Source: Henckelia pumila (Eukaryota; Streptophyta; Magnoliopsida; Lamiales; Gesneriaceae). Taken from it: a stretch of 64,000 nucleotides of DNA. Under the pieces are notes generated by a model. It saw only the letters and a list, made by a program, of their open reading frames with translations. It did no database searches and was not told the origin of the DNA. The stretch spans positions 149,372,861-149,436,860 of the forward strand of contig NC_133122.1 of assembly GCF_033568475.1 (NCBI RefSeq), written 5' to 3'. The translations under genes and the position numbers were made by a program. Shown here piece after piece: positions 1 through 64,000 of this stretch; position 1 is the first letter of the stretch; every line of letters begins with the position of its first letter.

Positions 1-776
1 GAGTTAAATTTAATGAAAGAGAAGTTGGACTTCTTAACTAAAAGGGAGTGAAATTTCCTAAAATGACATAGGGATGAGCATTTTTGGAAATCACTGAATT
101 CGGATTCAGAAAAATTATCTTGACTTTAAAAGATGCAGAAATGGTTTCTGTGCACATTGGTAAAATCAGTTTATCAATCGAAGTCACGATAAATTTTATA
201 TTAATTTCTATAATAACAGGCTTGGCTTGTTGGGCTTAAGTTATGGATTGTGGGCCCTAAGGAGTTAGAGTCCTAATACAATTATAACTTAATCTAGTCT
301 AGAAATTATCTATAAATACATGTGTAGTGTTCGAAAATCAGGGTTTTTTAAGTCTTGCAATTTTCGAATTACACATATATTTTCAAGAGGAATTTTCGAA
401 AATCCTCTGCTCCCTTTTGAGATAATTTAGTTTGTAATTTTTGTGAAAAATTACATTCTGAATTGACAGATCAAATCTGTTTATTCTCTTCGATAAACAT
501 CTGATTGATTTCTAGTACAATCAATCAGAGGGTTTTAGTTTTCTATTCGTGGACTTAATTCCGGAGGTTGATCGTGATAGTCATCGGTTCCTGGGATTTA
601 CAAAAAGAGCAGATTAAATTCTGTTGGAGTCCATAATCAAGCCTTTGCTTGAATAGGTAAAAATATTTAATTGTGTATTTATATTTTTAATTGCAAGATT
701 TTAATCGTTAGGATTTGATACCCACGATATGGAATCGTTCCATATCGAAAAATAAAATTTTTAAACTTCCGCTGCT
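1..776 (+). mobile_element. Remnant of a copia/LARD-type LTR retrotransposon
   Basis: No coding frame is visible. A TATA-like CTATAAATAC lies near 307-316, followed by a leader-like T-rich segment. The stretch ends with a terminus of the type seen at the 3' end of many plant copia or LARD LTRs (AAACTTCCGCTGCT, about 763-776). It stops exactly where similarity to the chromovirus integrase begins (about 777), so this looks like the right end of an element inserted into, or recombined with, that chromovirus. The left end is outside the window. The family assignment is inferred from memory of similar plant LTRs. Confidence 0.4.
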
Positions 777-2107
777 GGTTTATTGTGCTTATCTAATCGA
801 GTGGTTGTACCTAATGTTGCGGAGCTCAAGAACGATATTCTATCTCAAGCTCACATAAGTCGATTATCAGTTCATCCTGAAAGCATGAAAATGTTTAAAT
901 ACTTGCGAACTAGATTCTGGTGGAAAGGGATGAAGCGGAGTGTGTATCAATTTGTTTCAAGATGTTTGGTTTGTCAACAGGTCAAGGCTGAACACCGACG
1001 ACCAGGTGGATTATTGCAGAATCTTGAGATTCCCGAATGGAAGTGGGAGCACGTAACTATGGATTTTGTTACCCACTTACCTATGACTTCACGTCAGTGT
1101 GATGCTATTTGGGTCGTTGTTGACCGTTTGACGAAATCAGCACACTTTATTCCTTATAACCGAGAGTATTCTTATGATCGCATGGCACGTTTATACATCC
1201 AGGAGATAGTGCGATTGCATGAGATTCCAGTGAGCATAGTCAGTGATAGAGACCCGCGATTTACCTCACGTTTTTGGGGTAGTTTTCAGGAGGCGTTGGG
1301 TATCACTCTGAGTTTGAGCACTGCATATCATCCGGAGACTGACGGACAGTCAGAGCGGACGATTCGTACATTGGAGGATATGCTACGTTCTTCTGTCATG
1401 GACTTTGGCTTATCTTGGCAGGATCAGTTACCTTTGATCGAATTTGCCTACAATAACAGTTATCATCGTAGTATTGATATGACACTTTTCGAGGCATTGT
1501 ACGGTCGACAGTGTCGTACTCCGTTATTCTGGGATAAAGTCGGGGAATGACAAGTCAAGGGTCCTGAATTGGTGCAGCAAATTGTAGACAAGATAGATTT
1601 GATCAAGCATAGAATCAAAGTTGCTCAAGATAGACAAGCCAGTTATGCTAATATTCGTCGCAGGCCACTTCAGTTTGAGCCTGGTGAATATGTGTTTCTA
1701 CGAGTATCACTTTCAGGAAGGTGATGAGATTCGGCATGAAAGGCAAGTTGTCTCCTCGTTTTATTGGACCTTTCCAGATACTGGAGAAGATCGGAGATGT
1801 TGCATATCGTTTGGCTTTACCGCCAAATATTTTCAGTATACATAATGTTTTTCATGTGTCGTTACTTCGACAGTATATAGCTGATGAATCTCATGTGATT
1901 CAGTCTACTGATATTCAGCTAGAGCCAGATCTGTCTTTTGTTGAACGACCAATCCGTATCTTAGACAGAAAGGAGAAAGTTCTTCGGAACAAGACTATAC
2001 CACTTGTGATGGTACAGTGGCAGCGCCGAGGCGTTGAAGAAGCAACTTGGGAAACTGAGAGTCGTATGCAAGCAGAATATCCTGAGTTGTTTGCTTTGTA
2101 TTTTTGA
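777..2107 (+). pseudogene. Chromovirus pol fragment: integrase and chromodomain (broken)
   Basis: This is the 3' part of a Ty3/gypsy polyprotein, which inserts cDNA into the host genome. Visible are the HHCC zinc region (CLVC near 964-975), the catalytic core with MDFV, SDRDPRF and TDGQSERTI blocks supplying the DDE triad, the GPF linker and a C-terminal chromodomain-like segment ending in YPELF. Breaks are a TGA at 1548-1550 and a frameshift near 1710, after which the frame is open to 2107. Gag, protease, RT and RNase H are absent because the left side is cut at about 777. It belongs to the same family as the minus-strand element at 49856-59424. Confidence 0.85.
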
Positions 2108-2211
2108 TTACCATGTAGTTGTAATTACAGTTGTTGTAATAAAACGTGGTTTGATATTTCATATTGTTATCTTGATTTGTCTTTAGATGTTATTTCGCGG
2201 ACGAAATATCT

Positions 2212-2225
2212 AAATGTGGGGAGAA
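2212..2225 (+). other. Polypurine tract of the left chromovirus
   Basis: A purine-rich run with GTGGGGAGAA lies directly before the TG that opens the LTR. This is the expected plus-strand priming site. The minus-strand sister element has a degraded equivalent next to its 3' LTR. Confidence 0.7.
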
Positions 2226-3730
2226 TGTAGTAACCCAGAACTCATTTTAAGATAATAATATGTTAAACATGATTAAGGGTTAGTAATTAACCAATTTCGG
2301 GATTTAATCGGACTTCAGAAGCAAGAAATGAAATTTCATTGTCTGAGCCAGTTCGGACGATCCGAAGAGGACTTCGGACGGCCCGAACTTGACCACCAGG
2401 GGCTCCGAAGGTGAGCTTGTTGACTTCGGAGTTAAGGCTGGTTCGGACGATCCGAACTCAAGTTCGGACGGCCCGAACTTGTTTGTGCCAAGTAGGCATC
2501 CAAGTAGGCAGGATTACTCAACAATGAATTTTGACAAGTGTCGGACTTAGAGCACTTTGGACGACCCGAAGTAGAGATCGGATGATCCGAACTCGACCTG
2601 TCTCGCATGCAGACAGTGAGTTGGATCGGACGATCCGAACTCAGGTTCGGAGGGCCCGAACTCGTCCGAAACTTTTCCTATAAATAGGGCTCATTCTATT
2701 TCATTTTGAAATACGAATTCTCGAGTTTTCTTCTTTAGTTATATAGTGTGAGTTATAAACTTGAGGGCCCTATCGGTTATAATAGAGGTTCTGAAATAAC
2801 CAAGGAGTGGTTATAGTCATCCGGGACTAGCGACTCCAAAGGGCTATCTACGGACGAAGGTATGGTCCGGGAATCTATTTAAATTTTGGGAGTACTTATT
2901 AGCTTAGTTAAGGCTTATAGAATTTATGTAGTGATACAATGAACTTTTGAATATAGGCTTGGAACCTAGGATCCTACTATACTTGAACTAGCCTAGAGGT
3001 ACGTACACATTGACTGAGATTGCCAGCGAGTATACATGTTTATATGTTGCATTTATTTGGCATTATTATATGGCATGATATATGATTTACCGCTTTCTAT
3101 ATTCATATGTCATGTGCATATACACGTTGAGCCTATACCTTGATATACCTGATTATAGAGCCGCTCAGCTCTATACTCGATAGTTTGTCACTGAGAGTAC
3201 CGCGATGGCGGGGACATTTATGTCTGACTACTCTGGTATACTTGACGAGTGTGGTTGCACCCAGAGGTTGATCCGTGCGGTGGCAGCACTCATGTGGCGC
3301 CGGTACTAAGCATGATTTTTCAGATGACCCTTTACCAGTCATCATGTTGCATGCATCATATTTATACGTGTACTCATGTTTATGTACTGGGCGTTAGCGC
3401 TCACGTCCTAGTTGTTATCTTGGACACCCTATTCCATGGGGCAGGTCGCAGGATGGACGGAGCTGGGGGTTCAAGGCAGGATTAGGGAGCAGGCATTGAG
3501 GAGTTAATTATACAACAAGATTCGATATAGCTGTATAATGTTTACTTTTAAGTATTTCGATATGGTTGTATCACTACTGATGAATAAGCTTGACACTGTT
3601 ATACTAAGCTGATATGTAATTTATGGTTATGTTTCCGCACGTTTTACTATGTTAAGTTATTTTGCTGTATTAAGTTTAATGCATGCTATTAGTTGCCAGT
3701 TAGTAGGTGATACCATGCAGGGTCACTACA
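2226..3730 (+). mobile_element. 3' LTR of the left chromovirus
   Basis: The LTR begins TGTAGTAACCC and ends GTCACTACA, about 1505 bp. It matches both LTRs of the minus-strand element at 49856-59424 in reverse complement. It holds an array of TTCGGA-type palindromes (2350-2665) followed by a TATA box (TATAAATAG, 2679-2687), so transcription probably starts near 2715. No target duplication can be checked because the other end of the element is missing. Confidence 0.85.
2350..2665 (+). promoter_or_regulatory. Palindrome array upstream of the LTR TATA box
   Basis: About eight copies of an imperfect palindrome close to TTCGGACGATCCGAA or TTCGGACGGCCCGAA occur near 2351, 2369, 2440, 2461, 2552, 2577, 2624 and 2645. 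The array ends about 15 bp before TATAAATAG (2679-2687). Diverged versions lie at the same place in the minus-strand LTRs (51490-51790 and 59000-59300). Dyad symmetry, repetition and position suggest binding sites for a dimeric regulator; no named factor is recognised. Confidence 0.55.
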
Positions 3731-4628
3731 CAAAACATATATAAAACAATATCACTTCAGTCACTATAATGCAATTAGTAATATAAAAACTAGAGTAACA
3801 AAAAAATATGAACAGAGGATCTATCTTATTTAATATGTAGTGTTTGAGAAAGTTTCTAGGCAAGATTTTTAAAAGCGTGAAATGCGTCGAAGCGTGGAGG
3901 TCGGGTTTAAGCTCGTTAAGCTTAAGCGAGCTTAAAACGAGCTTAATCATGAAAAACCGTTTTCAATTTTTACTATAATTAATTATTTTTAAGACAAACA
4001 TAAATAAAATGATAGATTACCAAAATATAAGATTTAATAGATATTTCAAGTTCCAAACTATAAATATACATATTTATATAATTGTTTTCATTTTTTTTTA
4101 AAAAATGAAAGCTTTCATTCTAAAAAACGGTCACTTAATCGAATTTTTTAAAACACTGCTAACAAAATTTTGAAATATTTATTAACGAAAAATCGAAAAA
4201 TACTTTCTAAAACAATCTCAACCACTACCTTAATAGTCTGATACATGCAGTGCGTTCTTACAAAATTGAAAAATTTATCATAGATTTTACATATATATAT
4301 ATTTTTTATTATGAATGATATCTAAAAATTTAATAATAAATAAAAATTAACAAATATTTTCATAAATTTATTATTGTCAGGCCTCTGGGCCTTGTATTAT
4401 ATTGTACCCAAAAGATTTGGATTGATGAAAAATTTTATAGAAACTGAGCTTTAATTGGTTATGTATGGGTCGGGTAAGCCCATGTTATTTAGGCCGTTTC
4501 CATAGTAGGTTTCCACTGGCTTACAGATTTCTCCACCACCTACCGGCACCGGACTCTTCGCCGCCATCAGATTCACTTGTTGTCTGTAGGAAACAGATAA
4601 AAATGAGATAGCGTAGTTGATTGTGGCA
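3731..4628. other. AT-rich spacer and likely promoter/5' leader of the PIG-Q gene
   Basis: The first 650 bp are AT-rich with no recognisable gene. The last 120 bp before the ATG at 4629 are C/T-rich (CTCCACCACC near 4530), as expected for a plant 5' leader. No convincing TATA box was picked out. Confidence 0.4.
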
Positions 4629-7600
4629 ATGACGACAAGAAGAAAGTGCAGGCTCTGGTGGCCGGCGAATCTTTCCTCCCATGCGCCACTTAATTTCAGT
4701 TACCTTTTCGGTTGGTTCGTTTCCTCTTCAGAATCTTCTGTCGATATTGTCGTTGCTTTTGCCTGCGACGAGCCAGCACTTTCTTCCTCTATTGCTCCCC
4801 GATCAGATGTTAGGGTATGTACTACGATTTTTATTTTTATTTTTTAAATTTTTTTGCAATGTAGCTATTGGTTAGCTACTTCTGCGTTGATCGGCTTAAT
4901 CTCGATTCATACGAGGAGATCGCGGAACAAATTCGGCTTAACTCACCTTCTCACGTGTGAATTTGAATTGGATAGCGCTACCATAATTGCTTCTTCCTGT
5001 TCGTTACAATTTAGGCAATATTCATGAAATTATGATATGCTTATGTTGAGTTTAATTAGTGGCTTTGATTAAAAATGGCTAAACCCGCATTATGTGGAAG
5101 CCTGTAAAAGCGTAAGTTATGCGTGGCAAGCTATTGTTTTGATTTTAGAGAGAAAGTATACTTCATGACCCAAAATCTGTGTAGGTGTTCAGAAATTAAC
5201 TCTGTCCCAATAGATGGATCACTTTTGGATAAAAGAAAATAAATAGATCAGTATGAAGTTAAGATGCTCACTATGGTTTAGGCCTTTTGCTTTGGTTGCG
5301 ATCAAATGTTTTGTCAATATGATATAAGTGGTAGTACTATGTCGAGTCACTCGAAACTTAATTTAGCCATGTTCTCTGAATTAGTTTTTGCTCTGGATTT
5401 TTAGAATGGTCGGAGCTTGTTTATTAGTTTCTACTTTGACACTAGCGGTTCTGAGCCTCATTGCAATTTCTTAGTCAGTTCCATGCTTATACTTTCCCTT
5501 GCTTGTTCTTTGTTATAATAAATCAGTCATTTCAAGCTCCGAGATGTCCTGTAGTCACTTTTCTTTTGAAAGTACCCTGCAGCATTACAGACTCGACAAA
5601 CATTTACACTAATGATTACACTTACTGTATAGTCCAGACATGGGGTGTTAGTGTTATTGAATTGGGTTCTTCTAATTGAAATTACTCAATATTCATTATT
5701 CACCTGTGCTCTGTGTTACAATGTTTTACTTACATAGTAACTGTTATCTTTCGATTAGGAATTCCTTCGGGTGGCAAATGAGAATATGCTTGCGTCTCTT
5801 CAAAACAAATGCGAATTTTCTCTGCTAGGGTCTTATGTCGCAGATTGTAGTGTCAATGGACAGTCGGCTGTGTATGGAAATGACGAAAAGACATGCAGGA
5901 ATTTGGCTACCAATGGACAATGTCTGTCACGAAGTCCAAATGCATGTGGTAATAATTTTGGGAGTTTAAGATGTGGATGCCACAAACTTGATGGGTTATC
6001 AGAACAATTGGGACCTACGGGTCTAGGAATTATGTGGATCAAGCTTCTCTGTGGTCTGACAGAAACTGTTGGACAAAGAACTAGAGTCATACCTAAATTT
6101 GATCACTTACATTGGAATGGAGAAACAGTGTTCCAGTTGGATATCCACGTATGTAAGTCATTTTCACCTGTAAAGCATACTTCTTTTTTTTTTGGTTTAA
6201 CTCCCCTTTTATGGTTTAACTTGGCTTTTTGATTAATGTAGGTCATAGTTTATGAAATTCCCACTTTTAATGGTCACCATTATTGCCTGGGCCTCCAGGG
6301 TTCATTCAATTCGTGCACAACTCCATGCAAGAAACCAAAATGGTTTGACAACCTTCACGAAAAAGATTCACATCTTAACTTGGTAAATATGCTTAAAAAT
6401 TATGTCATTTCAGGACAGTAGATTTCTGACTGAATTGCATAACAGGACACTGTCATTCTGGCGATGAATACTGCTAATGCTGCTCAAATGTTCCTTCGTA
6501 GATGTCTTAATGCTGAGTCCGGTATTCGATTCCGAATTATTCACATGTAAACTCTCGAGACCATGCTTATATCCCTCCCCTAGAGCTAAAAGATTATGCT
6601 TGACGATGTAACAGCTTCTCATTGACTTCACAGGATCAAAATGTTCATCTGGAAAGCATTCTCAGTATCTGTTGCTTCCCTTGCAACAGTCATATATATA
6701 TTTCTTCAATACGCGCATGTTCTGTTCTGTTGCACGTCTCAGTCATTCATGTATAGCATACTGGGAAAAGTATTTTGCAATACTTGGCAAAGCATCATAG
6801 TGCGCAGCTGTCAGTTATTGTATTGGCCTTTTTTTCTACAGAATCATGGTAAAAGGTGATGACCTGATGATATGGCTTCTTGATTATGTTTTAACTTTCA
6901 TTCGACTTTATTGACACAGGGAACCATTTAAAGCATCATTATCAGGCTTATATTGGAATGCATGCTTTTATCATATTTATTCCATATGCACAATCGGTTC
7001 TTTAGTAGGACACTTGTCCACGCACACAAAAGTGAAGCCGTAAATATGCTGTGGTACGAGGGAAGAAATGAATGCCAAACATAAAGCTAAAGCATACCTG
7101 GAAAAAATAAGAAAATTTCGCCTATAAAGTTACATGAACTTTTAGCACAAAAACAAGTCCTTTACTATTTAGAGAGAGAACGTAAACTTGAAATACATTG
7201 GAAACAGATATAATTCAACTGAGTTGCACTTATTGGACCTTATCATTTGTCTATGCTTGAGAAATTTTTGTGTGAAGTGAGGATTTCTTGCATGGCAGCT
7301 TGGGAAATCTTTTTCCTTTGATTCATTTAACGATCTATACTTGATATATCCACCAGATTTCCATTTTTCGGCAAAGAAGTCAACGTTAAAGAATATGTTA
7401 GGTTCCCTTTTATTTTTTCTATGTTACAGGTCTCAGACTTGTGTTGAGTTTGCGGAGAAAGCTGCATTCCAGATGCACTTAATGTGGTCAAATATTGTGG
7501 TTGATATATTTCTCGGGAATTTATTCGGCATTGTGCTTTGGTATTTGTCAGAACCTTGTTGTTTATGGGTTTCAAGCTGTGCTCATGACATCACAAACCA

Positions 7601-10400
7601 TTGCTTACGTACTAGCATATGGCTGATGGGCAATCCAGCAGGTTTTAAGTTGAATACTGAGCTGGCTGGAGTTCTGGGAATGATTTCTTTGAATGGGATT
7701 CAAATTTGGTCGACTCTTTGGGTGTCTATGAGTTTTCTCTTCATCCACTTTCTGAAAGGACTTGCTGTATGTGGGATTTTTTTTGGTTTAACAACAGCCG
7801 CAGCTCTAATAATTGATACGATTTCCATGGCCACAATTCATGTTTTGACGCTTCATTTATTTCTTTCACTTCTCTATTCATCTCAGATACAGACTGTGGC
7901 AGCATTATGGCGACTCTTCAGGTATATTATATCCCAATCCTAGCTTTTTATTATAACTAGGAAAGTGCACGTGCGTTGCACGTAGGTAATTAATCATTAA
8001 AACTTGAGTAAGAAATTTAGATAATATATTTAAATTAATGGTGGATTAACAAAGAAGAAGATGGAGGGTTTAAAGAGGGGTACAAGAGGAAATTCACAAT
8101 GAAAGCCGCATATTTATAGATATAAATATATAAATATAAATATAATAATATAATATAAATATAATATAATATAATATAATATAAATATAATATAATATAA
8201 TATAATATAAATATAATATAAATATAAATAATATAATAACTAATAATAGATTGGCATGATTATATAATCAATCATACTTTTGGGAAAAGGTTATCCAAGT
8301 CAGAATCCTGATTTTAAAAAGAAAATGTTATTGTATTGAGATGAATATCTGAAACTTGAGAATTTATCTTTATCCAACGTTTTGAAGAGCCTGAGCCCTG
8401 AGATGCAGAAAACCATATCTTCCCTTGAAAGTCTTGCATGATGTTTGTACTGCTTGCACTCCCCACCTCTCCCCTGTAATACTCGATTGCTGTAACCTCA
8501 TCGTCTTGGTCATGTACATGCATTTCTCAACTTTCGACTTTTCTTCGTCTCAGAATGTTTATTATTAAATGCAAACATTTAGTCCGGCTGATGGTTTACT
8601 TACATCATCAACTATAACATTAGCTGTTGTAAAAAGCAATGTAGTCATTTTGGTATCACACACGAACAAAATTTTATGGAATGCACACTTGTTTGGGTCA
8701 GGGAGGCAAATGATCCAAGTAGACCTGCATGTTAAGAAAATTGTGTAACCTTAGTAAAAACGTAAAATACATCATGTTCAAGGCTTCATGTCCGACATGG
8801 TTGATGCATGCAACATATGTATTTAAGGGAGACTGGCTAACAACTACACTGTACATATGGTTGAAAAGTTGATGCATGTTATAGAGACCCCGATTTTGTG
8901 CAAGCCCCCACTTCGTGCGCCCAAAAAATGATTCACAGATTTGACAAATGACATTTGCATACATTTAGTTGCATATTTATGCATGTATATGTATTTTGTT
9001 ATGAACGAAGCCGATGACTTCGTTCATAATTGTCAAATCAGTTGCTTGAATTAATAAAGTTATTATTTTTTAAAAGTTATACCTTGTTTGTTTGGTTACT
9101 TCGGCTGTTATTCAGTGTGTATTTACGTAACTGTTAAATCGATAACAGGGGTAGGAAGTGGAATCCTCTACGTCAAAGATTAGATAGCTACGACTATACA
9201 GTGGAGCAACATGTAGTTGGTTCTCTCCTCTTTACCCCGATTTTACTCCTATTACCAACCACATCTGCGTTCTACATATTCTTTAGCAGTTTGCACACAG
9301 CTGTCAGCTTTATCTGCTTAGTTATTGGGACGACCATATCCGTCATTCATGCGACTCCGTATTCTAAAATTTTTATTTGGTTAAAGACGAAGAAGAGATT
9401 TCCATCTGGGATATGGTTTGAAGTGGCATCATGCAAATGTATTGAGGCTGGAGCTGTCAATGACGGTAACAAATCCACTCAGATACTGCATAGCAAAGCT
9501 TGTGCTAGTGGCAAATCCACGATTTTGGTTTCATTTCTTCGGAGCAACTACTTGAATTTAGGTAAGACCACGAAGCGTGGAAAACTTCTTTTAGTTGTGA
9601 AACCATGTGGCTTCGTTGATTCTTCTATCTCATGAAAAAGGGCCCATCAAGTTTAGGCTGTGTTGTATCTTGTAAGTTTGTGTGGAATCCTTGATCCTGG
9701 CTTTATTTTTGTGGTGTTAACGAGTTCAGGAAACATTTTTGAACCTCTATATAATTCTATCCCAAAAAGGAGCTTTTCTTGAGGTACACTCCAGTAATTG
9801 GTGTATGTAGACCCTCCAGTAATTGGGGTTTGTAGCTATGTACTTGGATTCCTGGTTCTGCAGTTCTTATTTATTCCCGAGTTTCGTCACTCTGTATTGT
9901 TGAGGCCATCACTTCGTCTATAGTTATAAAGTTACACGCTCACATTTCCCTTTTTGGTTGTAATATTTTTTTCTTGGTTGTAATATTTTTTTCAGGAGAA
10001 GTGGTCTGGCCGCACTATGGACTCGTCTATGGAGCATTTTCCAAGTCTTCCATAATCTCATCAGCATATAGTCTTCTTAGTGGAACGAGGTATCCCTTCT
10101 TGCCCCTTCCCCTAACACTTGCTGTGCATCGTACAACCGTTCTCTTTCATATTTAGTAAGATAATCATCCGTGTTTTTTAAGCGAATTGTGCTCATTTAA
10201 TGTATTCTCAAATCGGCAGCACTCGACACCCTAATATGATGAGTCTTCCTTCAAAATTACCATGGATGGTAATCCCCTGGAAAGAATATTGGCGCATTTG
10301 CCATGATTCCGTCTACGCATGCAGGCCAAGTTACATGTGTCATGTAAACCATATTCATAAAATCATTTGCAACAATGACAAAAGTTATGGTCTTTTCTAA
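4629..10400 (+). CDS. GPI1: PIG-Q/GPI1, GPI N-acetylglucosaminyltransferase subunit
   Basis: This encodes a membrane subunit of the ER complex that moves GlcNAc from UDP-GlcNAc to phosphatidylinositol, the first step of GPI-anchor synthesis. Exons inferred by frame and GT-AG sites are 4629-4814, 5759-6148, 6242-6382, 6446-6546, 6634-6855, 7430-7921, 9149-9561, 9996-10089 and 10220-10400, giving 739 codons plus TAA. The start is the ATG before TTRRKCRLWWP. Family blocks include PKFDHLHWNGE (exon 2), VILAMNTANAAQ (exon 4), CQLLYWPFFLQ (exon 5), PAGFKLNTELAG (exon 6) and QHVVGSLLFTP (exon 7). Several hydrophobic spans in exons 5-7 fit a polytopic protein. No stop or frameshift is seen. The exon 4 donor (6547) was chosen because it alone joins the exon 5 frame. 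Similarity is to the plant Gpi1 family, from memory. Confidence 0.85.
7957..7985 (-). mobile_element. Helitron-like 3' terminus in PIG-Q intron 6
   Basis: On the minus strand a hairpin (stem ACGTGC/GCACGT, 3-nt loop) lies about a dozen bases before CTAG, the usual Helitron 3' end. The mark starts about 35 bp inside the intron. The other end (TC) was not found, so the element length is unknown; it may include the AT-rich repeats that follow. Confidence 0.4.
8114..8245. repeat. AT minisatellite (ATAAT/ATAAAT units) in intron 6
   Basis: About 130 bp consist almost wholly of the tandem 5-7 bp units ATAAT, ATAAAT and ATATA. It is low-complexity DNA inside the 1.2-kb sixth intron of the PIG-Q gene. 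Confidence 0.85.
9954..9994 (+). repeat. Duplicated acceptor tract before PIG-Q exon 8
   Basis: The unit TTGGTTGTAATATTTTTTTC occurs twice in a row; the second copy runs into the CAG acceptor of exon 8 (exon start 9996). The branch-point-like and pyrimidine-rich region is therefore duplicated, but only the second copy has an AG. Confidence 0.75.
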
Positions 10401-11475
10401 CTCCGCATATCCCTTGGGTCTTCTAGCAGTGCTGGACTCGTATACAAGGACACGCACACATGTTTTAGTTAGCATGATCATTCAGGAAACTGTAGCTAAG
10501 AATTTTGAGTTGTGTAATGTACCGATCTTTTCCAGGTAAGAGGCAGGAGTTGTAGTTTTACCTAATATCTTTCTTAGTGAAATCACATCTTCTTTTGTTG
10601 GTATCCCAAAATTGTCATGTAATTGAAGTGGTGTATGTTTGCTCAGGTGGCGCCTTCCGAAAATTTTGGATAATTTTGAAATATTTCATTCTGGATAATT
10701 CCAGAGAGACGTGGACAGTCGTGCATGAGATGCACACGAAACAAATTTTGTCAATCTTTAATTACAAACTATTGCAACCGAGCAGTGCTTGTGTTTTTGT
10801 TGATAATAATATCTTTTAAATTTTGTCAATATGATGTAAACTATGAAAAAAGTATATCAGAGTATCTGTGATTATTTCATTATAGTTCCTAATTTTTGTT
10901 TGGATGTTATTTTTTTCAGTAAAAATAATGATATGACTGCAATCAACATATTTATTTAATATGAATATGAATTTTTTTTTTCAGTATAATATAGTTTTGG
11001 TTGGATTATAAATTTACTAACATAAGATTTGATATTTTTATTACATGAAAAATATCGATTTTTTTTTTACCAAGAAAGATATCGAGTTACACGTGTCTTT
11101 TTGTAAAATTTAATTTGCGTATTCCTAAAAAAAAGTTTATTTAATTTACGGCACAAAATCATATAATTGAGAATCTCATGCATTACTTAAAAGCTTGTAA
11201 TTTTTTATACCTGATGTTTGCGTGGAAATTAAAATCTTATAGTATTAAATAAATTATATATATTATATTAAATCATTTAAACATTCAAAAATATGAAATA
11301 TAAATATATTTAAACTTTGTTAGAAACTGAAAAAATATATTTGTTACATATGAGAAAAAATTTCCAAAAATATGTTTTTCTAATATTTTTATTAAATAAA
11401 TTTTTTTTTGTAATTTGATTGGGACGTACCATATTTTGTTATTTTGAGGAGATTTGTATTAATTATTATGTAGAG
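10401..11475. other. 3' flank of the PIG-Q gene and AT-rich spacer
   Basis: The first few hundred bases probably include the 3' UTR; no strong poly(A) signal was chosen. From about 10820 the DNA is very AT-rich, with T and A runs and no gene-like frame. Confidence 0.4.
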
Positions 11476-12134
11476 TAAAAATTATTTTGGAACATGAACT
11501 ATTGATAAAATGTCAAATTGGTATATGAACTATTGAAAATAATTTAATTGGTATATGATCAAATTCAAAAGTCAATTTTGTCATTTACTTAAATTTTTTA
11601 AAGTTCAATAATGTTATTAAATTCAACTACATACATATTTTACATTTTAAATTATTTTATTAACTACAAATGTAAAAATAAATTTATATTTACTAATTAC
11701 TATACATAAAATTAAATTATATATCATATATATTAAAAAGTATTCAACGATGAAATTTGTATATTATAAATGAAAAGTGATACACACACATATATATATA
11801 ATTTTTTAATTTTGTTAATATAAATAATAATATTATAACATAGATAAAAAAAAACTCATTTATTATATATTTTTAATATATTATTTTGGATATATAATTT
11901 ATCAATTGTTATATATTTAAATAAATATAAATGTATGCTTATAATTATAATAAAATAATTTTGAAAAAAATGTGTATCTATTTTAATTTTACAAAAACAT
12001 TGGTCTATAAAATAATTTAGGTAAAGGTTAAAATTGTCTTTAAAACTTTATTATGTACGAATTAAATCATTTTCAATAGTTCATATATTAATTTGACATT
12101 TTATCAATAATTCATGTATCAAAATGAATTTTAA
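11476..12134. mobile_element. MITE with terminal inverted repeats of about 90 bp
   Basis: The left end (TAAAAATTATTTTGGAAC...) is the inverse of the right end (12045-12134) over about 90 bp with scattered mismatches. Both arms share the inner block ATTGATAAAATGTCAAATT. The 659-bp element is AT-rich and has no coding frame. The long TIRs fit a foldback or Mutator-like non-autonomous element; the superfamily is not certain because no clear target duplication was seen. Confidence 0.6.
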
Positions 12135-12860
12135 TCTAAGAATGTAATAGTCATCTCTATAGATTCTTATCCATTCTCGGCATTTTTTTTAAAAAATAAA
12201 TACAATATTATTATAAGTCCGAAGCCGATGGGTAAATTTGTCATGCCAACCCACACTATCGTAATCTGATCTGAGTCAAGCTTCAGACTTTCGCAAATTT
12301 AATATTTCCTTTCGATTCTTTATCTTTATACAATTTTCCACGTTTTCCTCAATTTTTTTTTGGGAAATCGTTTACCCGAATTTCACCAACACTTCCAAGA
12401 TTATTATGTATGTCTGCTTTTCTTTAGTCGGAAGAAAGATAAGGCTCTGGAAAATTTATTGTCCGGTGGGATTATAATGATTTTGTGGGGTTGCTTTTGG
12501 AGTTTGATCTAGTGGGCACTGTCAAGATTGAATCTTGAGGTTAAATTTCTGGTATCTTGCACTTTTGTTTTCTGGGTTTTACCCTGCGTTGTTTCGAGGA
12601 TCATCGAAGGAGACGGATATCTAATCTTCTTTTCACGATTTTGTGAGTTCAGAGCTAATTCTTGCTCACGCGAGGGAGTTTAGATTCTCTTGCTTCAGCT
12701 TATCGATTCCAGCCTTTTGATTGCTCGTCCTCTCCATTATAAATTTAATAAATCATTAGCTGGAATATTATCTATCTTGATCTTTATTCTTTGGTCAAGT
12801 ATTTTATTTCCGGTTGCTGTTAAGGAAGAAAGATTTAAGTTTTTAACTGTAGGTAGGGAC
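12135..12860 (+). promoter_or_regulatory. Upstream and 5' UTR region of the SDP1-type lipase
   Basis: This non-coding stretch precedes the ATG at 12861 and is T/C-rich from about 12290, as in plant leaders. A possible 3' splice site (TTTTAACTGTAG, ending near 12852) suggests a 5'-UTR intron. The frame is open upstream from 12690, but the family start [13 protein letters not shown] lies at 12861, so the upstream codons are taken as leader. Confidence 0.4.
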
Positions 12861-15800
12861 ATGGATATAAGTAATGAGGCTAGTGTTGATCCATTCTCCA
12901 TCGGTCCTTCTTCTCTCATTGGTAGAACCATTGCATTTAGAGTCTTATTCTGCAAGTCTATATCACATTTAAGGCATCAAGTTTTTAGAATGTTGCTATA
13001 TTACTTTAGCAAATTTAAGAGTTGTTTGAGGGACTACTTATCACCTGTAATAGCATGGTTTCATCCTCGAAATCCTCAAGGGATATTAGTAATGGTGACA
13101 TTGATTGCTTTCTTGTTGAAGCGGTACACTAATGTCAAGACACGGGCAAAGATGGCGTATAGGAGGAAATTTTGGAGGAATATGATGAGAGCTGCATTAA
13201 CCTATGAGGAATGGGCTCATGCTGCTAAAATGTTAGAAAAGGAAACTCTTAAAATGAATGAAGCGGATCTCTATGATGTAGAACTTGTAAGGAATAAACT
13301 TGAAGAGCTTCGCCATCGTCGGCAAGAGGGTTCTTTTCGGGATATTGTATTCTGTATGAGAGCTGACCTTGTTAGAAATTTAGGTAATATGTGCAATCCT
13401 GAACTCCATAAGGGTAGGCTTCAGGTGCCAAAACTCATAAAGGAATATATAGATGAGGTTACAACACAATTGAGAATGGTCTGTGATTTTGATTCAGAGG
13501 AGATTCTGTTGGAGGAGAAGCTTGCTTTTATGCATGAAACTAGGCATGCCTTCGGTAGGACAGCTTTGCTTTTGAGTGGGGGTGCTTCTTTGGGAGCTTT
13601 CCATGTAGGAGTCGTAAAAACATTGGTGGAAAATAAGCTTTTGCCACGGATAATTGCGGGGTCTAGCGTGGGGTCAATTATGTGTTCAGTTGTTGCTACT
13701 AGGTCATGGCCAGAGCTTCAAAGTTTCTTTGAGGATTCTTGGCATTCTATTCAATTTTTCGACCATCTGGGTGGAATTTTTACTGTTTTTAAGAGAGTCA
13801 TGACCCGAGGTGCGCTTCATGAGATCAGACAATTGCAGATTATGCTCAGACATCTTACAAATAACCTTACTTTCCAAGAAGCTTATGATATGACGGGTCG
13901 AATCTTGGGAATCACTGTCTGCTCGGCGAGGAAGCATGAACCACCTAGATGCCTCAACTACTTGACTTCACCTCATGTTGTCATATGGAGCGCCGTGACT
14001 GCTTCTTGTGCATTCCCGGGTCTTTTTGAAGCTCAAGAGCTGATGGCGAAGGATAGAACTGGAGAAATTGTGCCTTACCATCCACCATTTCATTTGGGTC
14101 CTGATGATCCTTCAGTTTCTTCTGCACGTCGTTGGAGAGATGGTAGCTTGGAGATAGACTTACCCATGATTCAGTTGAAAGAACTCTTCAATGTGAATCA
14201 TTTCATCGTGAGTCAAGCAAATCCTCATATTGCACCTCTGCTGAGGGTGAAGGAGATTGTTCGAGCTTATGGAGGAAACTTTGCTGCTAAGGTATAATTT
14301 ATGGGGATTATTTTTCTTCCATTTTATGATTATCAATTTGTGAACATACATCTTGAAGTTTACTTTAGCAAACAAAGGTTATCTTACCCTCTGCATTAGG
14401 TTAATGCTGAGCACATCTCACTTTCGATCATTGAAAATTCCATGAATTTTGTATCCTGTGCTGCAGTTAATATTTTTCCTCTTGCATCATTAGCAACATT
14501 AGTTTTTTTAAAAAGAAAATTAAAAACTTGTGTGTTTTCACCATTCTGCTCTTGGGAATTTTTTTTTTTTTTAAACTATTAGAAACATCGTTGTCAGATT
14601 ATAGAGTTCAATCTAGAATAAATGGGAGTGTTTAAACCGAGATTTTCATATTTTCTAAATTTTGGTCCTTTTCTTTTAGAACTTTCATAGGGTTCTTGTT
14701 GATGGCGTTAGGCTAACCAAAGTAGGCATATTTTTCCATAAAAGAATGCAATCACTCAAACGTTGAATGTCATTGGTTCATCTCACATCTGTTCCAGTAA
14801 GGATACAGAACTAGTTATTAAGTTTAGCAGGCTCTCCGGTCTTGAGGATTGTTTTTTGGATTTGGACTCTCTTCTCGGCTTATGGTCTATTGTTTAAAAA
14901 CCAGATAACTTGGAACTGCTGTATTTCAGGCGTTCTTAACCCTTAATTCTCGTGGAGTTATTTTTAACCATAATGTATTGTGGGCAAAGAAATACACCGT
15001 CCGGAAGTTGTCGACTGGTGATTCATTTTTTTCTTCTGGATTCTACCAAATTTACGTCTTAAATCTATGTTATTTGCATTATCTTTTAAGATGAAGATGC
15101 TAGAGACTAGAGTCTTGAGTGTTTACCTATGCAGCTTGCCCAGCTAGCTGAGATGGAGGTCAAACACAGGTGTAACCAGATATTGGAGCTTGGTTTTCCA
15201 CTTGGGGGACTAGCAAAGCTGTTTGCTCAGGAATGGGAGGGCGATGTAACTGTCGTAATGCCCGCTACCTTAGCTCAGGTATACACGACGATTGAATTTT
15301 GTTTATATTTAAAGAAACATTCGCTCTCTGTAAATGGACAGCTCGTAGCAAAATGAATAAATTGATAGATACAGCCGTTTTCTGATTCTTTCTTTGTGAT
15401 CTTCAGTTATCAAAGATACTTCAGAACCCATCTTACACCGAGCTTCAGAAGGCTGCGTACCAGGGCCGGCGGTGCACTTGGGAGAAGCTCTCTGCCATAA
15501 AAGCGAATTGTGGGATCGAACTTGCTCTCGATGAATGTGTAGCAATACTGAACCACATCCGTAGATTGAAAAGAAGTGCCGAAAGAGCAGCTGCCGCTTC
15601 TCAAGGTCTTGCAACCACCGTTAGGTTCAACGCATCTAAGAGAATCCCTTCTTGGAACGTCATTGCCAGAGAAAATTCGAGTGGATCCCTCGACGAAGAC
15701 CTTGCTACAGAGATCAATTTGTCTCTTCACCAAGGAGTTGGTGCTTCCAACACCGGGAAGATTTCAAGAAACTGGCGGGCACAAAGATACACACATGAAG

Positions 15801-16306
15801 GAAGCGATAGTGAGTCTGAGACGGCTGATCTAAATTCTTGGACGAGGTCTGGTGGTCCCTTGATGAGAACAACTTCCGCGGATAAATTCATCGATTTTGT
15901 ACAGAGTTTGGAGATTGAATCAAGAGTCAACAAAGTGTCTGCTACCCAAATCAGTAGCAAGGATCAAAACAATCCCAACTCAGAAGTCGATAGGAGGGAC
16001 AATGGTAACCGAGGTCCCCCCAGCAATTCAAGCATTATGGTCACCGAAGGTGATCTTTTACAGCCGGAAAGAATTCAAAATGGTATAGTTCTGAACGTTG
16101 TGAGGAAGGAAGCATTTTCGCCCTCTAACAGGAGTCATGATTCGGAATACTATAGCTCTCCACACGATTCAGTTCCCGAGTGCGTGCAACTTGACATGCC
16201 TGATAAGGAGATGGACGATGTTTCAGTGTCTGAAAATGGAGACAACGTTGGAGAAGACATGTACACAGATGAATTCGAATCAGGCGACAGGCGGTTCCCG
16301 AAATAA
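12861..16306 (+). CDS. SDP1L: SDP1-type patatin triacylglycerol lipase
   Basis: This protein hydrolyses triacylglycerol on oil bodies and starts storage-oil breakdown after germination (known for Arabidopsis SDP1; SDP1-LIKE is its paralogue). Exons are 12861-14291, 15135-15278 and 15407-16306, all phase 0, giving 824 aa, close to the 825 aa of SDP1. The N-terminal part is the DUF3336 region with a hydrophobic stretch ([13 protein letters not shown]). The patatin domain has the oxyanion-hole loop SGGASLGAF (about residues 237-245), nucleophile Ser269 in GSSVG and Asp427 in DGS, a complete Ser-Asp dyad. The C-terminal 200 residues are Ser/Asn/Glu-rich and probably disordered. No break is seen. 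Assignment to SDP1 or SDP1-LIKE is open; adjacency to a PIG-Q gene favours the At3g57140-like copy. Confidence 0.92.
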
Positions 16307-17704
16307 TGGTATCATCAAAGATATCTGTGGCGAGCGTGTTATGGATGGTTGATCACCGTGGTGAGCAAAGTTCAAGAATCTGCTGGTATTTTGCAGAGTT
16401 ATGTGATTTCTTTTCTTGGGGTTTGAAATGTTTAGCAATGGCTTACTGATTTCATTTAGACATGTAAATATACTGAAACTGATTCAATTAAACTCTTGTA
16501 TAATAAGTTGAATCTGTGTTCGACTCTTTTAACTGTTTTTTGATTTTGATAGATATACAATTTACTTTTTTTTTAAAAAAAATATGTTTTAATGTATAAA
16601 GCTTGAGGTACTCGTATTCTCAGTTTCTCACTGTGTTGAAATTTCCAAAAATTCCCTTGTCAACCTAAAAACTTAATCTTTTCTCATTTAATAAAAAAAT
16701 CATATGATATAACATTACAAAGTAATGAAGAATCTTAATTTTTAATTTTAATTTTTAGTATATTTTATATATTATTTTAAGATTTAATAAAATTTTGATA
16801 AATCAAAAATTTTCTCAATAGTTTAATGTATTTTATGAAAATAATTAACCAATATATTGTATATCTCTATTAAAACCAAAAATAAAATATTTAATATTAA
16901 AATAAGTCTTCTTTAATTAATTTATTTTTTCGGTATACGACAGAAAATTATTGAAGTTTTAATCGTTTGCATATACAAAAATTGCATTTGAGCTTTTGAA
17001 GGTCAACTCAAATTAATTTGTTAATGTACTTAGTTTTTTTTATGTAGTTAATTAAATATGTACAGTGAAGTGTAATTAATATTGTGTGGAGTACAAATAG
17101 CACCCCACTCAATAAAATTGTATCATTATTTTTCTTGAGAAATCATACATTTTCCAAAAATATAGTTACGAACTATAACAAAAGTATAAAGAATAATTTC
17201 AACATAAGTGTTCACAAGTCTTATATAAAAAAAAATTAAACTCTAAAAATAATTTTTTTTTAAAAATCAAATATACAAGCACGTAATACATACACATTGA
17301 CAATAATATTATTAAAATTTGAGAGATCTAATGTAACTAAATTTGACGTTTGTCCAACTTTTATATACAAAAATTAACTCATTCTGATTTAAAAACCTAT
17401 TTTTATAAATTGTGTTACATATATAATTATCATATCTAAATAAAATATTTTTCTATTTTTGTCAAAAAAAAAACTTTTAAAGGATGATATCACTTCTAAT
17501 AATTTCATAAACTTAAAATAATAAAATTTTGTAATATTTTAGTTAATATATATTATATTATATTATACTAATTACGTATAAGAAAATCATATAAACATTA
17601 TTTATAAAAATTTTAATATAATCTCTAGATTTGTTACATAAAATAATTTAATAATTTTTTTTTTTAAAAAAATATATACACTCATCACATAAAAAAAAAG
17701 AGTT
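16307..17704. other. 3' flank of the lipase and AT-rich spacer
   Basis: A likely 3' UTR runs to about 16510 (TTGTATAATAAG near 16495). The rest is highly AT-rich with homopolymer runs and no gene, RNA gene or repeat family that I recognise. Confidence 0.5.
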
Positions 17705-17709
17705 ATTAC
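17705..17709. other. Left target-site duplication ATTAC of the composite insertion
   Basis: ATTAC stands directly before the Cassandra terminus (TGTAACGCC at 17710). The same five bases follow the far end of the neighbouring Tekay-like element at 28702-28706. Neither element has its own pair. Confidence 0.75.
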
Positions 17710-18537
17710 TGTAACGCCCCACTGTATCAAGACGGGTCTTTTCAGCGTGCTTATGTCCTCACTCACACGCACCCTGGAAAACTTCCCAGGGGTCACCCAT
17801 CCTATAATTGCCCCAAGTCAAGCACGCTTAACTTTGGAGTTCTTATGTGATGAGCTTCCGAAAAGAAGATGCACCTTCTTGATATGAGCAGTACATATGA
17901 AATCTTTTAAACCCTCCTCAACTATGTAGTCCCATACCTACACAGTCTCAGAATCCCCTCTCATTCCGGCACGAGATCGTTTCATTCATGTCTCCCTCCG
18001 CCTAGAAGCCTACCAGGAGCCGCTCATTGTCCGTGCAACCTCTTGGCACCGGCGATCACTCCCTGCCTCTTCAGCCCCGGGCGTCACATGCCCACCAGCT
18101 TCCGCTTTGTTCGTCCCCGAACCATACCGTACTAAGAGAGGTCGGCTTTGATACCATTTGTAACGCCCCACTGTATCAAGACGGGTCTTTTCAGCGTGCT
18201 TATGTCCTCACTCACACGCACCCTGGAAAACTTCCCAGGGGTCACCCATCCTATAATTGCCCCAAGTCAAGCACGCTTAACTTTGGAGTTCTTATGTGAT
18301 GAGCTTTCGAAAAGAAGATGCACCTTCTTGATATGAGCAGTACATATGAAATCTTTTAAACCCTCCTCAACTATGTAGTCCCATACCTACACAGTCTCAG
18401 AATCCCCTCTCATTCCGGCACGAGATCGTTTCATTCATGTCTCCCTCCGCCTAGAAGCCTACCAGGAGCCGCTCATTGTCCGTGCAACCTCTTGGCACCG
18501 GCGATCACTCCCTGCCTCTTCAGCCCCGGGCGTCACA
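17710..18537 (-). mobile_element. Cassandra TRIM retrotransposon with 5S rDNA-derived LTRs
   Basis: Two 379-bp direct repeats (17710-18088 and 18159-18537) differ at one site by eye and flank only 70 bp. On the minus strand they run TGTGACGCCC to GGGGCGTTACA. Next to the right repeat is a primer binding site for initiator Met-tRNA (TGGTATCAAAGCC, 18156-18144). Each LTR carries, on the minus strand, a 5S rRNA-like block with AAGTTAAGCGTGCTT and GGATGGGTGACC (about 17842-17753 and 18291-18202), i.e. the pol III internal promoter. Total size 828 bp and the absence of coding capacity match the Cassandra family. It is probably young because the LTRs are almost identical. Confidence 0.9.
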
Positions 18538-19969
18538 TGTGTAACACCCGGTATTTTTAAATACGTAAATCCGCATGCATAATTAGGATATTTAATTATT
18601 TAAATTTTAGATTTATGGGTTAAATAATTATGTGAATTATTTGTGCATGATTTAATTTATTTTTAAGCATTTAACCCATAATTAGTAATTTTTTTATGAT
18701 TTTTAGTATTTTAATTATTTGATCGCGTAGACGGGACCGTGGACGGACGAGATGACAACTTTCCACCCAAATTATTTCATGAGCCTTTTTAGAGCCCTAA
18801 AATATTATTTTGAGTTTTATTATCTCAAAATTTTTAGTATTTAATTTTATATAATTTTAGGAGTCCATTTTATTCAAAATTAGCCAAAATATTGACTTTT
18901 TAGTATTTTTAAAATTCCCTTAAATTGTAATTTCGAGATTTTAAAGTTAGTTATCAGATTTTAACTTTTAATTAGGAGTTTAAGTTGTATATTTTATATT
19001 TAAAACCTTTTATCTATATTTAATTAACCTATATTTTTAATTAACACAAAAATCAAACCCTAAGCTACCCAAAACCCTCTCAACCGATCACTCACCTCCA
19101 TCAGCCGCCACCCTCACTATTCTTCATCTTCTTCGACCGAGCAAGCTCCAAGAAGAACACCATAGCCACACTTTTGAAGGTCCAAAGCTTGTCGTCGTCG
19201 TCCCGTCGTCCCGGAATCGTCTCACGCTCGTTTTCTCTTCGTTTTTCGGTGAAAGGCATGATTCTTTCTCTTAATTTCGTGCCATATCATTATATTACGT
19301 GTGTGTTGTGTGTGCATCGAAAATTATTAAGAATTTTTCAGAAATCTATTCGGGTGTTGGTTGGATGCGCATTGTTCTTTGGTTTCTTAATCATGCCCAT
19401 GTTTTTGGTTAACCATGGATGGTATGTCTGCTGGTCAGGGCCCTAGGAGGTATAAGGTGAGTTTAGGCTCGATTGGCTTGGATGGTTCAAGCCAAAAGTT
19501 CCTAGAATTGGAGCTGGTTCGATCGGACTCCCTTGGTGCGCAGGTTAGGGTTTTAAGAAGGGGGGGTTCGGCGTGGTGGTCCATGCTGCATGGGAGCCGG
19601 GGCTGGGTCAGGTCAGGTCCACCCAGACGTGGGCTACGTCTGGGCGGCGGCGCTCCGGCCAGGGGCGGCCGGAGCAGGCCGGCAGCAGCCATGGAGTGGC
19701 TGCTGCTCACGGCCGTAGCCGAGTAGGGGTTAGGGTGTCAGGTTCTAGGGTTTCCTGTAGGGTTCGGGTCGGGTCAGTAGGGTAGTGGGTCGGGTTAAGT
19801 TGGTCCGGGTCCGGGTTCGGTGGGCCGGGCTCGAGTCTTTTTATTTTTAAAATATTTTATGAATTAATGGGTTTTTGGGTCAATTAATTTGAAATAAAAT
19901 TATTTGGACTCCCAAATAATTTTATTTGGACTTTTAAAATTTTAATTAAGTTAGTCCATTAATTTTATG

Positions 19970-20185
19970 GGCTTTTGAGCCCATAAAAGTTATTGGGCCA
20001 GTCTTTGGGTTTTTGGGCCCATTGGGCCAGTTTAAGTTGTTATTGGGCCTAGAATGTTTTATGGGCTTTAAATTAATTTAATTGGGCTTAGAACAATTTT
20101 ATTGGGCTTAAGTATGTTAATGGGCCAGTCTCAGTGTTAATGAGCCAGATTTAAGTAAATGGGCTTGAGTGTTAGGGCCAGCAGT
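19970..20185 (+). promoter_or_regulatory. TGGGCC/TGGGCT motif array in the LTR
   Basis: Roughly a dozen TGGGCC, TGGGCT or GGCCCA motifs sit in about 215 bp, and the array is repeated in the 3' LTR (about 27475-27690). TGGGCY is the core of plant site II elements bound by TCP factors. The link to LTR promoter activity is inferred. Confidence 0.45.
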
Positions 20186-20423
20186 CCAGTACAATCCATG
20201 AGAAAATTGCATGTGTCCTGATTATATATTTAATTATTTTTATGCATTGAAGTTATTTTAATATTTATATGTTAGTAAGAAATTTGAATTAAATATATAT
20301 GAAGGACACACATTTTAATTAAGTACACGCATTCCTGAAATAATTTTATGCATAATTAAATGTTTAAGGTTGAACAATAATAAAATATTTTATGTTGGAA
20401 GTTGAAGTAGTGTGACAATTTAA

Positions 20424-20493
20424 GGGGGATTCGTCCCCATATGTGACCTATTGAAGGGCAGTTTACTGCCAATTTAAGAGGTGATTCGTCACC
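20424..20493 (+). other. Three consecutive small hairpins in the LTR
   Basis: GGGGGATTCGTCCCC (20424-20438), GGCAGTTTACTGCC (20457-20470) and GGTGATTCGTCACC (20480-20493) can each fold back on themselves. The first and third have a TTCG loop. All three are preserved in the 3' LTR at 27932-27946, 27965-27978 and 27988-28001. Confidence 0.6.
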
Positions 20494-21196
20494 GCCACGT
20501 ACGTTGGTTTCCACGCTGATCAGTATTTAATGTATGATTTAAGGTTACACTACGGATACAACCATGCGATGTTAGAAAATTAATTGCTCAACAATGTTAT
20601 GTATTATGTTATTTAAGTTTATTTAAGTTAAGTTATGTTATGTAATTTTTAAGCATGCTCATTCAGGTATATGTATGTATTAGTATTTAATTGTTTTAAA
20701 TTATTTTAAACCCTTGTTATGTTAGCATGTTGGGCCTCTAGGCTCACTATACTGGTATGGTGCAGGTGAGTTCGTGGAGGATGAGGTTGTACCCACCGGA
20801 GGCGAGGATGTATGAGCGGGCATGCAGTGACCCCGTGACCGTGATAGATGTCTGAGTCACATGCATGTTTTATTTATGTCAGCATGTCACATTTTATATA
20901 TTTTTTTTTCTCAGTGGTTGTGAGTTTTGAATATTTTATTGAATATTGTCAGTGCATGCAAATTTTAATCATTTTATTTATGCAGTGTTTTTAATTAAAT
21001 GTTTGACTCAGATATTTATTTTATTTTAAAGAATGCATTTTTATTTAAGTATTTAATTATTTATTTATTTATTTTTAAATCTTTTTATTCTGTGCATATA
21101 TGTATGGGCATATATGTACATATTTTATTTAGTAAGTATAAAAAAAAAAATTTCCGCATATTTATTTATTAATTATAGAGTTAGGGTCGTTTCAGT

Positions 21197-21208
21197 TGGT
21201 ATCAGAGC
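21197..21208 (+). other. Primer binding site (initiator Met-tRNA) of the Tekay-like element
   Basis: TGGTATCAGAGC lies two bases after the 5' LTR end. It is complementary to the 3' end of initiator tRNA-Met, the usual primer of plant Ty3/gypsy chromoviruses. Confidence 0.92.
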
Positions 21209-21380
21209 ACGGTCCTCGGAGGGGTCATTACTGCTATGCGAGCTCAGAAATCCACGCTACCGGTCTGTAAGTTTTAAGTGTTTATAGCATGATTTAATTC
21301 TTTGGATTTAAGTTAGTATTACTTTTAAACAACTTAGTTATGCATGGCGATTTACGTAAAGAAATATGTGGTGGTGCAGA

Positions 21381-22407
21381 ATGCCTCCGAGACCAGTTAA
21401 CAGACGTGGGGGACCTCCACCTCCACCTCCACCTCCGCCTCCGCAGAACCCTATTGCAGCATTGGAGCAGGCCAATGCAAATATGATGGCAGGGATTACT
21501 GCTCTGTTAGAGCAGCAGGCTACTCGTCCCAGATTGTCCCATGAGGAGGACGTTGCTGAGAGGTTCCAGAAGAAGGGACCCAAGGAGTTTGTTGGTACCA
21601 CCGACCCTTTGGTGGCGGAGGGATGGATTCGCTCTCTGGAGTCCATCTTTGCTTATATGGGGATCACAGACACTGACAGGGTGAACTGTGTGACGTACAT
21701 GCTGCGGGGTGATGCAGCGCTCTGGTGGGAGGGTGCAGCCAGAGGGGTTGACCTTCCTACACTGACCTGGGCAGAGTTTAGGCGTATCTTCTACGCCAAG
21801 TACTTCACTGAGGATGTGCGCAGTCGCATGATCCGTGAGTTTATGAGTCTCCGTCAGGGGGACAAGGCCGTGGTTGAGTATGTGAGGCAGTTCGAGAGGG
21901 GCTGTCACTTTGTGCCCTTGATTGCTGATAGTCCGCAGGATAAGTTGAGACAGTTTGTGGAGGGCCTGAAGGCTGATATCAGGCATGATGTTCGTATGGC
22001 AGACGTCCTTACTTATGAGTCTGCAGTCAGTAGAGCCTTGCGTTCCGAGGAGGGTCGGAGAGAGATCCAGAGGGAGCAGCAGGGAAAGAGGCAGTTTCAG
22101 GCTGGGTACCAGCGACCATCTTCGCAGCCTCCTGCGAAGAAGCAGTATACAGGGCCGGCTAAGAGCCCGAATCAGCAGCAGAGGCCACAGCAGCAGAGGG
22201 GCGGGGCCCCTAATGCCATAGCTTATCCTACTTGCCCGAAGTGCCAGAAGATGCATTCGGGACCTTGCCTATTGGGAGCAGGAGTTTGCTACCACTGTAG
22301 GGAGCCAGGGCATCAGATAGCTAACAGCCCGAGGAAGAAGAACACCGCTGGTAGGGTGTTTGTGATGCAGGCCGAGGAGGTAGATTCAGACACCTCCTTG
22401 ATCACCG
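21381..22407 (+). CDS. Gag of the Tekay-like element
   Basis: Gag forms the virus-like particle. The chosen ATG gives MPPRPVNRRGG followed by a run of prolines. The capsid-like region has the retrotransposon gag signatures GWIRSLESIF, ALWWEGAARG and FMSLRQGDKAVVEYV. A Gln-rich linker follows, then a zinc knuckle CYHCREPGHQIANS in which the last Cys is Ser, so it is degenerate. The frame would end at TAG 22422-22424, but a GT-AG intron (22408-22611) appears to join it in frame to protease and RT. Confidence 0.85.
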
Positions 22408-22611
22408 GTATATCTTATCCCTAGCATTTTAATAATTTTCCTTTGGTTAAAAATTTAGTCTTTAATTTAGAATTATTGTTATTTGGGTTATTTAACTGCA
22501 TGTTAGAATAGGAAGCATGTTTTACTTGTGATTAGAATTAAAAATTTGTAGTGACTCGTTGGGAAAAAAGTTAGTAGTGGTATGAAACTGTTGGGAATTT
22601 TTAGCGTGCAG
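22408..22611 (+). other. Probable intron between gag and pro-pol
   Basis: The segment begins GTATAT and ends GTGCAG. It is 204 bp, clearly more AT-rich than the coding DNA on both sides, and contains the gag stop. Removing it joins the first base of a Gly codon (22407) to 22612 and gives the unbroken family reading from SLITG into ILVGG just before the protease. Frame arithmetic agrees with the protease frame (22614 and 22647 share phase). Confidence 0.7.
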
Positions 22612-25600
22612 GGAGAATTCTAGTTGGAGGCAACTCCACGTTTGCGTTGCTAGATTCAGGGGCTACGCATTCGTTTATCTCCCTGGAGTTTATCAGGCGG
22701 GTAGGCATCACACCTGAGAGTAGTGACAGTGGGTATGATGTTACTATGCCGTCAGGGCAGATTATTTCTACCTCGAAGGTTATTCGAGGACTGAAGTTGG
22801 AGCTGCAGGGACACTCCATTCGAGTAGATGTAGTAGTTTTGCCTTTGAGTGGATTCGATTTGATTTTGGGGATGGACTGGTTGACAGTCAATGGAGCTTC
22901 GATTGATTTTCGTCGGAGATCAGTGTCAGTGAGACCTACAGTAGGCGACCCGTTCACTTTTCATGCATCTCAGAGCAGTGATATGCTTCAGGTGATATCT
23001 CATATTCAGGCGAGGAAGTTGTTGAGACGGGGTTGCCAGGGGTTTCTAGCGAGTATCGTCACGACTTCAGAGCCATCTAGCAGATCATTATCAGAGATAG
23101 AGGTGGTTCGTGACTTTTCGGATGTCTTTCCGGAGGATGTTGCAGGAATTCCACCAGTGAGAGATGTGGAGTTTGGCATCGACTTAGTGCCAGACACCGT
23201 GCCTATCTCTAAAGCACCGTACAGACTTGCTCCTACCGAGATGAAAGAGTTGAAGGAGCAGATTCAGGAGTTGTTAGAGAAAGGCTTTGTTCGTCCTAGC
23301 TTTTCTCCGTGGGGAGCTCCGGTGTTGTTTGTGAAGAAGAAGGATGGCAGTATGAGACTGTGCATCGATTACCGAGAGCTCAACAGGGTCACAGTGAAGA
23401 ACAAGTATCCACTGCCGAGGATAGAGGATTTATTTGATCAGTTGCAGGGAGCTTCAGTGTTCTCCAAGATCGATCTGCGATCTGGTTATCATCAGTTGCG
23501 TGTCAGAGATGCAGATGTGTCCAAGACTGCTTTCAGGACACGATATGGGCATTACGAGTTCTTAGTGATGCCCTTTGGGATGACCAATGCTCCAGCAATT
23601 TTCATGGATCTCATGAACCGAGTCTTTCAGCCGTATCTAGATCAGTTCATCATAGTCTTTATTGATGATATTTTGATCTATTCTAGGAGCATCGAGGAGC
23701 ATAGACAGCATCTTCAGACAGCCTTGCAGACTTTGAGGGAGCATCGGTTGTATGCCAAGTTCAGCAAGTGCGAGTTTTGGCTTGAGCAGGTGGCATTTCT
23801 TGGCCACATTATTTCGAGAGATGGGATTGCAGTTGATCAGTCTAAGGTTGAGGCAGTGCAGAATTGGGGTATTCCGAAGAATGCTTCAGAGATTCGCAGT
23901 TTCTTGGGTTTGACATGATATTATAGGAAGTTCATTAAGGGTTTTTCCTCCATTGCAGTACCCTTGACTTCCTTGACCAAGAAGAATGCGAAGTTTATCT
24001 GGAGTTCAGACTGTCAGAGGAGCTTCGATCAGCTGAAGGAAGCACTCACTACTGCACCAGTGTTAGCGATGACAGTACCACACGAGGAGTTAGTGGTGTA
24101 CACCGATGCGTCTAAACTGGGTTTAGGCGCAGTTCTTATGCAGTGTGGTAAGGTTATTGCATATGCGTCGAGGCAGCTGAAGATTCATGAGCAGAACTAC
24201 CCGACGCATGACTTGGAGTTAGCCGCAGTGGTCTTCGCTTTGAAAATCTGGAGGCACTATCTGTATGGCGAGAAGTGCAAGATTTTCACAGACCACAAGA
24301 GTCTCAAGTACTTCTTCACACAGAAGGAGTTGAACATGAGACAGCGCAGATGGTTGGAGTTGGTGAAGGATTATGACTGTGACATTAGCTACCATCCGGG
24401 TAAAGCTAATGTAGTGGCCGATGCTTTGAGTCGGAAGTCGTCAGTGGTATCATGTTTGACCGTACAGTTACCACTACAGAGCGAGATCAGAGATTTGGCT
24501 TGGAGTGTTATCCGAGCGGTCGTGCACCGAGCTTGTCAGTGTTGACGGTGCAGCCAGTTCTGCGAGATCGGATTAGGAAGGGACAGTCCACTGATGAGGA
24601 GTTGCAGCGATGGAGACAGAGAGATGAGGCTAGAGGTAATCTCTTGTATACAGTGGAGGATGGTATCGTTCAGTACCGTGGGAGGATGTGGGTACCGAAC
24701 ATCGATCAGTTGAGAGCTGAGATTTTAGCAGAGGCTCACACATCTCCGTACTCCATTCACCCCGAAAGTACGAAGATGTACAAAGACTTGCAGCTATTGT
24801 ATTGGTGGCCCGGGATGAAGAGTGACATCGGGAGAGTGGTGTCAGAGTGCTTGACTTGTCAGCAAGTCAAGGCAGAGCATCAGCGTCCAGCAGGACTTCT
24901 TCGACCTCTTCCTATTCCGGAATGGAAATGGGAGAATATTACGATGGACTTTGTGGTTGGCTTACCGAGGAGTGCCAGAGGTTGCACAACGATTTGGGTG
25001 ATTGTGGATAGACTCACCAAGTCAGCTCATTTCTTGCCGGTGAGGACTACTTATACTTTGACACAGTATGTAGAGCTTTACATCAGAGAGATTGTTAGAC
25101 TGCATGACATACCAGTGTCTATTGTGTCAGACAGAGATCCGAGATTCACATCTGCGTTTTGGAAGAGTCTGCACACAGCTTTGGGGACGAGGCTTTTGTT
25201 CAGTACAGCATTTCATCCCCAGACAGATGGTCAGTCTGAGAGAGTGATCCAGGTTCTCGAGGATCTTCTGAGAGCTTGTGTCATTGATTTTCGGGGCTCT
25301 TGGGAGACTAGACTGCCATTAGTGGAGTTTACTTATAACAACAGTTTTCAGTCGTCTATAGGTATGGCTCCTTATGCAGCATTGTATGGGAGGAGATGTA
25401 GATCTCCTGTGCATTGGAATGAGGTTGGTGAGCGGATTTTACTGGGTCCTGAGATTGTGCAGCAGACAGCTGACATTGTGACTCAGATTCGAGATCGGAT
25501 GAGGACTGCTCAGAGTCGGCAGAAGAGTTATGCAGATGCCAGACGACAAGATTTGGAGTTCGCTGTAGGTGATCACGTATTCCTGAAGATGTCACCTATG

Positions 25601-25984
25601 AAGGGGGTAGTGCGTTTTGGCCGGAGAGGCAAGCTTAATCCGAGGTATATAGGGCCATTCGAGATCTTGGAGAGAGTTGGCACGTTGGCCTACCGTTTAG
25701 CTCTACCTCCAGGGCTAGCAGCAGTGCACAACGTTTTCCATGTATCCATGCTTCGGAGATATGTCTCCAACCCGTCGCATGTGTTGGATTTCGAGCCCTT
25801 GCAGTTGCCACCAGATCTAGTGTATGAGGAGAGGCCAGTGCGGATCTTGGCTAGGGAGGAGCGGAGGCTTAGGACGCGGGTCATACTGATGGTCAGAGTC
25901 CAGTGGCTGAATCACTCAGAGGAGGAAGCTACTTGGGAGACCGAGGCAGACATGAGGACTCGCTACCCGGAGTTGTTCGGGTAA
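22612..25984 (+). pseudogene. Pol of the Tekay-like element (PR-RT-RNH-INT-chromodomain), two breaks
   Basis: Domains in order: aspartic protease ([12 protein letters not shown], from about 22647); reverse transcriptase (23200-23760) with [23 protein letters not shown] and catalytic FIDD; RNase H (about 24080-24440) with YTDAS, the [11 protein letters not shown]lu, FTDHKSLK and VADALSR; integrase with zinc region (CLTCQ near 24855) and DDE blocks MDFVVGLP, SDRDPRF and TDGQSER; and a chromodomain-like tail (EERPVRIL to RYPELFG). Breaks are a TGA at 23916-23918 after the RT thumb and a single-base frameshift near 24490 between RNase H and integrase. All catalytic residues remain. The copy is recent but not autonomous as it stands. 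Confidence 0.92.
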
Positions 25985-26015
25985 GTACTTTAATTTCGAG
26001 GACGAAATTCAATTT

Positions 26016-26029
26016 AAGGGGGGGAGAAT
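26016..26029 (+). other. Polypurine tract of the Tekay-like element
   Basis: AAGGGGGGGAGAAT lies immediately before the 3' LTR (26030) and is the plus-strand primer site. Confidence 0.9.
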
Positions 26030-28701
26030 TGTAACACCCGGTATTTTTAAATACGTAAATCCGCATGCATAATTAGGATATTTAATTATTTAAATTTTAG
26101 ATTTATGGGTTAAATAATTATGTGAATTATTTGTGCATGATTTAATTTATTTTTAAGCATTTAACCCATAATTAGTAATTTTTTTATGATTTTTAGTATT
26201 TTAATTATTTGATCGCGTAGACGGGACCGTGGACGGACGAGATGACAACTTTCCACCCAAATTATTTCATGAGCCTTTTTAGAGCCCTAAAATATTATTT
26301 TGAGTTTTATTATCTCAAAATTTTTAGTATTTAATTTTATATAATTTTAGGAGTCCATTTTATTCAAAATTAGCCAAAATATTGACTTTTTAGTATTTTT
26401 AAAATTCCCTTAAATTGTAATTTCGAGATTTTAAAGTTAGTTATCAGATTTTAACTTTTAATTAGGAGTTTAAGTTGTATATTTTATATTTAAAACCTTT
26501 TATCTATATTTAATTAACCTATATTTTTAATTAACACAAAAATCAAACCCTAAGCTACCCAAAACCCTCTCAACCGATCACTCACCTCCATCAGCCGCCA
26601 CCCTCACTATTCTTCATCTTCTTCGACCGAGCAAGCTCCAAGAAGAACACCATAGCCACACTTTTGAAGGTCCAAAGCTTGTCGTCGTCGTCCCGTCGTC
26701 CCGGAATCGTCTCACGCTCGTTTTCTCTTCGTTTTTCGGTGAAAGGCATGATTCTTTCTCTTAATTTCGTGCCATATCAGTATATTACGTGTGTGTTGTG
26801 TGTGCATCGAAAATTATTAAGAATTTTTCAGAAATCTAATCGGGTGTTGGTTGGATGCGCATTGTTCTTTGGTTTCTTAATCATGCCCACGTTTTTGGTT
26901 AACCATGGATGGTATGTCTGCTGGTCAGGGCCCTAGGAGGTATAAGGTGAGTTTAGGCTCGATTGGCTTGGATGGTTCAAGCCAAAAGTGCCTAGAATTG
27001 GAGCTGGTTCGATCGGACTCCCTTGGTGCGCAGGTTAGGGTTTTAAGAAGGGGGGATTCGGCGTGGTGGTCCAGGCTGCATGGGAGCCGGGGCTGGGTCA
27101 GGTCAGGTCCGCCCAGACATGGGCTACGTCTGGGCGGCGGCGCTCCGGCCAGGGGCGGCCGGAGCAGGCCGGCAGCAGCCATGGAGTGGCTGCTGCTCAC
27201 GGCCGCAGCCGAGTAGGGGTTAGGGTGTCGGGTTCTAGGGTTTCCTGTAGGGTCCGGGTCGGGTCTGTGGTCCGGGTCGGGTCAGTAGGGTAGTGGGTCG
27301 GGTTAAGTTGGTCCGGGTTCGGGTTCGGTGGGCCGTGCTTGAGTCTTTTTATTTTTAAAATATTTTATGAATTAATGGGTTTTTGGGTCAATTAATTTGA
27401 AATAAAATTATTTGGACTCCCAAATAATTTTATTTGGACTTTTAAAATTTTAATTAAGTTAGTCTATTAATTTTATGGGCTTTTGAGCCCATAAAAGTTA
27501 TTGGGCCAGTCTTTGGGTTTTTGGGCCCATTGGGCCAGTTTAAGTTGTTATTGGGCCTAGAATGTTTTATGGGCTTTAAATTAATTTAATTGGGCTTAGA
27601 ACAATTTTATTGGGCTTAAGTATGTTAATGGGCCAGTCTCAGTGTTAATGGGCCAGATTTAAGTAAATGGGCTTGAGTGTTAGGGCCAGCAGTCCAGTAC
27701 AATCTATGAGAAAATTGCATGTGTCATGATTATATATTTAATTATTTTTATGCATTGAAGTTATTTTAATATTTATATGTTAGTAAGAAATTTGAATTAA
27801 ATATATATGAAGGACACACATTTTAATTAAGTACACGCATTCATGAAATAATTTTATGCATAATTAAATGTTTAAGGTTGAGCAATAATAAAATATTTTA
27901 TGTTGGAAGTTTAAGTAGTGTGACAATTTAAGGGGGATTCGTCCCCATATGTGACCTATTGAAGGGCAGTTTACTGCCAATTTAAGAGGTGATTCGTCAC
28001 CGCCACGTACGTTGGTTTCCACGCTGATCAGTATTTAATGTATGATTTAAGGTTACACTACGGATACAACCATGCGATGTTAGAAAATTAATTGCTCAAT
28101 AATGTTATGTATTATGTTATTTAAGTTTATTTAAGTTAAGTTATGTTATGTAATTTTTAAGCATGCTCATTCAGGTATATGTATGTATTAGTATTTAATT
28201 GTTTTAAATTATTTTAAACCCTTGTTATGTTAGCATGTTGGGCCTCTAGGCTCACTACACTGGTATGGTGCAGGTGAGTTCGTTGAGGATGAGGTTGTAC
28301 CCACCGGAGGCGAGGATGTATGAGCGGGCATGCAGTGACCCCGTGACCGTGATAGATGTCTGAGTCACATGCATGTTTTATTTATGTCAGCATGTCACAT
28401 TTTATATATTTTTTTTTCTCAGTGGTTGTGAGTTTTGAATATTTTATTGAATATTGTCAGTGCATGCAAATTTTAATCATTTTATTTATGCAGTGTTTTT
28501 AATTAAATGTTTGACTCAGATATTTATTTTATTTTAAAGAATGCATTTTTATTTAAGTATTTAATTATTTATTTATTTATTTTTAAATCTTTTTATTCTG
28601 TGCATATATGTATGGGCATATATGTACATATTTTATTTAGTAAGTATAAAAAAAAAAATTCCGCATATTTATTTATTAATTATAGAGTTAGTATCGTTTC
28701 A
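26030..28701 (+). mobile_element. 3' LTR of the Tekay-like Ty3/gypsy element
   Basis: This direct repeat of 18540-21194 is about 1% diverged by eye. It is a little longer because of a small expansion of GGTCCGGGTC units near 27255-27280. It ends TCGTTTCA at 28701, followed by ATTAC (28702-28706), the target duplication shared with the far side of the Cassandra element. Confidence 0.92.
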
Positions 28702-28706
28702 ATTAC

Positions 28707-29330
28707 CAACTAATTTTGTGTAATAGTATGTTTTCGTTTATAGCAAAGAATAGGAATTTTTATTTAGAATAAAGTTTTTCGCCAATAGATAAAATCCTTT
28801 CCATCAATAAGTTTATCAAGATTGTTTCAGAGAAAAATATTAAATAGACATGTAAATTGTTTTTATATGCCACAAGTTTGGTTTAATTTGTTGTTTGTTT
28901 GTTTTTTTTATTGAAAAAGTGAATAAAATTAATTTTTGGTTGATAATTATATATACGGTATATATGAGAAATATATTTTAAGGCATTCTCAATATTCAAA
29001 TCAAATCAAAATCAAAATCAAAATTATAAAAAACTACAAAAACTGTGTACGCAGCCGCCGGAGGAATCTCTGATTTGTATCTCCTGTAAACCCTAACCCT
29101 TCACCTCTTTACACAGGTGAGTTCTTAACCTTTTTCGGTGGTAATAATTCTTTTGAATTTGGTGTAAATACGAAAGAAATTCGTTGTTTTGTTCTATACC
29201 GATAATCTTCGCTGTTTCACGGTAAAGGATTTATGCTTAAGATTTTGCTAGCCTTTTACGTGGTTCTGCGTTTCTGAAGCGTGTATATTGATTTTGAAGT
29301 TTACCGTGAATTTCTTTTGCTAGCATAAAG
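28707..29330 (+). promoter_or_regulatory. UTP11 upstream region, telobox and 5'-UTR intron
   Basis: AT-rich DNA precedes a short leader with the telobox AAACCCTAA at 29088-29096, a motif common in promoters of plant ribosome-biogenesis genes, which fits the product. A leader exon probably ends at ACAG (29116) before GTGAGT, and the 5'-UTR intron runs to just before the ATG at 29331. A (TCAAAA)n-like run lies near 28998-29025. Confidence 0.55.
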
Positions 29331-32300
29331 ATGTCGTCTTTAAGGAATGCTATTCCAAGAAAAGCTCACAAGGAGCGTGCTCAGCCGTAAGTGATTATTT
29401 TCTGGGGCCATTCATTTCTTTATTGCTCGTTTTGAAATATTAGATGCATATTTTTGCCTTCACTTAACTGCGGCCTTGTAAACGGCGGTGGCGGGCGGTC
29501 ACTACCTCAGCCTCTAGGCGGTTGAATTTTTGTCACTATTTTATACACATGATTATATATAATTATGCAATATATGCAAAAATTTTATGTAGGTTTTTGG
29601 CTATTATTTTTTGAATAGAAAGTGTGTGATGTATTAATAATCAGGGTTTTTTAAATTTTGTTGAATTTTGATCGCCTCACCTGCCCGTCTCGTCTGCCTT
29701 GCTGACCTCGACCACCATTTAGAACACTGGTTAATTAATTATTTGTTGTGTATACAAGGTCTATGAGAAGGAAATTTGGGCTGCTTGAAAAACATAAAGA
29801 TTATGTCATTCGTGCAAAAGCCTTTCACCAAAAGGAGCAGACTTTACAGGTAATTTTCACAACCCTGCATTTTGTTGGTTTTGGTAGCATTTTATGAATG
29901 CAATTTTGTGAGTTTTCATCGCTGTGGTAAGTCACATTCGCGTGTTTACAACAGAAACTTAAGGAAAAAGCAGCATTCAGAAACCCAGATGAATTTTACT
30001 TCAAGATGATTAAAACAAAAACTGTTGGCGGAGTCCATAAACCTGAGTAAGCTGGAAAAAATTATTTTATTATAAGGTTATCTGTTTTCTTTTGAGGATA
30101 TTCCTTTGAGTGTAATTTGAATATGAGCGGTTGAATGTGGCCTTTTTTAAAGGAGCCAGGCTAATAAGTACACTAACGAAGAGCTGATGTTGATGAAGAC
30201 TCAAGACATTGGATATATTTTGCAGAAGCTTCAAACTGAAAAAAAGGTTTTATTTTAGATTTTCTGGTTTTTTGGACATCGAATTCTCGAGATAGCTGTC
30301 GTGCAGGTTATTTATTCTGTAATTTAACTTTCTTGGATGCAGAAAATTGAAAGACTGAATGGTATGCTTCATTCTCTTGACAATCAGTCATCATCCAAAC
30401 ATGTTTATTATGCCGACGACAGGTGAGTGATCGAGTCCTTCTTCTGCTGATTCTTGATAGTTTTGATACCCATTCTCTGAAAAATTCTGTTTGAATTACT
30501 TGAATTCCATGCTTACGCTTGTGTGTATGCAAATAAATTTTTTCGTCCAAGTCAGTGATTTGGTTGGTAATGTGTACAGATCTCACACAGTATTAATGCA
30601 TAAGATGGTACAGGGTAGTTATTGCTCAGTAATATAGCGATTTTGAGCTTAGTAAATATTCTTGTGTTTCATGCAACATGTCGACTTGACTGGCTGTTGA
30701 TTTTATTATTGCTCAGTAATATAGCGATTTTGAGCTTAGTAGATATTCTTGTGTTTCATGCAGCATGTCAAATTGACTGGATGTTGATTTTATTTCTAGG
30801 GAGGAGGCAAGAGAAGTACGCAAAAAAGTTTCAGAACAAGGGAAAGCATCTGCTCTTAAAGACTTGCCTAAAGTTATTGTAAGGTACTGAACTAATCACA
30901 GTATTTTTTTAGTCATTTGCCTCCTACAATATCGGATGGCCAGGTTGATAACCTGTTTCTACATGCCTCCCCACAATTAAGATTCCTACCGAATGAGATC
31001 ATTACCATTTGCAAAATTGAAGTGGACTCGAAATTTTGCTTGACAATCAGAAATAATTTGCTTTAGTCATTTGAATTCGGAAGCCTGCTTGTCCTCCTAG
31101 CTCTTTCACGTGTCTCTCCACCACCTATATGTTACCCCCTTGAAGTTATCAATACCTCGTTTCTTGATTGAATATCGCGATATTTGGTACCTTATCATAA
31201 TATCTTCTTTTTTCTTTTTTCTTATTGAATTTAGTTTTCGTTTTCTACTTCTCTAGTATTCCCTGTATTGTTCGAGTTCTCTTATAAAAAATGTTTATGC
31301 ATTTGTTGGACACACATATTTACCAATTGGGCGCATGCTATGTGTATTGATTCTAATTCCATTTATGTTTGCATGATACTTATTTTTGGCTGTGTGTCCG
31401 TTTTCTTCTTGTCTGGACTTTCTTCTGCCTTATCCTTACCAGAGATCAATTCTGTCGGTCGTCGGGAGTGCTGTATCTTTATATAAATTTTATGGGAATT
31501 AGGGGATGATACTTCTCTCCATCTTTGCCACTCGACGAACTTTAGTTCAAGAAATCGAATTGATGCATAAGTGCTAGAGCATTTAACTCAAACCGACCTT
31601 TCTTGTATGATGAACTACTATCTATTAGATTCCCTAAAGCCTGAAGGGTCTTGCTTGTTGGTAATCGTTGCTGCATTTTTCCTTTAAAATTTAATCTTTT
31701 TTCTATGCTTTTTCTTGCTGCTTCGATATTTTTTGGTTATACGGTCTCACAAGAGTTTTTGGTAGTATTTGCAAATAATCATTATTTTTAGAGTTTGCAA
31801 ACAATACTTTTGTGTATCTCGCTGCTTTGATTTTGGATATATTTAGGGCATGATTGGTACTCTTGAATGAAATAGAGTTGGAATGGAATCAACTTTGGAT
31901 GGAATAAGAATAAGAATGAAATGATAAGTTTATTCCATTCAAATGATTGGTACCAGAAAAATAAAATCGGAATGGAACCGGATTATTTTTAATTATCAAA
32001 TAACGTTTTCATTAAAATCCAAAATAGTAGCTATTCAAAAATATTTATTGTAGGTTAAAAAAATATTTATTATAATTATTATTTAAAAAATAAAAAATAT
32101 AACTATTTATAGACTATTAATTATAATAAAACTAATATAATTATTAATCTGAATTTAGTATATTATCAAATTAATTTATTACCATTTATAAATATAGAAT
32201 TATTAATGAATAATGATAATAATATTAATAAATAAACAAATAAAAAGTTCACTTAATAATAATGTATATTATAAAATATATTATTATTATTATTTTATTT

Positions 32301-33192
32301 ATTAAAAAATAATTATTTTTTAATAAAATATAATGATAGTAATATATTTTATAATATACATTATTATTAAGTGAACTTTTTATTTGTTTATTTATTAATA
32401 TTATTATCATTATTCATTAATAATTCTATATTTATAAATGGTAATAAATTAATTTGATAATAATATTATTATTATGGTTATTATTTTAGGTACTTTATTA
32501 AACTAAATAAGGGAAGAATTTTACAAATGGAGAAAAAATAGGAATGGGAATGACCATTCTTATCCAAAATGGATGTAATGGATGAATATGAGAATAGCCA
32601 TTCAATGAGAATGAACTTTCCCATTCCAAATCCAAACCAACATGATTGTATCATGCTCTTAGTTTTATTCAAAATTTCATTTCTGTTTCTTGTAGAACAG
32701 AACTTTATCCATATAAAATGGTTGATTATCTGTCCACCATGCACAAATCCTTCTCAGTTTTGCTCTGGTTGATTTCCACACATTTCTTTTCAGTCTTGCC
32801 TTAGCTTTAGGCCTTTATGTTTTTTTTTCGCCTCTTCTACAACGATGAAGGTAGACTAGAATTTGTATTTAAGTAGTAGTCGAGATTCATCATGTATGGG
32901 GACATGGTCAACATGCAGGAAGACAGAGTCCTCATATCGTGAGCTAGAGGCTAGAAAAAGACGATTACAAGATCTAGAGAAAATATACATGGATATGTCT
33001 ATGCAGAAAGAGCTACAGGTATCAGTATTTCAAAGAAATGCACACCATTTTTTCCTTGTTTCGATGTACGGTAATCATTTGAATGCTTCATCGGTGCAGA
33101 AAAATGGTAGGAAACGCAAACTGCGTGAAGATGAAGTGGTTAATCCCACTTCAAGACCTGTGTATAAATGGCGACAAGAAAGGAAACGTTGA
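29331..33192 (+). CDS. UTP11: UTP11-like U3 snoRNA-associated protein
   Basis: Utp11 is a component of the nucleolar SSU processome, needed with U3 snoRNA for 18S rRNA maturation. Exons are 29331-29386, 29759-29849, 29955-30046, 30153-30246, 30343-30422, 30800-30883, 32919-33018 and 33100-33192. They total 690 nt and encode 229 aa, the usual plant length. Family blocks are MSSLRNAIPRKAHKERAQP, FGLLEKHKDYVIRA, KAAFRNPDEFYFKM, LMLMKTQDIGYI, DMSMQKELQ and VYKWRQERKR. The protein is highly basic and helical, with Lys/Arg-rich ends suited to rRNA or nucleolar binding. All splice phases join without breaks. The sixth intron is long (2035 bp) because it hosts a Harbinger-type element. Confidence 0.93.
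30619..30793. repeat. Tandem duplication of about 87 bp in UTP11 intron 5
   Basis: Two adjacent copies (30619-30705 and 30706-30793) share TTATTGCTCAGTAATATAGC through GTTGATTTTA with a few substitutions. The second copy ends just before the CTAG acceptor of exon 6. Confidence 0.85.
31846..32658. mobile_element. PIF/Harbinger-type MITE in UTP11 intron 6
   Basis: The termini GGGCATG and CATGCTC are inverted, and each is flanked by TTA (31843-31845 and 32659-32661), the target duplication of PIF/Harbinger. Subterminal regions repeat a GAATGG/CCATTC motif on both sides. The centre is a near-perfect inverted repeat (32155-32468). There is no transposase frame. Confidence 0.7.
32155..32468. repeat. 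Near-perfect inverted repeat with arms of about 150 bp
   Basis: The left arm (from TATTATCAAATTAATTTATT at 32161) is matched in reverse complement by the right arm ending near 32468, with only a few mismatches and a very short loop around 32310. In the pre-mRNA this would form a long double-stranded hairpin. Confidence 0.85.
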
Positions 33193-33755
33193 GTAGAAAA
33201 TACTCGTGTATCACAGATTTCTTGAATGAGAGCATGAGGTGGGGACATGCAACAATATCTTCAAGTCGGAAGAACAGTTTTCGTAAATGCGTTGAAAATG
33301 CGTGATTTTTAATTCGGAAGAACCATAGATGGTGAACATAATTTTGCTGTGACTGATGTTGGAAACAGAAGCATATGATTGTCTCAAGTCCAGCTCTTGT
33401 ACGGATCTCTACTTGTTTATATACCAAATTTATGGTTCTTCCTATGAAGGTTTTTCTTGCAATGTTTCTAAATTCATAGAAATAAAATCATGAATCACCA
33501 GTTTAGGTAAAATAAGTGATTATCTCCATAATCACTTATTTTTAGAGGTTGCAAACACTACCTTAATGATATTTCTTGCTTCAAGTTCCCCACAATACAC
33601 TCTGCCATAAAGAAGAGGAACTACAATATAGTGTTTTAGTCATATTTTCAAAATTATATACTATAGATTATTTTATGTCGAAAACTTTTGCCATAAAAAA
33701 TTGAAATCTTTAACATTTAAACATATGTTTTCTTTCGATAAATATGTAATGAATA

Positions 33756-33816
<61 letters not shown>

Positions 33817-33967
33817 TGGCTTTAAAACCGAAGAAATCGTTACATTGTTAAATAAAAACAATATTACATAAATAATAATTTTCTTTTTGGGGAAAAAAAG
33901 GTGGAATATGAGGTGACATTTCCAACGATGGAGTCAGAGTTCCTAAAATCGCAGGCAGGCGAGTATA
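33193..33967. other. UTP11 3' flank with an (ATT)n microsatellite
   Basis: The 3' UTR probably ends near 33480-33490 (AATAAAATC at 33481). The perfect trinucleotide run at 33759-33817 is about 19 ATT units. No gene is seen before the maturase-like ATG at 33968. Confidence 0.6.
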
Positions 33968-36242
33968 ATGCTCTTCAGCCTCCTCAGAAAGTCGAAACCC
34001 GCCACCGTCACCGCCGCCCACTTCCACCTCTCCTCCACCATCCGCCGCCAACGGCCCCAATTCTCCACCGAAATTCATTCGCTCTCGAAGCAAGCCCTTG
34101 AACCCCTAATACTCTCCTGCTGTCATCACGGTAAATTCCAAGGCCTCTCTGACATCGTCGCTGCACCCTTCTCTTCTCCTCACTGCCCGTCAGAGCCTCG
34201 GAAAACATGCCGTCGAGACTCCTCCGCCGCCGCTCACTGTTGCTTCAGTTTCCACCCACTTCTTCTCCCTCCAAGAATTGTCCTTTCAGCTTTGTACAAA
34301 TTCATTTGACGTTGAATCTTGCTGCATTCGTGTTTCTCAACGAGGGAACAAAGGTTTACCCCTTGTGCTACCCAACTTGAAGCTTAAAGTTGTGATTGAA
34401 GCTATTAGGCTTGTGCTTGAATTTATTTATGATGACAGGTTTGCTACCTTTTGCTACGGCGGGCGAGCAAACTTGGGCCGCCACACGGCTATTCGGTATT
34501 TAAAGAATTCGGTGGCAAACCCAACTTGGTGGTTTAGTATTAAATTTGATCGTGAATTATTTAATTCTGTTCATGTTGATAAGTTGTTTTTTATGCTGGG
34601 GGAGAAAGTTGAAGATGATGCATTTCTTGATTTGATAAAAAAGGTTGTTTGATTGTAAGATAATCAACATTGAATTGGGTGGGGTTTGTTTAGGCAGGGG
34701 GCTGCCTCAAGAATCGGCCTTGAGTTCGATTTTGATCAATGTTTACTTTATTGGATTCGATAAGGAAGTTCAAAAGAATTAAGATTAAGGACGAATAAAG
34801 AAAATCCAAAGTTCATGGAAAACGATCTTGTCTCGGCTGAAAAAGATTCAGACCATGTTTTTTATAAGCCATTGAAGATTTATGCTGTCCGATTCTTGGA
34901 TGAGATATTGATTGTTACTTCAGGAACAAAGATGATGACTTTAGAATTGAAGAATAAAGTGGTAAAGTTATTAGAACATGATTTGGATTTGAGAGTGGAT
35001 AAAGTTACAACTGTCATTCGTAGCGCAGTTGATGAGAAGATAGGCTTCATGGGAATGGAGCTTCGGGCAGTTGCCCCTTCAGTGCTCCGTCCGCCTAAGA
35101 CAGAGAAAGCTATGAGCACGAAAAAAGTATCTTAGGCAGAAAGAAGTCCGGCTTTTGGAGTTGAAAAATGCAAAAGAGAGAAACAAGAAGAAGTTAGGGA
35201 TGAAGCTATTGAAGCATGTGTTCAGGAAGTCGAAACAAAGCAATGGATTCAAATTCGAGTTCCAAATTGAGAATGAAGTGAGTCAAAATTTTCACTTGGG
35301 GTGAGGAAGTGGTTCAAGAGTTTCTTGGATCCGTGGATGAACGAGCTGAATGGCACCGAAAATTGTCTGCTGGTGATTTCTCTCTTTGGAAAGGATTCGA
35401 AATTCTCTTCCACATGATCTTGTTGATGCTTATGACAACTTCCAACATCAAGTTGACAAGTGTTTGAAACCGACGAAGGCTAAGAGGGTGTTGGAGGAAG
35501 AAGTGAAAAGAGTGGAAGAGGAAGAACGGAAATATGCCGAAAGAATCATCGAAGATTTGACAAGACGGTGCATCAAAGTCGATGCACCCATGGAACTCAT
35601 CAAGAAGGCAGTCAAGATGGTTGGATTCACCAATAGCATGGGTCGTCCTAGGCCTCTAACTTGGCTCATGGTTCTTGAAGATATTGACATAATCAAATGG
35701 TATGCCAGGGTGGGAAGAAGATGGCTTGATTTCTATTGTTGCTGCCACAACTTCCGAACAGTGAAAATCATCGTAACTTATCATCTTAGATTCTCCTGCA
35801 TCTTGACGTTAGCAGAAAAACACGAAGCCACCAAGCGCGAGACAATTAGGCATTCACTAAGGATTTAAAAGTTTCAAACATCACTTTCCTTCTGAAAAGG
35901 AGATCAAGATGATGGGAGATAGGAATCTCTCGGAACCGTTTCCGGTGGATGGGGCGATGAATTTGGTTTTGATCAGATTAGCCTCTGATGAACCTTCACA
36001 CCGCGGTATCGCTCATTTCTGTGACAGAAGAGATGCAATCGTTTACAGGATTCAGTTACCTCAGAATGGCCTCCAAAAACACCTCATCGACGAGACTCTA
36101 TGAGGTTGTCTGATGGGCTCGATTCATGAGAGTTTACACAGAAAGTGTGCTCCCTTGTGTTGTTTCCATGCAAGTGAGCTATACATGGGAAGATTGACTC
36201 TTCAAGACATCGATTGCGCGGCGCTTTTGGACTTTGAATGAT
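33968..36242 (+). pseudogene. Nuclear group II intron maturase pseudogene (nMAT3/nMAT4 type)
   Basis: Intact relatives are imported into mitochondria and help splice degenerate group II introns in nad genes. The region is intronless. It has an Arg/Ser-rich possible presequence; an RT-derived domain with YDDRFATF, GRHTAIRYLK and LPQESALSS; the degenerate RT active-site block RFLDEILIV; a Lys/Glu-rich linker; and domain X with WYARVGRRWLDFYCCCHN and YHLRFSCILTLAEKHE, ending in LTLQDIDC. The frame changes near 34175, 34645, 34772, 35122, 35300, 35385 and twice more at about 35855-35900, and there is an in-frame TGA near 36101. Neighbouring genes show no such errors, so decay is more likely than poor sequence. 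The nMAT3/nMAT4 choice rests on similarity and synteny only. Confidence 0.82.
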
Positions 36243-37301
36243 CTCCATCACAATGTTTTCTGGATAGTTTGGAAAGAAAATTGTCATATTCCTCTCATAA
36301 AAACTTGTGATTCTTTTATTATATAAAATATCCGTTTGATTGATTTGGATCACTCGCAGTTCATGGATACAAAAATGCAACCTCTAGCATAGTGTCTCTA
36401 CTTGGAAATGGTTCACATTGGGCCTTGTGGAAATAATATTTGGGCTTGATTCAGTTCTGATTGTCTCCGAAATCAGAGTCCAAGTCTTGTGGGCTCAATC
36501 ATCTGGAATCCACCCCATTTGAAAAGATACATTTGTCTATTTATGGAAAATATAAATTAGCATATATCCATATAATTTTATAATTATTCAATCAGCATCG
36601 TAATAGTTGTTATTTTATTTTCATTTTTCGATATTGTCAAAAAATTTATTATTATATTATATTTTAACTCAAAAACTTTCCAGGAAGGATATATTATAAA
36701 CAACAAAATATTTACCACAATTTTCCAAGCTAATTTCTAAAAATGAATTATCCAAAATATAAATTTGAAATTTATGCGCCGTCTAGCTAGTAAATGTTTT
36801 ATGAGGTGGGCATGCATTAAATGTAGCAACATTTATTGGTTGGGGATTGGGGATGGTTAAATGGGTTAATATAGTAATAATAATAATATTTATTATTATA
36901 ATAAACTAATTATTAATCAATATCGTGTTAGAAAAAATAAAAAAGAAAAAGCAAAAAAAGGAAAGAGCAAAGGCATTTAAAAATAATATAATAATAATTA
37001 AAGATGACAAGACTAGACAACCCCACGCTTGTCGGGGGTGAAGGACCCATACCCCCTCTTTCACTCATTTATAGCAGCTGGTTAGTTTTAACCCCTTTGT
37101 CCTTTTCTTCCCCTCTGATTTTTTATTTTATTTTATATAAAAAAAATAATGTAAATTTTATTATAAATATCTATGTAAAAATTCGAAATTTTATTAACTA
37201 TAACTGTTTCTATAAATTAATATTTACTTTTCAAAATGTCATTTTCTTCTGTACGTATTATGCATGTGGGAATATTTTCAGTCATATATTTTTTTTTAAA
37301 T
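36243..37301. other. AT-rich spacer
   Basis: I find no gene or RNA gene. The short frame from 37004 has no recognisable domain and lies in low-complexity T-rich sequence. Confidence 0.5.
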
Positions 37302-37532
37302 CAATTATAGTTCTTTAAATATGTTTTGACAATTAATTTTAGTCTTTTTAGTCAAAATTATGATTGAATGACTAATATTATTATTAAGTTCTTAAAATTA
37401 CATTGTCAAGAGATTTTTTGACTCCTACTTATAAAAATTTCACAATAATACCATTCATTTAATTAATTACATGATTTTGAAAAAAAAAGGTCTAAAATTG
37501 ATCATCAAAACATACTTGTAAGACTATAATTG
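37302..37532. mobile_element. Short MITE with 40-bp inverted ends
   Basis: CAATTATAGT at the left and ACTATAATTG at the right begin imperfect inverted repeats of about 40 bp; both arms contain ATGTTTTGA and ATTTTAG blocks in inverse order. The size is 231 bp. The target duplication was not resolved, so the superfamily is open. Confidence 0.55.
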
Positions 37533-38288
37533 TCTTGGGTTAAGCGTGCATGGATGAGAGTAGTATTAGAATGAGTGGTCTTCTGAAAAACTCTAGTGTG
37601 TCAAACTAGTGACATTGCACTGTTTGATCTGGTTGGTTAAGTAGACTGTAAAAGAGATACACCAGATCTCTTAATGGAAAATATTGTCTCTGTTGAGAAC
37701 AGGACCGAAGGTAGAGAAATGATAAGACTGATCTTGAAGGATATGAAACAGCATCAACAGTAAGACATTCCCCTCCCTGGACGTATGAGCTAACAACCCG
37801 ACTCATTTGCGCTACCACAAGTATAAAAGAAATAAAATTGTGATTGACTAACAGCTATAACTTTTGACATTGTGATAAATGATTGATCCTGACAAATTGA
37901 TTTAATAAAAAATAGATGACTTAAAATGTCAAGCCTTAATATATACTAGGATAAGCTCAACATTTTTTCTACTTGGCAATAATTCAATTAAGATAATCGA
38001 ACATAGTATTTTCTAGTGGAATCTTTTCTTCTTATACTTTATCAGTATGTCTCTTGTGAGGTGAATCGATCCGATCTATATTAATAATAAAAAGTGATGT
38101 TTTGACATAAAAAATAATACATTTTTATGGATCGAGTGGAATAATAGATCTGTTTCACAAAATTGACCCATGATATCGTTTTATACGAGTATTTGTGATA
38201 CTTTATATATGCACATTTCTATTTATTTAAAGTCTTAAATTTATTTTATTTAAGATATTTTACATCAATTATACATATATATACTATA
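37533..38288. other. Spacer without recognised genes
   Basis: The sequence is mixed. The less AT-rich part at 37600-37820 has no frame or RNA gene that I can name. It could be an old repeat. Confidence 0.4.
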
Positions 38289-38478
38289 TATCTATTCTAT
38301 ATTATAAAAGATGTGTAGGTTAGAGTAACTATCTTGGGACACCAAAATATTTTATTCCAAAATTACCCTTTTCTAACCATTATTTTACTAAAAACTTCCC
38401 ACTAACTCCATGATTTGTTTTTTTTTTTTTAAAAAAAAACTTTTTCTACACACACAAAGTGTGTGCATTTTTTGCTAG
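38289..38478 (+). mobile_element. Helitron-like short element, unit 1
   Basis: It starts TCTATTCTATATTATAAAAG and ends with a 7-bp hairpin (CACACAC, AAA loop, GTGTGTG) a few bases before CTAG (38475-38478), followed by T. TC start, 3' hairpin and CTAG end are Helitron features. It has no coding capacity. Confidence 0.45.
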
Positions 38479-38666
38479 TATTATATTAAAGATGTGGCTA
38501 TTAGAGTAACCACTTTGAGGACACCAAAATCTCATAATTCCATGATTACCCTTTTCTATTAATAACTACCCACAAAAAATCTTTCATTCATTTTATTCTT
38601 TATTTTAAAAAAAAATATATAAAAACTTTTATTTTACTCACGCAAAGCGTGTGCATTTTTTTCTAG
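38479..38666 (+). mobile_element. Helitron-like short element, unit 2 (tandem)
   Basis: It follows unit 1 directly and shares with it GATGTG, TTAGAGTAAC, GACACCAAAAT and ATTACCCTTTTCTA in order. It ends with CACGC-AAA-GCGTG and CTAG (38663-38666). The 5' TC is not preserved at the junction. Confidence 0.45.
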
Positions 38667-41065
38667 TATATAAACTATGTATGTGTAATATGTGTGTCGG
38701 TGGTAGCTACGTACTAAGCATTATATATCACGATGCACGTACGTACAAAAAATTCAAGCTTCCGAACTAATTGTGCTATATGTATTCTATCATTTTCGTA
38801 TATATAGGCAAGGCAGTTCATATCTTCTCATTTAATTGCAATAGTCGTAATTTGATTAATGAGAAAAGGACTTAAAATAAAAATAATGTAATAGTTATAA
38901 GATACATGAATTCAAATAATTTTAATGTCAAATTTACGTGGAAAAGAAGATATCATCATTATATAATTTGCTTGGCAAACCGGAAATTTTGGGGCTTTCT
39001 TTGACTATATATACTTGTTGTCACATGGTTGATTAATCAATCACATTAAATGAACCAAAAAAGATAAAAATAATTTGTCGTAAGTAATTATTACAAAAAA
39101 TCAAGAAGAAATTAAATTAAATTAAATTAAATTAAACAAATATATATATTTAGGAAAAAAAGGAAAAAAGAAAATGGAAAAGGGGCGGGGGACCATTGTT
39201 TCATGGCATGCAGCAGATCTTTTTAACTGTACGTAGGTTCTGAGAGCAGTAAGCTGAGTCAGTTCCCTTTATTCAGAAAAGAAAGATGGATCGATCAGTC
39301 ACAATAAAAATAAGAGAGGCAAAAAGAATTAGCCAAATTCTGATGTGTAGAATGAAGTGACATCAGAATCCGTTTTTTTTTTTTTACTCAAGAAATATTT
39401 TGTTTATCTATATTATTCCAAAAGTATGGATTTGATTTTTCAAAACAATAACAAAATCAAAGAGCTGATAAAAAAAACTTTGTTATATTTTTAATTTCTT
39501 AAAATTATCATATGATACAACACTGAAACAAACAATACAAATTTGAGAGCGTGTCTATCAATTTAAGTTTTAATCCCCTGATCATTAAGATGTATAACCC
39601 TATAAAGATTATAAATTAACGTATTTATACAGTTTTTTTTTACCGTTCTCTACGAATATTAATTATCTTTTTGAATATATAATATATATATATTTGATGG
39701 ATCCGTTAAAATTTATTATTATGAGCAGTCTAAAAAAAGGCACGTGAAAATCAGTGCCCCCATAGCTTCGTCCAGGAAACATCTGCAGAGGAAAACCTGC
39801 TACTTGGAAAAAACCTCAGTATACGTACAATTGTCATGTAATAATAATAATATTACACAACAGGGATCCGGAACTAATTTGCTGACACCATTTCGCAACT
39901 CGTGAAAAGGGTTGGCGACACGTGTCGGTCGGATCAAGGGTTTAGGTTTCAAGAACCCTTACGTGATCGTACGGCTGATAGGCGTTACTGCGTGTGTGAG
40001 AGGTCAAGATCAAGAGTCCTTGTCATATCCTTTCAAATGTATTTATGGTATTGTCACATCACAATATGACTAATGGTAATAAAGTCCTTATGTAATTAAT
40101 TTTGAACCCTCGCCACTTCTTCTCTTTATGCGTTCATGTTCGAATCAATGGAGTAGATTAATATATATATTTGATAAATGATCATAAGTTTGATATCTGT
40201 CATCAAAATTTCATTGTATTTTTGCTTGCATAATTGTAGATTATTGTATTAATTCAAGATTTGCCCCAAAAAAACCGCATGTGTAGATACATAACATATT
40301 GGGTCTGAGTATTGTGTATTCCATCGTTTATGCATTTTGCGAATTAGTACGTAGATTAGGTTGGTTTGGCTTTTTTTTTTGGATCATAATTTTGTCTAAA
40401 TAAAATAACGATATAGTCCCTCGTCGATTTAGATAATTATGATGTCGTTTTTATTTTAATATAAATAAACTAACGATAAAAATAGATTAAACTACAAGAA
40501 AAAAATTTAAGCACTTAAAGCGTGCACTCGGATAAATTGGAAACAAATGAATAGTTGGTCAAGTTTCTTTAACTAGCCTACAACGTAAGAAAATGAATAG
40601 CCAGAGATGTACAAACAATCTTTAAATAGTTTTTTCAAAATACAAATCTGGGTGAGCTTTATTCCCTCGATTTTAATGATACAAATTTAGACAAAATACA
40701 TGTTTTGATGATTTTCGGCCATATTAATTGTTTGAACACAAACATATATATACATATATAAGCATCTGTCATTCGAGTTGATAGGACATATTTTAGGTGA
40801 GAGTTGAACAAATAAATATTTTCAATTTTGTACGCATTATTTGAGTTTTCAAAGAGATAAATGAATGACATCCTTTGGACTAAATAAATATATCGAACCC
40901 CACAAGATCTTTTAATTTTATTTTCTTCAAAAGTTTGGGCTCGTGGATTTCATCAGGTCAACCGGTCCGTACATCACCAATATTAGTGCATTTCTCATAT
41001 ATATACACAAATCAGATATTTTAGACACACATACATGCGCACACACATACATACACATACATACA

Positions 41066-41096
<31 letters not shown>

Positions 41097-41239
41097 CTTG
41101 ATTTAATTCCCACGGTTCTGTGCCTTAAAGTGTATCTTCATTTTTACAGATTGTATTCTGTCATAATAATTAATGGTTTTGCAAGAAAAACATAACACAA
41201 GTTCCGAATAAATTAAGACCGTCCCCGATTACAGTTTTA
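38667..41239. other. AT-rich spacer with a (CATA)n microsatellite
   Basis: No gene is recognised. Between 39200 and 40060 the base composition is less extreme (for example around 39900-39990), but no protein family or RNA gene could be identified. The microsatellite of CATA units is at about 41041-41095. Confidence 0.45.
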
Positions 41240-42807
41240 ATTCAGTGTACGTGTAACGCCTACAGAAACTCTGTATGATTTCCAAAGTTGAACACATTTT
41301 GTGTGTGCATTCTGAGTGATCTGTATTAGAGTAGATGTTTTGTAAGTCAACTATTGTATATGAATTTTATTTACTCAAGTATAATAAATAATTTTTATTT
41401 TAATATAATTACTTTTTTATTCACATTTACTTTATCTACTTATATATTCATGCAAGCTGTATAGATAAAGACTTGAATATACTACAATAAATAATATGAG
41501 GTTGTACAAGTGATTACAATTATAAAACACATTTTAAATTATTGTATATTCTAAATCGAGTTCCTAGTCAATTGGACAATCCAAAAAAGGATAAGGATCG
41601 CTCGACACTAGAATCTATGATGTTGTGTACCACATTTAATTGGTACGAACATAGAAAATTTCAATCATATAAATTGGTGCATATACGATGAGTTCACTGA
41701 ACTACCCTCTCTCGGACTTCCCAAGTGGTTATCATTCATCGAGTAGATAAGTCCATGGTTATGGTTATATACCATTAGTTCTTATGACCCGAGATAATAC
41801 CGAGGCTCTACATGCTAGGACTATAATTTGACTCGTTTATCGACTTCATGAGGGTTATCAGGTGACGAGATTGAGTTTAGTTGAGAGACGTGTAGGAGCC
41901 AGTGCATTGTAGTCAGGAATTCAGCGCTCACCGATGGGTGTGGATATCCTATGTGATCTAATGAGATAATAGTGCATGGAATCTGTTGTCAGAATATGAG
42001 ACATTCATTAGAGTAAAGTGGTTCCCTAGTTGCACATGCGATGTCACTATGTATTCTCAAAGATGCATTGCATCGTTATCGAACTTCACATGCAACCCTC
42101 GATGAATCAATGGTTGCAGATTCGATCGAGATATATGAGATGAATTGACTGTACTGTACGATAAACATAATCAATTGGTTCTTGCATACACTATCAGTGA
42201 CCTAGGAATCATAAGATGATGCTAGTAGACACTCTTACCATGACTCGATGAGTCCAATCAAAAATGAATTCTGACATTCTTATGATCAAGGTTTGACGAA
42301 TGGAATGGGGCGAATTAGGGTAAGCCCGCATAAAGGACGATATCCTGAATCACAAAGAGTTGTGAAGATGTATCCCTGAACAATATGAGGGTCACAATAA
42401 CACTTTTTTCCCTGTTCTCATAAAGATTATAATAACTTCAAATAGTTAAATTTATAAGAAAAATTTTTGATAGGAAGATTATACATGAGTTTATAAGGGC
42501 TTATAGAAATTTTAGTGCACCTGCCTAATTTCAATCGAAGTGTTCCAAAATTAGCAACTGCCTTCTTTAGACTTCAGTGATTTCGAAAATCAAAATGCGC
42601 ATCATAATAACAAGCGAGTTAAAGTTGTCACATCAGTGATCGATGTTGGATAATCGATGGAGATTATGATGAGAGCATAGTAATAAACACATGATTCATC
42701 AACTTGCAAGATTACAAGCCCATCATGCAAAGTAATTAAAGACCAAAATTGATTTAATTGACTTTTATTTTTTGTTGGACTTTAATTAATAGGGCCCATG
42801 ATACAAG
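41240..42807 (+). mobile_element. LARD-like non-coding retrotransposon DNA, split by the Athila insertion
   Basis: This 1.5-kb tract is much less AT-rich than its surroundings, has no coding frame and has the long non-coding character of large retrotransposon derivatives. It runs up to the CATAT target site at 42808, and similar DNA would resume after 63977, where only a few bases remain. The left border is approximate and the family is inferred from memory of similar plant repeats. Confidence 0.35.
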
Positions 42808-42812
42808 CATAT
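42808..42812. other. Target-site duplication CATAT (left) of the Athila-type element
   Basis: CATAT precedes the 5' LTR and recurs at 63973-63977 right after the 3' LTR. This fixes both ends of the 21,160-bp structure. Confidence 0.85.
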
Positions 42813-44125
42813 TGATGAAACTTAAAATTTGTAATTATTTATATGTTAAAAGTTCTGTTTTAAAATTAAAGTTTTATTAAAATTATGAAGTTGTATTATT
42901 TTAGTGTTATGCATTTATATTTAAATGTTTTACTAAAAATATTGTAATTTACGGTTTGCGCAGGTTTGGTAAAAATAAAATTACTCAAGCTACAGACTAT
43001 AGAGGTCATATTAAAGTAATCTCAGATCCTGTAGAATCACAAAAGAGGCATCTTTAACTTTGTAAAAGAAAAAAAAAATCCAAAAACCTCATTAAGATGA
43101 TCAAAATGATCAAACATCAAAATAAAGACAAATTTACTTTTACTATGACCAGCTTGGAGTAAAAATATAATAAATAATTTATCTTTTATCCAAAAAAGGT
43201 GAATCATATATCCAAACACATTTACACAAAATTTTCTACGTGTTCTATGTTGAGTGCAAAGGCTGAATCGGTGATTTAAGGCATCAAACATGCCAATTAA
43301 AGTTGGGCCATGATATTGAAATTCAAGGAGATCACAAGCAACCACCAACTTTACTATTTCACATTTAATGAGTCTTGGACTCTTGATCTCATTTGACCTA
43401 TAAATAGATGCGTTGTATAAGCTTTGAAGTGTGCAAAAGTGTAGAGAAATTTCTCACTTGTAAAATAAATATTGTGTGTGTAAGAATAAGAGTTTGAGTG
43501 TGCATATTTCTCCAAGTTTAAGTATGAAATTGCTTTTATAAGTATGAAATTGCTTTTATCCTTACTCTTGAATCTTATGTTCATGACAAGCTAAATCCTT
43601 TTATCTCAAGGTGAAAATGTTTCATTGTTAGTCAAGTAAGATTATATATATTTTGTATATTCTTTCCTTTTCTATTTTTATTTTGTTTTACTAATTGATC
43701 TTTATTTGTAGGTATAATTTGGATGATTTATTGTTATATATTTACATCAAATACATGGTACCTTAAATGTGGTTACCTTGATTTGTTGTCAAATATGATA
43801 CAATAAATACTGAAATAATTATATACTATAAATATATGTATCAATTTATAATAAATTCATATATATTATTTAGACAATAGCGTGACTCTACCGGTTGTTC
43901 TAAATAATATATTGTGATTTGAACTAACATTTATTTTTTCGCAACTAACATTTATTTTCTCGCATCTAACATTTACTTTTCCGCAACTAACATTTACTTT
44001 CTCGCATCTAACATAAAAAAATTTCATATATTTTATTTAAACGATAGTGTGACTCTGCCGGTTGTTCTAAATAAAATATGGTGATTTGATCTAACATTTA
44101 ATTTTATGTCAATTTATATTTATGC

Positions 44126-44180
<55 letters not shown>

Positions 44181-44524
44181 GGGTACCATGTATTAAATAT
44201 CGGTTAATCTGATATTAATATAGTGAGAACTATATTATATGATATATTTGTTTAAATATTTCATTGTTCTTTTATGTTTATTCTTATATTAGTTTATTTT
44301 ATTTATTTTTGTTAAGAAATCTTATATAAACCAACAATGAACCTTTGAAGCCTTGACAATTTTATAATTTGTGTACTTTAAATTTTATAATAATCTTTCC
44401 ATCTATAATCTATAATTTTTAAACTTAAACTTACAACATCCTCTCTGTGGATCGATCTCGTACTCACGATTATATTACTTGCAGACAACCTATACTTGGG
44501 TGAATTACAATTTAAGTAATAGCA
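42813..44524 (+). mobile_element. 5' LTR of the Athila-type element
   Basis: This 1.7-kb LTR is repeated at 62331-63972. It contains two imperfect palindromes (about 43862-43913 and 44029-44082), a run of about five 19-20 bp units with CTAACATTTA (about 43920-44012) and an (AT)n run (about 44129-44177) that is much longer here than in the 3' LTR. It ends GTAATAGCA. Substitutions and small indels between the LTRs show that the insertion is old. Confidence 0.85.
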
Positions 44525-44530
44525 AGTTTT

Positions 44531-44548
44531 TGGCGCCGTTGCCGGGGA
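44531..44548 (+). other. Primer binding site (tRNA-Asp type) of the Athila-type element
   Basis: TGGCGCCGTTGCCGGGGA-like sequence a few bases after the LTR is the primer site typical of Athila/Tat-type Ty3/gypsy elements. The last base differs here. Confidence 0.85.
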
Positions 44549-44678
44549 GGTATAAATTAAGTTTACGTTTTGTTAATTATGTTATTTATGTAAATATTAT
44601 GTTGTTTTTCATTGTATGATTGTTTGCAGTCGTAAACAAAGTGGTAGACTTATTCGAGTATCTGAAAATATTGTAAAC

Positions 44679-44701
44679 ATGGAGGATAATTCTAATAATC
44701 A

Positions 44702-44752
<51 letters not shown>

Positions 44753-45880
44753 CAAGAACATGAAAAACCAAGAACACTTAGGCCCATATGAATCCAATAA
44801 GAACTAGTACACAACCTTGTTTAGTTTTTCCTCCTGATGCGTCTAATTTCAATTTTAAGCCACAAATCATTCAACTTTTACCAAATTTTCATGGCCTAGA
44901 TTCTGAAAATCCATATTTGCATTTAATGGAATTTGAAGAGGTTTGCAACACTTATAATGATCAAAATTGTAGCATGGATATTGTTCGATTAAAGCTTTTC
45001 CCTTTTTTTTAAAAGCTAAAGCTAAAACATGGTTGCAAAATTTGAGATCAAGTTCAATAAGATCATGGGAAGAAATGCAAAAACAATTTCTTAAAAAGTT
45101 TTTTCCTTTTCATAGAACAAACTCTTTTAAAAGACAAATTACAACTTTTTTCTCAAAAACAAGGGGAAATATTTTATCAATATTGGGATAGATATAAAGA
45201 GTTATTTAATACATGCCCACATCATGATTTTGAAATATGGAGGATAGTTTCTCACTTTTATAAAGTTTTAATACCTAAAGATAGGCAAATGATAGAATTC
45301 ATATGTAATGGAACTTTTGAAGATAAAAATCCAAATGAAACTATGGAATATTTGGAGTCATTAGCAGAAAATGCTCAAAATTGAGATAATATAGGCTCAA
45401 TTGAACCACCAAGTAAAACCAATAATTCAACAAATGGGGTTGGTATTTATCATCTTAAAGATGATGTAGATATTCAAGCTAACTTGCATCTTTAGCAAAA
45501 AAAATCGAGTCATTAAAAATAAAAAAGAGTGATCAATTAAAAAGTGCTCAAAAAATTGTTTGTCATATATGTGACACACATGATCATCTCACAAAAAATT
45601 GTTCAACTTTGTCTTCATTTAAAGAATGTCTCCAACAAGCCAATTATGTTAACAATTTTAAAAAACCAACATTAGATCTTTTTTCACAAACATATAATCC
45701 TGGTTGGAGAAATCATCCTAATTTTAGTTGAAGGAACGATAATAATGCAAAACTTTCACAACAACCTTTTCAAAATAATCAAATCATCAAGATTATGCTC
45801 CTTATATCCACCTTCAAGAAAACATTTTGAAGATGAAATTCATGCATACATTTAAAAGCAAGAGTCTATCAATATTCAAA
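44679..45880 (+). pseudogene. Gag of the Athila-type element (decayed)
   Basis: The start MEDNSNNQ is followed by a long (AAT)n run (44702-44752) that leaves the reading frame out of register with the rest of gag. The main body is recognisable from 44788: FHGLDSENPYLHL, MDIVRLKLFPF, KQFLKKFFPFHR and YWDRYKELFNTCPHH, which are Athila-type gag blocks. A zinc knuckle (CX2CX4HX4C, CHICDTHDHLTKNC) lies near 45560-45603. Several stops and frameshifts interrupt it, e.g. near 45010 and 45384. Confidence 0.8.
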
Positions 45881-48800
45881 ACATTCAATCAATGAATGAT
45901 TTGAAAGAAACTCTTGCAAAATTTGCATCTGCACTTAATATTCATGAAAAAGGAAAATTTCCATCTCAACCACAACCTAATTCTAAAAATCAAAATCAAG
46001 ATAAATTTGATAAAGTAAAATCTGTTATTACTCTTAGAAGTGGTAAAATTGTTAATGATCCATATAGTGATGAAAACAAAGATTAGTTAAACTCAAAGAG
46101 TAAGGATTCAACTCCTAATACTTTTGAGAAAAATGATACTTTGAGTCATAAAAATAAGGAATTTGATGATAAATTATCTGAAATAATGAGTGAGTCAAAT
46201 AAACATCTTCCTTTTCCACATGCATTAGTAAATAATAAAAAACAAAAAAATGATTCTGATATTTATGAAGTCTTTAAACAAGTAAAAATAAATATTTCAT
46301 TATTAGATGCTATTAAACAAGTACTTTCTTATGCAAAGTTTTTAAAAGATTTATGTACTGTGAAAAGACAATTGCATGTAAAGAAGAAAGCATTCTTATC
46401 TGAACAAGTAAGTTTTATAATTCAAAATAATTCTACTTTGAAATATAAAGATCCTGGTTGTCCAACAATTTCATGTATTATTGGAAAAATAAAATTAAAA
46501 AAGCTTTGTTAGATTTGGAAGCGAGTGTAAATTTACTTCCTTATTCAGTTTATGAAAAACTTAAGTTGGGAGATTTAAAACCTACATCTGTTACTCTTTT
46601 ATTAGTCGATAGGTCAATCAAAATACCTAGAGGTATTGTAGAAGATGTGTTAGTTCAATTCGATAAATTCATATATCCTGTGGATTTTATTGTCTTGAAT
46701 ACACAACCAATAGAAGTACATAATGAAATTCCAGTAATATTAGGACGTCCATTTCTCGCAACTTCAAATGATTTAATTAATTGTCGAAATTGAATAATGA
46801 AATTGTCGTTTGGAAATATGACTTTAGAACTTAATGTGTTCAATTTATGTAATCAACTAATTATTAATGAAGATGAAGATGATAATGCAATAGAAACAAT
46901 CGTGGAAGAAAATATACACCAAGAAAACTTAAATCAACAATCTGAAGTTTGTTTAGTGGAAAGTTTTGATTCAAAAAATGTTTTTAAATCAAAGTTATTT
47001 GAAGAAATTAATGAACTTGAAGAAGTAAAACAAGATGATCATCCAAAACTTGAATTAAAACTTTTACCAATAGATCTAAAATATGCTTTTCTTGGTGAAA
47101 ATCAAACATATCCTATTGTAATATCTTCTATCCTCTTATCAAAACAAGAAGAAGATTTAATAATATTACTTAAAAAACACAAAAATTTAATTGGATGGAC
47201 TTTGCAAGATATAAAAGGTATAAATCCTTTAATTTGCACACATAGAATTCACTTGAAAGAAAATGCTAAAACATATCAACAACCACAAAGAAGATTAAAT
47301 CCACACATGAAAAAAGTTGTTAAAAATGAAGTTTTAAAACTATTAGATGCCGGAATTATTTATCCAATATCGGATATTAAATAGGTAAGTCCAACACAAG
47401 TAGTACCAAAAAAATCAGGCGTCACTATTATAAAAATTGAAAAGGGGGACTTATTACAAGCTAGGATACCATCTAGTTGGCGTATGTGCATTGATTATAG
47501 AAAATTAAATGATGCAACTAAAAAAGATCACTTTTCGCTACCATTTTTAGATCAAATTTTAGAGAAAGTGGTAAGTAATTCTTATTATTGTTTTCTTGAT
47601 GGATATTCAGGGTATTATCAAATACCAATATCATTAGAAGATCAAGAAAAAACTACTTTCACTTGTCCTTTTGGAACTTTTGCATTTAAAAAAATGTCAT
47701 TTGGTTTATGTATGCTCCGGCTACTTTTCAAAGATGCATGCTAAGTATTTTTAGTGACATGATTGAAGAAGTTGTGGAATTTTTATGGATGATATAACTG
47801 TTTTTGGAAACTCATTTGAAAAATGTCTTAAAAATTTGGAAGAAGTTTTAAAAAGATGTGAAGAAAAAAATCTTGTTTTAAATTGGAAAAAATGTCACTA
47901 CATGGTTAAATCTGGAATTGTGTAGGGCATGTCATATCTGAAAATGGAATTGAAGTTGATAAAGCTAAGGTTGATGTTATTGCTAATTTACCATTACCAA
48001 ACACGATCAAAAAAATTTGATCATTTTTGGGTCATGCGAGATTTTATAAAAGATTTATAATTTTTTTTTAGCATAATATCTAAACCAATTTCAAAGCTTT
48101 TAACAAAAGATGCACAATTTGAATGGACTCAACAATGTGAAACTACTTTTAAAAAGATATTTAATATTTTAACTACATCACCTATTTTACAACCTCCTAA
48201 TTGGTCTTTACCATTTGAATTAATGTGTGATGCAAGTGATTATGTTGTAGGAGCCGTGTTAGGACAAAAAAAATAAGGTAAACCTTATGTGATCTACTAT
48301 GCTAGTAGAACCTTAAATAGTGCACAAATCAATTATTCAACAACTGAAAAAGAATTACTTTCAATAGTGTTTGCATTAGATAAATTTTGATCCTATTTAA
48401 TTGGTTCTACTACTATTGTTTATACTGATCATTTTGCCATAAAATATTTATCAAATAAACAAGATGCTAAGCTAAGATTAATACGATGAATTTTGTTGTT
48501 ACAAGAATTTGATCTTATAATAAAAGATAAAAAAGGAAAAGAAAATGTAGTAGCCGATTATTTATCAAGAATAATTTCTGAATCATCTCAAAACGAAATA
48601 CCGATAAATGAAAATTTTCGGGATGATCAACTATTTTATGCTAATACTATGCTTTGGTTTGCTAATATTGTAAATTTTCTTGTGACAAATAAAATATCTT
48701 CTCATTGGAGTTCACAAGATAAAAATAAATTCTTGAAAGAGGTAAACAAATTTTATTGAGATGATCCTTATTTGTTTTTAAGTATTGTCCTGATCAAATT

Positions 48801-49850
48801 TTTCGAAGATGCATACCCAACAATGAGGTAAGTAGTGTCATTAAATTTTGTCATTCTGAGACATGTAGAGGTCATTTTTCGTCAAAGAAAACAGCTGCAA
48901 AAATCTTTTAATGTGGATTTTATTGGCCTTATTTATTCAAAGATACGTATTCATTTTGCAAATCTTGTGAAAATTTTCAGAAAATGGGTTTAATTTCAAA
49001 ATGAAACATGATGCCTTTAAATCCAATCATGATTATTGAAATATTTGACAGTTGGGGAATAGATTTTATGGGTCCATTTCCATTATCTTTTGGATTTACT
49101 TATATTTTAGTTGATATCGATTATGTTTCAAAATGGATTGAAGCAATTGCATGTAGAACTAATGATCATAAAGTTGTGATAAATTTTTTGAAATAAAATA
49201 TTTTTAGTCGATTTGGAATACCTAGAGCTATAATCAGTGATGGAGGAAGTCATTTTATAAATAAATCATTTTCTTTGTTGTTAAGAAAATATGATATTAC
49301 ACATAAAGTTTCTACTCCATATCACCCTCAAACAAATGGTTAGGTTGAACTTGCAAATAAATAAATAAAATAAATTTTGGAAAAAACAGTCAATCCAAAT
49401 TGAAAAGATTGGTCTTTAAGATTAAGTGATGCATTATGGGCATATAGAACTGCATTTAAAACATCATTGGGGACGTCACCATGTAGATTAGTTTTTGGTA
49501 AGCATTGTCATCTACCTGTTGAAATTGAACATAAAGCTTATTGTGCAATTAAAGCATTTAATACTAATTTAGATGATGCATCTAAATTAAGAAAATTGCA
49601 ATTAAATGAACTAGAAGAATTAAGAAATGATGCATATGAAAATGTAAAGATTTATAAAGATAAAACAAAAGCCTTTCATGATAAAAATATTACGAGGAAT
49701 TCATTTGAAATTGGACAAAAAGTTTTACTGTATAATTCTCGCTTGCATTTGTTTTCAGAAAACTTAGATCGCGATGGTCCGGACCATTTATTGTTAAATT
49801 TGTCTATCCTCATGGTGCTGTTGATGTTGAAAATCCTAAAAATAATAATG
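45881..49850 (+). pseudogene. Pol of the Athila-type element, main part (decayed)
   Basis: Order: protease (LLDLEASVNLLPYSVY near 46505, with the usual active-site Gly changed to Glu), RT (47200-48060: WRMCIDYRKLNDAT, CFLDGYSGYYQI, catalytic FMDD near 47781), RNase H (48210-48570: [31 protein letters not shown]) and integrase (48800-49850: [18 protein letters not shown], the TNG block and [12 protein letters not shown]). Many in-frame stops and several frameshifts occur. The C-terminus is separated by the chromovirus insertion and resumes at 59430. Confidence 0.88.
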
Positions 49851-49855
49851 TGTTT
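49851..49855. other. Target-site duplication TGTTT (left) of the nested chromovirus
   Basis: TGTTT occurs here and at 59425-59429 on the two sides of the insert. Removing one copy plus the insert restores the continuity of the Athila integrase tail ([10 protein letters not shown] before, VNGQRLEPFLE after). Confidence 0.9.
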
Positions 49856-51912
49856 TGAAGTGACCCTGCATTAAATCACCTAATAATTGACAACTAATAG
49901 CATGCATTAAACTTAATACAGAAAAATGCTTAACAAAGTAAAACATGCGGAAACATAATCCATAATTTACATATCAGCTTAGTAAAACAAGTCCAAGATT
50001 AATAGTATAGTGATACAACCATATTAAAAAGCTTAAAGTAAACATTATACAGCTATATCGAATCCTGCTGTATAAATAACTTCTCAAGCAGTGTTTTCAT
50101 AATCGGACCGGTGATCGAACTGGTTTACTTAAAAAAATAGTCCAACCGGTCCGACCGTTTTAATCGGACGGTCGAACCGGAAAATCGTTTATATAATTTA
50201 ATATAATAAATAATATATTTTGGAATTTTAAAAACTCAAAAATTATATAAATAGACATAAAATATATATTTAACATAGTTTAAAATCTAAATAAATATGT
50301 AAATATATTTAAAATATCAATTATAGTTATAAATTATTTAAATAATAAATTATTTATTTTTTAAAAAAAACCAATAATTATTAAAAAAAATTTAAATGAA
50401 GTAGAAATTTCAAATAATAATGTAATTATATATAAAAATATTAAATCTAAGGTTTAAAAATAAAAAAATTTAAATTTTCAAAATAAAAAATTCGAAAAAC
50501 CGGTTCAACCGATTTTTTGGTTCTTGGCCGGTCCAACCGGTTCTTGACCGGTTTTGACCAATTCTGACCGGTTGGACCGGTTTTTCGGTTTTTGGGGTCG
50601 GACCGGACTAGTTCGACGACCGGTTTCCGGTCGAACCGACCGGTCCGGTCCGGTTTCGAAAACACTGTTCTCAAGTCTCCTTCTCCCTAGTACTGCCTCG
50701 AACTACCAGCTCCATCCATCCTGCGTCTTGCCCCGTGGAATAGGGTGTCCAAGATAACAACTAGGACGTGAGCGCTAACACCCAGTATATAACATGAGTA
50801 AACATATATATAAGATGCATGCAACATGATGATTGGTAAAGGGTCATCTGAAAAGTCATGCTCAGTACCAGCACCACATGAGTGCTGCCAGCGCACGGAT
50901 CAACCTTTGGGTGCAACCACACTCGTCTAGTACACCAGAGTAGCCGTCGCGGTACTCTCAGTGACAGACTATCGAGTATAGAGCTGAGCGGCTCTATAAT
51001 CAGGTATATCATAGTATAGGCTCAACGTGTATGTGCACATGATATATGAACATAGAAAACGGTAAAACATACATCATGCCACATAATAATACCAAATAAA
51101 TGCAACATATAAACATATATACTCGCTGGCAATCTCAGTCAATGTGTACGTACCTCTAGGCTAGTTCAAGTTTAGTAGGATCCTAGGTTCCAAGCCTATA
51201 TTCAAAAGTTCATCGTATTACTACACAAGTTCTATAAGCCTTAACTAAGCTAATAAGTACTCCCAAAACTTAAATAGATTCCCGGACCATACCTTCGTCC
51301 GTAGTAAGCCCTTTGGAGTCACTAGTCCCGGATGACTATAACCACACCTTGGTTATTCCAGAACCTCTATAATAACCGATAGGACCCTCAAGTATATATC
51401 TCACACTATATAACTGAAGAAGAAAACTCGGAAATTCGTAATCAGAAATGAATCTGAAGACCCCTATTTACAGGAAAATTTCCGGTCAGGTTCGAACCCT
51501 CCGAGCTCGGGTTCGGATCGTCTGATCCAACTCACTGTCTGCATGCGAGACACGTTGAGTTTGGACCATCCGATCGCCACTTCGGGCCGTCCAAAGTATC
51601 GTTAATTCGACACTTGTCAAAATCCATGGCTGAGTAATCCTGCCTGCTTGGCATAAGGAAGTTCGGGCCGTCCGATCCTTGTTCGGACCGTCTGAACGTA
51701 CCTTAACTCCGAAGTCAACATGCCCTTCTTCGGAGCCCACGACTTGCTGAGTTCGGATCGTCCGAAGTTCTCTTCGGACCGTCCGAACTGGCCAAAACTT
51801 TGGAAGCCAAATTCTTAATTCTGAAGTCCGATTGAACCTTGAAAATGGTTATTACTAACCCTTAATCATGTTTAACATATTATTATCTTAAAATGAAATC
51901 TGGGTTATTACA
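49856..51912 (-). mobile_element. 3' LTR of the nested chromovirus, split by a hAT MITE
   Basis: On the minus strand it runs from TGTAATAACCCAG to the end at 49856, where the terminal TGTAGTGAC is changed to TGAAGTGAC. It is 2057 bp long, of which 587 bp are the hAT MITE plus its duplication, leaving about 1470 bp versus 1451 bp for the other LTR. The palindromic TTCGGA-type motifs lie near 51490-51790. Confidence 0.88.
50089..50667. mobile_element. Non-autonomous hAT element (MITE) in the LTR
   Basis: Terminal inverted repeats CAGTGTTTTC and GAAAACACTG are flanked by an 8-bp duplication TTCTCAAG (50081-50088 and 50668-50675). The sister LTR has a single TTCTCAAG near 58178-58185, the empty site. 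Both ends are packed with ACCGG/CCGGT motifs, like the subterminal transposase sites of hAT elements, while the middle is AT-rich. The size is 579 bp, with no transposase. Confidence 0.9.
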
Positions 51913-52039
51913 TTCTTCCACCTTTAGATATTTCGTCCGCGAAATAAAATCTAAAGACAAATCAAGATAACAATATGAAACATCAAACCATGTTTTATTA
52001 CAACAACTGTAATTACATCTTTACATGGTAATAAAAATA

Positions 52040-55000
52040 CAAAGCAAACAACTTAGGATATTCTGCTCGCATACGACTCTCTATCTCCCAAGCTGCTTTC
52101 TCAACGCCTCGGTGCTGCCACTGTACCATCACAAGTGGTATAGTCTTGTTCCGAATAACTTTCTCCTTTCTGTCTAGGATACGGAGTGGTCATTTAACAT
52201 ACGACAGATCTGGCTCTAGCTGAAGGTCAGTAGGCTAGATAATGTGTGACTCATCAGCTATGTACTGTCGAAGTAACGCCACATGAAAAACATCATGTAT
52301 ACTAGAAATATATGGCGGTAAAGCAAAACGATATGCAACATCTTCGATCTTTTCCAGTATCTGGAAAGGCCCAATAAAACAAGATGATAACTTTCCTTTC
52401 ACACCGAATTTCATAACCTTCCTGAAAGGTGATACTCGCAGAAAAACATATTCACCAGGCTCGAACTGAAGTGGCCTACGATGAATATTAGCATAACTGA
52501 CTTGCCGATCTTGAGAAGCTTTGATCCTCTGCTTGATCAAATCTACCTTGTCTACAATCTGCTGCACCAACTCAAGACCCTCGACTTGTCGTTCTCCTAT
52601 ATCATCCCAGAATAACGGAGTACGACATCATCGACCATACAATGCCTCGAAAGGTGTCATATCAATACTAAGATGATAACTGTTATTGTAGGCAAATTCG
52701 ATCAAAGGTAACTGATCCTGCCAAGACAAACCAAAATCCATGACAGAAGAACGTAGCATATCCTCCAACGTACGAATCGTCCGTTCCGACTGCCCGTCAG
52801 TCTCCGAATGATATGCAGTACTTAAACTCAAAGTGATACCCAACGCCTGCTGAAAACTACCCCAGAAAAATGAGGTAAATCGCGGTATCTATCACTGACT
52901 ATGCTCACTGGAATTCCATGTAATCGCACTATCTCCTAGATGTATAAGCGTGCCATGCGATCATAAAAATACTCCCAGTTGTAAGAAATAAAGTGCGCTG
53001 ATTTCGTCAATTGGTCAACAACGACCTAGATAGCATCACACTGACGTGAAGTCATATGCAATTGGGTGACAAAATCCATAGTCACGTGCTCCGACTTCCA
53101 TTCGGGAATCTCAAGATTCTGCAGTAATCCACCTGGTCGTCGGTGTTCAGTCTTGACCTGTTGACAAACCAGACATTGAGAAACAAACTGATATACACTC
53201 TGCTTCATCCCCTTCCACCAGAATCTAGTTCGCAAGTCCTTATACATTTTCATACTTGCAGGATGAACTGACAATCGACTCCTGTGAGCTTGAGAAAGAA
53301 TATCATTTCTGAGCTCCGCAACATCAGGTACAACCACTCGATTCGATTAGCACAATAAACCATATGTCTGATAATGGAATCCAGATGTATTAACTCCATT
53401 GGCTAGACGTGCCAAATGCTGAGTCTTAACATCAGATATCTGAGCTTCTCTGATCCAAGAATACAATGTCGGCTCAGATAAAATAGTATACAAACGAATT
53501 CCATTTCTTCCTTTTTTGTGCTTGAGTGTAAAACTCAGTGAACAACACTCCTGAATCATATGAGATAATTCACTAGTCTGAATACAGAAAGTCTCACCTG
53601 CCGACTCAAGACATCAGCAATAAGATTAGTAGAACCTGGATTATATTTGATTTCACAATAATAATCCTTTAGGAGATCCATCCAGCGTCTCTGTCACATA
53701 TTCAACTCTGCCTGAGTGAATAAATATTTCAGACTCTTGTCATCCGTGAATATCTCAAATTTCTCGCCATAAAGATAATGCCTCCAGATCTTGATAGCAA
53801 ATACAATGGCGTCTAACTCGAGATCATGCACTGGATAATTATTCCCATGCGTCTTCAACTGTCGAGAAGCATAGGCAATAACATGTCCATGTTGTGTCAA
53901 AACACACCCTAACCCCTGACTAGAGGCATCAGTGCAGACAACATAACCTCCCGTTCCAGAAGGTAAAGCTAGCACAAGTGCGGTAGTAAGACTTCTACGC
54001 AGCTCGTAAAATGACTCCTCACAATCCGAGGACCATATGAAGGCAACATATTTCCGTGTAAGCTGAGTCAAAGTCCTGGCCAACTGTGCAAAATTCTCGA
54101 TGAACCGACGGTAATAACCCGCTAGACCCAAGAAACTTCGAATCTCAGCAACCGTTGTCGGACGAGACCAGTTCAGCACTACCTCTAACTTACTTGGATC
54201 AACAGATATTCCTTCACTAGAAATCACATGACCGAGAAACACTACCCGATCAAGCCAAAATTCGCATTTGCTTAATTTCGCATATAGCTGCTTATCTCGC
54301 AACGTCTGCAAAATAATTCTCAGATGCTGCGCATGTTAATTCTTGTCATGAGAATAAACAAGAATATCATCTATGAAGACGATGACAAATCTATCCAGAT
54401 ATTCTCGAAACACTTGATTCATCAAATTCATAAAAATTGTCGGTGCATTCGTCAAACCGAATGGCATAACCAAAAATTCATAATGCCTGTATCTGGTCCT
54501 AAAAGCAGTCGTAGAAATATATGAGTCTCGTACCTGCATCTGGTGTTATCCTGATCTCAGATTTATCTTGGAGTATACAGAAGTACCCTGTAATTGATCG
54601 AACAGATCATCAATTCGTGGAAAAGGATACTTATTATTGATGGTGACACGATTCAGCTGCTTGTAATCATTACACAATCGCATCGATCCATCCTTCTTCT
54701 TCATGAACAAAACAGGTGCTCCCCACGGAGAAACACTCGGACGAATATATCCCTTATCAAGCAGATCCTGCAACTACTGTTTCAATTTCCTCATCTCTGA
54801 CGGTGCCAGAAGATAAGGTGATCGGGATATAGGCGTCGTTCCTGGTACTAGATCAATACCAAATTCGGCTCAGTTAAAATAGTATACAAACGAATTACAT
54901 TTCTTCCTTTCTTGTGCTTGAGTGTAAAACTCAGTGAACAACACTCCTGAATCATATGAGATAATTCACTAGTCTGAAGTACAGAAAGTCTCACCTGCCA

Positions 55001-56900
55001 ACTCAAGGCATCAGCAATAAGATTAGTAGAACCTGGATTATATTTGATTTCACAATCATAATCATTCAGGAGATCCATCAAGCGTCTCTGTCGCATATTC
55101 AACTCCGCCTGAGTGAATAAATATTTCAGACTCTTGTCATCCGTGAATATCTCAAATTTCTCGCCATAAAGATAATGCCTCCAGATCTTGAGCGCAAATA
55201 CAATGGCGTCTAACTCGAGATCATGCACTGGATAATTATTCTCATGCGTATTCAACTGTCGAGAAGCATAGGCAATAACATGTCCATGCTATGTCAAAAC
55301 ACACCCTAACCCCTGACCAGAGGCATCAGTGTAGACAACATAACCTCCCTTTCCAGAAGGTAGAGCTAGCACAAGTGCAGTAGTAAAACTTCTACGCAGC
55401 TCGTGAAATGACTCCTCACAATCCAAGGACCATATGAAGGCAATATCTTTCCGTGTAAGCTGAGTAAAAGTCCTGGACAACTGTGCAAAATTCTCGATGA
55501 ACCGACGGTAATAACCCCCTAGACCCAAGAAACTTCGAATCTCAGCAACCGTTGTCGGACGAGACCAGTTCAGCACTACCTCTATCTTACTTGGATCAAC
55601 AGATATTCCTTCACTAGAAATCACATGACCGAGAAACACTACCCGATCAAGCCAAAATTCGCATTTGCTTAATTTCGCATATGGCTGCTTATCTCGCAAC
55701 GTCTGCAAAACAATTCTCAGATGCTGCGCATGTTCATTCTTGTCAAGAGAATAAACAAGAATATCATCTATGAAGACGATGATAAATCTATCCAGATATT
55801 CTCGAAACACTTGATTCATCAAATTCATAAAGACTGCCGGTGCATTCGTCAAACCGAATGAAATAACCAAAAATTCATAATGCCTGTATCTGGTCCTAAA
55901 AGCAGTCGTAGAAATATCTGAGTCTCGTACCCGCATCTGGTGGTATCCTAATCTCAGATCTATCTTGGAGTAAACAGAAGTACCCTGTAATTGATCGAAC
56001 AGATCATCAATTCGTGGCAAAGGATACTTAATATTGATGGTGACATGATTCAGCTGCTTGTAATAATTACACAATCGCATCGATCCATCCTTCTTCTTCA
56101 TGAACAAAACAGGTGCTCCCCATGGAGAAACACTCGGACGAATATATCCCTTATCAAGCAAATCCTGCAACTACTGTTTCAATTCCCTCATCTCTGACGG
56201 TGCCAGACGATAAGGTGATCGGGATATAGGCGTCGTTCCTGGTACTAGATCAATACCAAATTCAACCTCTCGAACCGGAGGAAAAACAGGAATCTCATCA
56301 GGAAACTCGCTGAAAACCGATAGCTGATCAATACCCGAACTACTCGTGGACATATCAACTGCATAAATGAGGTAGCCCTCCTTACCCGACTCTAAGACAT
56401 GACATGCCTTCAGAGCCGATAGCAGTGGAATCGGAGGTCGCGCTCCCTCACCATAGAAGTACCAGCTATCACCCTCATCCGAATGAAATTGTACCAGGCG
56501 CTGATAACAATCCACAGTAGCATGATACAAAGTCAGCATATCTATTTCCAAAATACAATCAAAATCTGCCATCACTAAAATCATCAGATTAGCCGATAAC
56601 ACATGACCCTCAAACTCTAGAAGGCAACCTATCACTAGACGCTTAGTTACTACCTCCTGCTCTAACATAGTAGATACAACTAAGTCCAGGTCTAAGATAC
56701 AAATGGTAATCTATGTCTCTTAACAAAGCGACTAGAAATAAAGGAATGCGATGCTCCAGTATCAATTAAAATAAGTGCAGGAATACCACATAACAAAAAG
56801 GTACCTGCCAACATGCGATCGCTTTCCTCAGTAGTCTGTTCCTGAGACAGAGAAAACACCTTCCTTTGAGTCTGTGGACGGTAACCAGAAGAACTCGGTG
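52040..56900 (-). pseudogene. Pol of the nested chromovirus, with an internal RT-RNase H duplication
   Basis: From right to left: protease (IDTGASHSFISS near 56740), RT ([21 protein letters not shown], catalytic FIDD), RNase H ([19 protein letters not shown]), integrase (53340-52600: CLVCQQVK, VTMDFVTQL, STAYHSETDGQSER) and a chromodomain-like tail near 52180-52050. The RT-RNase H block occurs twice in tandem (56262-54869 and 54868-53470). Stops and frameshifts lie throughout, e.g. TAG near 56170 and the break at about 53340. Confidence 0.88.
53470..56262 (-). repeat. Tandem duplication of about 1.39 kb (RT-RNase H)
   Basis: Copies 54869-56262 and 53470-54868 are collinear and differ by a few percent by eye. 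The junction near 54868 joins the sequence before the RT palm (ACCAAATTC) to the sequence after RNase H (GGCTCAG). The right copy keeps the longer frame (56170-55289). Confidence 0.85.
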
Positions 56901-57864
56901 GTGCTGGCTGCTGACGTGGAAAAGTAGAAGCCTGAGATCCAATCTGTGATCCCGATCCACTAGCAGAACCCATGCGCTGAGGACAATCTCTCCGCAGATG
57001 TCCTTGCTCACCACAAATATAACAAGCACCAGTAGCCTTCCGACACAAAGCTCAAGGATTCTTCCCACCACAGTGACTGCAAAACTCCTCCTCCTTCTTT
57101 TTCTTCCCAAAACAGAATGTACCTCATGAACCACGAGAACCATAGGAAGTAGTAGTAGAAGAAGACATAGGTCCAGATTGCACAACAGATTGAGCCCTAG
57201 GCCCAAGAGATCCACTAGGCTGTCCTGGCATCATCAACATTGCCCGTCTGTTGCTGTTCTCCACTTGACGACAGCGGTTAACCAAAGTCTCATAAGAAGT
57301 TGGATCATCAATATCTTGATTCAAGCCTTGCAAAAAGATATCATACTTTGAAGCATCATTGTCACTAATATGCGGACTGAAAGGTAGCAGATCAAGAAAT
57401 CGTTGCTGATATTGATCAATAGTCATTGATCCTTGCCTCAAAATCAGCAACTCCATAGATCGTGCCTTTCGAACTGCTGGAGGAAAATATAATTTCTGAA
57501 ACTGCTGACAGAAATCCTCCCAAGTCACCCGTCCTCCCTCCGTACGTGCCTGAGTAGCCTTGGTATCCCACCATAAGCGTGCTCGATCCTCTAGAACAAA
57601 TTCTAAAACTTCCAGTTTTTGCTCTTCAGTGCAATCGAAAGCTCTAAAAGCACTCTCGAGTTTGGACATCCAACCTCTTGCTTGTTCAGGATTCTCGCCT
57701 CCCACCAAGGGTTTCGGTCCTACTTGCATAAACTTATTAATAGATTAGCGACATCTACCCTCATGACGACGATGTCGACCCTCATGATGATGGCGATGGT
57801 GATGATGATGATGACCACCTTCCTGGCCAACACTACCATGGCTCTCATCACCTCTCCCGACCAT
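56692..57864 (-). pseudogene. Gag of the nested chromovirus (broken)
   Basis: The ATG at 57864 gives MVGRGDESHGSVGQ followed by a His-rich stretch; a stop follows near 57748. The capsid-like body (from 57729) has GWMSKLESAFRAF, RARLWWDTKA and LLILRQGSMTIDQY. The region ends with a zinc knuckle CYICGEQGHLRRDC near 57020. A stop at about 57124 separates the body from the knuckle. Confidence 0.85.
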
Positions 57865-57973
57865 ATCCTGAAAATAATTGCACATTAAAATCTCAAATGC
57901 GCAATTATTACTCAAGACTAGACTAAATCCCAAGTACTAATCCCAAAATCAAAGCATTCTCTGATACAAAAAA

Positions 57974-59424
57974 TGTAGTGACACTGACAACTAATAGCAT
58001 GTATTAAACATAATACATCAAAATGCTTAATAGAGTAAAACGTGCGGAAACATAATCCATAATTTACATATCAGCTTAGTAAAACAAGTCCAGGCTTAAT
58101 AGTATAGTGATACAACCATATTAAAAAGCTTAAAGTAAACATTATACAGCTATATCGAATCCTGCTGTATAAATAACTTCTCAAGGCTCCTGCTCCCTAG
58201 TCCTGCCTCGAACTACCAGCTCCGTCCATCCTGCGTCCTGCCCCGTGGATTAGGGTGTCCAAGATAACAACTAGGACATGAGTGCTAACGCCCAGTACAT
58301 AACATGAGTAAACATATATATAAGATGCATGCAACATGATGACTGGTAAAGGGTCATCTGAAAAGTCATGCTCAGTACCGGCGCCACATGACTGCTGCCA
58401 CCGCACGGATCAACCTCTGGGTGCAACTACACTCGTCTAGTAGACCAGAGTAGTCATCGCGGTACTCTCAGTGACAGACTATCGAGTATAGAGCTGAGCG
58501 GCTCTATAATCAGATATATCATGGTATAGGCTCAACGTGTATGTGCACATGATATATGAATATAGAAAATGATAAAACATACATCAGGCCACATAATAAT
58601 GCCAAATAAATGCAACATATAAACATGTATACTCGCTGGCAATCTTAGTCAATGTGTACGTACCTCTAGGCTAGTTCAAGTCTAGTAGGATCCTAGGTTC
58701 CAAGCCTATATTCAAAAGTTCATCGTATCACTACACAAGTTCTATAAGCCTTAACTAAGCTAATAAGTACTCCCAAAACTTAAATAGATTCTCGGACCAT
58801 ACCTTCGTCCATAGTAAGCCCATTGGAGTCGCTAGTCCCGGATGACTATAACCACACCTTGGTTATTCCAGAACCTCAATAATGACCGATAGGGCCCTCA
58901 AGTTTATATCTCACACTATATAACTGAAGAAGGAAACTCAGAAATTCGTAATCAGAAATGAATCTGAAGACCCCTATTTATAGGAAAATTTTCGGTGAGG
59001 TTCGGACCCTGCGAACTCGGGTTCTGATCGTCCGATCCAACACAATGTATGCATGCAAGACACGTCGAGTTCGGACCGTCCGATCGCCACTTCGGGCCGT
59101 CCGAAGTGTCCTAAATCCGACACTTGTCAAAATCCATGGCTGAGTAATCCTGCCTTCTTGGAATAAGAAAGTTCGGGCCGTCCGATCCTGGTTCGGACCG
59201 TCCGAACGTACCTTAACTCCAAAGTCAACATTCCCTTCTTTGGAGCCACCCGGCTTGCTGAGTTCGGATCGTCCAAAGTCCTCTTCGGACCGTCCGAACT
59301 GGCCAAAACTTTGGAAGCCAAATTCTTAATTCTGAAGTCCGATTGAACCCTGAAAATGGTTAATTACTAACCATTAATCATGTTTAACGTATTATTATCT
59401 TAAAATAAAATCTGGGTTACTACA
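57974..59424 (-). mobile_element. 5' LTR of the nested chromovirus
   Basis: On the minus strand it reads TGTAGTAACCCAG to GTCACTACA, 1451 bp, with the intact TTCTCAAG site that is filled in the other LTR. A weak Met-tRNA primer site (GTATCAGAG) lies directly beyond its end on the minus strand (about 57973-57955). The element (49856-59424, 9569 bp) lies within the integrase tail of the older Athila-type element. Confidence 0.9.
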
Positions 59425-59429
59425 TGTTT

Positions 59430-59561
59430 AAAGTTAATGGGCAAAGACTTGAACCATTTTTAGAAAATGAAATTCTTAATGATGATTTTATGCCTACGAT
59501 CCAAATTAATTGCTTATATTTTCATTTTATTTTTGCAGAATTGAGTTCACTTCCCGGTTAA
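59430..59561 (+). pseudogene. C-terminal end of Athila-type pol
   Basis: This is the continuation of the integrase tail after the chromovirus insertion (KVNGQRLEPFLENEI), ending at TAA 59559-59561. A strong plant-type 3' splice site (TTCATTTTATTTTTGCAG, about 59521-59538) lies inside it, upstream of the extra ORFs. Confidence 0.75.
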
Positions 59562-59650
59562 GTGGCGGATAACGGTACTTTGTGACTACTTTTAGTCGGT
59601 TTTATTTCAATTCCCCAAAATTTTTGAATATATATATATATATATATATT

Positions 59651-60202
59651 ATGGATGAAATTATCAAAAAACATGGTAAATATTTTCTTTCTGTTTCTAA
59701 AAAAGTTCTAAGAATGATTTACGAAGGAAGACGTGAAAGATTGAGGATGCTTATGCGAAAAGGAATTCTGGAGGATATTCGTCTTATAATTGAAGCCAAG
59801 GTTCGATTAGGTGGTGAAGTTCCAAAATTCTTACTTGTTCAAAATATGTCTGGAATAGGAAAAAGTACCTATGCGAAGAAAATGAGGGCCAAGAGATTAG
59901 ATGTTTGTCATAAATGTGCCAGATGGACTTGTGATAGACGATAAAGATCTTTGGGATATGTTTCCACAAATATAGAAGATAAAATTGATTTCATTAAGAA
60001 TGAGCTGAGTAAAGAATCATTAGATGATATCTCATTGACTCTTGATACACATTCTAGTGGAGATGTGCAAGGTCAACTTCTCCGTTTATGGAAACTATTC
60101 CAAGCGTAGCGTCATGGTAATGGTCTTGGGAATCTGACTAAAAAAGACCCTATTTGCCAATTTATAAGAAAATTGGATGGGAAGCCAACCTTTGACTCAT
60201 AA
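59651..60202 (+). pseudogene. Extra ORF with virus-type nucleic-acid-binding-protein features
   Basis: One frame of 183 codons runs to TAA 60200-60202, with in-frame stops at 59942 (TAA) and 60107 (TAG). It lies between pol and the LOG copy, the position of env-like ORFs in Athila elements. The N-terminal part is basic and helical (RRERLRMLMRKG). Residues about 70-97 hold a Gly-Lys-Ser-Thr-Tyr-Ala step, a Lys/Arg run and a CX2CX4C cluster (CHKC then TC). This order resembles the cysteine-rich nucleic-acid-binding proteins (often silencing suppressors) of plant betaflexiviruses such as carla-, viti- and allexiviruses. That similarity is from memory of the family pattern and is not proven. The GIGKST step is not a full Walker A. 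The second half is acidic/polar and unrecognised. Confidence 0.5.
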
Positions 60203-60258
60203 ATATTGAATCCGTTTCTGGACGTAAACCAGAGGAACACTAAAAAGGAAAAAAAAAC

Positions 60259-60857
60259 ATGGCAGGATCTTCTTCAAAAAAATTGAAAAATATTTGTGTC
60301 TTTTGTGGTTATAGTACTGGAAAAAATGAAATATTTGTAGATGCAGCAATTAATATTGGAAAAAAGTTAGCATAGAGAAAAATTCACTTGGTATATGGAG
60401 GAGGCAATATTGGGTTAATGTGATCTATTTCAACAGCAGCTCATATTGGAGGTAGTTAGGTTTTGGGTATTATTCCTACAGCTTTAGCTGAAGGAAATAT
60501 TACAGGTGTTACGGTTTGGGAAGAGTTGAAAGTTTCATCAATGTACGAGAGAATAACTAAAATGATAGAAAATTTTGATGCTTTTATTCCCTTACCTGGT
60601 GGTTTTGGTACTTTAGAAGAAATTTTTCATGTTGTTTTTTGGGCACAACTTAATATCCATATTAAACCCATTGCTTGTTGAATATCAATAACTATTATGA
60701 TGGTTTGTTGACTTTTTTTGAAGTGGCTGTGGAACAAAATTTCATTTCAGAAAATTCACGAAGGATGCTCATCTCTGCTTCGAATGAAGACCAATTAATT
60801 GATGATCTCGAAGCTTTTGTTCATCAACCTGATTTGGCTATAACAAAGACCAATTGA
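60259..60857 (+). pseudogene. LOG-like: Retrotransposon-borne LONELY GUY (LOG) cytokinin phosphoribohydrolase
   Basis: Intact LOG enzymes cut cytokinin nucleoside 5'-monophosphates to active free-base cytokinins in the cytosol and nucleus. This copy starts MAGSSSKKLK and spans about 199 codons, the normal LOG size, without introns, whereas plant LOG genes usually have several. Family blocks are ICVFCG (N-terminus), LVYGGGNIGLM, VLGIIPTAL, AFIPLPGGFGTLEE (containing the LOG signature PGGxGTxxE, about 60595-60621), FWAQLNIH and NNYYDGLL. Breaks are TAG 60373-60375, TGA 60421-60423, TAG 60457-60459 and a single-base frameshift near 60675. It starts 57 bp after the preceding ORF and lies well inside the Athila LTRs. 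It is divergent from canonical LOGs in the middle (VSSMYERITKMIENFD). Confidence 0.85.
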
Positions 60858-62330
60858 TCTCAACCAACCAATAAGAAAAAGAAACTGGATCATTGATTCA
60901 ACATGTCGCGAAATGGTTTGTGTTTGTTTCTCATCTTCAATAAATCCCAGGTGATATATCTTTCATCATTTACTCTTTATTCGTATTTTTTAAAAAAAAA
61001 ATTAAAAACAATGTCATATTCAGGTTTGGGGGAGGGTTTATTTTTAAAAAATACAAATTTTAAATTTTTTTAAAAAATATTGCTATAATAATATTTATTT
61101 TTCTTTTTCAATGGCAGAGTAAGGAGTCAAAAACTCCTGAGATGCATTAGTTTGTATTTATCGTATTATCACAATAGATTAGATTTTAATATTCCGTATA
61201 TATTAAAATTGCAAACTACTAAGAAAATGAAGTATTTTTGTATATTTCTTTATTTATACTTTTTTTTTTATCAAATTAAAATAAATATATAATTGATGGG
61301 ATATAAGTTATAAATAATATATAATTGTGTGTTTTCAAATAACATATTTTCTAAAAATTTTATGAGTATATAGTTAAAATGATATTGATTGAATGAATAA
61401 TAACATGTATAATTGAAGAAATTAATTTGTAAAAGAGCAATATATACTCACATAAATTTTGTGAGTGAGAGGTGAGAATTGAGAAAACAACTTATAAGAT
61501 TTTATTGATTATTAAGAAATGGTTGATTACTAGATTAAACTCATTTTGAAAAAAAATAAAAAAAATATATGCAAATAAATTTGGCTACAAAGTTGTATGA
61601 AGTATGATCGTAATGATAAGTATGATTATCATTACTATAATTATCAATGTAATAGTTTTACCTCGTAAAAAAAATAAACAAATAAATAAATAAACTTTGA
61701 AAAAAAAATTTATATTTTCAAAGTTTATTGGAGATATTTGGTTATGTAAAAAAAAATTTTCAGCCAAGTGCAAAAAAAAAAAAAAAGAAGAAGAAGAGAA
61801 AAACAAACAAAAAAACAAAAATGAGTTTATTCTTTGTAAATTATCCTATCTTATTTTCAATATTAGTTTATTTGATTGTCTGTTTTACATATTAGTCATT
61901 CTCAATGAGTGTATATTTTTTTTCCAACTCCATGAGTGAAAAACATCTATATATGAAATATCATAACCCGAAAGAATATGAAGTTGAGACTTTTACATTA
62001 ATATTCCTGATGATATACATGTTATGAAAATGATTTCTATTATCATTTTAATTATATTATTCTCAAAGTTTTTAGAAAATATTTATATACAAAAAATTAT
62101 ATATATTTAATATTTTGATATTTTGTGAAATATATATGTATAACTCATGCAATTATATATTAATATATTAGTTGATAACAAGATTTATAAATAAACATAT
62201 GATCACCTTACCAGTGTGTTTTAAAATTTCAAATTTTGCAATTTAGAATATATATAATAAGGAATAAAAATCTAACTTGTGATTTTATGATATTTTATTA
62301 CTAAGGGACTAGTAATAATCCGGTTTGGGG
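60858..62330 (+). other. Non-coding 3' part of the Athila-type element with polypurine tracts
   Basis: This is AT-rich DNA between the LOG copy and the 3' LTR. A first purine run, AGGTTTGGGGGAGGG, is near 61022, and the LTR-adjacent one, GGTTTGGGG, ends at 62330. Having two tracts fits the secondary-PPT habit of this lineage. Frames near 61585-61939 are low-complexity and not credible genes. Confidence 0.6.
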
Positions 62331-63972
62331 TGTAATGAAATTTAAAATTTTTAATTATTTATATGTTAAAAGTTGTGTTTTAAAATTAAAGTTTCATTAA
62401 AATTATGAAGTTGTATTATTTTAGTGTTATGTGTTTATATTTAAATGTTTTACTAAAAATGTTGTAATTTACGGTTTGCGCAAGTTTGGTAAAAATAAAA
62501 TTACTCAAGCTACAGAGGTCATATTGGAGTAATCTTAGATCCTGTAGAATCAAAATACAGGCATCTTCAACTTTGTAGAAGATAAGAAATTCCAAAAACC
62601 TCATTAAGATGATCAAAATGATCAAACATCAAAATGGAGACAAATTTATTTTTACTATGACCAGCTTGGAGTAAAATATCATAAATAATTCACCTTTTAT
62701 CCAAAAAGGTGAATCATATGTCAAAACACATCTACACAAAATTTTCTACGTGTTCTATTTTGAGTGCAAAGGCTGAATAGGTGATTTAAGGCATCAAACA
62801 TGCCAATTAAAGTTGGGACATGGTATTGACATTCAAGGAGACAAGCAACCACCAACTTTACTATTTCACTTTTAATGAGTCTTGGACTCTTGCTCTCATT
62901 TGACCTATAAATAAATGTGTTGTATAAGCTTTGAAGTGTGCAAAAGTGTAGAAAAATTTCTCACTTATAAAATAAATATTGTGTGTGTTAGAATAAGAGT
63001 TTGAGTGTGCATATTTCTCCAAGTTTAAGTATGAAATTTCTTTTATCCTTACTCTTGAATCTTATGTTCATGACAAGCTAAATCCTTTTATGTCAAGGTG
63101 AAAAGGTTTCATTGTTGGTCAAGTAATATTGTTTATATTTTGTATATTCTTCCCTTTAATATTTTTATTTTGTTTTACTAATTGATCTTTATTTGTAGGT
63201 ATAATTTGGATGATTTATTGTTATTTATTTACATCAAATACATGGTACCTTAAATGTGGTTATCTTGATTTGTTGTCTAATATGATACAATAAATACTAC
63301 AATAATTATATACTATAAATATATGTATCAATTTATAATAAAATCATATATATTATTTAGACAATTGCGTGGCTCTGCCGATTGTTCTAAATAATATATT
63401 GAAATTTGAACTAAAATTTACTTTTCGGCAACTAACATTTACTTTCTCGTATCTAACATTTACTTTTTCGCAACTAACATTTTCTTTCTCGCATCTAACA
63501 TAAAAAAAGTCATATATTTTATTTAAACGATGGCGTGGCTCTGCCGGTTGTTCTAAATGAAATATGATGATTTGATCTAACATTTAATTTTATGTCAATT
63601 AATATTTATGCATTTATATATATATTATGGGTACCATGTATTAAATATTTGTTAATCTGATATTATTATAGTGAAAACTATATTATATGATATATTTATT
63701 TAAACATTTCATAGTTATTTTATGTTTATTCTTATATTAGTTTATTTTATTTATTTTTGTTAAGCAATCTTATATAAACCAACAATGAATCTTTGAAGCC
63801 TTGACAATTTTATAATTTATGTACTTTAAATTTTATAATAATCTTTCCATCTATAATCTATAATTGTTAAACTTAAACTTACAAAATCCTTTCTGTGGAT
63901 CGATCTCGTACTCACGAGTATATTACTTGCAGACAACCTACACTTCGGTGAATTACAATTTAAGTAGTAGCA
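62331..63972 (+). mobile_element. 3' LTR of the Athila-type element
   Basis: It is collinear with 42813-44524, from TGTAATGAAA to GTAGTAGCA. It has the same palindromes (about 63350-63400 and 63505-63560) and the same CTAACATTT tandem units (about 63410-63500). The AT microsatellite is short here. It is followed by CATAT (63973-63977), the target duplication. The last 23 bases of the window belong to the interrupted LARD-like DNA. Confidence 0.87.
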
Positions 63973-64000
63973 CATATAAATGCATCTACAAGTATAAATT

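What the first reader, a model, noticed from the sequence alone, without database searches (positions are those of the whole stretch)
60259..60857. A cytokinin-activating LOG gene carried inside an Athila-type retrotransposon
The LOG signature PGGxGTxxE and the other family blocks are present in an intronless, full-length but decayed copy. It sits between pol and the 3' polypurine tract of an element whose LTRs and CATAT target duplications are both identified. The gene therefore moved as retroelement cargo. Its stop and frameshift density is similar to that of pol, so it may have been intact when the element inserted. A mobile element that raises free cytokinin would be a new strategy, since dividing cells would give more chances for germline transposition.
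Basis: partly seen in the sequence, partly recalled or inferred. Interest (0 to 1): 0.9.

Follow-up and report, generated by a model that had tools for sequence, protein, structure and literature searches.

The report
Jumping gene carrying plant hormone enzyme
A family of plant jumping genes carries, in many copies, an enzyme gene that activates a growth hormone, next to a gene resembling a plant-virus protein; in this genome the enzyme copies look selected to stay intact, which hints that the jumping gene gains from them.

Summary
A decayed LOG frame (60259-60896, slightly longer than reported) lies between pol and the 3' LTR of a Ty3/gypsy, Athila-like element with CATAT target duplications. 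It is not a one-off. The host genome (884.7 Mb) gave 150 scored LOG matches of 406 candidates (best first), 143 without a stop. All 49 distinct LOG places that I hold have a CRP-like gene just upstream. LOG variants shared between copies have pN/pS 0.21 against 0.61 for singletons; pooled dN/dS is 0.25 (codon bootstrap 0.14-0.47). Related LOGs occur in other plants and, in a sample, form one clade against two Arabidopsis LOGs.

LOG in Citrus and Populus gypsy elements is already in print, so the cargo itself is known. New, as far as my searches reach, are the adjacent viral-type gene, the selection test, a LOG-less derivative (two copies seen) and exchange of the CRP module. That the element gains by raising cytokinin is plausible and untested.

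The parts
42808..42812 (.). target site duplication CATAT, left
42813..44524 (+). 5' LTR (1712 nt)
44531..44548 (+). primer-binding-site-like TGGCGCCGTTGCCGGGGA
   Evidence: position; that this motif is typical of Athila/Tat elements is recalled
45061..45384 (+). gag fragment, PF03732 4.4e-8
46449..46793 (+). possible protease fragment, PF13650 0.087 (below cut-off)
47385..47744 (+). reverse transcriptase fragment, PF00078 3.4e-10
48061..48276 (+). RNase H fragment, PF17919 2.5e-14
49005..49196 (+). integrase fragment, PF00665 5.7e-4 (20.5 bits, below cut-off 32.6)
49404..49855 (+). further part of pol up to the nested insertion (called integrase end in my scripts from its place); no Pfam family above cut-off, matches the same part of sister copies
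49856..59424 (-). nested Ty3 element (own LTRs, TSD TGTTT at 49851-49855 and 59425-59429); not part of the LOG element
59425..59561 (+). end of pol frame
   Evidence: reading as pol end by eye
59651..60202 (+). CRP/NABP-like accessory gene, 183 codons plus stop, two premature stops; Carla_C4 3.1e-5 on its open piece
60203..60258 (+). CRP-LOG spacer, 56 nt here; 168-200 nt with TATAAAA in the other 42 measured copies
60259..60896 (+). LOG gene, decayed (four premature stops, one frameshift)
62322..62330 (+). polypurine-tract-like GGTTTGGGG before the 3' LTR
   Evidence: by eye
62331..63972 (+). 3' LTR (1642 nt)
63973..63977 (.). target site duplication CATAT, right

Best explanation
This is a dead copy, roughly 2-4 My old, of a large LTR retrotransposon family (Ty3/gypsy, Athila-like) whose usual gene set in this genome is gag-pol, then a viral-type cysteine-rich nucleic-acid-binding protein (CRP), then a LOG enzyme, then the 3' LTR. 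Shown: the anatomy, the CRP-LOG order in all 49 LOG places held, many open LOG frames in this genome, relatives in other plants, and purifying selection on LOG. Inferred: LOG is made from the element's RNA or from an internal TATA-bearing spacer and frees active cytokinin in cells where the element is expressed; this keeps cells dividing or meristematic and gives more chances of inheritable transposition. CRP, by analogy with its viral relatives, binds nucleic acid and dampens RNA silencing or host transcription. My odds by step: anatomy 0.97; LOG selected for its protein 0.9; LOG works as a cytokinin-activating enzyme 0.7; CRP acts against silencing or as a regulator 0.45; benefit through cell proliferation 0.35.
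For: Borders and gene order. LOG in the own genome: 150 scored of 375 candidates by PF03641, 146 of 150 with no stop in the domain; 150 of 406 by protein, 143 of 150 without a stop (both lists are best-first and favour intact copies). CRP 5' of LOG on the same strand in 50 of 50 loci, 49 distinct places. Of the 150 best CRP places 117 have a listed LOG on the same strand, coordinate offset 599-752, none reversed; of the 150 LOG places, 107 have a listed CRP. Selection: 38 intact LOG copies, pooled dN/dS 0.247; shared variants 10 N/13 S, singletons 42 N/19 S; bootstrap 0.14-0.47; in the long loci LOG 0.175, integrase-side piece 0.155. Other plants: 400 LOG relatives at E <= 1e-10 among 417 candidates (120 listed); 24 of these 120 plus the window form one clade against two Arabidopsis LOGs, 96/90. 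R98 kept in 112 of 120, E121 in 116 of 120. Neutral simulation to 66% identity left 9 of 1000 runs stop-free. CRP: Carla_C4 in 20 of 20, Viral_NABP in 18 of 20 at E <= 0.01; 991 relatives.
Against: Two copies without LOG, on different chromosomes, share one deletion (L052, L056), so LOG seems not strictly needed in cis. CRP selection within this genome is not significant (pooled 0.60, bootstrap 0.33-1.33). The RT-side piece of the same copies gave 0.65, so these yardsticks are noisy. The copies compared were picked by LOG or CRP score and then filtered for intact frames. PGGxGTxxE is exact in only 89 of 120 listed relatives, and the lysine after R98 of classical LOGs is L, M or I in 113 of 120. 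The CRP model is weak and its fold matches are not significant. No expression, enzyme or hormone data.
Confidence: 0.6

Rival explanations
1. LOG keeps a LOG fold but works mainly as something other than a cytokinin activator: a phosphoribohydrolase on other nucleotides, or a nuclear partner protein through its basic C-terminal tail, which in many relatives ends in LxLxL, a repressor-recruiting (EAR-like) pattern by recall.
For: 63 of 68 full-length listed relatives have a basic patch near the C-terminus and 54 of 68 end in LxLxL; K99 of classical LOGs is replaced in 113 of 120.
Against: The R98 and E121 positions are kept in 112 and 116 of 120; the window's own lineage lacks LxLxL (tails).
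Confidence: 0.25
2. LOG is a neutral passenger, captured once and copied along.
For: At least two LOG-less copies exist that share one deletion.
Against: dN/dS 0.25, with shared variants at 0.21; open frames at 55-82% identity to the window LOG in other plants, against 9 of 1000 stop-free runs under neutrality at 66% identity and 87 of 1000 at 80%.
Confidence: 0.06
3. A separate retroposed LOG inserted into this one old element.
For: Continuous, apparently intronless LOG with an A-rich stretch just upstream.
Against: Same position 3' of CRP in 49 of 49 distinct places held.
Confidence: 0.01
4. The CRP-like gene is not related to viral CRPs; a shared basic stretch plus Cys cluster gives the Pfam match.
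For: Foldseek matches not significant (best E 0.57); Cys spacing Cx2Cx4Cx3C in 110 of 126 differs from the viral spacing as I recall it; in the window piece Viral_NABP stays below cut-off.
Against: Two viral families match above cut-off in P0123, one over 86 residues; of the four top fold matches three are plant-virus proteins that I place near the Betaflexiviridae by recall (the third by its name), though weak.
Confidence: 0.25

Closest known systems
Ty3/gypsy elements with a YgdH (LOG) domain in Citrus and Populus (Steinbauerova et al. 2011, as cited in PMC9289625)
   Same: LOG-family domain carried by plant gypsy-type LTR elements; my Populus hits may be the same elements.
   Different: Section 12 of PMC9289625 does not mention an adjacent CRP gene, selection or counts of intact copies; the 2011 paper is not held, so I cannot say what it reports.
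Orchid Ty3/gypsy elements with an AlkB m6A-demethylase domain (PMC9289625)
   Same: A gypsy-type element family that retained an extra enzyme gene; that domain is also known from flexiviruses (passages).
   Different: Different enzyme, different hosts.
Carlavirus-type CRP/NABP (for example chrysanthemum virus B p12)
   Same: Pfam Carla_C4 and Viral_NABP match; basic stretch before a Cys cluster.
   Different: Encoded in an LTR retroelement, about 183 aa, other Cys spacing (recalled for the viruses).
Plant LOG enzymes (2a33, 1ydh)
   Same: Fold family and active-site positions.
   Different: One continuous frame here (host genes have introns, recalled), a basic tail, K99 replaced.

Membership tests
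Ty3/gypsy LTR retrotransposon | LTR pair, TSD, gag-PR-RT-RH-INT order | tested here: met
   (PR weak and integrase below Pfam cut-off in the decayed window copy)
Athila lineage | RT groups with Athila references | not tested
   no reference RT set in hand; Athila rests on anatomy and a recalled PBS motif
Athila lineage | extra frame(s) between integrase and 3' LTR | tested here: met
LOG (LONELY GUY) | PF03641 domain above cut-off | tested here: met
   67.2 bits against 27; the 73-aa piece is below the NCBIfam cut-offs of TIGR00730 and the LOG equivalog
LOG (LONELY GUY) | PGGxGTxxE and the R98/E121 positions | tested here: met
   window PGGFGTLEE; 44 of 47 own-genome rows; R98 112 and E121 116 of 120 relatives; exact motif 89 of 120. 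Catalytic roles are recalled
LOG (LONELY GUY) | phosphoribohydrolase activity on cytokinin riboside monophosphates | not testable with these tools
   needs protein assay
carlavirus-type CRP/NABP | Pfam Carla_C4 / Viral_NABP above gathering score | tested here: met
   window piece: Carla_C4 24.3 against 20.9, Viral_NABP 14.6 against 23 not met; P0123 23.2/20.9 and 27.1/23
carlavirus-type CRP/NABP | viral fold | tested here: inconclusive
   model pLDDT 71, pTM 0.33; best Foldseek E 0.57
carlavirus-type CRP/NABP | zinc-finger Cys spacing as in the viruses | not tested
   110 of 126 have Cx2Cx4Cx3C; viral spacing only recalled
carlavirus-type CRP/NABP | gene of an RNA virus genome | tested here: not met
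   lies in an LTR element
published YgdH gypsy elements of Citrus/Populus | same element lineage | not testable with these tools
   their sequences are not held

The most novel reading that the evidence does not exclude
A plant retrotransposon lineage carries a two-gene host-manipulation module, a virus-type silencing suppressor or regulator plus a cytokinin-activating enzyme, kept by selection on the element and reshuffled between subfamilies, so that it makes its host cells both permissive and dividing.
Probability: 0.35. Interest if true: 0.93.

Novelty: new variant of a known kind. Interest (0 to 1): 0.76.

Why it matters
Mobile elements are usually thought to alter host development by where they insert. 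A family that keeps a hormone-activating gene under selection, beside a virus-type protein, would be a direct molecular handle on whether a plant retrotransposon manipulates cell fate for its own spread. The host holds LOG-bearing copies and at least two LOG-less ones side by side, so their success can be compared in one genome.

Tried and rejected
Viral contig scans with the CRP and LOG alignments found no relative. Structure of CRP: the 20-row model was poor, the 126-row model still weak, the viral fold search not significant. I rejected one-off retroposition and neutral passenger (see rivals). I wanted a census by the integrase-side piece (to count copies without CRP or LOG) and a count of LOG-less copies by their junction pattern; both requests stayed unanswered because the machine was busy. 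So how common LOG-less copies are is unknown: of the 33 best CRP places without a listed LOG I fetched six; in two LOG is missing (L052, L056), in four a LOG match is present, of which two are split over frames (L053, L054), one is lengthened (L057) and one is full-length and ungapped (L055). A tree with only two plant host LOGs cannot prove a single capture. Literature searches (listings seen) on LOG with Athila or gypsy, YgdH, extra ORFs, carlavirus with retrotransposon, Carla_C4 and PF01623/PF05515 showed no report of the CRP-LOG pair in the library held; the key 2011 paper is not held.

Full report
What is there. The window copy is a Ty3/gypsy element with LTRs at 42813-44524 and 62331-63972 and CATAT duplications on both sides. 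Pieces of gag, RT, RNase H and integrase follow in order; protease is weak and the integrase piece lies below its cut-off. A second Ty3 element on the minus strand, 49856-59424, split pol near its end. After the end of pol come two accessory frames: a CRP-like gene at 59651-60202 with two premature stops, and LOG at 60259-60896 with four premature stops and a frameshift. The LTRs differ by K2P 0.061; with recalled rates of 1.3e-8 and 7e-9 per site and year that is 2.35-4.36 My.

LOG is real. The open piece hits PF03641 at 2.1e-18 and the Arabidopsis structures 2a33 and 1ydh at 4e-18 and 4.6e-15. In NCBIfam it stays below the cut-offs of TIGR00730 and of the LOG equivalog, as a 73-residue piece may. 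The best relative in the protein collection is 82% identical.

It is family-wide. The host genome G000 (884,658,702 bases, 133 contigs) holds the window at C3:149372861-149436860. By PF03641, 150 of 375 candidates were scored; 146 of 150 have no stop inside the domain. By the window's LOG, 150 of 406 were scored; 143 of 150 have none, and the window itself has three. These lists take the best scores first and so favour intact copies. I hold 50 loci with LOG from these lists, L001-L050; L010 repeats L011 and L009 is the window copy, which leaves 49 places. In 50 of 50 loci the CRP-like gene lies 5' of LOG on the same strand. Of the 20 long loci (L011-L030), 19 show the integrase-side piece, 18 the piece before RT and 18 an LTR match (some are cut by the fetched ends). 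In L017 the pol frame is open to base 4527, followed by open frames for CRP and LOG. Starting from CRP instead, 150 of 496 candidates were scored; 117 of these 150 have a listed LOG on the same strand, none reversed, and 107 of the 150 LOG places have a listed CRP. Being absent from a capped list does not mean that the gene is missing.

Selection. Of 47 ungapped LOG rows (window and duplicate left out) 38 are intact; of 43 ungapped CRP rows 34; 27 loci have both intact. For LOG the pooled dN/dS is 0.247; variants shared by copies are 10 N and 13 S (pN/pS 0.214), singletons 42 N and 19 S (0.614). Singletons mostly arise after insertion, so the contrast is what selection between transpositions predicts. 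Bootstrap over codons: 0.14-0.47. In the long loci LOG is 0.175 (17 intact of 20) and the integrase-side piece 0.155 (13 of 15); the RT-side piece is 0.652 (12 of 13) with few synonymous changes, so these yardsticks are noisy. CRP is 0.600 with bootstrap 0.33-1.33, not different from 1 within this genome; between the window copy and intact copies it is 0.36, LOG 0.58-0.75 (three copies compared). The more distant LOG of L028 differs from L017 by 12 synonymous and 7 nonsynonymous changes.

Other plants. The LOG search gave 400 proteins at E <= 1e-10 among 417 candidates; 120 were listed. Named sources are Diplodiscus, Primulina, Xanthoceras, two Populus and Reevesia. One Primulina record, P0114, begins with an RT/RNase H-like stretch and continues into LOG (my reading). 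In a tree of 29 rows, 24 of the 120 relatives and the window LOG form a clade against Arabidopsis At2g37210 and At5g11950 (96/90); the window groups with P0002, P0003, P0015 and P0009 of Primulina (100/96). Only two plant host LOGs were in the tree, so a single capture is likely, not proven. Positions R98 and E121 are kept in 112 and 116 of 120; the lysine after R98 is replaced by L, M or I in 113 of 120. PGGxGTxxE is exact in 89 of 120, and in 52 of 68 of full length. The C-terminal tail is basic in 63 of 68 and ends in LxLxL in 54 of 68; the window's lineage has the basic part only.

The CRP-like gene. The window piece matches Carla_C4 at 3.1e-5, above cut-off, and Viral_NABP at 0.032, below it. 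In 20 aligned members Carla_C4 matches all and Viral_NABP 18 at E <= 0.01. A profile search found 991 relatives among 7371 candidates (120 listed), the named ones plants: Populus, Xanthoceras, Rhamnella, Acer. LOG protein P0005 and CRP protein P0148 both have a longest contig of 8723 nt, probably the same contig; I could not fetch it. From passages of PMC12172455: viral CRPs act as RNA silencing suppressors, and p12 of chrysanthemum virus B acts as a transcription factor that induces hyperplasia. The fold evidence is inconclusive.

Dynamics. L052 and L056, on two chromosomes, share a loss of 822 nt relative to L017 that takes LOG away and by the alignment leaves its last few bases, with 92-98% identity on both sides. 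This looks like a deletion rather than an empty ancestral site, and its sharing suggests that LOG-less elements also moved; their outer flanks were not checked. In L028 the CRP gene and spacer are only 47-72% identical to L017 while the integrase side is 91-97% and LOG 96-98%: the CRP module has been exchanged. L025, L043 and L044 carry the same CRP type; L025 is also divergent in pol. The spacer before LOG holds TATAAAA in 42 of 43 measured copies, the window being the exception; the other CRP type has TATAAATGCAT at a similar place (by eye). An internal promoter for LOG is possible.

How it works, and novelty. The least that the data force is that the element lineage is selected to keep a LOG protein. 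The simplest reading is local cytokinin release. LOG domains in gypsy elements of Citrus and Populus are in print (section 12 of PMC9289625, which cites Steinbauerova et al. 2011, not held). The pairing with a viral-type CRP, the selection test, the LOG-less derivative and the exchange of the CRP module were not found in the searches named under Tried and rejected. I therefore call it a new variant of a known kind.

Noticed in passing
window 49856-59424: Nested minus-strand Ty3 element with TSD TGTTT; its left LTR is about 580 bases longer than the right, and a stretch of about 1.4 kb with RT/RNase H parts is duplicated in tandem (53464-53882 against 54860-55279, 96%).
   Followed up: partly
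window about 17710-27568: Another Ty3-like element on the plus strand with long open frames and repeated arms 98-100% identical over the 300-nt pieces listed, so probably a young insertion.
   Followed up: no
window 12684-16306: Two long open frames that look by eye like a patatin-type lipase gene (SDP1-like, recalled); not tested.
   Followed up: no
L052, L056: Two LOG-less copies on different chromosomes that share one 822-nt loss; the size of this group could not be counted.
   Followed up: partly
L025, L028, L043, L044: A second CRP type with its own spacer; in L028 it sits in an otherwise near-identical element, which points to module exchange.
   Followed up: partly
proteins (e.g. P0016, P0004): Basic C-terminal tail ending in LxLxL in 54 of 68 full-length element LOGs, an EAR-like pattern by recall.
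   Followed up: partly
window 30619-30792: 87-nt tandem duplication, 94% identical.
   Followed up: no
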